Both the position numbers and the translations under genes were made by a program. From positions 15,475,667-15,539,666 of the forward strand of contig OX424568.1 in the NCBI GenBank assembly GCA_949152475.1: a DNA stretch of 64,000 nucleotides, written 5' to 3'. Position 1 is the first letter of the stretch. Every line of letters begins with the position of its first letter. A model generated the notes under the pieces. The model ran no database searches. It was not told the origin of the DNA and saw only the letters and a program-made list of their open reading frames with translations. Below are positions 1 through 64,000 of the stretch, piece by piece. This DNA is from Terebella lapidaria. Taxonomy: Eukaryota; Annelida; Polychaeta; Terebellida; Terebellidae.

Positions 1-1734
1 CATATTTTGAACTCTCTACGGCGATTAGTTTCGAAGTTACGGCCATTCATGTGAGTTTGACGTAATTATGACATCAGTTGTAGTCATTTCTATACTGCAA
101 ACTTACTGTGAATGGGTTTTTCTTCAATATGCATGTTAAAATCGTGTTTATATATGTTATATTATCACCTGACAAGATCATAATATCTTCAGATAATAAG
201 TTTCCTTCGATTTGTTGCCACAAAAACGTCAATTACGTCAAAATGGATATATCAATTGAGCTAAAAATTGACAGAGCATCACAGGCCGAATCCACATCGT
301 CTGCAGGTGTTAGGTCTACAGTAAATGTTATAAATTTGCACACCTGACACTCGAAAGACCTGAATGTCAGTCTGAAATCACGTTTGACGTCATTATGACG
401 TCAATAGACGTCCGATTCCAAAAATGACAACAGATTTGGAAAGTACTTTTGAAGACCTTCCAAATGAGCTACTACTCAATATATTCACAAAAGGTCGAGG
501 TCAAGGTCATTTTTGAGGTCAACTTTGACCTCAGGCGTCAGAGTCAATGATCACATTCAAGGTCACCTAAGAAAGGCCTTTCGATATGCTACAATATGCT
601 CCTAGTCTGAACTCTCTACGATGATTAGTTCCAAAGTTATGGTCATTTATGTGATTTTGACCTCTTCTTTGACCTTGACCTTGACCTTTGACCTTGGGTC
701 ACGAAAATTGTGCCTTGTCTGAGCATGAAAATATAGATTATACTCGAATATTTTAGTCACAATCGAACAAGAATTGTGGACACTATGGCCCTTTGAAATT
801 TCAAAAAATTTACGTTGATGACGTCACTGTGACGTCAATAAACGTCAAATTTGAATATTAATGGGAAAGTGTGTGTCAGGGGAAAAAGACCTTTCATTTG
901 ATATACTACTTGATATGTTTCAGTTAGTTTTAAAATTTGACCTTGAAGTTTTCCTCATGTGACCTCATTTTTCGGACCAAGTTCAAGGTCAATCATAAAA
1001 TTGACATATACGTCTAATTGTGATACCTCTTCTGAATGATATGGTTCAAATTTCATGAACCTAGGACGATTCCAACGGATGTTATTACCGAAACGTGTTT
1101 TTCTGGGATTTCGATGACCTTGACCTTGATCTTTGACCTTTGTACTTCAAGTCGTAGAGGTCAATGCTGTCAATATGCATACCAAGTTTCAAGGGATTCC
1201 ATACACTATTGACGATGTTACGGTCTTTTTAAATTTCGGAAATTTGACGTTTATGACGTCATTGTGACGTCAGTTTACGTCGCAGCACCAAAAATAAGAT
1301 ATCACTGGATTCAGGGGCTCAAGACCTTTCCAACAATATACTACTCGATATGCTGCGCCGAACTTCGTACTTGACCTTGACTTCGTCCTCAGGCGAACTT
1401 CTCAAGGTCAAGGTCAAAGGTCAAGGTCAAGGTCACGGAAGATAGAACTCGAGCATATCTATGATATGCACTTGATTTGAAGTCTCTACGATGATTAGAA
1501 CCAGAGTTGTAGCCACTTATGTGTTTTCAACGTTTTGCATGACCTTGACCTTGACCTTTAACCTAGAATCACCAAAATCGAACTTGACCTGCCCATTTTC
1601 CTACAGAATATGCACACCGACTTTGGAAAGATTCGATTAAGAAATGTGGACGCTAGAGTGCAAACAAACAAACAAACCAACAAACCCACAAACAGACCAA
1701 CATACTTGCCGAAATCGTAGATTCCGGCAAGTAA
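1..1734 (+). mobile_element. A1: A-type module, left end cut by window edge
   Basis: This is a non-coding A-type repeat module that enters from the left edge, so its 5' terminus is not seen. The body matches A2/A3 from their interior onward. It holds three copies of an internal repeat marked by paired CRE palindromes starting at 385, 819 and 1254 (spacing 434 and 435 bp). AGGTCA clusters occur near 493-511, at 1405-1435 (forward), and at 1540-1564 (reverse orientation). It then runs into a CAAA-rich tract and a terminal hairpin at 1705-1731 followed by TAA. No transposase, Rep or helicase frame is present, so it can only be non-autonomous. The Helitron2/Helentron-like class is inferred from the ends of related modules. 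It could also be a satellite module with no mobility of its own. Confidence 0.55.
1705..1731 (+). repeat. A1 terminal hairpin
   Basis: The left arm CTTGCCGAAATC pairs with the right arm GATTCCGGCAAG around the loop GTA, giving a 12-bp stem with one mismatch. It is preceded by GACCAACATA and followed by TAA, the frame seen at the ends of the other A modules and, in a changed form, at the B hairpin. A hairpin close to the 3' end is typical of Helitron-type elements; calling this the element's end is an inference. Confidence 0.75.
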
Positions 1735-1755
1735 CAAACGGAACTGACCAACATA

Positions 1756-1780
1756 GTTGTCGAATTTTCAATTCGTCAAC
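1756..1780 (+). repeat. B-unit hairpin (reference copy)
   Basis: The arms GTTGTCGAATT and AATTCGTCAAC flank the loop TTC, giving an 11-bp stem with one T-T mismatch. It occurs at +16 in every B unit. The preceding bases GACCAACATA match those before the A hairpins, so it is best read as the 3' end of the B family, displaced from its B body by any inserted A module. A5 carries a perfectly paired version of the same stem. Confidence 0.8.
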
Positions 1781-1895
1781 TAATAAAGCTTCGCAAGTAG
1801 AAGAGACCCTGCGTATATCCGTTTCATGTACAGGATCTTTGGTTTTTAGATGAATGGTGCTCCCTACGCATTTTCGTAAATGTCGATAGTGCTGA

Positions 1896-1903
1896 TATAA
1901 AAG
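1896..1903 (+). promoter_or_regulatory. TATA-box-like element in each B unit (reference copy)
   Basis: TATAAAAG lies at +156 of the B unit. It is followed by a short GC-rich inverted repeat (CTGGC, TC, GCCAG) and an AT-rich stretch where a start site would be expected about 30 bp downstream. The same box is present in the B' units. AATAAA motifs downstream at +922, and at +42 of the next unit, would allow a short polyadenylated non-coding transcript. This is a sequence match only; no evidence of transcription is available. Confidence 0.35.
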
Positions 1904-2319
1904 AGCCCCTGGCTCGCCAGAGATTGTATTTAAACAAGAGTTTTAGGCTTTGTTATATCACTTGTGCATTACTGAGTTAGAAAACCACAGAAATGTTGCT
2001 TTAGATCAGTATTCAGATGCATACAAGGTATATTGTATTACTACGCGACCGAGTGTTGACATTAGAGACGGTACATGTGCACAGGGGGTAATCGTTTCCA
2101 CATCTTATTGAGTTGTAAACGGGCTGACGAACAGATTTACCCCAGGTCTCTTTAAGTCTTGATATCTCAGCGAGTTTTCAAGTTATTTTGAACATGAAAA
2201 ATGCACCTTAAACTAGAAATAACACCGCATTTTTCCACAAAACAGCTTCAAAATTCAATGTTCAATGATTTTTTGAAAATTGGATCCAGAGGAAAAATAA
2301 ATGTATCCATAAAACCCGG

Positions 2320-2504
2320 AATCCGGATCCGATCCGGATGAAATTTTGTCAGTTTATGGACCATGATAGTCCGCCACTTTGTAGGAAAAATCAAGCTGAA
2401 ATATGCACAATAGACCGAAATATAATATAAAATATAAGTTAAATGGAGTTTTCAATGTTAAATTCAAATAGCTGTCAAATCCGTAATCCGGGTCCGATCC
2501 GGGT
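2320..2504 (+). repeat. Pair of direct-repeat motifs 165 bp apart in B
   Basis: At 2320-2339 the motif holds TCCGGAT twice, separated by CCGA. At 2485-2504 the same motif reads TCCGGGT twice, separated by CCGA. Starts are 165 bp apart, and the sequence just after each copy is weakly similar, suggesting an old internal duplication of about 165 bp. B' has a single motif and is shorter by about this amount once microsatellite length is allowed for. Confidence 0.65.
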
Positions 2505-2647
2505 CAAAATTATAATGTGTGTATAGGATGTCATTCTACACATGTGACTAAAATTTCAAGAGAATTCATTGAAAATTGAACGAGTTATGAATTTTTGAAA
2601 AATCGCCCCATGTTAAAGATAGGGATTTTTCGAGTTTTCAAGAATTT

Positions 2648-2663
2648 TTGATGACGTCATCAA
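2648..2663. promoter_or_regulatory. 16-bp CRE palindrome in each B unit (reference copy)
   Basis: TTGATGACGTCATCAA is a perfect palindrome centred on TGACGTCA, the full cAMP-response element bound by CREB/ATF-type bZIP proteins. It is at +908 in B units and is kept in B'. An AATAAA begins within its right edge at 2662. Conservation among copies reflects the general homogeneity of the array, so binding is not implied. Confidence 0.5.
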
Positions 2664-2766
2664 TAAACCGATTTTCTTCAAAAACTTTCGGTGTCCTTCC
2701 TGGGTGAATACCTACCTATCAGAAAAATTTGGTGATGCTCGCACTAAAACTGTGGCCTGTAACGTG

Positions 2767-2770
<4 letters not shown>

Positions 2771-2816
<46 letters not shown>

Positions 2817-2819
2817 AAC
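2771..2819 (+). repeat. (CAGA)10(CAAA)2 microsatellite of reference B unit
   Basis: Ten CAGA copies are followed by two CAAA copies and C, directly abutting the left end of A2 at 2820. Intact B-B junctions carry three CAAA copies before CGGAACTGACC. The third copy is found on the far side of the inserted modules. Confidence 0.9.
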
Positions 2820-4899
2820 GAGAGCCCATAGGGCACACACTTGCCGGAACCAAAATATATGTCATATGCCAATGACATGACATATGGATTTGAACAAATT
2901 GACTAAAATTTCTTCCCTACTTACTACGTTTACTTACTTACTTTACTTCATTTTACTTTAGTTTACTTCACAAACTACTCTTACTATCAATGTTACCTCA
3001 TTGAACGTCACAGCACCAAAAATAAGACATCAATGGACTCAGGAGACCAAGAACTTTCTAACGGTATACTACTCGATATGATGAGCTGAACTTCGTACTT
3101 GACCTCGATATTGAGCTCATCACAAAGTCTCAAAAACAATGTCAAACGTCATATTCAAAGTCAAATAAGAAAGGCTTCTCAATATGCTGCAATATGGTCA
3201 TAGTTTGAACTCTCTACGGCGATTAGTTTCGAAGTTACTGCCATTTATGTGATTTTCACGTGATTATGACATCAATTGTGATCATTTCTATGCTGCAAAC
3301 TTACTGTGAATGGATTTTTCTTTAATATGCATGTTAAAATCGTGTTTATATATGTTATAGTATCACCAGACAAGATCATAATAGCTTCAGATAATAAGTT
3401 TCCCTTGAAATTGTATCGATTTGTTGCCACAAAAACGTCAATTACGTCAAAATAGATATATCAATTGAGCTAAAAATTGACAGAGCATCACAGGCCGAAT
3501 CCACATCGTCTGCAGGTGTTAGATCTGCAGTAAATGTTATAAGTTTACACACCTGACACTTAAAAGACCTGAATGTCAGTCTGGAATCACGTTTGACGTC
3601 ATTATGACGTCAATAGACGTCCGATTCTAAAAATGACAACAGATTTGAAAAGTAATTTCGAAGACCTTTCAAATGAGCTACTACTCGATATATTCACAAA
3701 AGGTCAAGGTCAAGGTCATTTTTGAGGTCAACTTTGACCTCAGGCGTCATAGTCAATGGTCACATTGAAGGTCACCTAAGAAAGGCCTTTTGATATGCTA
3801 CAATATGATCCTAGTCTGAACTCTCTACGACGATTAGTTCCGAAGTTATGGTCAATTATGTGATTTTGATCTTTTCTTTGACCTTGACCTTTACCTTTGA
3901 CCTTGGGTCATGAAGATTGTGCATTGCCTGAGCATGGAAATATATATTATACTTGGATATTTTAGTCACAATCGAACAAGAATTGTGGACACTATGGCCT
4001 TTTGAAATTTCAAAAAATTGACGTTGATGACGTCATTGTGACGTCAATAAACGTCAAATCTGAATATTAATGGGATAGTGTGTGTCAGGGTATAAAGACC
4101 TTCCATTTGATATAGTAATTGATAGGTTTCAGTTAGTTTGGAAATTTGACCTTGAGGTTTTCCTCATGTGACCTCATTTTTCCGACCAAGTTCAAGGTCA
4201 ATCATGAAATTGACATATACGTCTGATTGCCATACCTCTTCTGAATGATATGGTTCAAATTTCATGAACCTACGACGATTCCAACAGATGTTATTACCGG
4301 AAACGCGTTTTTCTGGGATTTCGATGACCTTGACCTTGACCTTCGACCTTTGTACTTCAAGTCGTAGAGGTCAATGATGTCAATATGCATATCAAGTTTC
4401 AATGGATTCCATACACTATTAACGATATTATGGCCTTTTGAAATTTCGGAAATTTGACGTTTATGACGTCATTGTGACGTCAGTTTACGTCGCAGCGCCA
4501 AAAATAAGATATCACTGGAATCAGGGGCCCAAGACCTTTCCAACGATATACTACTCGATATGGTGCGCTGAACTTCGTACTTGACCTTGACTTCGACCTT
4601 AGGCGAACTTCTCAAGGTCAAGGTTAAAGTTCAAGATCAAGGTCACGGAAGATAGAACTCGAGTATATCTACAATATGCACTTAATTTGAAGTCTCTACG
4701 ACGATTAGAACCGGAGTTATGGCCACTTATGTGTTTTCGACGTTTTGCATGACCTTGACCTTGGCCTTTGACCTAGAATCACCAAAATCAAACCCGACCT
4801 GCCCGTTATCCTACAGAATAAGCACACCAACTTTGGAAGGATTCCAGTGAGAAATGTGGACGCTAGAGTGCGAACAAACAAACAAACAAACAAACAAAC
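2820..4899 (+). mobile_element. A2: A-type module with intact 5' terminus, no 3' hairpin
   Basis: The left end is GAGAGCCC. A GCCC-ATA-GGGC stem-loop lies at 2824-2834 and the address CTTGCCGGAA at 2840. Next come an inverted repeat (ATATGTCAT 2857-2865, ATGACATAT 2877-2885) and a degenerate TTAC-rich tract (about 2917-2985). The body then carries the CRE-marked repeats and AGGTCA clusters. It ends in a CAAA tract at about 4872-4899, where A3 starts at once, so the terminal hairpin expected for the family is missing here. A2 differs from A3 at scattered bases, while A3 and A4 look identical; A2 is therefore the older copy. A3 probably inserted into the CAAA tract of A2 or recombined with it. 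No coding capacity. Confidence 0.6.
2857..2885. repeat. Inverted repeat near A-module left end
   Basis: ATATGTCAT and ATGACATAT form a perfect 9-bp inverted repeat with an 11-bp spacer. It recurs at the same offset in A3 (4937-4965), A4 and their second copies, but not in A5 or A6. Its role is unknown. Confidence 0.7.
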
Positions 4900-5672
4900 G
4901 AGAGCCCATAGGGCACACACTTGCCGGAACCAAAATATATGTCATATGCCAATGACATGACATATGGATTTGAACAAATTGACTAAAATTTCTTCCCTAC
5001 TTACTACGTTTACTTACTTACTTTACTTCATTTTACTTTAGTTTACTTCACAAACTACTCTTACTATCAATGTTACCTCATTGAACGTCACAGCACCAAA
5101 AATAAGACATCAATGGACTCAGGAGACCAAGAACTTTCTAACGGTATACTACTCGATATGATGAGCTGAACTTCGTACTTGACCTCGATATTGAGCTCAT
5201 CACAAAGTCTCAAAAACAATGTCAAATGTCATATTCAAGTCAAATAAGAAAGGCTTCTCAATATGCTGCAATATGGTCATAGTTTGAACTCTCTACGGCG
5301 ATTAGTTTCGAAGTTACTACCATTTATGTGATTTTCAAGTGATTATGACGTCATTTGTGATCATTTCTATGCTGCAAACTTACTGTGAATGGATTTTTCT
5401 TTAATATGCATGTTAAAATCGTGTTTATATATGTTATATTATCACCAGACAAGATTATAATATCTTCAGATAATAAGTTTCCTTTGAAATTTTATCGATT
5501 TGTTGCCACAAAAACGTCAATTACGTCAAAATAGATATATCAATTGAGCTAAAAATTGACAGAGCATCACAGGCCGAATCCACATCGTCTGCAGGTGTTA
5601 GATCTGCAGTAAATGTTATAAGTTTACACACCTGACACTTAAAAGACCTGAATGTCAGTCTGGAATCACGTT

Positions 5673-6561
5673 TGACGTCATTATGACGTCTATAGACGTC
5701 CGATTCCAAAAATGACAACAAATTTGAAAAGTACTTTCGAAGACCTTTCAAATGAGCTACTACTCGATATATTCACAAAAGGTCAAGGTCAAGGTCATTT
5801 TTGAGGTCAACTTTGACCTCAGGCGTCATAGTCAATGGTCACATTGAAGGTCACCTAAGAAAGGCCTTTTGATATGCTACAATATGATCCTAGTCTGAAC
5901 TCTCTACGACGATTAGTTCCGAAGTTATTGTCAATTATGTGATTTTGACCTTTTCTTTGACCTTGACCTTTACCTTTGACCTTGGGTCATGAAGATTGTG
6001 CATTGCCTGAGCATGGAAATATATATTATACTTGGATATTTTAGTCACAATCGAACAAGAATTGTGGACACTATGGCCTTTTGAAATTTCAAAAAATTGA
6101 CGTTGATGACGTCATTGTGACGTCAATAAACGTCAAATCTGAATATTAATGAGATAGTGTGTGTCAGGGTATAAAGACCTTCCATTTGATATACTAATTG
6201 ATAGGTTTCAGTTAGTTTGGAAATTTGACCTTGAGGTTTTCCTCATGTGACCTCATTTTCCCGACCAGGTTCAAGGTCAATCATGAAATTGACATATACG
6301 TCTGATTGCCATACCTCTTCTGAATGATATGGTTCAAATTTCATGAACCTACGACGATTCCAACAGATGTTATTACCGGAAACGCGTTTTTCTGGGATTT
6401 CGATGACCTTGACCTTGACCTTTGACCTTTGTACTTCAAGTCGTAGAGGTCAATGATGTCAATATGCATATCAAGTTTCAATGGATTCCATACACTATTA
6501 ACGATATTATGGCCTTTTGAAATTTCGGAAATTTTACGTTTATGACGTCATTGTGACGTCA
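5673..6561 (+). repeat. Degenerate 434-436 bp internal repeats of A3
   Basis: Anchors at 5673, 6107 and 6543 each hold two CRE cores starting 11 bp apart. Each is followed by similar text on the theme AAGACCTTTC then TACTACTCGATAT then TTGACC. The same periodicity is seen in A1 (385, 819, 1254) and A5 (16505, 16940, 17376). The copies are strongly diverged from each other within a module but each is conserved between modules, so the internal duplication predates the spread of the A family. Confidence 0.65.
5803..5820. promoter_or_regulatory. Palindromic AGGTCA element in A3
   Basis: GAGGTCAA and TTGACCTC are perfect inverted copies around CT, which places two AGGTCA half-sites head to head with a 4-bp spacer. 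Just upstream, at 5780-5797, are three direct AGGTCA half-sites with no spacer. The same arrangement is at 515-532 in A1. AGGTCA is the standard half-site of nuclear receptors; binding is not shown. Confidence 0.35.
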
Positions 6562-6828
6562 GTTTACGTCGCAGCGCCAAAAATAAGATATCACTGGAAT
6601 CAGGGGCCCAAGACCTTTCCAACGATATACTACTCGATATGGTGCGCTGAACTTCGTACTTGACCTTGACTTCGACCTCAGGCGAACTTCTCAAGGTCAA
6701 GGTTAAAGTTCAAGGTCAAGGTCACGGAAGATAGAACTCGAGTATATCTACAATATGCACTTAATTTGAAGTCTCTACGACGATTAGAACCGGAGTTATG
6801 GCCACTTATGTGTTTTCGACGTTTTGCA

Positions 6829-6853
6829 TGACCTTGACCTTGACCTTTGACCT
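6829..6853 (-). promoter_or_regulatory. Cluster of four AGGTCA half-sites (reverse strand) in A3
   Basis: Four TGACCT hexamers lie in direct repeat with spacings 0, 0 and 1, so the last pair is a DR1 arrangement of the kind bound by RXR/HNF4/COUP-type receptors. TCAAGGTCA, the extended half-site of SF-1/ERR-type receptors, is also present on the reverse strand. Opposed forward clusters lie about 100 bp upstream. Sequence match only. Confidence 0.35.
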
Positions 6854-6993
6854 AGAATCACCAAAATCAAACCCGACCTGCCCATTATCCTAGAGAATAC
6901 GCACACCAAGTTTGGAAGAAATCGGGTCAGAAATGTGGACGCTAGAGTGCGAACAAACAAACAAACAAACAAATCCACAAACAGACCAACATA

Positions 6994-7020
6994 CTTGCCG
7001 AAATCGAAGATTCCGGCAAG
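6994..7020 (+). repeat. A3 terminal hairpin
   Basis: The arms CTTGCCGAAATC and GATTCCGGCAAG flank the loop GAA, giving a 12-bp stem with one mismatch. It is preceded by GACCAACATA and followed by TAA. The innermost pair is C-G here and T-A in A6. Confidence 0.75.
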
Positions 7021-7028
7021 TAACAAAC

Positions 7029-7932
7029 GGAACTGACCAACATAGTTGTCGAATTTTCAATTCGTCAACTAATAAAGCTCCGCAAGTAGAAGAGACCCTG
7101 CGTATATCCGTTTCATGTACAGGATCTTTGGTTTTTAGATGAATGGTGCTCCCTACGCGTTTTCGTCACCCCCGATAGTGCTGATATAAAAGATCCCCTC
7201 GCTTGCCACAGATTGTATTTAGACAAGGGTTTTAGGCTTTGTTACATCACTTGTGCATCACTGAGTTGGAAAACCACAGAAATGTTGCTTTAGACCAGTA
7301 TTCAGATGCATACAAGGTATATTGTATTACTACGCTACCGAGTGTTGATATTAGAGACGGTACGTGTGCACAGGGGGTAATCGTTTCCACATCATATTGA
7401 ATTGTGAACGGGCTGACCAACAGTTTTACCCCAGGTCTCTTTAAGTCTTAATATCTCAGCGAGTTTTCAAGTTATTTTGAAAATAAAAAGTGCACCTTAA
7501 ACTAGAAATAACACTGCATTTTTCTACATAAACAGCTTCAAAATTCAATATCCAATGATTTTTTAAAAATTGGATCCAGAAGAAAATGAAATGTATCCGT
7601 AGAATCCGGAATCCGGATCCGATCCGGATCAAACTTGCAATGTCTGTAGAGGTTGTCATTCTACACATGTGACTAAAATTTCAAGAGAATTCAATAAAAA
7701 TTAAACGAGTTATGAATTTTTGAAAAATCGCCCCATGTTAAAGATAGGGATTTTTCGAGTTTTCAAGAATTTTTGATGACGTCATCAATAAACCGATTTT
7801 CTTCAAAAACTTTCGGTGTCCTTCCTGGGTGAATACCTACCTATCAGAAAAATTTCGTGATGCTCGCACTAAAACTGTGGCCTGTATCGTGCAAACAGAC
7901 AGACAGACAGACAGACAAACAAACAAACAAAC
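7029..7932 (+). repeat. B': short B variant (904 bp)
   Basis: It aligns with the B unit along its whole length but has many single-base differences and lacks about 165 bp between the two TCCGGAT-type motifs. It keeps the B hairpin, the TATA-like box and the CRE palindrome. The tract has 5 CAGA and 4 CAAA copies and then meets A4. It is either the state before an internal duplication in B, or a deletion by recombination between the two motifs. The divergence of B' from the near-identical B units suggests an older lineage that escaped array homogenisation. Confidence 0.75.
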
Positions 7933-10056
7933 GAGAGCCCATAGGGCACACACTTGCCGGAACCAAAATATATGTCATATGCCAATGACATGACATATGG
8001 ATTTGAACAAATTGACTAAAATTTCTTCCCTACTTACTACGTTTACTTACTTACTTTACTTCATTTTACTTTAGTTTACTTCACAAACTACTCTTACTAT
8101 CAATGTTACCTCATTGAACGTCACAGCACCAAAAATAAGACATCAATGGACTCAGGAGACCAAGAACTTTCTAACGGTATACTACTCGATATGATGAGCT
8201 GAACTTCGTACTTGACCTCGATATTGAGCTCATCACAAAGTCTCAAAAACAATGTCAAATGTCATATTCAAGTCAAATAAGAAAGGCTTCTCAATATGCT
8301 GCAATATGGTCATAGTTTGAACTCTCTACGGCGATTAGTTTCGAAGTTACTACCATTTATGTGATTTTCAAGTGATTATGACGTCATTTGTGATCATTTC
8401 TATGCTGCAAACTTACTGTGAATGGATTTTTCTTTAATATGCATGTTAAAATCGTGTTTATATATGTTATATTATCACCAGACAAGATTATAATATCTTC
8501 AGATAATAAGTTTCCTTTGAAATTTTATCGATTTGTTGCCACAAAAACGTCAATTACGTCAAAATAGATATATCAATTGAGCTAAAAATTGACAGAGCAT
8601 CACAGGCCGAATCCACATCGTCTGCAGGTGTTAGATCTGCAGTAAATGTTATAAGTTTACACACCTGACACTTAAAAGACCTGAATGTCAGTCTGGAATC
8701 ACGTTTGACGTCATTATGACGTCTATAGACGTCCGATTCCAAAAATGACAACAAATTTGAAAAGTACTTTCGAAGACCTTTCAAATGAGCTACTACTCGA
8801 TATATTCACAAAAGGTCAAGGTCAAGGTCATTTTTGAGGTCAACTTTGACCTCAGGCGTCATAGTCAATGGTCACATTGAAGGTCACCTAAGAAAGGCCT
8901 TTTGATATGCTACAATATGATCCTAGTCTGAACTCTCTACGACGATTAGTTCCGAAGTTATTGTCAATTATGTGATTTTGACCTTTTCTTTGACCTTGAC
9001 CTTTACCTTTGACCTTGGGTCATGAAGATTGTGCATTGCCTGAGCATGGAAATATATATTATACTTGGATATTTTAGTCACAATCGAACAAGAATTGTGG
9101 ACACTATGGCCTTTTGAAATTTCAAAAAATTGACGTTGATGACGTCATTGTGACGTCAATAAACGTCAAATCTGAATATTAATGAGATAGTGTGTGTCAG
9201 GGTATAAAGACCTTCCATTTGATATACTAATTGATAGGTTTCAGTTAGTTTGGAAATTTGACCTTGAGGTTTTCCTCATGTGACCTCATTTTCCCGACCA
9301 GGTTCAAGGTCAATCATGAAATTGACATATACGTCTGATTGCCATACCTCTTCTGAATGATATGGTTCAAATTTCATGAACCTACGACGATTCCAACAGA
9401 TGTTATTACCGGAAACGCGTTTTTCTGGGATTTCGATGACCTTGACCTTGACCTTTGACCTTTGTACTTCAAGTCGTAGAGGTCAATGATGTCAATATGC
9501 ATATCAAGTTTCAATGGATTCCATACACTATTAACGATATTATGGCCTTTTGAAATTTCGGAAATTTTACGTTTATGACGTCATTGTGACGTCAGTTTAC
9601 GTCGCAGCGCCAAAAATAAGATATCACTGGAATCAGGGGCCCAAGACCTTTCCAACGATATACTACTCGATATGGTGCGCTGAACTTCGTACTTGACCTT
9701 GACTTCGACCTCAGGCGAACTTCTCAAGGTCAAGGTTAAAGTTCAAGGTCAAGGTCACGGAAGATAGAACTCGAGTATATCTACAATATGCACTTAATTT
9801 GAAGTCTCTACGACGATTAGAACCGGAGTTATGGCCACTTATGTGTTTTCGACGTTTTGCATGACCTTGACCTTGACCTTTGACCTAGAATCACCAAAAT
9901 CAAACCCGACCTGCCCATTATCCTAGAGAATACGCACACCAAGTTTGGAAGAAATCGGGTCAGAAATGTGGACGCTAGAGTGCGAACAAACAAACAAACA
10001 AACAAATCCACAAACAGACCAACATACTTGCCGAAATCGAAGATTCCGGCAAGTAA
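7933..10056 (+). mobile_element. A4: complete A-type module, apparently identical to A3
   Basis: It lies 3,033 bp downstream of A3 at matching positions throughout. In the stretches I compared, including every landmark motif, I saw no difference from A3. It ends in a hairpin at 10027-10053 and TAA. It is followed by a second copy of its last 54 bp and then by the B hairpin. Its identity with A3, against the divergence of A2, points to a recent tandem duplication of the A-B' segment and not to two insertions. Confidence 0.65.
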
Positions 10057-10110
10057 CAAATCCACAAACAGACCAACATACTTGCCGAAATCGAAGATTC
10101 CGGCAAGTAA
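10003..10110 (+). repeat. 54-bp tandem duplication of the A terminal segment
   Basis: Two identical 54-bp units (10003-10056 and 10057-10110) each contain CAAATCCACAAACAGACC, the terminal hairpin (10027-10053 and 10081-10107) and TAA. The extra unit may be a local duplication. Alternatively it is the displaced 3' end of A2, which lacks its own hairpin at 4899. The same double end is present at 27288-27395. Confidence 0.8.
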
Positions 10111-10115
10111 CAAAC

Positions 10116-12206
10116 GGAACTGACCAACATAGTTGTCGAATTTTCAATTCGTCAACTAATAAAGCTTCGCAAGTAGAAGAGACCCTGCGTATATCCGTTT
10201 CATGTACAGGATCTTTGGTTTTTAGATGAATGGTGCTCCCTACGCATTTTCGTAAATGTCGATAGTGCTGATATAAAAGAGCCCCTGGCTCGCCAGAGAT
10301 TGTATTTAAACAAGAGTTTTAGGCTTTGTTATATCACTTGTGCATTACTGAGTTAGAAAACCACAGAAATGTTGCTTTAGATCAGTATTCAGATGCATAC
10401 AAGGTATATTGTATTACTACGCGACCGAGTGTTGACATTAGAGACGGTACATGTGCACAGGGGGTAATCGTTTCCACATCTTATTGAGTTGTAAACGGGC
10501 TGACGAACAGATTTACCCCAGGTCTCTTTAAGTCTTGATATCTCAGCGAGTTTTCAAGTTATTTTGAACATGAAAAATGCACCTTAAACTAGAAATAACA
10601 CCGCATTTTTCCACAAAACAGCTTCAAAATTCAATGTTCAATGATTTTTTGAAAATTGGATCCAGAGGAAAAATAAATGTATCCATAAAACCCGGAATCC
10701 GGATCCGATCCGGATGAAATTTTGTCAGTTTATGGACCATGATAGTCCGCCACTTTGTAGGAAAAATCAAGCTGAAATATGCACAATAGACCGAAATATA
10801 ATATAAAATATAAGTTAAATGGAGTTTTCAATGTTAAATTCAAATAGCTGTCAAATCCGTAATCCGGGTCCGATCCGGGTCAAAATTATAATGTGTGTAT
10901 AGGATGTCATTCTACACATGTGACTAAAATTTCAAGAGAATTCATTGAAAATTGAACGAGTTATGAATTTTTGAAAAATCGCCCCATGTTAAAGATAGGG
11001 ATTTTTCGAGTTTTCAAGAATTTTTGATGACGTCATCAATAAACCGATTTTCTTCAAAAACTTTCGGTGTCCTTCCTGGGTGAATACCTACCTATCAGAA
11101 AAATTTGGTGATGCTCGCACTAAAACTGTGGCCTGTAACGTGCAAACAGACAGACAGACAGACAGACAAACAAACAAACGGAACTGACCAACATAGTTGT
11201 CGAATTTTCAATTCGTCAACTAATAAAGCTTCGCAAGTAGAAGAGACCCTGCGTATATCCGTTTCATGTACAGGATCTTTGGTTTTTAGATGAATGGTGC
11301 TCCCTACGCATTTTCGTAAATGTCGATAGTGCTGATATAAAAGAGCCCCTGGCTCGCCAGAGATTGTATTTAAACAAGAGTTTTAGGCTTTGTTATATCA
11401 CTTGTGCATTACTGAGTTAGAAAACCACAGAAATGTTGCTTTAGATCAGTATTCAGATGCATACAAGGTATATTGTATTACTACGCGACCGAGTGTTGAC
11501 ATTAGAGACGGTACATGTGCACAGGGGGTAATCGTTTCCACATCTTATTGAGTTGTAAACGGGCTGACGAACAGATTTACCCCAGGTCTCTTTAAGTCTT
11601 GATATCTCAGCGAGTTTTCAAGTTATTTTGAACATGAAAAATGCACCTTAAACTAGAAATAACACCGCATTTTTCCACAAAACAGCTTCAAAATTCAATG
11701 TTCAATGATTTTTTGAAAATTGGATCCAGAGGAAAAATAAATGTATCCATAAAACCCGGAATCCGGATCCGATCCGGATGAAATTTTGTCAGTTTATGGA
11801 CCATGATAGTCCGCCACTTTGTAGGAAAAATCAAGCTGAAATATGCACAATAGACCGAAATATAATATAAAATATAAGTTAAATGGAGTTTTCAATGTTA
11901 AATTCAAATAGCTGTCAAATCCGTAATCCGGGTCCGATCCGGGTCAAAATTATAATGTGTGTATAGGATGTCATTCTACACATGTGACTAAAATTTCAAG
12001 AGAATTCATTGAAAATTGAACGAGTTATGAATTTTTGAAAAATCGCCCCATGTTAAAGATAGGGATTTTTCGAGTTTTCAAGAATTTTTGATGACGTCAT
12101 CAATAAACCGATTTTCTTCAAAAACTTTCGGTGTCCTTCCTGGGTGAATACCTACCTATCAGAAAAATTTGGTGATGCTCGCACTAAAACTGTGGCCTGT
12201 AACGTG

Positions 12207-12264
<58 letters not shown>

Positions 12265-13298
12265 AACAAACGGAACTGACCAACATAGTTGTCGAATTTT
12301 CAATTCGTCAACTAATAAAGCTTCGCAAGTAGAAGAGACCCTGCGTATATCCGTTTCATGTACAGGATCTTTGGTTTTTAGATGAATGGTGCTCCCTACG
12401 CATTTTCGTAAATGTCGATAGTGCTGATATAAAAGAGCCCCTGGCTCGCCAGAGATTGTATTTAAACAAGAGTTTTAGGCTTTGTTATATCACTTGTGCA
12501 TTACTGAGTTAGAAAACCACAGAAATGTTGCTTTAGATCAGTATTCAGATGCATACAAGGTATATTGTATTACTACGCGACCGAGTGTTGACATTAGAGA
12601 CGGTACATGTGCACAGGGGGTAATCGTTTCCACATCTTATTGAGTTGTAAACGGGCTGACGAACAGATTTACCCCAGGTCTCTTTAAGTCTTGATATCTC
12701 AGCGAGTTTTCAAGTTATTTTGAACATGAAAAATGCACCTTAAACTAGAAATAACACCGCATTTTTCCACAAAACAGCTTCAAAATTCAATGTTCAATGA
12801 TTTTTTGAAAATTGGATCCAGAGGAAAAATAAATGTATCCATAAAACCCGGAATCCGGATCCGATCCGGATGAAATTTTGTCAGTTTATGGACCATGATA
12901 GTCCGCCACTTTGTAGGAAAAATCAAGCTGAAATATGCACAATAGACCGAAATATAATATAAAATATAAGTTAAATGGAGTTTTCAATGTTAAATTCAAA
13001 TAGCTGTCAAATCCGTAATCCGGGTCCGATCCGGGTCAAAATTATAATGTGTGTATAGGATGTCATTCTACACATGTGACTAAAATTTCAAGAGAATTCA
13101 TTGAAAATTGAACGAGTTATGAATTTTTGAAAAATCGCCCCATGTTAAAGATAGGGATTTTTCGAGTTTTCAAGAATTTTTGATGACGTCATCAATAAAC
13201 CGATTTTCTTCAAAAACTTTCGGTGTCCTTCCTGGGTGAATACCTACCTATCAGAAAAATTTGGTGATGCTCGCACTAAAACTGTGGCCTGTAACGTG

Positions 13299-13352
<54 letters not shown>

Positions 13353-14386
13353 AACAAACGGAACTGACCAACATAGTTGTCGAATTTTCAATTCGTCAAC
13401 TAATAAAGCTTCGCAAGTAGAAGAGACCCTGCGTATATCCGTTTCATGTACAGGATCTTTGGTTTTTAGATGAATGGTGCTCCCTACGCATTTTCGTAAA
13501 TGTCGATAGTGCTGATATAAAAGAGCCCCTGGCTCGCCAGAGATTGTATTTAAACAAGAGTTTTAGGCTTTGTTATATCACTTGTGCATTACTGAGTTAG
13601 AAAACCACAGAAATGTTGCTTTAGATCAGTATTCAGATGCATACAAGGTATATTGTATTACTACGCGACCGAGTGTTGACATTAGAGACGGTACATGTGC
13701 ACAGGGGGTAATCGTTTCCACATCTTATTGAGTTGTAAACGGGCTGACGAACAGATTTACCCCAGGTCTCTTTAAGTCTTGATATCTCAGCGAGTTTTCA
13801 AGTTATTTTGAACATGAAAAATGCACCTTAAACTAGAAATAACACCGCATTTTTCCACAAAACAGCTTCAAAATTCAATGTTCAATGATTTTTTGAAAAT
13901 TGGATCCAGAGGAAAAATAAATGTATCCATAAAACCCGGAATCCGGATCCGATCCGGATGAAATTTTGTCAGTTTATGGACCATGATAGTCCGCCACTTT
14001 GTAGGAAAAATCAAGCTGAAATATGCACAATAGACCGAAATATAATATAAAATATAAGTTAAATGGAGTTTTCAATGTTAAATTCAAATAGCTGTCAAAT
14101 CCGTAATCCGGGTCCGATCCGGGTCAAAATTATAATGTGTGTATAGGATGTCATTCTACACATGTGACTAAAATTTCAAGAGAATTCATTGAAAATTGAA
14201 CGAGTTATGAATTTTTGAAAAATCGCCCCATGTTAAAGATAGGGATTTTTCGAGTTTTCAAGAATTTTTGATGACGTCATCAATAAACCGATTTTCTTCA
14301 AAAACTTTCGGTGTCCTTCCTGGGTGAATACCTACCTATCAGAAAAATTTGGTGATGCTCGCACTAAAACTGTGGCCTGTAACGTG

Positions 14387-14432
<46 letters not shown>

Positions 14433-15466
14433 AACAAACGGAACTGACCAACATAGTTGTCGAATTTTCAATTCGTCAACTAATAAAGCTTCGCAAGTAG
14501 AAGAGACCCTGCGTATATCCGTTTCATGTACAGGATCTTTGGTTTTTAGATGAATGGTGCTCCCTACGCATTTTCGTAAATGTCGATAGTGCTGATATAA
14601 AAGAGCCCCTGGCTCGCCAGAGATTGTATTTAAACAAGAGTTTTAGGCTTTGTTATATCACTTGTGCATTACTGAGTTAGAAAACCACAGAAATGTTGCT
14701 TTAGATCAGTATTCAGATGCATACAAGGTATATTGTATTACTACGCGACCGAGTGTTGACATTAGAGACGGTACATGTGCACAGGGGGTAATCGTTTCCA
14801 CATCTTATTGAGTTGTAAACGGGCTGACGAACAGATTTACCCCAGGTCTCTTTAAGTCTTGATATCTCAGCGAGTTTTCAAGTTATTTTGAACATGAAAA
14901 ATGCACCTTAAACTAGAAATAACACCGCATTTTTCCACAAAACAGCTTCAAAATTCAATGTTCAATGATTTTTTGAAAATTGGATCCAGAGGAAAAATAA
15001 ATGTATCCATAAAACCCGGAATCCGGATCCGATCCGGATGAAATTTTGTCAGTTTATGGACCATGATAGTCCGCCACTTTGTAGGAAAAATCAAGCTGAA
15101 ATATGCACAATAGACCGAAATATAATATAAAATATAAGTTAAATGGAGTTTTCAATGTTAAATTCAAATAGCTGTCAAATCCGTAATCCGGGTCCGATCC
15201 GGGTCAAAATTATAATGTGTGTATAGGATGTCATTCTACACATGTGACTAAAATTTCAAGAGAATTCATTGAAAATTGAACGAGTTATGAATTTTTGAAA
15301 AATCGCCCCATGTTAAAGATAGGGATTTTTCGAGTTTTCAAGAATTTTTGATGACGTCATCAATAAACCGATTTTCTTCAAAAACTTTCGGTGTCCTTCC
15401 TGGGTGAATACCTACCTATCAGAAAAATTTGGTGATGCTCGCACTAAAACTGTGGCCTGTAACGTG

Positions 15467-15512
<46 letters not shown>

Positions 15513-15515
15513 AAC
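10116..15515 (+). repeat. B array I: five tandem B units
   Basis: Units start at 10116, 11180, 12272, 13360 and 14440, with lengths 1064, 1092, 1088, 1080 and 1076 bp. The bodies appear identical to the reference B unit; the length differences come from CAGA copy number. The last unit has 9 CAGA and 2 CAAA, with A5 starting inside the CAAA tract at 15516. No genes, and nothing else is seen in this stretch. Confidence 0.9.
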
Positions 15516-16054
15516 GAGGGGCCATAGGCCCGGCAGTTGACGAATTAGGAAGGTTACCGGACAATATATGTTTTAGATATATGTTTTAGTGAGATATTAG
15601 CCATTTTGTGCTCTGACCTCAATTTTCAAATCATGAGAAGATATAACATATATCATTTCCTATACATGTATGTTGAAAGCTGTAAAGTCGATAAAAAGCG
15701 ATATATTAGCCACATTGTGCTCTGACCTTGAAAATGAGGTCGAAGGTCAAATGTCAAGGTCACAGAAGATAGAACTCGAGTTAATCTACAATATGAACTT
15801 GGTTTGAAGTCTCTAGGGCGATTAGAACCGAAGTTATGGCCATTTATGTGTTTTCGACACTTTATGTGACCTTGACCTTGACCTTGACCTTTGACCTAGG
15901 GTCCCCAAATTTCACCCATTTGCAAGTATATACATAAGCATTTTATACGTACAATTTGGTCATGATACGTCCAAAACTGTGGCTTGTAGAGCGGTAATAT
16001 ACGAAGAACAAACTAGATTTTGATGATAACAATAGAATGCAAAGCAGTTTTTCC

Positions 16055-16068
16055 GTTGCCATGGCAAC
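16055..16068. promoter_or_regulatory. Perfect X-box-like palindrome in A5
   Basis: GTTGCCATGGCAAC is a perfect 14-bp palindrome equal to the consensus X-box bound by RFX-family factors. Decayed relatives sit in other modules: GTTGCCATAGAAAC at 60733 in A6 and GTTGCCACAAAAAC at 214 in A1. Functional use is not shown. Confidence 0.35.
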
Positions 16069-17831
16069 ATTTTTCAGGCGAATTTGACTAAAATCAATGG
16101 GTGCCTGGCTTTGAGCCTAAAAAGTGTTCCCATAAAGTTTGGTGATGATCCGACCTAAACTGTGATATGTTTCAGTTAGTTTGAAAATTTGACCTTGAAG
16201 TTTTGAATGTGTCCTCATTTTTGCGACCAAGTTCAAGGTCAATCATAAAATTGACATGTACATATGATTACCATGCCTCTTCTGAATGATATGGTTCAAA
16301 TTTTATGAGACTACAACAATTCAAGCAGATGTTATAACCGAAAAGGTGTTTTTCTAGGATTTCGATGACCTTGACCTTGACCTTTTACCTTTGTATTTCA
16401 ATTCGTAGAGGTCAATGCTATTAATATGCATGTCAAGTTTCAAGATATTCCATACAGTATTGACGCTGGTATGGCCTTTTGAAATTTCGGTAATTTGACG
16501 TTTATGACGTCATTGTGACGTGAGTGTACGTCGCAGCGCCAAAAATAAGGTATCACTGCAATCAGGGGCCCAAGACCTTTCCAACGATATACTACTCGAT
16601 ATGATTCGCTGACCTTCGTACTTGACCTTGACATTCACCTCATGGCAAACTCTCGAGGTCAAGGTCAAATGCCAAGGTCAAGGTCACAGAAGATAGAACA
16701 AGAGTTTATCTACAATATGAACTTGGTTTGAAGTCTCTAGCACAAATAGAACCGGAGTTATGGCCACTTATGTGTTTTTAACATTTTGCGTGACCTTGAC
16801 CTTGACTTTGGACCTTGAGTCACAAAAATTGTGCATTGTCTGTGCATGAATATATATATTGTATCTGTAAAATTTCATCAGAATCAAACAAAATTTGTGG
16901 ACACTATGACCGTTTGAAATTTTGAAAAATTAACGTTTATGACGTCACTGTGACGTCAATAAACGTCACAGCTCAAAACTGATGAAAAGGTATGTACCAG
17001 GGAATCAAGACCTTTCATTTGATATACTACTTGATAGGTTTCAGTTAGTTTTAAAATTTGACCTTGAAGTTCTCCTCATATGACCTTATTTTCCTGACTA
17101 AGTTCAAGGTCAATCATGAAATTGACATATAGGTTCGATTGCTATACCTCTTCTGAACGATATGGTTCAAATTTCATGAACTTACGACAATTCAAACGGA
17201 TGTTATTACCGGAAATGTGTTTTTCTGGGATTTCGATGACCTTGACCTTGACCTTTGACCTTTGCACTTAAATTCGTAGAGGTCATTGCTGTCAATATGC
17301 ATATCAAGTTTCAAGAGATTCCATGCAGTATTGACGATGTTATGGCCTTTTGAAATTTCTGGAATTTGACGTTTATGACGTCATTGTGACGTCAGTGTAC
17401 GTCGCAGCGCCGAAAATAGGGTATCACTGCGATCAGGGGGTCAAGACCTTTCCAATGATATATTACTCGATATGCTGCGCTGATCTTCGTACTTGACCTT
17501 GACTTCGACCTGGGGCAAACTTCTCAAGGTCAAGGTCAAATGTCAAGGTCAAGGTCACAGACGATAGAACTCGAGTGTATCTACAATATGCACTTGGTTA
17601 GAAGTCTCTAGAATGATTAGAACCGGAGTTATGACCACTTATGTGTTTTCAACGTTTTGTGTGACCTTGACCTTGACCTTTGACTTAGGGTCACCAAAAT
17701 TCACCGGTTTCCAGGTATATACCTAGGCATTGTATCCATACGATTTGGTGATGATCCGGCCAAAACTGTGGCCTGTAACGTGCAAACAGACAAACAAACA
17801 GACAAACAGACAAACCGAACTGACCAACATA

Positions 17832-17856
17832 GTTGACGAATTTTTAATTCGTCAAC
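17832..17856 (+). repeat. A5 terminal hairpin (perfect)
   Basis: The arms GTTGACGAATT and AATTCGTCAAC pair over 11 bp with no mismatch around the loop TTT. GACCAACATA precedes it and TAA follows. Then come CAAACGG and the B hairpin, which differs from this one at one arm position and one loop base. Confidence 0.85.
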
Positions 17857-17864
17857 TAACAAAC

Positions 17865-18891
17865 GGAACTGACCAACATAGTTGTCGAATTTTCAATTCG
17901 TCAACTAATAAAGCTTCGCAAGTAGAAGAGACCCTGCGTATATCCGTTTCATGTACAGGATCTTTGGTTTTTAGATGAATGGTGCTCCCTACGCATTTTC
18001 GTAAATGTCGATAGTGCTGATATAAAAGAGCCCCTGGCTCGCCAGAGATTGTATTTAAACAAGAGTTTTAGGCTTTGTTATATCACTTGTGCATTACTGA
18101 GTTAGAAAACCACAGAAATGTTGCTTTAGATCAGTATTCAGATGCATACAAGGTATATTGTATTACTACGCGACCGAGTGTTGACATTAGAGACGGTACA
18201 TGTGCACAGGGGGTAATCGTTTCCACATCTTATTGAGTTGTAAACGGGCTGACGAACAGATTTACCCCAGGTCTCTTTAAGTCTTGATATCTCAGCGAGT
18301 TTTCAAGTTATTTTGAACATGAAAAATGCACCTTAAACTAGAAATAACACCGCATTTTTCCACAAAACAGCTTCAAAATTCAATGTTCAATGATTTTTTG
18401 AAAATTGGATCCAGAGGAAAAATAAATGTATCCATAAAACCCGGAATCCGGATCCGATCCGGATGAAATTTTGTCAGTTTATGGACCATGATAGTCCGCC
18501 ACTTTGTAGGAAAAATCAAGCTGAAATATGCACAATAGACCGAAATATAATATAAAATATAAGTTAAATGGAGTTTTCAATGTTAAATTCAAATAGCTGT
18601 CAAATCCGTAATCCGGGTCCGATCCGGGTCAAAATTATAATGTGTGTATAGGATGTCATTCTACACATGTGACTAAAATTTCAAGAGAATTCATTGAAAA
18701 TTGAACGAGTTATGAATTTTTGAAAAATCGCCCCATGTTAAAGATAGGGATTTTTCGAGTTTTCAAGAATTTTTGATGACGTCATCAATAAACCGATTTT
18801 CTTCAAAAACTTTCGGTGTCCTTCCTGGGTGAATACCTACCTATCAGAAAAATTTGGTGATGCTCGCACTAAAACTGTGGCCTGTAACGTG

Positions 18892-18937
<46 letters not shown>

Positions 18938-19971
18938 AACAAACGGAACTGACCAACATAGTTGTCGAATTTTCAATTCGTCAACTAATAAAGCTTCGCA
19001 AGTAGAAGAGACCCTGCGTATATCCGTTTCATGTACAGGATCTTTGGTTTTTAGATGAATGGTGCTCCCTACGCATTTTCGTAAATGTCGATAGTGCTGA
19101 TATAAAAGAGCCCCTGGCTCGCCAGAGATTGTATTTAAACAAGAGTTTTAGGCTTTGTTATATCACTTGTGCATTACTGAGTTAGAAAACCACAGAAATG
19201 TTGCTTTAGATCAGTATTCAGATGCATACAAGGTATATTGTATTACTACGCGACCGAGTGTTGACATTAGAGACGGTACATGTGCACAGGGGGTAATCGT
19301 TTCCACATCTTATTGAGTTGTAAACGGGCTGACGAACAGATTTACCCCAGGTCTCTTTAAGTCTTGATATCTCAGCGAGTTTTCAAGTTATTTTGAACAT
19401 GAAAAATGCACCTTAAACTAGAAATAACACCGCATTTTTCCACAAAACAGCTTCAAAATTCAATGTTCAATGATTTTTTGAAAATTGGATCCAGAGGAAA
19501 AATAAATGTATCCATAAAACCCGGAATCCGGATCCGATCCGGATGAAATTTTGTCAGTTTATGGACCATGATAGTCCGCCACTTTGTAGGAAAAATCAAG
19601 CTGAAATATGCACAATAGACCGAAATATAATATAAAATATAAGTTAAATGGAGTTTTCAATGTTAAATTCAAATAGCTGTCAAATCCGTAATCCGGGTCC
19701 GATCCGGGTCAAAATTATAATGTGTGTATAGGATGTCATTCTACACATGTGACTAAAATTTCAAGAGAATTCATTGAAAATTGAACGAGTTATGAATTTT
19801 TGAAAAATCGCCCCATGTTAAAGATAGGGATTTTTCGAGTTTTCAAGAATTTTTGATGACGTCATCAATAAACCGATTTTCTTCAAAAACTTTCGGTGTC
19901 CTTCCTGGGTGAATACCTACCTATCAGAAAAATTTGGTGATGCTCGCACTAAAACTGTGGCCTGTAACGTG

Positions 19972-20017
<46 letters not shown>

Positions 20018-21051
20018 AACAAACGGAACTGACCAACATAGTTGTCGAATTTTCAATTCGTCAACTAATAAAGCTTCGCAAGTAGAAGAGACCCTGCGTA
20101 TATCCGTTTCATGTACAGGATCTTTGGTTTTTAGATGAATGGTGCTCCCTACGCATTTTCGTAAATGTCGATAGTGCTGATATAAAAGAGCCCCTGGCTC
20201 GCCAGAGATTGTATTTAAACAAGAGTTTTAGGCTTTGTTATATCACTTGTGCATTACTGAGTTAGAAAACCACAGAAATGTTGCTTTAGATCAGTATTCA
20301 GATGCATACAAGGTATATTGTATTACTACGCGACCGAGTGTTGACATTAGAGACGGTACATGTGCACAGGGGGTAATCGTTTCCACATCTTATTGAGTTG
20401 TAAACGGGCTGACGAACAGATTTACCCCAGGTCTCTTTAAGTCTTGATATCTCAGCGAGTTTTCAAGTTATTTTGAACATGAAAAATGCACCTTAAACTA
20501 GAAATAACACCGCATTTTTCCACAAAACAGCTTCAAAATTCAATGTTCAATGATTTTTTGAAAATTGGATCCAGAGGAAAAATAAATGTATCCATAAAAC
20601 CCGGAATCCGGATCCGATCCGGATGAAATTTTGTCAGTTTATGGACCATGATAGTCCGCCACTTTGTAGGAAAAATCAAGCTGAAATATGCACAATAGAC
20701 CGAAATATAATATAAAATATAAGTTAAATGGAGTTTTCAATGTTAAATTCAAATAGCTGTCAAATCCGTAATCCGGGTCCGATCCGGGTCAAAATTATAA
20801 TGTGTGTATAGGATGTCATTCTACACATGTGACTAAAATTTCAAGAGAATTCATTGAAAATTGAACGAGTTATGAATTTTTGAAAAATCGCCCCATGTTA
20901 AAGATAGGGATTTTTCGAGTTTTCAAGAATTTTTGATGACGTCATCAATAAACCGATTTTCTTCAAAAACTTTCGGTGTCCTTCCTGGGTGAATACCTAC
21001 CTATCAGAAAAATTTGGTGATGCTCGCACTAAAACTGTGGCCTGTAACGTG

Positions 21052-21097
<46 letters not shown>

Positions 21098-22131
21098 AAC
21101 AAACGGAACTGACCAACATAGTTGTCGAATTTTCAATTCGTCAACTAATAAAGCTTCGCAAGTAGAAGAGACCCTGCGTATATCCGTTTCATGTACAGGA
21201 TCTTTGGTTTTTAGATGAATGGTGCTCCCTACGCATTTTCGTAAATGTCGATAGTGCTGATATAAAAGAGCCCCTGGCTCGCCAGAGATTGTATTTAAAC
21301 AAGAGTTTTAGGCTTTGTTATATCACTTGTGCATTACTGAGTTAGAAAACCACAGAAATGTTGCTTTAGATCAGTATTCAGATGCATACAAGGTATATTG
21401 TATTACTACGCGACCGAGTGTTGACATTAGAGACGGTACATGTGCACAGGGGGTAATCGTTTCCACATCTTATTGAGTTGTAAACGGGCTGACGAACAGA
21501 TTTACCCCAGGTCTCTTTAAGTCTTGATATCTCAGCGAGTTTTCAAGTTATTTTGAACATGAAAAATGCACCTTAAACTAGAAATAACACCGCATTTTTC
21601 CACAAAACAGCTTCAAAATTCAATGTTCAATGATTTTTTGAAAATTGGATCCAGAGGAAAAATAAATGTATCCATAAAACCCGGAATCCGGATCCGATCC
21701 GGATGAAATTTTGTCAGTTTATGGACCATGATAGTCCGCCACTTTGTAGGAAAAATCAAGCTGAAATATGCACAATAGACCGAAATATAATATAAAATAT
21801 AAGTTAAATGGAGTTTTCAATGTTAAATTCAAATAGCTGTCAAATCCGTAATCCGGGTCCGATCCGGGTCAAAATTATAATGTGTGTATAGGATGTCATT
21901 CTACACATGTGACTAAAATTTCAAGAGAATTCATTGAAAATTGAACGAGTTATGAATTTTTGAAAAATCGCCCCATGTTAAAGATAGGGATTTTTCGAGT
22001 TTTCAAGAATTTTTGATGACGTCATCAATAAACCGATTTTCTTCAAAAACTTTCGGTGTCCTTCCTGGGTGAATACCTACCTATCAGAAAAATTTGGTGA
22101 TGCTCGCACTAAAACTGTGGCCTGTAACGTG

Positions 22132-22181
<50 letters not shown>

Positions 22182-22184
22182 AAC
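17865..22184 (+). repeat. B array II: four tandem B units, all 1080 bp
   Basis: Units start at 17865, 18945, 20025 and 21105. The first three carry 9 CAGA and 3 CAAA; the last has 10 CAGA and 2 CAAA and runs into the second A3 copy at 22185. Uniform length in the fastest-changing part of the unit suggests very recent amplification of one monomer. Nothing else is seen here. Confidence 0.9.
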
Positions 22185-24308
22185 GAGAGCCCATAGGGCA
22201 CACACTTGCCGGAACCAAAATATATGTCATATGCCAATGACATGACATATGGATTTGAACAAATTGACTAAAATTTCTTCCCTACTTACTACGTTTACTT
22301 ACTTACTTTACTTCATTTTACTTTAGTTTACTTCACAAACTACTCTTACTATCAATGTTACCTCATTGAACGTCACAGCACCAAAAATAAGACATCAATG
22401 GACTCAGGAGACCAAGAACTTTCTAACGGTATACTACTCGATATGATGAGCTGAACTTCGTACTTGACCTCGATATTGAGCTCATCACAAAGTCTCAAAA
22501 ACAATGTCAAATGTCATATTCAAGTCAAATAAGAAAGGCTTCTCAATATGCTGCAATATGGTCATAGTTTGAACTCTCTACGGCGATTAGTTTCGAAGTT
22601 ACTACCATTTATGTGATTTTCAAGTGATTATGACGTCATTTGTGATCATTTCTATGCTGCAAACTTACTGTGAATGGATTTTTCTTTAATATGCATGTTA
22701 AAATCGTGTTTATATATGTTATATTATCACCAGACAAGATTATAATATCTTCAGATAATAAGTTTCCTTTGAAATTTTATCGATTTGTTGCCACAAAAAC
22801 GTCAATTACGTCAAAATAGATATATCAATTGAGCTAAAAATTGACAGAGCATCACAGGCCGAATCCACATCGTCTGCAGGTGTTAGATCTGCAGTAAATG
22901 TTATAAGTTTACACACCTGACACTTAAAAGACCTGAATGTCAGTCTGGAATCACGTTTGACGTCATTATGACGTCTATAGACGTCCGATTCCAAAAATGA
23001 CAACAAATTTGAAAAGTACTTTCGAAGACCTTTCAAATGAGCTACTACTCGATATATTCACAAAAGGTCAAGGTCAAGGTCATTTTTGAGGTCAACTTTG
23101 ACCTCAGGCGTCATAGTCAATGGTCACATTGAAGGTCACCTAAGAAAGGCCTTTTGATATGCTACAATATGATCCTAGTCTGAACTCTCTACGACGATTA
23201 GTTCCGAAGTTATTGTCAATTATGTGATTTTGACCTTTTCTTTGACCTTGACCTTTACCTTTGACCTTGGGTCATGAAGATTGTGCATTGCCTGAGCATG
23301 GAAATATATATTATACTTGGATATTTTAGTCACAATCGAACAAGAATTGTGGACACTATGGCCTTTTGAAATTTCAAAAAATTGACGTTGATGACGTCAT
23401 TGTGACGTCAATAAACGTCAAATCTGAATATTAATGAGATAGTGTGTGTCAGGGTATAAAGACCTTCCATTTGATATACTAATTGATAGGTTTCAGTTAG
23501 TTTGGAAATTTGACCTTGAGGTTTTCCTCATGTGACCTCATTTTCCCGACCAGGTTCAAGGTCAATCATGAAATTGACATATACGTCTGATTGCCATACC
23601 TCTTCTGAATGATATGGTTCAAATTTCATGAACCTACGACGATTCCAACAGATGTTATTACCGGAAACGCGTTTTTCTGGGATTTCGATGACCTTGACCT
23701 TGACCTTTGACCTTTGTACTTCAAGTCGTAGAGGTCAATGATGTCAATATGCATATCAAGTTTCAATGGATTCCATACACTATTAACGATATTATGGCCT
23801 TTTGAAATTTCGGAAATTTTACGTTTATGACGTCATTGTGACGTCAGTTTACGTCGCAGCGCCAAAAATAAGATATCACTGGAATCAGGGGCCCAAGACC
23901 TTTCCAACGATATACTACTCGATATGGTGCGCTGAACTTCGTACTTGACCTTGACTTCGACCTCAGGCGAACTTCTCAAGGTCAAGGTTAAAGTTCAAGG
24001 TCAAGGTCACGGAAGATAGAACTCGAGTATATCTACAATATGCACTTAATTTGAAGTCTCTACGACGATTAGAACCGGAGTTATGGCCACTTATGTGTTT
24101 TCGACGTTTTGCATGACCTTGACCTTGACCTTTGACCTAGAATCACCAAAATCAAACCCGACCTGCCCATTATCCTAGAGAATACGCACACCAAGTTTGG
24201 AAGAAATCGGGTCAGAAATGTGGACGCTAGAGTGCGAACAAACAAACAAACAAACAAATCCACAAACAGACCAACATACTTGCCGAAATCGAAGATTCCG
24301 GCAAGTAA
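22185..24308 (+). mobile_element. A3 second copy (offset 17,285 bp)
   Basis: Every landmark of A3 recurs 17,285 bp downstream, with hairpin at 24279-24305. I saw no difference in the parts compared. Its left neighbour is a B unit here, whereas at 4900 it is A2; the right context (B', A4, double end, B) is the same. It belongs to a large segmental duplication and does not look like a separate insertion. Confidence 0.65.
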
Positions 24309-24313
24309 CAAAC

Positions 24314-25217
24314 GGAACTGACCAACATAGTTGTCGAATTTTCAATTCGTCAACTAATAAAGCTCCGCAAGTAGAAGAGACCCTGCGTATATCCGTTTCA
24401 TGTACAGGATCTTTGGTTTTTAGATGAATGGTGCTCCCTACGCGTTTTCGTCACCCCCGATAGTGCTGATATAAAAGATCCCCTCGCTTGCCACAGATTG
24501 TATTTAGACAAGGGTTTTAGGCTTTGTTACATCACTTGTGCATCACTGAGTTGGAAAACCACAGAAATGTTGCTTTAGACCAGTATTCAGATGCATACAA
24601 GGTATATTGTATTACTACGCTACCGAGTGTTGATATTAGAGACGGTACGTGTGCACAGGGGGTAATCGTTTCCACATCATATTGAATTGTGAACGGGCTG
24701 ACCAACAGTTTTACCCCAGGTCTCTTTAAGTCTTAATATCTCAGCGAGTTTTCAAGTTATTTTGAAAATAAAAAGTGCACCTTAAACTAGAAATAACACT
24801 GCATTTTTCTACATAAACAGCTTCAAAATTCAATATCCAATGATTTTTTAAAAATTGGATCCAGAAGAAAATGAAATGTATCCGTAGAATCCGGAATCCG
24901 GATCCGATCCGGATCAAACTTGCAATGTCTGTAGAGGTTGTCATTCTACACATGTGACTAAAATTTCAAGAGAATTCAATAAAAATTAAACGAGTTATGA
25001 ATTTTTGAAAAATCGCCCCATGTTAAAGATAGGGATTTTTCGAGTTTTCAAGAATTTTTGATGACGTCATCAATAAACCGATTTTCTTCAAAAACTTTCG
25101 GTGTCCTTCCTGGGTGAATACCTACCTATCAGAAAAATTTCGTGATGCTCGCACTAAAACTGTGGCCTGTATCGTGCAAACAGACAGACAGACAGACAGA
25201 CAAACAAACAAACAAAC
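24314..25217 (+). repeat. B' second copy
   Basis: Same as 7029-7932 at an offset of 17,285 bp, including the single TCCGGAT-type motif and the 5 CAGA and 4 CAAA copies. It is part of the duplicated block. Confidence 0.75.
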
Positions 25218-27341
25218 GAGAGCCCATAGGGCACACACTTGCCGGAACCAAAATATATGTCATATGCCAATGACATGACATATGGATTTGAACAAATTGA
25301 CTAAAATTTCTTCCCTACTTACTACGTTTACTTACTTACTTTACTTCATTTTACTTTAGTTTACTTCACAAACTACTCTTACTATCAATGTTACCTCATT
25401 GAACGTCACAGCACCAAAAATAAGACATCAATGGACTCAGGAGACCAAGAACTTTCTAACGGTATACTACTCGATATGATGAGCTGAACTTCGTACTTGA
25501 CCTCGATATTGAGCTCATCACAAAGTCTCAAAAACAATGTCAAATGTCATATTCAAGTCAAATAAGAAAGGCTTCTCAATATGCTGCAATATGGTCATAG
25601 TTTGAACTCTCTACGGCGATTAGTTTCGAAGTTACTACCATTTATGTGATTTTCAAGTGATTATGACGTCATTTGTGATCATTTCTATGCTGCAAACTTA
25701 CTGTGAATGGATTTTTCTTTAATATGCATGTTAAAATCGTGTTTATATATGTTATATTATCACCAGACAAGATTATAATATCTTCAGATAATAAGTTTCC
25801 TTTGAAATTTTATCGATTTGTTGCCACAAAAACGTCAATTACGTCAAAATAGATATATCAATTGAGCTAAAAATTGACAGAGCATCACAGGCCGAATCCA
25901 CATCGTCTGCAGGTGTTAGATCTGCAGTAAATGTTATAAGTTTACACACCTGACACTTAAAAGACCTGAATGTCAGTCTGGAATCACGTTTGACGTCATT
26001 ATGACGTCTATAGACGTCCGATTCCAAAAATGACAACAAATTTGAAAAGTACTTTCGAAGACCTTTCAAATGAGCTACTACTCGATATATTCACAAAAGG
26101 TCAAGGTCAAGGTCATTTTTGAGGTCAACTTTGACCTCAGGCGTCATAGTCAATGGTCACATTGAAGGTCACCTAAGAAAGGCCTTTTGATATGCTACAA
26201 TATGATCCTAGTCTGAACTCTCTACGACGATTAGTTCCGAAGTTATTGTCAATTATGTGATTTTGACCTTTTCTTTGACCTTGACCTTTACCTTTGACCT
26301 TGGGTCATGAAGATTGTGCATTGCCTGAGCATGGAAATATATATTATACTTGGATATTTTAGTCACAATCGAACAAGAATTGTGGACACTATGGCCTTTT
26401 GAAATTTCAAAAAATTGACGTTGATGACGTCATTGTGACGTCAATAAACGTCAAATCTGAATATTAATGAGATAGTGTGTGTCAGGGTATAAAGACCTTC
26501 CATTTGATATACTAATTGATAGGTTTCAGTTAGTTTGGAAATTTGACCTTGAGGTTTTCCTCATGTGACCTCATTTTCCCGACCAGGTTCAAGGTCAATC
26601 ATGAAATTGACATATACGTCTGATTGCCATACCTCTTCTGAATGATATGGTTCAAATTTCATGAACCTACGACGATTCCAACAGATGTTATTACCGGAAA
26701 CGCGTTTTTCTGGGATTTCGATGACCTTGACCTTGACCTTTGACCTTTGTACTTCAAGTCGTAGAGGTCAATGATGTCAATATGCATATCAAGTTTCAAT
26801 GGATTCCATACACTATTAACGATATTATGGCCTTTTGAAATTTCGGAAATTTTACGTTTATGACGTCATTGTGACGTCAGTTTACGTCGCAGCGCCAAAA
26901 ATAAGATATCACTGGAATCAGGGGCCCAAGACCTTTCCAACGATATACTACTCGATATGGTGCGCTGAACTTCGTACTTGACCTTGACTTCGACCTCAGG
27001 CGAACTTCTCAAGGTCAAGGTTAAAGTTCAAGGTCAAGGTCACGGAAGATAGAACTCGAGTATATCTACAATATGCACTTAATTTGAAGTCTCTACGACG
27101 ATTAGAACCGGAGTTATGGCCACTTATGTGTTTTCGACGTTTTGCATGACCTTGACCTTGACCTTTGACCTAGAATCACCAAAATCAAACCCGACCTGCC
27201 CATTATCCTAGAGAATACGCACACCAAGTTTGGAAGAAATCGGGTCAGAAATGTGGACGCTAGAGTGCGAACAAACAAACAAACAAACAAATCCACAAAC
27301 AGACCAACATACTTGCCGAAATCGAAGATTCCGGCAAGTAA
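25218..27341 (+). mobile_element. A4 second copy (offset 17,285 bp)
   Basis: Matches A4 (7933-10056), with hairpin at 27312-27338 and TAA. It is followed by the extra 54-bp terminal unit and then by B array III. Confidence 0.65.
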
Positions 27342-27395
27342 CAAATCCACAAACAGACCAACATACTTGCCGAAATCGAAGATTCCGGCAAGTAA
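27288..27395 (+). repeat. 54-bp terminal duplication, second copy
   Basis: Two 54-bp units with hairpins at 27312-27338 and 27366-27392, the counterpart of 10003-10110. Here no A2-like module lies upstream, so if the extra end belonged to A2, it is now an orphan. Confidence 0.75.
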
Positions 27396-27400
27396 CAAAC

Positions 27401-29491
27401 GGAACTGACCAACATAGTTGTCGAATTTTCAATTCGTCAACTAATAAAGCTTCGCAAGTAGAAGAGACCCTGCGTATATCCGTTTCATGTACAGGATCTT
27501 TGGTTTTTAGATGAATGGTGCTCCCTACGCATTTTCGTAAATGTCGATAGTGCTGATATAAAAGAGCCCCTGGCTCGCCAGAGATTGTATTTAAACAAGA
27601 GTTTTAGGCTTTGTTATATCACTTGTGCATTACTGAGTTAGAAAACCACAGAAATGTTGCTTTAGATCAGTATTCAGATGCATACAAGGTATATTGTATT
27701 ACTACGCGACCGAGTGTTGACATTAGAGACGGTACATGTGCACAGGGGGTAATCGTTTCCACATCTTATTGAGTTGTAAACGGGCTGACGAACAGATTTA
27801 CCCCAGGTCTCTTTAAGTCTTGATATCTCAGCGAGTTTTCAAGTTATTTTGAACATGAAAAATGCACCTTAAACTAGAAATAACACCGCATTTTTCCACA
27901 AAACAGCTTCAAAATTCAATGTTCAATGATTTTTTGAAAATTGGATCCAGAGGAAAAATAAATGTATCCATAAAACCCGGAATCCGGATCCGATCCGGAT
28001 GAAATTTTGTCAGTTTATGGACCATGATAGTCCGCCACTTTGTAGGAAAAATCAAGCTGAAATATGCACAATAGACCGAAATATAATATAAAATATAAGT
28101 TAAATGGAGTTTTCAATGTTAAATTCAAATAGCTGTCAAATCCGTAATCCGGGTCCGATCCGGGTCAAAATTATAATGTGTGTATAGGATGTCATTCTAC
28201 ACATGTGACTAAAATTTCAAGAGAATTCATTGAAAATTGAACGAGTTATGAATTTTTGAAAAATCGCCCCATGTTAAAGATAGGGATTTTTCGAGTTTTC
28301 AAGAATTTTTGATGACGTCATCAATAAACCGATTTTCTTCAAAAACTTTCGGTGTCCTTCCTGGGTGAATACCTACCTATCAGAAAAATTTGGTGATGCT
28401 CGCACTAAAACTGTGGCCTGTAACGTGCAAACAGACAGACAGACAGACAGACAAACAAACAAACGGAACTGACCAACATAGTTGTCGAATTTTCAATTCG
28501 TCAACTAATAAAGCTTCGCAAGTAGAAGAGACCCTGCGTATATCCGTTTCATGTACAGGATCTTTGGTTTTTAGATGAATGGTGCTCCCTACGCATTTTC
28601 GTAAATGTCGATAGTGCTGATATAAAAGAGCCCCTGGCTCGCCAGAGATTGTATTTAAACAAGAGTTTTAGGCTTTGTTATATCACTTGTGCATTACTGA
28701 GTTAGAAAACCACAGAAATGTTGCTTTAGATCAGTATTCAGATGCATACAAGGTATATTGTATTACTACGCGACCGAGTGTTGACATTAGAGACGGTACA
28801 TGTGCACAGGGGGTAATCGTTTCCACATCTTATTGAGTTGTAAACGGGCTGACGAACAGATTTACCCCAGGTCTCTTTAAGTCTTGATATCTCAGCGAGT
28901 TTTCAAGTTATTTTGAACATGAAAAATGCACCTTAAACTAGAAATAACACCGCATTTTTCCACAAAACAGCTTCAAAATTCAATGTTCAATGATTTTTTG
29001 AAAATTGGATCCAGAGGAAAAATAAATGTATCCATAAAACCCGGAATCCGGATCCGATCCGGATGAAATTTTGTCAGTTTATGGACCATGATAGTCCGCC
29101 ACTTTGTAGGAAAAATCAAGCTGAAATATGCACAATAGACCGAAATATAATATAAAATATAAGTTAAATGGAGTTTTCAATGTTAAATTCAAATAGCTGT
29201 CAAATCCGTAATCCGGGTCCGATCCGGGTCAAAATTATAATGTGTGTATAGGATGTCATTCTACACATGTGACTAAAATTTCAAGAGAATTCATTGAAAA
29301 TTGAACGAGTTATGAATTTTTGAAAAATCGCCCCATGTTAAAGATAGGGATTTTTCGAGTTTTCAAGAATTTTTGATGACGTCATCAATAAACCGATTTT
29401 CTTCAAAAACTTTCGGTGTCCTTCCTGGGTGAATACCTACCTATCAGAAAAATTTGGTGATGCTCGCACTAAAACTGTGGCCTGTAACGTG

Positions 29492-29541
<50 letters not shown>

Positions 29542-30574
29542 AACAAACGGAACTGACCAACATAGTTGTCGAATTTTCAATTCGTCAACTAATAAAGCTT
29601 CGCAAGTAGAAGAGACCCTGCGTATATCCGTTTCATGTACAGGATCTTTGGTTTTTAGATGAATGGTGCTCCCTACGCATTTTCGTAAATGTCGATAGTG
29701 CTGATATAAAAGAGCCCCTGGCTCGCCAGAGATTGTATTTAAACAAGAGTTTTAGGCTTTGTTATATCACTTGTGCATTACTGAGTTAGAAAACCACAGA
29801 AATGTTGCTTTAGATCAGTATTCAGATGCATACAAGGTATATTGTATTACTACGCGACCGAGTGTTGACATTAGAGACGGTACATGTGCACAGGGGGTAA
29901 TCGTTTCCACATCTTATTGAGTTGTAAACGGGCTGACGAACAGATTTACCCCAGGTCTCTTTAAGTCTTGATATCTCAGCGAGTTTTCAAGTTATTTTGA
30001 ACATGAAAAATGCACCTTAAACTAGAAATAACACCGCATTTTTCCACAAAACAGCTTCAAAATTCAATGTTCAATGATTTTTTGAAAATTGGATCCAGAG
30101 GAAAAATAAATGTATCCATAAAACCCGGAATCCGGATCCGATCCGGATGAAATTTTGTCAGTTTATGGACCATGATAGTCCGCCACTTTGTAGGAAAAAT
30201 CAAGCTGAAATATGCACAATAGACCGAAATATAATATAAAATATAAGTTAAATGGAGTTTTCAATGTTAAATTCAAATAGCTGTCAAATCCGTAATCCGG
30301 GTCCGATCCGGGTCAAAATTATAATGTGTGTATAGGATGTCATTCTACACATGTGACTAAAATTTCAAGAGAATTCATTGAAAATTGAACGAGTTATGAA
30401 TTTTTGAAAAATCGCCCCATGTTAAAGATAGGGATTTTTCGAGTTTTCAAGAATTTTTGATGACGTCATCAATAAACCGATTTTCTTCAAAAACTTTCGG
30501 TGTCCTTCCTGGGTGAATACCTACCTATCAGAAAAATTTGGTGATGCTCGCACTAAAACTGTGGCCTGTAACGT

Positions 30575-30618
<44 letters not shown>

Positions 30619-31652
30619 AACAAACGGAACTGACCAACATAGTTGTCGAATTTTCAATTCGTCAACTAATAAAGCTTCGCAAGTAGAAGAGACCCTGCGT
30701 ATATCCGTTTCATGTACAGGATCTTTGGTTTTTAGATGAATGGTGCTCCCTACGCATTTTCGTAAATGTCGATAGTGCTGATATAAAAGAGCCCCTGGCT
30801 CGCCAGAGATTGTATTTAAACAAGAGTTTTAGGCTTTGTTATATCACTTGTGCATTACTGAGTTAGAAAACCACAGAAATGTTGCTTTAGATCAGTATTC
30901 AGATGCATACAAGGTATATTGTATTACTACGCGACCGAGTGTTGACATTAGAGACGGTACATGTGCACAGGGGGTAATCGTTTCCACATCTTATTGAGTT
31001 GTAAACGGGCTGACGAACAGATTTACCCCAGGTCTCTTTAAGTCTTGATATCTCAGCGAGTTTTCAAGTTATTTTGAACATGAAAAATGCACCTTAAACT
31101 AGAAATAACACCGCATTTTTCCACAAAACAGCTTCAAAATTCAATGTTCAATGATTTTTTGAAAATTGGATCCAGAGGAAAAATAAATGTATCCATAAAA
31201 CCCGGAATCCGGATCCGATCCGGATGAAATTTTGTCAGTTTATGGACCATGATAGTCCGCCACTTTGTAGGAAAAATCAAGCTGAAATATGCACAATAGA
31301 CCGAAATATAATATAAAATATAAGTTAAATGGAGTTTTCAATGTTAAATTCAAATAGCTGTCAAATCCGTAATCCGGGTCCGATCCGGGTCAAAATTATA
31401 ATGTGTGTATAGGATGTCATTCTACACATGTGACTAAAATTTCAAGAGAATTCATTGAAAATTGAACGAGTTATGAATTTTTGAAAAATCGCCCCATGTT
31501 AAAGATAGGGATTTTTCGAGTTTTCAAGAATTTTTGATGACGTCATCAATAAACCGATTTTCTTCAAAAACTTTCGGTGTCCTTCCTGGGTGAATACCTA
31601 CCTATCAGAAAAATTTGGTGATGCTCGCACTAAAACTGTGGCCTGTAACGTG

Positions 31653-31690
<38 letters not shown>

Positions 31691-32724
31691 AACAAACGGA
31701 ACTGACCAACATAGTTGTCGAATTTTCAATTCGTCAACTAATAAAGCTTCGCAAGTAGAAGAGACCCTGCGTATATCCGTTTCATGTACAGGATCTTTGG
31801 TTTTTAGATGAATGGTGCTCCCTACGCATTTTCGTAAATGTCGATAGTGCTGATATAAAAGAGCCCCTGGCTCGCCAGAGATTGTATTTAAACAAGAGTT
31901 TTAGGCTTTGTTATATCACTTGTGCATTACTGAGTTAGAAAACCACAGAAATGTTGCTTTAGATCAGTATTCAGATGCATACAAGGTATATTGTATTACT
32001 ACGCGACCGAGTGTTGACATTAGAGACGGTACATGTGCACAGGGGGTAATCGTTTCCACATCTTATTGAGTTGTAAACGGGCTGACGAACAGATTTACCC
32101 CAGGTCTCTTTAAGTCTTGATATCTCAGCGAGTTTTCAAGTTATTTTGAACATGAAAAATGCACCTTAAACTAGAAATAACACCGCATTTTTCCACAAAA
32201 CAGCTTCAAAATTCAATGTTCAATGATTTTTTGAAAATTGGATCCAGAGGAAAAATAAATGTATCCATAAAACCCGGAATCCGGATCCGATCCGGATGAA
32301 ATTTTGTCAGTTTATGGACCATGATAGTCCGCCACTTTGTAGGAAAAATCAAGCTGAAATATGCACAATAGACCGAAATATAATATAAAATATAAGTTAA
32401 ATGGAGTTTTCAATGTTAAATTCAAATAGCTGTCAAATCCGTAATCCGGGTCCGATCCGGGTCAAAATTATAATGTGTGTATAGGATGTCATTCTACACA
32501 TGTGACTAAAATTTCAAGAGAATTCATTGAAAATTGAACGAGTTATGAATTTTTGAAAAATCGCCCCATGTTAAAGATAGGGATTTTTCGAGTTTTCAAG
32601 AATTTTTGATGACGTCATCAATAAACCGATTTTCTTCAAAAACTTTCGGTGTCCTTCCTGGGTGAATACCTACCTATCAGAAAAATTTGGTGATGCTCGC
32701 ACTAAAACTGTGGCCTGTAACGTG

Positions 32725-32766
<42 letters not shown>

Positions 32767-33800
32767 AACAAACGGAACTGACCAACATAGTTGTCGAATT
32801 TTCAATTCGTCAACTAATAAAGCTTCGCAAGTAGAAGAGACCCTGCGTATATCCGTTTCATGTACAGGATCTTTGGTTTTTAGATGAATGGTGCTCCCTA
32901 CGCATTTTCGTAAATGTCGATAGTGCTGATATAAAAGAGCCCCTGGCTCGCCAGAGATTGTATTTAAACAAGAGTTTTAGGCTTTGTTATATCACTTGTG
33001 CATTACTGAGTTAGAAAACCACAGAAATGTTGCTTTAGATCAGTATTCAGATGCATACAAGGTATATTGTATTACTACGCGACCGAGTGTTGACATTAGA
33101 GACGGTACATGTGCACAGGGGGTAATCGTTTCCACATCTTATTGAGTTGTAAACGGGCTGACGAACAGATTTACCCCAGGTCTCTTTAAGTCTTGATATC
33201 TCAGCGAGTTTTCAAGTTATTTTGAACATGAAAAATGCACCTTAAACTAGAAATAACACCGCATTTTTCCACAAAACAGCTTCAAAATTCAATGTTCAAT
33301 GATTTTTTGAAAATTGGATCCAGAGGAAAAATAAATGTATCCATAAAACCCGGAATCCGGATCCGATCCGGATGAAATTTTGTCAGTTTATGGACCATGA
33401 TAGTCCGCCACTTTGTAGGAAAAATCAAGCTGAAATATGCACAATAGACCGAAATATAATATAAAATATAAGTTAAATGGAGTTTTCAATGTTAAATTCA
33501 AATAGCTGTCAAATCCGTAATCCGGGTCCGATCCGGGTCAAAATTATAATGTGTGTATAGGATGTCATTCTACACATGTGACTAAAATTTCAAGAGAATT
33601 CATTGAAAATTGAACGAGTTATGAATTTTTGAAAAATCGCCCCATGTTAAAGATAGGGATTTTTCGAGTTTTCAAGAATTTTTGATGACGTCATCAATAA
33701 ACCGATTTTCTTCAAAAACTTTCGGTGTCCTTCCTGGGTGAATACCTACCTATCAGAAAAATTTGGTGATGCTCGCACTAAAACTGTGGCCTGTAACGTG

Positions 33801-33846
<46 letters not shown>

Positions 33847-34880
33847 AACAAACGGAACTGACCAACATAGTTGTCGAATTTTCAATTCGTCAACTAATAA
33901 AGCTTCGCAAGTAGAAGAGACCCTGCGTATATCCGTTTCATGTACAGGATCTTTGGTTTTTAGATGAATGGTGCTCCCTACGCATTTTCGTAAATGTCGA
34001 TAGTGCTGATATAAAAGAGCCCCTGGCTCGCCAGAGATTGTATTTAAACAAGAGTTTTAGGCTTTGTTATATCACTTGTGCATTACTGAGTTAGAAAACC
34101 ACAGAAATGTTGCTTTAGATCAGTATTCAGATGCATACAAGGTATATTGTATTACTACGCGACCGAGTGTTGACATTAGAGACGGTACATGTGCACAGGG
34201 GGTAATCGTTTCCACATCTTATTGAGTTGTAAACGGGCTGACGAACAGATTTACCCCAGGTCTCTTTAAGTCTTGATATCTCAGCGAGTTTTCAAGTTAT
34301 TTTGAACATGAAAAATGCACCTTAAACTAGAAATAACACCGCATTTTTCCACAAAACAGCTTCAAAATTCAATGTTCAATGATTTTTTGAAAATTGGATC
34401 CAGAGGAAAAATAAATGTATCCATAAAACCCGGAATCCGGATCCGATCCGGATGAAATTTTGTCAGTTTATGGACCATGATAGTCCGCCACTTTGTAGGA
34501 AAAATCAAGCTGAAATATGCACAATAGACCGAAATATAATATAAAATATAAGTTAAATGGAGTTTTCAATGTTAAATTCAAATAGCTGTCAAATCCGTAA
34601 TCCGGGTCCGATCCGGGTCAAAATTATAATGTGTGTATAGGATGTCATTCTACACATGTGACTAAAATTTCAAGAGAATTCATTGAAAATTGAACGAGTT
34701 ATGAATTTTTGAAAAATCGCCCCATGTTAAAGATAGGGATTTTTCGAGTTTTCAAGAATTTTTGATGACGTCATCAATAAACCGATTTTCTTCAAAAACT
34801 TTCGGTGTCCTTCCTGGGTGAATACCTACCTATCAGAAAAATTTGGTGATGCTCGCACTAAAACTGTGGCCTGTAACGTG

Positions 34881-34934
<54 letters not shown>

Positions 34935-35968
34935 AACAAACGGAACTGACCAACATAGTTGTCGAATTTTCAATTCGTCAACTAATAAAGCTTCGCAAGT
35001 AGAAGAGACCCTGCGTATATCCGTTTCATGTACAGGATCTTTGGTTTTTAGATGAATGGTGCTCCCTACGCATTTTCGTAAATGTCGATAGTGCTGATAT
35101 AAAAGAGCCCCTGGCTCGCCAGAGATTGTATTTAAACAAGAGTTTTAGGCTTTGTTATATCACTTGTGCATTACTGAGTTAGAAAACCACAGAAATGTTG
35201 CTTTAGATCAGTATTCAGATGCATACAAGGTATATTGTATTACTACGCGACCGAGTGTTGACATTAGAGACGGTACATGTGCACAGGGGGTAATCGTTTC
35301 CACATCTTATTGAGTTGTAAACGGGCTGACGAACAGATTTACCCCAGGTCTCTTTAAGTCTTGATATCTCAGCGAGTTTTCAAGTTATTTTGAACATGAA
35401 AAATGCACCTTAAACTAGAAATAACACCGCATTTTTCCACAAAACAGCTTCAAAATTCAATGTTCAATGATTTTTTGAAAATTGGATCCAGAGGAAAAAT
35501 AAATGTATCCATAAAACCCGGAATCCGGATCCGATCCGGATGAAATTTTGTCAGTTTATGGACCATGATAGTCCGCCACTTTGTAGGAAAAATCAAGCTG
35601 AAATATGCACAATAGACCGAAATATAATATAAAATATAAGTTAAATGGAGTTTTCAATGTTAAATTCAAATAGCTGTCAAATCCGTAATCCGGGTCCGAT
35701 CCGGGTCAAAATTATAATGTGTGTATAGGATGTCATTCTACACATGTGACTAAAATTTCAAGAGAATTCATTGAAAATTGAACGAGTTATGAATTTTTGA
35801 AAAATCGCCCCATGTTAAAGATAGGGATTTTTCGAGTTTTCAAGAATTTTTGATGACGTCATCAATAAACCGATTTTCTTCAAAAACTTTCGGTGTCCTT
35901 CCTGGGTGAATACCTACCTATCAGAAAAATTTGGTGATGCTCGCACTAAAACTGTGGCCTGTAACGTG

Positions 35969-36006
<38 letters not shown>

Positions 36007-37040
36007 AACAAACGGAACTGACCAACATAGTTGTCGAATTTTCAATTCGTCAACTAATAAAGCTTCGCAAGTAGAAGAGACCCTGCGTATATCCGTTTCA
36101 TGTACAGGATCTTTGGTTTTTAGATGAATGGTGCTCCCTACGCATTTTCGTAAATGTCGATAGTGCTGATATAAAAGAGCCCCTGGCTCGCCAGAGATTG
36201 TATTTAAACAAGAGTTTTAGGCTTTGTTATATCACTTGTGCATTACTGAGTTAGAAAACCACAGAAATGTTGCTTTAGATCAGTATTCAGATGCATACAA
36301 GGTATATTGTATTACTACGCGACCGAGTGTTGACATTAGAGACGGTACATGTGCACAGGGGGTAATCGTTTCCACATCTTATTGAGTTGTAAACGGGCTG
36401 ACGAACAGATTTACCCCAGGTCTCTTTAAGTCTTGATATCTCAGCGAGTTTTCAAGTTATTTTGAACATGAAAAATGCACCTTAAACTAGAAATAACACC
36501 GCATTTTTCCACAAAACAGCTTCAAAATTCAATGTTCAATGATTTTTTGAAAATTGGATCCAGAGGAAAAATAAATGTATCCATAAAACCCGGAATCCGG
36601 ATCCGATCCGGATGAAATTTTGTCAGTTTATGGACCATGATAGTCCGCCACTTTGTAGGAAAAATCAAGCTGAAATATGCACAATAGACCGAAATATAAT
36701 ATAAAATATAAGTTAAATGGAGTTTTCAATGTTAAATTCAAATAGCTGTCAAATCCGTAATCCGGGTCCGATCCGGGTCAAAATTATAATGTGTGTATAG
36801 GATGTCATTCTACACATGTGACTAAAATTTCAAGAGAATTCATTGAAAATTGAACGAGTTATGAATTTTTGAAAAATCGCCCCATGTTAAAGATAGGGAT
36901 TTTTCGAGTTTTCAAGAATTTTTGATGACGTCATCAATAAACCGATTTTCTTCAAAAACTTTCGGTGTCCTTCCTGGGTGAATACCTACCTATCAGAAAA
37001 ATTTGGTGATGCTCGCACTAAAACTGTGGCCTGTAACGTG

Positions 37041-37090
<50 letters not shown>

Positions 37091-38124
37091 AACAAACGGA
37101 ACTGACCAACATAGTTGTCGAATTTTCAATTCGTCAACTAATAAAGCTTCGCAAGTAGAAGAGACCCTGCGTATATCCGTTTCATGTACAGGATCTTTGG
37201 TTTTTAGATGAATGGTGCTCCCTACGCATTTTCGTAAATGTCGATAGTGCTGATATAAAAGAGCCCCTGGCTCGCCAGAGATTGTATTTAAACAAGAGTT
37301 TTAGGCTTTGTTATATCACTTGTGCATTACTGAGTTAGAAAACCACAGAAATGTTGCTTTAGATCAGTATTCAGATGCATACAAGGTATATTGTATTACT
37401 ACGCGACCGAGTGTTGACATTAGAGACGGTACATGTGCACAGGGGGTAATCGTTTCCACATCTTATTGAGTTGTAAACGGGCTGACGAACAGATTTACCC
37501 CAGGTCTCTTTAAGTCTTGATATCTCAGCGAGTTTTCAAGTTATTTTGAACATGAAAAATGCACCTTAAACTAGAAATAACACCGCATTTTTCCACAAAA
37601 CAGCTTCAAAATTCAATGTTCAATGATTTTTTGAAAATTGGATCCAGAGGAAAAATAAATGTATCCATAAAACCCGGAATCCGGATCCGATCCGGATGAA
37701 ATTTTGTCAGTTTATGGACCATGATAGTCCGCCACTTTGTAGGAAAAATCAAGCTGAAATATGCACAATAGACCGAAATATAATATAAAATATAAGTTAA
37801 ATGGAGTTTTCAATGTTAAATTCAAATAGCTGTCAAATCCGTAATCCGGGTCCGATCCGGGTCAAAATTATAATGTGTGTATAGGATGTCATTCTACACA
37901 TGTGACTAAAATTTCAAGAGAATTCATTGAAAATTGAACGAGTTATGAATTTTTGAAAAATCGCCCCATGTTAAAGATAGGGATTTTTCGAGTTTTCAAG
38001 AATTTTTGATGACGTCATCAATAAACCGATTTTCTTCAAAAACTTTCGGTGTCCTTCCTGGGTGAATACCTACCTATCAGAAAAATTTGGTGATGCTCGC
38101 ACTAAAACTGTGGCCTGTAACGTG

Positions 38125-38170
<46 letters not shown>

Positions 38171-39204
38171 AACAAACGGAACTGACCAACATAGTTGTCG
38201 AATTTTCAATTCGTCAACTAATAAAGCTTCGCAAGTAGAAGAGACCCTGCGTATATCCGTTTCATGTACAGGATCTTTGGTTTTTAGATGAATGGTGCTC
38301 CCTACGCATTTTCGTAAATGTCGATAGTGCTGATATAAAAGAGCCCCTGGCTCGCCAGAGATTGTATTTAAACAAGAGTTTTAGGCTTTGTTATATCACT
38401 TGTGCATTACTGAGTTAGAAAACCACAGAAATGTTGCTTTAGATCAGTATTCAGATGCATACAAGGTATATTGTATTACTACGCGACCGAGTGTTGACAT
38501 TAGAGACGGTACATGTGCACAGGGGGTAATCGTTTCCACATCTTATTGAGTTGTAAACGGGCTGACGAACAGATTTACCCCAGGTCTCTTTAAGTCTTGA
38601 TATCTCAGCGAGTTTTCAAGTTATTTTGAACATGAAAAATGCACCTTAAACTAGAAATAACACCGCATTTTTCCACAAAACAGCTTCAAAATTCAATGTT
38701 CAATGATTTTTTGAAAATTGGATCCAGAGGAAAAATAAATGTATCCATAAAACCCGGAATCCGGATCCGATCCGGATGAAATTTTGTCAGTTTATGGACC
38801 ATGATAGTCCGCCACTTTGTAGGAAAAATCAAGCTGAAATATGCACAATAGACCGAAATATAATATAAAATATAAGTTAAATGGAGTTTTCAATGTTAAA
38901 TTCAAATAGCTGTCAAATCCGTAATCCGGGTCCGATCCGGGTCAAAATTATAATGTGTGTATAGGATGTCATTCTACACATGTGACTAAAATTTCAAGAG
39001 AATTCATTGAAAATTGAACGAGTTATGAATTTTTGAAAAATCGCCCCATGTTAAAGATAGGGATTTTTCGAGTTTTCAAGAATTTTTGATGACGTCATCA
39101 ATAAACCGATTTTCTTCAAAAACTTTCGGTGTCCTTCCTGGGTGAATACCTACCTATCAGAAAAATTTGGTGATGCTCGCACTAAAACTGTGGCCTGTAA
39201 CGTG

Positions 39205-39254
<50 letters not shown>

Positions 39255-40291
39255 AACAAACGGAACTGACCAACATAGTTGTCGAATTTTCAATTCGTCA
39301 ACTAATAAAGCTTCGCAAGTAGAAGAGACCCTGCGTATATCCGTTTCATGTACAGGATCTTTGGTTTTTAGATGAATGGTGCTCCCTACGCATTTTCGTA
39401 AATGTCGATAGTGCTGATATAAAAGAGCCCCTGGCTCGCCAGAGATTGTATTTAAACAAGAGTTTTAGGCTTTGTTATATCACTTGTGCATTACTGAGTT
39501 AGAAAACCACAGAAATGTTGCTTTAGATCAGTATTCAGATGCATACAAGGTATATTGTATTACTACGCGACCGAGTGTTGACATTAGAGACGGTACATGT
39601 GCACAGGGGGTAATCGTTTCCACATCTTATTGAGTTGTAAACGGGCTGACGAACAGATTTACCCCAGGTCTCTTTAAGTCTTGATATCTCAGCGAGTTTT
39701 CAAGTTATTTTGAACATGAAAAATGCACCTTAAACTAGAAATAACACCGCATTTTTCCACAAAACAGCTTCAAAATTCAATGTTCAATGATTTTTTGAAA
39801 ATTGGATCCAGAGGAAAAATAAATGTATCCATAAAACCCGGAATCCGGATCCGATCCGGATGAAATTTTGTCAGTTTATGGACCATGATAGTCCGCCACT
39901 TTGTAGGAAAAATCAAGCTGAAATATGCACAATAGACCGAAATATAATATAAAATATAAGTTAAATGGAGTTTTCAATGTTAAATTCAAATAGCTGTCAA
40001 ATCCGTAATCCGGGTCCGATCCGGGTCAAAATTATAATGTGTGTATAGGATGTCATTCTACACATGTGACTAAAATTTCAAGAGAATTCATTGAAAATTG
40101 AACGAGTTATGAATTTTTGAAAAATCGCCCCATGTTAAAGATAGGGATTTTTCGAGTTTTCAAGAATTTTTGATGACGTCATCAATAAACCGATTTTCTT
40201 CAAAAACTTTCGGTGTCCTTCCTGGGTGAATACCTACCTATCAGAAAAATTTGGTGATGCTCGCACTAAAACTGTGGCCTGTAACGTGCAA

Positions 40292-40322
<31 letters not shown>

Positions 40323-41356
40323 AACAAACGGAACTGACCAACATAGTTGTCGAATTTTCAATTCGTCAACTAATAAAGCTTCGCAAGTAGAAGAGACCCT
40401 GCGTATATCCGTTTCATGTACAGGATCTTTGGTTTTTAGATGAATGGTGCTCCCTACGCATTTTCGTAAATGTCGATAGTGCTGATATAAAAGAGCCCCT
40501 GGCTCGCCAGAGATTGTATTTAAACAAGAGTTTTAGGCTTTGTTATATCACTTGTGCATTACTGAGTTAGAAAACCACAGAAATGTTGCTTTAGATCAGT
40601 ATTCAGATGCATACAAGGTATATTGTATTACTACGCGACCGAGTGTTGACATTAGAGACGGTACATGTGCACAGGGGGTAATCGTTTCCACATCTTATTG
40701 AGTTGTAAACGGGCTGACGAACAGATTTACCCCAGGTCTCTTTAAGTCTTGATATCTCAGCGAGTTTTCAAGTTATTTTGAACATGAAAAATGCACCTTA
40801 AACTAGAAATAACACCGCATTTTTCCACAAAACAGCTTCAAAATTCAATGTTCAATGATTTTTTGAAAATTGGATCCAGAGGAAAAATAAATGTATCCAT
40901 AAAACCCGGAATCCGGATCCGATCCGGATGAAATTTTGTCAGTTTATGGACCATGATAGTCCGCCACTTTGTAGGAAAAATCAAGCTGAAATATGCACAA
41001 TAGACCGAAATATAATATAAAATATAAGTTAAATGGAGTTTTCAATGTTAAATTCAAATAGCTGTCAAATCCGTAATCCGGGTCCGATCCGGGTCAAAAT
41101 TATAATGTGTGTATAGGATGTCATTCTACACATGTGACTAAAATTTCAAGAGAATTCATTGAAAATTGAACGAGTTATGAATTTTTGAAAAATCGCCCCA
41201 TGTTAAAGATAGGGATTTTTCGAGTTTTCAAGAATTTTTGATGACGTCATCAATAAACCGATTTTCTTCAAAAACTTTCGGTGTCCTTCCTGGGTGAATA
41301 CCTACCTATCAGAAAAATTTGGTGATGCTCGCACTAAAACTGTGGCCTGTAACGTG

Positions 41357-41394
<38 letters not shown>

Positions 41395-42428
41395 AACAAA
41401 CGGAACTGACCAACATAGTTGTCGAATTTTCAATTCGTCAACTAATAAAGCTTCGCAAGTAGAAGAGACCCTGCGTATATCCGTTTCATGTACAGGATCT
41501 TTGGTTTTTAGATGAATGGTGCTCCCTACGCATTTTCGTAAATGTCGATAGTGCTGATATAAAAGAGCCCCTGGCTCGCCAGAGATTGTATTTAAACAAG
41601 AGTTTTAGGCTTTGTTATATCACTTGTGCATTACTGAGTTAGAAAACCACAGAAATGTTGCTTTAGATCAGTATTCAGATGCATACAAGGTATATTGTAT
41701 TACTACGCGACCGAGTGTTGACATTAGAGACGGTACATGTGCACAGGGGGTAATCGTTTCCACATCTTATTGAGTTGTAAACGGGCTGACGAACAGATTT
41801 ACCCCAGGTCTCTTTAAGTCTTGATATCTCAGCGAGTTTTCAAGTTATTTTGAACATGAAAAATGCACCTTAAACTAGAAATAACACCGCATTTTTCCAC
41901 AAAACAGCTTCAAAATTCAATGTTCAATGATTTTTTGAAAATTGGATCCAGAGGAAAAATAAATGTATCCATAAAACCCGGAATCCGGATCCGATCCGGA
42001 TGAAATTTTGTCAGTTTATGGACCATGATAGTCCGCCACTTTGTAGGAAAAATCAAGCTGAAATATGCACAATAGACCGAAATATAATATAAAATATAAG
42101 TTAAATGGAGTTTTCAATGTTAAATTCAAATAGCTGTCAAATCCGTAATCCGGGTCCGATCCGGGTCAAAATTATAATGTGTGTATAGGATGTCATTCTA
42201 CACATGTGACTAAAATTTCAAGAGAATTCATTGAAAATTGAACGAGTTATGAATTTTTGAAAAATCGCCCCATGTTAAAGATAGGGATTTTTCGAGTTTT
42301 CAAGAATTTTTGATGACGTCATCAATAAACCGATTTTCTTCAAAAACTTTCGGTGTCCTTCCTGGGTGAATACCTACCTATCAGAAAAATTTGGTGATGC
42401 TCGCACTAAAACTGTGGCCTGTAACGTG

Positions 42429-42482
<54 letters not shown>

Positions 42483-43516
42483 AACAAACGGAACTGACCA
42501 ACATAGTTGTCGAATTTTCAATTCGTCAACTAATAAAGCTTCGCAAGTAGAAGAGACCCTGCGTATATCCGTTTCATGTACAGGATCTTTGGTTTTTAGA
42601 TGAATGGTGCTCCCTACGCATTTTCGTAAATGTCGATAGTGCTGATATAAAAGAGCCCCTGGCTCGCCAGAGATTGTATTTAAACAAGAGTTTTAGGCTT
42701 TGTTATATCACTTGTGCATTACTGAGTTAGAAAACCACAGAAATGTTGCTTTAGATCAGTATTCAGATGCATACAAGGTATATTGTATTACTACGCGACC
42801 GAGTGTTGACATTAGAGACGGTACATGTGCACAGGGGGTAATCGTTTCCACATCTTATTGAGTTGTAAACGGGCTGACGAACAGATTTACCCCAGGTCTC
42901 TTTAAGTCTTGATATCTCAGCGAGTTTTCAAGTTATTTTGAACATGAAAAATGCACCTTAAACTAGAAATAACACCGCATTTTTCCACAAAACAGCTTCA
43001 AAATTCAATGTTCAATGATTTTTTGAAAATTGGATCCAGAGGAAAAATAAATGTATCCATAAAACCCGGAATCCGGATCCGATCCGGATGAAATTTTGTC
43101 AGTTTATGGACCATGATAGTCCGCCACTTTGTAGGAAAAATCAAGCTGAAATATGCACAATAGACCGAAATATAATATAAAATATAAGTTAAATGGAGTT
43201 TTCAATGTTAAATTCAAATAGCTGTCAAATCCGTAATCCGGGTCCGATCCGGGTCAAAATTATAATGTGTGTATAGGATGTCATTCTACACATGTGACTA
43301 AAATTTCAAGAGAATTCATTGAAAATTGAACGAGTTATGAATTTTTGAAAAATCGCCCCATGTTAAAGATAGGGATTTTTCGAGTTTTCAAGAATTTTTG
43401 ATGACGTCATCAATAAACCGATTTTCTTCAAAAACTTTCGGTGTCCTTCCTGGGTGAATACCTACCTATCAGAAAAATTTGGTGATGCTCGCACTAAAAC
43501 TGTGGCCTGTAACGTG

Positions 43517-43562
<46 letters not shown>

Positions 43563-44596
43563 AACAAACGGAACTGACCAACATAGTTGTCGAATTTTCA
43601 ATTCGTCAACTAATAAAGCTTCGCAAGTAGAAGAGACCCTGCGTATATCCGTTTCATGTACAGGATCTTTGGTTTTTAGATGAATGGTGCTCCCTACGCA
43701 TTTTCGTAAATGTCGATAGTGCTGATATAAAAGAGCCCCTGGCTCGCCAGAGATTGTATTTAAACAAGAGTTTTAGGCTTTGTTATATCACTTGTGCATT
43801 ACTGAGTTAGAAAACCACAGAAATGTTGCTTTAGATCAGTATTCAGATGCATACAAGGTATATTGTATTACTACGCGACCGAGTGTTGACATTAGAGACG
43901 GTACATGTGCACAGGGGGTAATCGTTTCCACATCTTATTGAGTTGTAAACGGGCTGACGAACAGATTTACCCCAGGTCTCTTTAAGTCTTGATATCTCAG
44001 CGAGTTTTCAAGTTATTTTGAACATGAAAAATGCACCTTAAACTAGAAATAACACCGCATTTTTCCACAAAACAGCTTCAAAATTCAATGTTCAATGATT
44101 TTTTGAAAATTGGATCCAGAGGAAAAATAAATGTATCCATAAAACCCGGAATCCGGATCCGATCCGGATGAAATTTTGTCAGTTTATGGACCATGATAGT
44201 CCGCCACTTTGTAGGAAAAATCAAGCTGAAATATGCACAATAGACCGAAATATAATATAAAATATAAGTTAAATGGAGTTTTCAATGTTAAATTCAAATA
44301 GCTGTCAAATCCGTAATCCGGGTCCGATCCGGGTCAAAATTATAATGTGTGTATAGGATGTCATTCTACACATGTGACTAAAATTTCAAGAGAATTCATT
44401 GAAAATTGAACGAGTTATGAATTTTTGAAAAATCGCCCCATGTTAAAGATAGGGATTTTTCGAGTTTTCAAGAATTTTTGATGACGTCATCAATAAACCG
44501 ATTTTCTTCAAAAACTTTCGGTGTCCTTCCTGGGTGAATACCTACCTATCAGAAAAATTTGGTGATGCTCGCACTAAAACTGTGGCCTGTAACGTG

Positions 44597-44638
<42 letters not shown>

Positions 44639-46736
44639 AACAAACGGAACTGACCAACATAGTTGTCGAATTTTCAATTCGTCAACTAATAAAGCTTCGC
44701 AAGTAGAAGAGACCCTGCGTATATCCGTTTCATGTACAGGATCTTTGGTTTTTAGATGAATGGTGCTCCCTACGCATTTTCGTAAATGTCGATAGTGCTG
44801 ATATAAAAGAGCCCCTGGCTCGCCAGAGATTGTATTTAAACAAGAGTTTTAGGCTTTGTTATATCACTTGTGCATTACTGAGTTAGAAAACCACAGAAAT
44901 GTTGCTTTAGATCAGTATTCAGATGCATACAAGGTATATTGTATTACTACGCGACCGAGTGTTGACATTAGAGACGGTACATGTGCACAGGGGGTAATCG
45001 TTTCCACATCTTATTGAGTTGTAAACGGGCTGACGAACAGATTTACCCCAGGTCTCTTTAAGTCTTGATATCTCAGCGAGTTTTCAAGTTATTTTGAACA
45101 TGAAAAATGCACCTTAAACTAGAAATAACACCGCATTTTTCCACAAAACAGCTTCAAAATTCAATGTTCAATGATTTTTTGAAAATTGGATCCAGAGGAA
45201 AAATAAATGTATCCATAAAACCCGGAATCCGGATCCGATCCGGATGAAATTTTGTCAGTTTATGGACCATGATAGTCCGCCACTTTGTAGGAAAAATCAA
45301 GCTGAAATATGCACAATAGACCGAAATATAATATAAAATATAAGTTAAATGGAGTTTTCAATGTTAAATTCAAATAGCTGTCAAATCCGTAATCCGGGTC
45401 CGATCCGGGTCAAAATTATAATGTGTGTATAGGATGTCATTCTACACATGTGACTAAAATTTCAAGAGAATTCATTGAAAATTGAACGAGTTATGAATTT
45501 TTGAAAAATCGCCCCATGTTAAAGATAGGGATTTTTCGAGTTTTCAAGAATTTTTGATGACGTCATCAATAAACCGATTTTCTTCAAAAACTTTCGGTGT
45601 CCTTCCTGGGTGAATACCTACCTATCAGAAAAATTTGGTGATGCTCGCACTAAAACTGTGGCCTGTAACGTGCAAACAGACAGACAGACAGACAGACAAA
45701 CAAACAAACGGAACTGACCAACATAGTTGTCGAATTTTCAATTCGTCAACTAATAAAGCTTCGCAAGTAGAAGAGACCCTGCGTATATCCGTTTCATGTA
45801 CAGGATCTTTGGTTTTTAGATGAATGGTGCTCCCTACGCATTTTCGTAAATGTCGATAGTGCTGATATAAAAGAGCCCCTGGCTCGCCAGAGATTGTATT
45901 TAAACAAGAGTTTTAGGCTTTGTTATATCACTTGTGCATTACTGAGTTAGAAAACCACAGAAATGTTGCTTTAGATCAGTATTCAGATGCATACAAGGTA
46001 TATTGTATTACTACGCGACCGAGTGTTGACATTAGAGACGGTACATGTGCACAGGGGGTAATCGTTTCCACATCTTATTGAGTTGTAAACGGGCTGACGA
46101 ACAGATTTACCCCAGGTCTCTTTAAGTCTTGATATCTCAGCGAGTTTTCAAGTTATTTTGAACATGAAAAATGCACCTTAAACTAGAAATAACACCGCAT
46201 TTTTCCACAAAACAGCTTCAAAATTCAATGTTCAATGATTTTTTGAAAATTGGATCCAGAGGAAAAATAAATGTATCCATAAAACCCGGAATCCGGATCC
46301 GATCCGGATGAAATTTTGTCAGTTTATGGACCATGATAGTCCGCCACTTTGTAGGAAAAATCAAGCTGAAATATGCACAATAGACCGAAATATAATATAA
46401 AATATAAGTTAAATGGAGTTTTCAATGTTAAATTCAAATAGCTGTCAAATCCGTAATCCGGGTCCGATCCGGGTCAAAATTATAATGTGTGTATAGGATG
46501 TCATTCTACACATGTGACTAAAATTTCAAGAGAATTCATTGAAAATTGAACGAGTTATGAATTTTTGAAAAATCGCCCCATGTTAAAGATAGGGATTTTT
46601 CGAGTTTTCAAGAATTTTTGATGACGTCATCAATAAACCGATTTTCTTCAAAAACTTTCGGTGTCCTTCCTGGGTGAATACCTACCTATCAGAAAAATTT
46701 GGTGATGCTCGCACTAAAACTGTGGCCTGTAACGTG

Positions 46737-46774
<38 letters not shown>

Positions 46775-47808
46775 AACAAACGGAACTGACCAACATAGTT
46801 GTCGAATTTTCAATTCGTCAACTAATAAAGCTTCGCAAGTAGAAGAGACCCTGCGTATATCCGTTTCATGTACAGGATCTTTGGTTTTTAGATGAATGGT
46901 GCTCCCTACGCATTTTCGTAAATGTCGATAGTGCTGATATAAAAGAGCCCCTGGCTCGCCAGAGATTGTATTTAAACAAGAGTTTTAGGCTTTGTTATAT
47001 CACTTGTGCATTACTGAGTTAGAAAACCACAGAAATGTTGCTTTAGATCAGTATTCAGATGCATACAAGGTATATTGTATTACTACGCGACCGAGTGTTG
47101 ACATTAGAGACGGTACATGTGCACAGGGGGTAATCGTTTCCACATCTTATTGAGTTGTAAACGGGCTGACGAACAGATTTACCCCAGGTCTCTTTAAGTC
47201 TTGATATCTCAGCGAGTTTTCAAGTTATTTTGAACATGAAAAATGCACCTTAAACTAGAAATAACACCGCATTTTTCCACAAAACAGCTTCAAAATTCAA
47301 TGTTCAATGATTTTTTGAAAATTGGATCCAGAGGAAAAATAAATGTATCCATAAAACCCGGAATCCGGATCCGATCCGGATGAAATTTTGTCAGTTTATG
47401 GACCATGATAGTCCGCCACTTTGTATGAAAAATCAAGCTGAAATATGCACAATAGACCGAAATATAATATAAAATATAAGTTAAATGGAGTTTTCAATGT
47501 TAAATTCAAATAGCTGTCAAATCCGTAATCCGGGTCCGATCCGGGTCAAAATTATAATGTGTGTATAGGATGTCATTCTACACATGTGACTAAAATTTCA
47601 AGAGAATTCATTGAAAATTGAACGAGTTATGAATTTTTGAAAAATCGCCCCATGTTAAAGATAGGGATTTTTCGAGTTTTCAAGAATTTTTGATGACGTC
47701 ATCAATAAACCGATTTTCTTCAAAAACTTTCGGTGTCCTTCCTGGGTGAATACCTACCTATCAGAAAAATTTGGTGATGCTCGCACTAAAACTGTGGCCT
47801 GTAACGTG

Positions 47809-47854
<46 letters not shown>

Positions 47855-48888
47855 AACAAACGGAACTGACCAACATAGTTGTCGAATTTTCAATTCGTCA
47901 ACTAATAAAGCTTCGCAAGTAGAAGAGACCCTGCGTATATCCGTTTCATGTACAGGATCTTTGGTTTTTAGATGAATGGTGCTCCCTACGCATTTTCGTA
48001 AATGTCGATAGTGCTGATATAAAAGAGCCCCTGGCTCGCCAGAGATTGTATTTAAACAAGAGTTTTAGGCTTTGTTATATCACTTGTGCATTACTGAGTT
48101 AGAAAACCACAGAAATGTTGCTTTAGATCAGTATTCAGATGCATACAAGGTATATTGTATTACTACGCGACCGAGTGTTGACATTAGAGACGGTACATGT
48201 GCACAGGGGGTAATCGTTTCCACATCTTATTGAGTTGTAAACGGGCTGACGAACAGATTTACCCCAGGTCTCTTTAAGTCTTGATATCTCAGCGAGTTTT
48301 CAAGTTATTTTGAACATGAAAAATGCACCTTAAACTAGAAATAACACCGCATTTTTCCACAAAACAGCTTCAAAATTCAATGTTCAATGATTTTTTGAAA
48401 ATTGGATCCAGAGGAAAAATAAATGTATCCATAAAACCCGGAATCCGGATCCGATCCGGATGAAATTTTGTCAGTTTATGGACCATGATAGTCCGCCACT
48501 TTGTAGGAAAAATCAAGCTGAAATATGCACAATAGACCGAAATATAATATAAAATATAAGTTAAATGGAGTTTTCAATGTTAAATTCAAATAGCTGTCAA
48601 ATCCGTAATCCGGGTCCGATCCGGGTCAAAATTATAATGTGTGTATAGGATGTCATTCTACACATGTGACTAAAATTTCAAGAGAATTCATTGAAAATTG
48701 AACGAGTTATGAATTTTTGAAAAATCGCCCCATGTTAAAGATAGGGATTTTTCGAGTTTTCAAGAATTTTTGATGACGTCATCAATAAACCGATTTTCTT
48801 CAAAAACTTTCGGTGTCCTTCCTGGGTGAATACCTACCTATCAGAAAAATTTGGTGATGCTCGCACTAAAACTGTGGCCTGTAACGTG

Positions 48889-48942
<54 letters not shown>

Positions 48943-49976
48943 AACAAACGGAACTGACCAACATAGTTGTCGAATTTTCAATTCGTCAACTAATAAAGCT
49001 TCGCAAGTAGAAGAGACCCTGCGTATATCCGTTTCATGTACAGGATCTTTGGTTTTTAGATGAATGGTGCTCCCTACGCATTTTCGTAAATGTCGATAGT
49101 GCTGATATAAAAGAGCCCCTGGCTCGCCAGAGATTGTATTTAAACAAGAGTTTTAGGCTTTGTTATATCACTTGTGCATTACTGAGTTAGAAAACCACAG
49201 AAATGTTGCTTTAGATCAGTATTCAGATGCATACAAGGTATATTGTATTACTACGCGACCGAGTGTTGACATTAGAGACGGTACATGTGCACAGGGGGTA
49301 ATCGTTTCCACATCTTATTGAGTTGTAAACGGGCTGACGAACAGATTTACCCCAGGTCTCTTTAAGTCTTGATATCTCAGCGAGTTTTCAAGTTATTTTG
49401 AACATGAAAAATGCACCTTAAACTAGAAATAACACCGCATTTTTCCACAAAACAGCTTCAAAATTCAATGTTCAATGATTTTTTGAAAATTGGATCCAGA
49501 GGAAAAATAAATGTATCCATAAAACCCGGAATCCGGATCCGATCCGGATGAAATTTTGTCAGTTTATGGACCATGATAGTCCGCCACTTTGTAGGAAAAA
49601 TCAAGCTGAAATATGCACAATAGACCGAAATATAATATAAAATATAAGTTAAATGGAGTTTTCAATGTTAAATTCAAATAGCTGTCAAATCCGTAATCCG
49701 GGTCCGATCCGGGTCAAAATTATAATGTGTGTATAGGATGTCATTCTACACATGTGACTAAAATTTCAAGAGAATTCATTGAAAATTGAACGAGTTATGA
49801 ATTTTTGAAAAATCGCCCCATGTTAAAGATAGGGATTTTTCGAGTTTTCAAGAATTTTTGATGACGTCATCAATAAACCGATTTTCTTCAAAAACTTTCG
49901 GTGTCCTTCCTGGGTGAATACCTACCTATCAGAAAAATTTGGTGATGCTCGCACTAAAACTGTGGCCTGTAACGTG

Positions 49977-50022
<46 letters not shown>

Positions 50023-51056
50023 AACAAACGGAACTGACCAACATAGTTGTCGAATTTTCAATTCGTCAACTAATAAAGCTTCGCAAGTAGAAGAGACCCT
50101 GCGTATATCCGTTTCATGTACAGGATCTTTGGTTTTTAGATGAATGGTGCTCCCTACGCATTTTCGTAAATGTCGATAGTGCTGATATAAAAGAGCCCCT
50201 GGCTCGCCAGAGATTGTATTTAAACAAGAGTTTTAGGCTTTGTTATATCACTTGTGCATTACTGAGTTAGAAAACCACAGAAATGTTGCTTTAGATCAGT
50301 ATTCAGATGCATACAAGGTATATTGTATTACTACGCGACCGAGTGTTGACATTAGAGACGGTACATGTGCACAGGGGGTAATCGTTTCCACATCTTATTG
50401 AGTTGTAAACGGGCTGACGAACAGATTTACCCCAGGTCTCTTTAAGTCTTGATATCTCAGCGAGTTTTCAAGTTATTTTGAACATGAAAAATGCACCTTA
50501 AACTAGAAATAACACCGCATTTTTCCACAAAACAGCTTCAAAATTCAATGTTCAATGATTTTTTGAAAATTGGATCCAGAGGAAAAATAAATGTATCCAT
50601 AAAACCCGGAATCCGGATCCGATCCGGATGAAATTTTGTCAGTTTATGGACCATGATAGTCCGCCACTTTGTAGGAAAAATCAAGCTGAAATATGCACAA
50701 TAGACCGAAATATAATATAAAATATAAGTTAAATGGAGTTTTCAATGTTAAATTCAAATAGCTGTCAAATCCGTAATCCGGGTCCGATCCGGGTCAAAAT
50801 TATAATGTGTGTATAGGATGTCATTCTACACATGTGACTAAAATTTCAAGAGAATTCATTGAAAATTGAACGAGTTATGAATTTTTGAAAAATCGCCCCA
50901 TGTTAAAGATAGGGATTTTTCGAGTTTTCAAGAATTTTTGATGACGTCATCAATAAACCGATTTTCTTCAAAAACTTTCGGTGTCCTTCCTGGGTGAATA
51001 CCTACCTATCAGAAAAATTTGGTGATGCTCGCACTAAAACTGTGGCCTGTAACGTG

Positions 51057-51110
<54 letters not shown>

Positions 51111-52144
51111 AACAAACGGAACTGACCAACATAGTTGTCGAATTTTCAATTCGTCAACTAATAAAGCTTCGCAAGTAGAAGAGACCCTGCGTATATCCGT
51201 TTCATGTACAGGATCTTTGGTTTTTAGATGAATGGTGCTCCCTACGCATTTTCGTAAATGTCGATAGTGCTGATATAAAAGAGCCCCTGGCTCGCCAGAG
51301 ATTGTATTTAAACAAGAGTTTTAGGCTTTGTTATATCACTTGTGCATTACTGAGTTAGAAAACCACAGAAATGTTGCTTTAGATCAGTATTCAGATGCAT
51401 ACAAGGTATATTGTATTACTACGCGACCGAGTGTTGACATTAGAGACGGTACATGTGCACAGGGGGTAATCGTTTCCACATCTTATTGAGTTGTAAACGG
51501 GCTGACGAACAGATTTACCCCAGGTCTCTTTAAGTCTTGATATCTCAGCGAGTTTTCAAGTTATTTTGAACATGAAAAATGCACCTTAAACTAGAAATGA
51601 CACCGCATTTTTCCACAAAACAGCTTCAAAATTCAATGTTCAATGATTTTTTGAAAATTGGATCCAGAGGAAAAATAAATGTATCCATAAAACCCGGAAT
51701 CCGGATCCGATCCGGATGAAATTTTGTCAGTTTATGGACCATGATAGTCCGCCACTTTGTAGGAAAAATCAAGCTGAAATATGCACAATAGACCGAAATA
51801 TAATATAAAATATAAGTTAAATGGAGTTTTCAATGTTAAATTCAAATAGCTGTCAAATCCGTAATCCGGGTCCGATCCGGGTCAAAATTATAATGTGTGT
51901 ATAGGATGTCATTCTACACATGTGACTAAAATTTCAAGAGAATTCATTGAAAATTGAACGAGTTATGAATTTTTGAAAAATCGCCCCATGTTAAAGATAG
52001 GGATTTTTCGAGTTTTCAAGAATTTTTGATGACGTCATCAATAAACCGATTTTCTTCAAAAACTTTCGGTGTCCTTCCTGGGTGAATACCTACCTATCAG
52101 AAAAATTTGGTGATGCTCGCACTAAAACTGTGGCCTGTAACGTG

Positions 52145-52194
<50 letters not shown>

Positions 52195-53228
52195 AACAAA
52201 CGGAACTGACCAACATAGTTGTCGAATTTTCAATTCGTCAACTAATAAAGCTTCGCAAGTAGAAGAGACCCTGCGTATATCCGTTTCATGTACAGGATCT
52301 TTGGTTTTTAGATGAATGGTGCTCCCTACGCATTTTCGTAAATGTCGATAGTGCTGATATAAAAGAGCCCCTGGCTCGCCAGAGATTGTATTTAAACAAG
52401 AGTTTTAGGCTTTGTTATATCACTTGTGCATTACTGAGTTAGAAAACCACAGAAATGTTGCTTTAGATCAGTATTCAGATGCATACAAGGTATATTGTAT
52501 TACTACGCGACCGAGTGTTGACATTAGAGACGGTACATGTGCACAGGGGGTAATCGTTTCCACATCTTATTGAGTTGTAAACGGGCTGACGAACAGATTT
52601 ACCCCAGGTCTCTTTAAGTCTTGATATCTCAGCGAGTTTTCAAGTTATTTTGAACATGAAAAATGCACCTTAAACTAGAAATAACACCGCATTTTTCCAC
52701 AAAACAGCTTCAAAATTCAATGTTCAATGATTTTTTGAAAATTGGATCCAGAGGAAAAATAAATGTATCCATAAAACCCGGAATCCGGATCCGATCCGGA
52801 TGAAATTTTGTCAGTTTATGGACCATGATAGTCCGCCACTTTGTAGGAAAAATCAAGCTGAAATATGCACAATAGACCGAAATATAATATAAAATATAAG
52901 TTAAATGGAGTTTTCAATGTTAAATTCAAATAGCTGTCAAATCCGTAATCCGGGTCCGATCCGGGTCAAAATTATAATGTGTGTATAGGATGTCATTCTA
53001 CACATGTGACTAAAATTTCAAGAGAATTCATTGAAAATTGAACGAGTTATGAATTTTTGAAAAATCGCCCCATGTTAAAGATAGGGATTTTTCGAGTTTT
53101 CAAGAATTTTTGATGACGTCATCAATAAACCGATTTTCTTCAAAAACTTTCGGTGTCCTTCCTGGGTGAATACCTACCTATCAGAAAAATTTGGTGATGC
53201 TCGCACTAAAACTGTGGCCTGTAACGTG

Positions 53229-53266
<38 letters not shown>

Positions 53267-54300
53267 AACAAACGGAACTGACCAACATAGTTGTCGAATT
53301 TTCAATTCGTCAACTAATAAAGCTTCGCAAGTAGAAGAGACCCTGCGTATATCCGTTTCATGTACAGGATCTTTGGTTTTTAGATGAATGGTGCTCCCTA
53401 CGCATTTTCGTAAATGTCGATAGTGCTGATATAAAAGAGCCCCTGGCTCGCCAGAGATTGTATTTAAACAAGAGTTTTAGGCTTTGTTATATCACTTGTG
53501 CATTACTGAGTTAGAAAACCACAGAAATGTTGCTTTAGATCAGTATTCAGATGCATACAAGGTATATTGTATTACTACGCGACCGAGTGTTGACATTAGA
53601 GACGGTACATGTGCACAGGGGGTAATCGTTTCCACATCTTATTGAGTTGTAAACGGGCTGACGAACAGATTTACCCCAGGTCTCTTTAAGTCTTGATATC
53701 TCAGCGAGTTTTCAAGTTATTTTGAACATGAAAAATGCACCTTAAACTAGAAATAACACCGCATTTTTCCACAAAACAGCTTCAAAATTCAATGTTCAAT
53801 GATTTTTTGAAAATTGGATCCAGAGGAAAAATAAATGTATCCATAAAACCCGGAATCCGGATCCGATCCGGATGAAATTTTGTCAGTTTATGGACCATGA
53901 TAGTCCGCCACTTTGTAGGAAAAATCAAGCTGAAATATGCACAATAGACCGAAATATAATATAAAATATAAGTTAAATGGAGTTTTCAATGTTAAATTCA
54001 AATAGCTGTCAAATCCGTAATCCGGGTCCGATCCGGGTCAAAATTATAATGTGTGTATAGGATGTCATTCTACACATGTGACTAAAATTTCAAGAGAATT
54101 CATTGAAAATTGAACGAGTTATGAATTTTTGAAAAATCGCCCCATGTTAAAGATAGGGATTTTTCGAGTTTTCAAGAATTTTTGATGACGTCATCAATAA
54201 ACCGATTTTCTTCAAAAACTTTCGGTGTCCTTCCTGGGTGAATACCTACCTATCAGAAAAATTTGGTGATGCTCGCACTAAAACTGTGGCCTGTAACGTG

Positions 54301-54346
<46 letters not shown>

Positions 54347-55380
54347 AACAAACGGAACTGACCAACATAGTTGTCGAATTTTCAATTCGTCAACTAATAA
54401 AGCTTCGCAAGTAGAAGAGACCCTGCGTATATCCGTTTCATGTACAGGATCTTTGGTTTTTAGATGAATGGTGCTCCCTACGCATTTTCGTAAATGTCGA
54501 TAGTGCTGATATAAAAGAGCCCCTGGCTCGCCAGAGATTGTATTTAAACAAGAGTTTTAGGCTTTGTTATATCACTTGTGCATTACTGAGTTAGAAAACC
54601 ACAGAAATGTTGCTTTAGATCAGTATTCAGATGCATACAAGGTATATTGTATTACTACGCGACCGAGTGTTGACATTAGAGACGGTACATGTGCACAGGG
54701 GGTAATCGTTTCCACATCTTATTGAGTTGTAAACGGGCTGACGAACAGATTTACCCCAGGTCTCTTTAAGTCTTGATATCTCAGCGAGTTTTCAAGTTAT
54801 TTTGAACATGAAAAATGCACCTTAAACTAGAAATAACACCGCATTTTTCCACAAAACAGCTTCAAAATTCAATGTTCAATGATTTTTTGAAAATTGGATC
54901 CAGAGGAAAAATAAATGTATCCATAAAACCCGGAATCCGGATCCGATCCGGATGAAATTTTGTCAGTTTATGGACCATGATAGTCCGCCACTTTGTAGGA
55001 AAAATCAAGCTGAAATATGCACAATAGACCGAAATATAATATAAAATATAAGTTAAATGGAGTTTTCAATGTTAAATTCAAATAGCTGTCAAATCCGTAA
55101 TCCGGGTCCGATCCGGGTCAAAATTATAATGTGTGTATAGGATGTCATTCTACACATGTGACTAAAATTTCAAGAGAATTCATTGAAAATTGAACGAGTT
55201 ATGAATTTTTGAAAAATCGCCCCATGTTAAAGATAGGGATTTTTCGAGTTTTCAAGAATTTTTGATGACGTCATCAATAAACCGATTTTCTTCAAAAACT
55301 TTCGGTGTCCTTCCTGGGTGAATACCTACCTATCAGAAAAATTTGGTGATGCTCGCACTAAAACTGTGGCCTGTAACGTG

Positions 55381-55422
<42 letters not shown>

Positions 55423-56456
55423 AACAAACGGAACTGACCAACATAGTTGTCGAATTTTCAATTCGTCAACTAATAAAGCTTCGCAAGTAGAAGAGACCCT
55501 GCGTATATCCGTTTCATGTACAGGATCTTTGGTTTTTAGATGAATGGTGCTCCCTACGCATTTTCGTAAATGTCGATAGTGCTGATATAAAAGAGCCCCT
55601 GGCTCGCCAGAGATTGTATTTAAACAAGAGTTTTAGGCTTTGTTATATCACTTGTGCATTACTGAGTTAGAAAACCACAGAAATGTTGCTTTAGATCAGT
55701 ATTCAGATGCATACAAGGTATATTGTATTACTACGCGACCGAGTGTTGACATTAGAGACGGTACATGTGCACAGGGGGTAATCGTTTCCACATCTTATTG
55801 AGTTGTAAACGGGCTGACGAACAGATTTACCCCAGGTCTCTTTAAGTCTTGATATCTCAGCGAGTTTTCAAGTTATTTTGAACATGAAAAATGCACCTTA
55901 AACTAGAAATAACACCGCATTTTTCCACAAAACAGCTTCAAAATTCAATGTTCAATGATTTTTTGAAAATTGGATCCAGAGGAAAAATAAATGTATCCAT
56001 AAAACCCGGAATCCGGATCCGATCCGGATGAAATTTTGTCAGTTTATGGACCATGATAGTCCGCCACTTTGTAGGAAAAATCAAGCTGAAATATGCACAA
56101 TAGACCGAAATATAATATAAAATATAAGTTAAATGGAGTTTTCAATGTTAAATTCAAATAGCTGTCAAATCCGTAATCCGGGTCCGATCCGGGTCAAAAT
56201 TATAATGTGTGTATAGGATGTCATTCTACACATGTGACTAAAATTTCAAGAGAATTCATTGAAAATTGAACGAGTTATGAATTTTTGAAAAATCGCCCCA
56301 TGTTAAAGATAGGGATTTTTCGAGTTTTCAAGAATTTTTGATGACGTCATCAATAAACCGATTTTCTTCAAAAACTTTCGGTGTCCTTCCTGGGTGAATA
56401 CCTACCTATCAGAAAAATTTGGTGATGCTCGCACTAAAACTGTGGCCTGTAACGTG

Positions 56457-56502
<46 letters not shown>

Positions 56503-57536
56503 AACAAACGGAACTGACCAACATAGTTGTCGAATTTTCAATTCGTCAACTAATAAAGCTTCGCAAGTAGAAGAGACCCTGCGTATATCCGTTTCATGTA
56601 CAGGATCTTTGGTTTTTAGATGAATGGTGCTCCCTACGCATTTTCGTAAATGTCGATAGTGCTGATATAAAAGAGCCCCTGGCTCGCCAGAGATTGTATT
56701 TAAACAAGAGTTTTAGGCTTTGTTATATCACTTGTGCATTACTGAGTTAGAAAACCACAGAAATGTTGCTTTAGATCAGTATTCAGATGCATACAAGGTA
56801 TATTGTATTACTACGCGACCGAGTGTTGACATTAGAGACGGTACATGTGCACAGGGGGTAATCGTTTCCACATCTTATTGAGTTGTAAACGGGCTGACGA
56901 ACAGATTTACCCCAGGTCTCTTTAAGTCTTGATATCTCAGCGAGTTTTCAAGTTATTTTGAACATGAAAAATGCACCTTAAACTAGAAATAACACCGCAT
57001 TTTTCCACAAAACAGCTTCAAAATTCAATGTTCAATGATTTTTTGAAAATTGGATCCAGAGGAAAAATAAATGTATCCATAAAACCCGGAATCCGGATCC
57101 GATCCGGATGAAATTTTGTCAGTTTATGGACCATGATAGTCCGCCACTTTGTAGGAAAAATCAAGCTGAAATATGCACAATAGACCGAAATATAATATAA
57201 AATATAAGTTAAATGGAGTTTTCAATGTTAAATTCAAATAGCTGTCAAATCCGTAATCCGGGTCCGATCCGGGTCAAAATTATAATGTGTGTATAGGATG
57301 TCATTCTACACATGTGACTAAAATTTCAAGAGAATTCATTGAAAATTGAACGAGTTATGAATTTTTGAAAAATCGCCCCATGTTAAAGATAGGGATTTTT
57401 CGAGTTTTCAAGAATTTTTGATGACGTCATCAATAAACCGATTTTCTTCAAAAACTTTCGGTGTCCTTCCTGGGTGAATACCTACCTATCAGAAAAATTT
57501 GGTGATGCTCGCACTAAAACTGTGGCCTGTAACGTG

Positions 57537-57574
<38 letters not shown>

Positions 57575-58608
57575 AACAAACGGAACTGACCAACATAGTT
57601 GTCGAATTTTCAATTCGTCAACTAATAAAGCTTCGCAAGTAGAAGAGACCCTGCGTATATCCGTTTCATGTACAGGATCTTTGGTTTTTAGATGAATGGT
57701 GCTCCCTACGCATTTTCGTAAATGTCGATAGTGCTGATATAAAAGAGCCCCTGGCTCGCCAGAGATTGTATTTAAACAAGAGTTTTAGGCTTTGTTATAT
57801 CACTTGTGCATTACTGAGTTAGAAAACCACAGAAATGTTGCTTTAGATCAGTATTCAGATGCATACAAGGTATATTGTATTACTACGCGACCGAGTGTTG
57901 ACATTAGAGACGGTACATGTGCACAGGGGGTAATCGTTTCCACATCTTATTGAGTTGTAAACGGGCTGACGAACAGATTTACCCCAGGTCTCTTTAAGTC
58001 TTGATATCTCAGCGAGTTTTCAAGTTATTTTGAACATGAAAAATGCACCTTAAACTAGAAATAACACCGCATTTTTCCACAAAACAGCTTCAAAATTCAA
58101 TGTTCAATGATTTTTTGAAAATTGGATCCAGAGGAAAAATAAATGTATCCATAAAACCCGGAATCCGGATCCGATCCGGATGAAATTTTGTCAGTTTATG
58201 GACCATGATAGTCCGCCACTTTGTAGGAAAAATCAAGCTGAAATATGCACAATAGACCGAAATATAATATAAAATATAAGTTAAATGGAGTTTTCAATGT
58301 TAAATTCAAATAGCTGTCAAATCCGTAATCCGGGTCCGATCCGGGTCAAAATTATAATGTGTGTATAGGATGTCATTCTACACATGTGACTAAAATTTCA
58401 AGAGAATTCATTGAAAATTGAACGAGTTATGAATTTTTGAAAAATCGCCCCATGTTAAAGATAGGGATTTTTCGAGTTTTCAAGAATTTTTGATGACGTC
58501 ATCAATAAACCGATTTTCTTCAAAAACTTTCGGTGTCCTTCCTGGGTGAATACCTACCTATCAGAAAAATTTGGTGATGCTCGCACTAAAACTGTGGCCT
58601 GTAACGTG

Positions 58609-58654
<46 letters not shown>

Positions 58655-59688
58655 AACAAACGGAACTGACCAACATAGTTGTCGAATTTTCAATTCGTCA
58701 ACTAATAAAGCTTCGCAAGTAGAAGAGACCCTGCGTATATCCGTTTCATGTACAGGATCTTTGGTTTTTAGATGAATGGTGCTCCCTACGCATTTTCGTA
58801 AATGTCGATAGTGCTGATATAAAAGAGCCCCTGGCTCGCCAGAGATTGTATTTAAACAAGAGTTTTAGGCTTTGTTATATCACTTGTGCATTACTGAGTT
58901 AGAAAACCACAGAAATGTTGCTTTAGATCAGTATTCAGATGCATACAAGGTATATTGTATTACTACGCGACCGAGTGTTGACATTAGAGACGGTACATGT
59001 GCACAGGGGGTAATCGTTTCCACATCTTATTGAGTTGTAAACGGGCTGACGAACAGATTTACCCCAGGTCTCTTTAAGTCTTGATATCTCAGCGAGTTTT
59101 CAAGTTATTTTGAACATGAAAAATGCACCTTAAACTAGAAATAACACCGCATTTTTCCACAAAACAGCTTCAAAATTCAATGTTCAATGATTTTTTGAAA
59201 ATTGGATCCAGAGGAAAAATAAATGTATCCATAAAACCCGGAATCCGGATCCGATCCGGATGAAATTTTGTCAGTTTATGGACCATGATAGTCCGCCACT
59301 TTGTAGGAAAAATCAAGCTGAAATATGCACAATAGACCGAAATATAATATAAAATATAAGTTAAATGGAGTTTTCAATGTTAAATTCAAATAGCTGTCAA
59401 ATCCGTAATCCGGGTCCGATCCGGGTCAAAATTATAATGTGTGTATAGGATGTCATTCTACACATGTGACTAAAATTTCAAGAGAATTCATTGAAAATTG
59501 AACGAGTTATGAATTTTTGAAAAATCGCCCCATGTTAAAGATAGGGATTTTTCGAGTTTTCAAGAATTTTTGATGACGTCATCAATAAACCGATTTTCTT
59601 CAAAAACTTTCGGTGTCCTTCCTGGGTGAATACCTACCTATCAGAAAAATTTGGTGATGCTCGCACTAAAACTGTGGCCTGTAACGTG

Positions 59689-59734
<46 letters not shown>

Positions 59735-59737
59735 AAC
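27401..59737 (+). repeat. B array III: 30 tandem B units
   Basis: Units start at 27401, 28465, 29549, 30626, 31698, 32774, 33854, 34942, 36014, 37098, 38178, 39262, 40330, 41402, 42490, 43570, 44646, 45710, 46782, 47862, 48950, 50030, 51118, 52202, 53274, 54354, 55430, 56510, 57582 and 58662. Lengths are 1064 to 1088 bp in 4-bp steps, set by CAGA number. The exception is the 1077-bp unit at 29549, which has lost part of the CAAA leader before the CAGA tract (near 30575). The bodies are nearly invariant; the only substitutions I noticed are T at 47426 and G at 51599. The last unit has 2 CAAA and abuts A6. No genes and no other structure are seen within the array. Confidence 0.92.
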
Positions 59738-60420
59738 GAGAGGCCATAGGCCACGCACTTGCCGGAATGACCTTGACTTTTGCACTTGACCTCTTGTCAG
59801 GAGCTCATTGAGAGGTTATAATAGACGTTAATGTCTCAAGCATCATTCTACAATATCAGATTTGTTTGAAGTCTCTAGGACGATTAGAGGCCGGAGTTAT
59901 GGTCACTTATCTGTTCTCATTGTTTTGCATGACCTTGACCTTCGTCATTTGTCATCAATTCTATGTGGCACACATAGTGTGAATGGAGTTTTTGAATATG
60001 CATGATAAAATTATGTTTATATATGCTATATTATCATCAAACAAAATCATAATATCTTCGAATAATGATTTTCCTTTGAAATTTTACCGATTTGTTGCCA
60101 CAAAAACGTAAATTACGTCAAAACGGATATATCAATTGAGCTAAAAATAGATAGAGACTATCATAGAAAGAATCCACATCGCTTGCATCTGTTAGACCTG
60201 CAGTAAATGTTATAACTTTGCACATCTGACACTCAAATGGCCTAAATGTCAGTCTGAAATCACATTTGACGTCATTATGACGTCAATTGACGTCCGATTC
60301 CAAAAATGACACCAGATTTGGAAAGTACTCTCGAAGACCTTTCAAACGAGCTACTACTCGATATTTTGGAAAAAGGTCAAGGTCAAGGTCACTTTTGAGG
60401 TCAAATTCGACCTCAGGCGC

Positions 60421-60860
60421 TTGTGAAGGCTATCGGTCATACGCCTTAGGTGTAAATGTGTAAGTTGTTAGGCTAAGCGAGTGCTATCCTGTGGATTTAC
60501 TTTCGTGTCTCTATCTTGCTTACTTCCTGAGATATAGTGACCTACATGGTTTTCGCTTGCGGGTCAATATTGACCTTGGCTTTCGACCTTTGACCTTGAA
60601 ACTTCGTGGAACAGAAGAACTCGTCCTTGGCTATAAAATGTTTTATCATTAGATTTTTACGCACATTATTGACGCTTTTATCAGCATGGACAGCTAGAAA
60701 CGTGCAATTTCACTTACAATGGGACCGATTTCGTTGCCATAGAAACGTCAATTACGTCACAACGGATTGACCGATCGCGCTAAAAATTGATATTGACCAT
60801 AAGGGACCAGTCCCACATTGTTTCCGAGCATCAGATCGAAAATCGGAGGAGGTGGCCTCC
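60421..60860 (+). other. A6-specific segment, unrecognised
   Basis: These 440 bp have no counterpart in the other A modules beyond a short GTTGCC/ACGTCAATTACGTCA stretch near 60733-60760 and scattered TGACCT hexamers. No convincing open frame, RNA gene or repeat is seen. It could be the original body of this subfamily, or sequence picked up from elsewhere in the genome. Confidence 0.4.
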
Positions 60861-61206
60861 AAGGTCAAATATTCGACCTCGGGCGAACTTCTCAAGGTCA
60901 AAGTCAAAGGTCAAGGTCAAGGTCACAAAAGATAGAACTCGAGTATATCTACAATATGCACTTGATTTGAAGTCTCTACGACGATTAGAACCGGAGTAAA
61001 GGGCACTTATGTGTTTTCGACATTTTACATGACCTTGACCTTGACCTTTGACCTAGATTCACCAAAATAGTGCGGTGTCTGCCCAGTAATCTACAGATAT
61101 AGAGTATGTAATATGAACCGATTCGACCTAGAACTGTGGACGCTAGAGTGCAAACAAACACACAAACAAACAAACAAACCCATCCATCCACAAACAGACC
61201 AACATA

Positions 61207-61233
61207 CTTGCCGGAATTGAAAATTCCGGCAAG
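61207..61233 (+). repeat. A6 terminal hairpin (perfect)
   Basis: The arms CTTGCCGGAATT and AATTCCGGCAAG pair over 12 bp with no mismatch around the loop GAA. The first 11 bases of the left arm equal the address at 59758 near the module's other end. GACCAACATA precedes it and TAA follows. Confidence 0.85.
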
Positions 61234-61241
61234 TAACAAAC

Positions 61242-62268
61242 GGAACTGACCAACATAGTTGTCGAATTTTCAATTCGTCAACTAATAAAGCTTCGCAAGT
61301 AGAAGAGACCCTGCGTATATCCGTTTCATGTACAGGATCTTTGGTTTTTAGATGAATGGTGCTCCCTACGCATTTTCGTAAATGTCGATAGTGCTGATAT
61401 AAAAGAGCCCCTGGCTCGCCAGAGATTGTATTTAAACAAGAGTTTTAGGCTTTGTTATATCACTTGTGCATTACTGAGTTAGAAAACCACAGAAATGTTG
61501 CTTTAGATCAGTATTCAGATGCATACAAGGTATATTGTATTACTACGCGACCGAGTGTTGACATTAGAGACGGTACATGTGCACAGGGGGTAATCGTTTC
61601 CACATCTTATTGAGTTGTAAACGGGCTGACGAACAGATTTACCCCAGGTCTCTTTAAGTCTTGATATCTCAGCGAGTTTTCAAGTTATTTTGAACATGAA
61701 AAATGCACCTTAAACTAGAAATAACACCGCATTTTTCCACAAAACAGCTTCAAAATTCAATGTTCAATGATTTTTTGAAAATTGGATCCAGAGGAAAAAT
61801 AAATGTATCCATAAAACCCGGAATCCGGATCCGATCCGGATGAAATTTTGTCAGTTTATGGACCATGATAGTCCGCCACTTTGTAGGAAAAATCAAGCTG
61901 AAATATGCACAATAGACCGAAATATAATATAAAATATAAGTTAAATGGAGTTTTCAATGTTAAATTCAAATAGCTGTCAAATCCGTAATCCGGGTCCGAT
62001 CCGGGTCAAAATTATAATGTGTGTATAGGATGTCATTCTACACATGTGACTAAAATTTCAAGAGAATTCATTGAAAATTGAACGAGTTATGAATTTTTGA
62101 AAAATCGCCCCATGTTAAAGATAGGGATTTTTCGAGTTTTCAAGAATTTTTGATGACGTCATCAATAAACCGATTTTCTTCAAAAACTTTCGGTGTCCTT
62201 CCTGGGTGAATACCTACCTATCAGAAAAATTTGGTGATGCTCGCACTAAAACTGTGGCCTGTAACGTG

Positions 62269-62322
<54 letters not shown>

Positions 62323-63356
62323 AACAAACGGAACTGACCAACATAGTTGTCGAATTTTCAATTCGTCAACTAATAAAGCTTCGCAAGTAGAAGAGACCCT
62401 GCGTATATCCGTTTCATGTACAGGATCTTTGGTTTTTAGATGAATGGTGCTCCCTACGCATTTTCGTAAATGTCGATAGTGCTGATATAAAAGAGCCCCT
62501 GGCTCGCCAGAGATTGTATTTAAACAAGAGTTTTAGGCTTTGTTATATCACTTGTGCATTACTGAGTTAGAAAACCACAGAAATGTTGCTTTAGATCAGT
62601 ATTCAGATGCATACAAGGTATATTGTATTACTACGCGACCGAGTGTTGACATTAGAGACGGTACATGTGCACAGGGGGTAATCGTTTCCACATCTTATTG
62701 AGTTGTAAACGGGCTGACGAACAGATTTACCCCAGGTCTCTTTAAGTCTTGATATCTCAGCGAGTTTTCAAGTTATTTTGAACATGAAAAATGCACCTTA
62801 AACTAGAAATAACACCGCATTTTTCCACAAAACAGCTTCAAAATTCAATGTTCAATGATTTTTTGAAAATTGGATCCAGAGGAAAAATAAATGTATCCAT
62901 AAAACCCGGAATCCGGATCCGATCCGGATGAAATTTTGTCAGTTTATGGACCATGATAGTCCGCCACTTTGTAGGAAAAATCAAGCTGAAATATGCACAA
63001 TAGACCGAAATATAATATAAAATATAAGTTAAATGGAGTTTTCAATGTTAAATTCAAATAGCTGTCAAATCCGTAATCCGGGTCCGATCCGGGTCAAAAT
63101 TATAATGTGTGTATAGGATGTCATTCTACACATGTGACTAAAATTTCAAGAGAATTCATTGAAAATTGAACGAGTTATGAATTTTTGAAAAATCGCCCCA
63201 TGTTAAAGATAGGGATTTTTCGAGTTTTCAAGAATTTTTGATGACGTCATCAATAAACCGATTTTCTTCAAAAACTTTCGGTGTCCTTCCTGGGTGAATA
63301 CCTACCTATCAGAAAAATTTGGTGATGCTCGCACTAAAACTGTGGCCTGTAACGTG

Positions 63357-63426
<70 letters not shown>

Positions 63427-64000
63427 AACAAACGGAACTGACCAACATAGTTGTCGAATTTTCAATTCGTCAACTAATAAAGCTTCGCAAGTAGAAGAGA
63501 CCCTGCGTATATCCGTTTCATGTACAGGATCTTTGGTTTTTAGATGAATGGTGCTCCCTACGCATTTTCGTAAATGTCGATAGTGCTGATATAAAAGAGC
63601 CCCTGGCTCGCCAGAGATTGTATTTAAACAAGAGTTTTAGGCTTTGTTATATCACTTGTGCATTACTGAGTTAGAAAACCACAGAAATGTTGCTTTAGAT
63701 CAGTATTCAGATGCATACAAGGTATATTGTATTACTACGCGACCGAGTGTTGACATTAGAGACGGTACATGTGCACAGGGGGTAATCGTTTCCACATCTT
63801 ATTGAGTTGTAAACGGGCTGACGAACAGATTTACCCCAGGTCTCTTTAAGTCTTGATATCTCAGCGAGTTTTCAAGTTATTTTGAACATGAAAAATGCAC
63901 CTTAAACTAGAAATAACACCGCATTTTTCCACAAAACAGCTTCAAAATTCAATGTTCAATGATTTTTTGAAAATTGGATCCAGAGGAAAAATAAATGTAT
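61242..64000 (+). repeat. B array IV: two full B units and one cut by the window edge
   Basis: Units start at 61242 (1088 bp), 62330 (1104 bp) and 63434 (567 bp visible). The array runs past the right edge. The unit at 62330 has the longest CAGA tract of the window. Nothing else is seen here. Confidence 0.9.
63361..63420 (+). repeat. Longest (CAGA)n tract, 15 copies
   Basis: Fifteen perfect CAGA copies are followed by three CAAA copies. The shortest tracts in the window have 5 CAGA copies (for example at 11147). The tract is pure in almost all units, which favours slippage as the source of B-unit length differences. Confidence 0.9.

Follow-up and report, generated by a model that had tools for sequence, protein, structure and literature searches.

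The 64,000-nt stretch of Terebella lapidaria DNA analysed here (the window) contains hairpins that a preliminary description read as the end signal of a rolling-circle element, with the folded end itself under selection. This raises the questions of what kind of element ends there, which of its two ends the hairpin marks and which pairing is constrained. The five hairpins originally described (starting at 1705, 1756, 6994, 17832 and 61207) lie and fold as claimed, and the reported stem changes (outermost pair C-G to G-C, fifth pair C-G to A-T, innermost pair T-A to C-G) are correct. GACCAACATA occurs 54 times in the window, always exact, on the plus strand only and with a hairpin after each copy; 100 shuffles, with one mismatch allowed, gave a mean of 5.4 and a maximum of 14 occurrences. 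Hairpins of at least 10 pairs with a loop of 3–8 nt and at most one mismatch number 61, and 54 of these are GACCAACATA ends; the same search in 20 Markov controls returned a mean of 4.6 and a maximum of 8. The 54 hairpins are well above chance expectation. Perfect stems of at least nine pairs show no excess (6 in the window; mean 2.1 and maximum 7 in the controls), and the longest, with 13 and 14 pairs, are the previously described hairpins at 17830–17858 and 61205–61235.

The 54 hairpins comprise five distinct sequences: 45 identical copies in a tandemly repeated unit (B), six of the type of element E3, and one each in elements E1, E5 and E8 (Table 1; the ends of E1–E8 are referred to as A-type). 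Since 45 of them are a single sequence in a tandem array, we rejected the 54 hairpins as independent evidence of conservation. All but two carry one imperfect pair (52/54), which is T.T on the plus strand and A.A on the minus strand in the 45 B hairpins, and A.C on the plus strand and G.T on the minus strand in seven A-type hairpins.

At the hairpin end, the ATIR lies 0–2 nt from the terminus; the opposite end has its ATIR 20 nt from the terminus, with a palindrome beyond it. According to the Helitron2 definition (PMC3627910), this placement identifies the hairpin as the start of an element on the minus strand and therefore not as its terminator. The proposal that the hairpins are ends of elements with rolling-circle anatomy is thus upheld by the end anatomy, but the supposed 3' end signal is the 5' end. 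In minus-strand orientation, an A-type element starts with TTA, the ATIR (ACTTGCCGGAA or AGTTGACGAATT) folded on its inner arm, ATGTTGGTC and a (GTTT/GTCT)n tract, and finishes with the inverted ATIR, a palindrome of one of three kinds (GCCC-TAT-GGGC, GGCC-TAT-GGCC or GGGCC-TAT-GGCCC) and CTCG. With at most one mismatch, copies of the hairpin arm away from hairpins are found at seven places only, each beside a palindrome and the junction AAAC/GAG; in elements with both ends, the distance from the hairpin to the distant ATIR copy is 1.5–2.3 kb. The 5'-ATIR is at the terminus within the 5' hairpin in all seven A-type 5' ends (E1 and E3–E8, counting E6 and E7, which are copies of E3 and E4), and the 3'-ATIR and palindrome are present in every one of the seven 3' ends of A-type elements, which have three distinct sequences and 20 nt between ATIR and end. 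B units have no recognisable 3'-ATIR, and the terminus of the 45 B hairpins was placed by analogy rather than from an empty site. Because the mismatch of the E1 and E3 hairpins becomes G.T on the minus strand, they are more stable there than on the plus strand (−11.8 versus −10.4 kcal/mol); the B hairpin is better on the minus strand by 0.3 and the two perfect hairpins are worse by 0.3. These strand differences in fold energy lend weak support to the minus polarity.

Table 1. Elements, their ends and the B units in the window
Feature	Position	Strand	Remarks
E5, complete, HINE-like, GTTGACG end family	15515..17859	-	2345 bp; inside a B unit; joined flanks = B sequence
E5 5'-terminal hairpin	17832..17856	-	5'-ATIR AGTTGACGAATT 17846-17857; inner arm 17831-17842
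E5 3'-ATIR	15535..15546	-	AATTCGTCAACT on minus; complements entire 5'-ATIR
E5 3' palindrome	15519..15531	-	GGGCC-TAT-GGCCC
E8, complete, CTTGCC family	59737..61236	-	1500 bp; A6 of the preliminary description; joined flanks = B sequence
E8 5' hairpin	61207..61233	-	perfect stem
E8 3'-ATIR	59757..59768	-	
E8 3' palindrome	59742..59752	-	GGCC-TAT-GGCC
E3, both ends, CTTGCC family	4899..7023	-	2125 bp; A3 of the preliminary description
E3 5' hairpin	6994..7020	-	one G.T wobble on minus
E3 3'-ATIR	4919..4929	-	
E3 3' palindrome	4904..4914	-	GCCC-TAT-GGGC
E4, E3-like with 54-bp duplication	7932..10110	-	two 5' termini (hairpins from 10027 and 10081)
E6, copy of E3	22184..24308	-	block duplication; 4890-12252 identical to 22175-29537
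E7, copy of E4	25217..27395	-	same block duplication
E1, 3' end beyond window	1..1734	-	A1 of the preliminary description; 5' hairpin 1705-1731
E2, 3' end present, 5' terminus missing	2819..4898	-	E3 abuts its (GTTT)n
B-type 5' hairpin, one mismatch	1756..1780	-	first of 45 identical copies
B-unit tandem array, part	10157..15514	-	units 1064-1104 bp; 5'-ATIR hairpin, no recognisable 3'-ATIR
Other B runs	1781-2818, 17906-22183, 27442-59736, 61283-64000	-	

The elements also share further traits of Helentrons and HINEs. Both a microsatellite and central repeats are usual but optional in this group; here, a (GTCT/GTTT)n microsatellite lies close to the A-type 5' end, and central repeats are present in E5 with a period of about 436 bp and 62% matches (16163–17474; like spacings occur within 1–10200). 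A MITE or other cut-and-paste transposon, which would have symmetrical terminal inverted repeats and a target duplication, was considered and rejected: the ATIR is terminal only at the hairpin, its distant copy being 20 nt internal, and no duplication is seen at E5, E6 and E8. A second near-palindrome, ATATGTCATATGCCAATGACATGACATAT, is found in five copies near the 3' end of the E2/E3 type (about 2857–2885 and 4937–4965, and three more).

Two 7.4-kb blocks of the array, 17,285 bp apart, are identical, either through very recent duplication or as an artefact of assembly; because of this block duplication, E6 and E7 are not independent of E3 and E4. A 54-bp tandem duplication at 10001–10108 and 27286–27393 provides E4 and E7 with two complete 5' hairpins each. 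E5 is a mosaic, in which ∼115 bp at the 5' end are B-like and the longest inner matches, to E1 and E3, are 83–87% identical.

When the flanks of E5, E6 and E8 (three of the six two-ended elements) are joined, the B sequence is restored exactly and without target duplication, in agreement with the insertion at TT that characterises Helentrons and HINEs. These empty sites lie in GTTT, where three phases are possible for the cut, and AACAAACAAACGG at the place of insertion is identical in all 38 complete B units. The joined flanks of E3, E4 and E7 do not contain the B string; the AAAC run on their left side is longer, and across the join the (AAAC)n continues in register. These flanks fit a microsatellite target, and a duplication of whole repeats is possible there. 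E2 on its left side and E1 on its right side are also bordered by sequence that matches this place in B. An (AAAC)n tract precedes all seven 3' ends, and each of the seven A-type 5' ends is followed by CAAACGGAACTGACCAACATA and then a B hairpin, in a single orientation. Counting both strands, TT occurs 250 times in the B unit but GTTTG only four times, always on the minus strand, so a preference for the microsatellite may suffice to explain the recurrent insertion at one place and in one orientation.

The B units form a satellite of ∼1,080 bp (38 uninterrupted units of 1064–1104 bp). Their cores are identical in 35 of the 38 units; of the others, two carry a single substitution and the third departs from the rest next to the microsatellite. 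We searched the whole window for a 3'-ATIR of B, but all 46 occurrences of AATTCGTCAAC (at most one mismatch) lie within hairpins, and the only copy of its complement outside hairpins is the 3' end of E5. The sequence of B is best explained by an element that has a 5' end but no recognisable 3' end and that was amplified very recently in tandem, and the mismatch common to the 45 B hairpins is most simply explained by one ancestral event. 3'-truncated Helitrons in tandem are already known (PMC7492417). One diverged B unit (7070–7932, copied at 24355–25217) has 92–94% identity in two pieces and an internal deletion, and its B neighbours are near-identical. Almost the sole variable part of the 38 units is a (GACA)n tract (12210–12268, 63360–63430 and the corresponding position of other B units), which could be used to order the duplications of B units.

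We found no closed open reading frame of at least 130 aa in the window, and no autonomous partner was seen there. Stop-to-stop frames of at least 60 aa number 37 in eight segments (E1–E5, E8, one B unit and the diverged B unit). A Pfam scan of ten of the 37 gave no match at the curated cut-off, and we treated the weak matches (best E 0.005) as chance; Rfam gave no match at gathering scores. Searches of prokaryote and virus collections, where absence means little, yielded no copy of GACCAACATAGTTGACGAATT in genome contigs and no match of one B unit to plasmids or of E5 to phages. GACCAACATASTTGNCG was found at 17 loci in viral contigs, also treated as chance, as none of the 17 flanks continues into the hairpin. 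A literature text search with four end strings matched 118 papers and gave no transposon title among the 30 listed.

The hairpins are very probably the 5' ends of non-autonomous Helentron/Helitron2-type elements (HINEs) on the minus strand, together with a young satellite derived from one such element. The elements combine the A-type anatomy with family-matched ends and, in three of them, exact empty sites, and their ends agree with the published anatomy of Helitron2 ends and, in outline, with that of HINEs from mites, flies and oyster (PMC3627910, PMC4067079, PMC7492417). A Rep/helicase encoded elsewhere would recognise the folded 5'-ATIR, nick and start copying. At the far end, the 3'-ATIR would take over from the inner arm in pairing with the 5'-ATIR and copying would stop, as proposed in PMC3627910; the palindrome may help to fix the end point, a role that we add from the DINE-1 literature. 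Both ends would have to match within one element and hence would change jointly.

To compare the ends (five different sequences at the 5' end and three at the 3' end), pairs were counted in a hand alignment of the five 5' ends, every row of which was confirmed to be present in the window; MAFFT misplaced the one-pair gap of E5 and B. Stem pairs 3, 7 and 14 are altered on both sides, and pair 10 is kept or lost as a whole unit. Pairs 3 and 10 split the two families, pair 10 being a stem pair of the CTTGCC family that is missing in the GTTGACG family, and pair 7 separates E5 from the CTTGCC family. The ATIR differences between the two families recur in both the inner arm and the 3'-ATIR; the latter tracks pairs 3, 7 and 10 in all three distinct end sets (E3, E8 and E5), with ATIR:ATIR pairings of 11, 12 and 12 base pairs, respectively. 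The 3'-ATIR is unmatched at pair 13 in E3 and at pair 14 in E8. The 3' palindrome has one compensatory pair, the third from the loop, which is C-G in E3 and G-C in E8 and E5. A simple independence model gives ∼5e-4 for exactly two matching substitutions in one other copy and ∼2e-7 for both others, values that omit the absent pair and take no account of the replacement of whole ends between families, which is a real possibility because E5 has a B-like 5' module and an E1/E3-like body.

Selection on the fold itself, as suggested in the preliminary description, would make the 5' hairpin the signal and the match to the far-end ATIR secondary. It is compatible with the HINE assignment, from which it differs in the pairing that is constrained, and we regard it as a serious contender, if somewhat short of probable. 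The paired changes are real, and the 5' hairpins, folded as single strands of DNA, are far more stable than shuffled sequences (z −4.9 to −10.2); the 3' ends alone fold no better than shuffles (z −0.1 to −1.5). Pair 14, the innermost, favours the hairpin itself, being C-G in E1 and E3 and T-A in E8, E5 and B, and thus changed on both sides despite the unmatched 3'-ATIR of E8. However, the paired changes comprise about four coordinated differences, three of which go with a single split between families, in a set of hairpins that are nearly all imperfect. Both unmatched changes (G.T at pair 10 in E1 and E3, A.A at pair 7 in B) lie in the inner arm and not in the ATIR, the ATIR base at the wobble pair of E3 is still matched by the 3'-ATIR, and B founded the array despite its mismatch. 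Since the 3'-ATIR follows three of the four differences and the unmatched changes are confined to the inner arm, ATIR:ATIR matching accounts for the data no worse than selection on the fold does, the innermost pair excepted.

The HINE assignment can tentatively be extended to a family-private end code of 11–12 nt, held in three copies (5'-ATIR, inner arm and 3'-ATIR). The key constraint would then apply at termination, when the hairpin must switch to an ATIR:ATIR duplex, so that an imperfect inner arm, as in E1, E3 and B, would be tolerated or even helpful and an ATIR mismatch would not. The inner-arm position of both unmatched changes fits termination by such a switch, in a tiny sample, and E5, with its B-like 5' module and E1/E3-like body, retains a matching 3'-ATIR, as this extension predicts.

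Templated change without selection is an unlikely explanation. Replication of a near-palindrome can copy one arm to the other, quasi-palindrome correction being a known process, and recombination could swap whole ends between families; the mosaic structure of E5 indicates that 5' modules do move between families. Nevertheless, the 3'-ATIR, 1.5–2.3 kb away, also follows the family and is not produced by arm-to-arm copying, and the mismatches in E1, E3 and B were left uncorrected. The originally assumed polarity, that of a canonical Helitron on the plus strand (5'-TC, CTRR-3', hairpin 10–12 nt from the 3' end, A/T target), is largely refuted by the end anatomy and very improbable: although TAA follows the hairpin and the four bases ending there are CTAA in E5 and B, the CTTGCC family reads GTAA rather than CTRR, the hairpin reaches the end rather than sitting 10–12 nt inside it, and the other end is CGAG rather than TC, with an ATIR and a palindrome.

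Among the closest known systems, Helitron2 (Bao and Jurka 2013, PMC3627910) has a 5'-ATIR 0–2 bp from the 5' end in a hairpin and a T-rich target. The 3'-ATIR of our elements lies 20 nt from the end, as in Helitron2. In contrast to Helitron2, no RepHel gene is seen in the window, and the co-change is traced here at three sites of the element and in a satellite array. That compensatory change occurs in such ends is, in principle, already published: compensatory mutations are described between the related Helitron2 elements Helitron-1N1_CQu and -1N2_CQu (PMC3627910) and suggested for the 3' stem of DINE-1 (PMC2374699). HINEs, Helentrons and DINE-1 (PMC4067079, PMC2374699) share with the present elements the subterminal inverted repeats, the 5' inverted repeat, the 3' palindrome, the microsatellite, the central repeats and the TT target, whereas in mite HINEs the 3' repeat lies 38–60 bp from the end (PMC4067079) rather than 20 nt.

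Cg_HINE of the Pacific oyster (PMC7492417) has a subTIR of 11–12 bp, an inner complementary repeat in the left flank, a GTCY-type microsatellite, a palindrome past the right subTIR and a T-rich target, all as found here. Its satellite-like repeats are central repeats, whereas the satellite unit in the window carries the 5' terminus. In microsatellite type and style of repeats, the window gives the impression of HINE-rich DNA from molluscs. Two oyster satellites of 437 bp, a length close to the ∼436-bp period of E5, are annotated as DNA/Helitron (Table 1 of PMC8268682). Short duplicated 5' termini like those of E4 and E7 (54 bp) are known from FoHeli of Fusarium, where multiple 5' termini are attributed to self-insertion (PMC5148889), whereas the insertions described here repeatedly hit one position of a tandemly arrayed unit.

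The window represents a clear case of a Helentron-type 5' end that has become a young satellite whose units have taken up other elements at one position. If the three-site matching holds genome-wide, it would provide a test, from sequence alone, of the proposal of Bao and Jurka that the 3'-ATIR terminates rolling-circle copying by opening the 5' hairpin, because that proposal predicts which of the three copies tolerates change.
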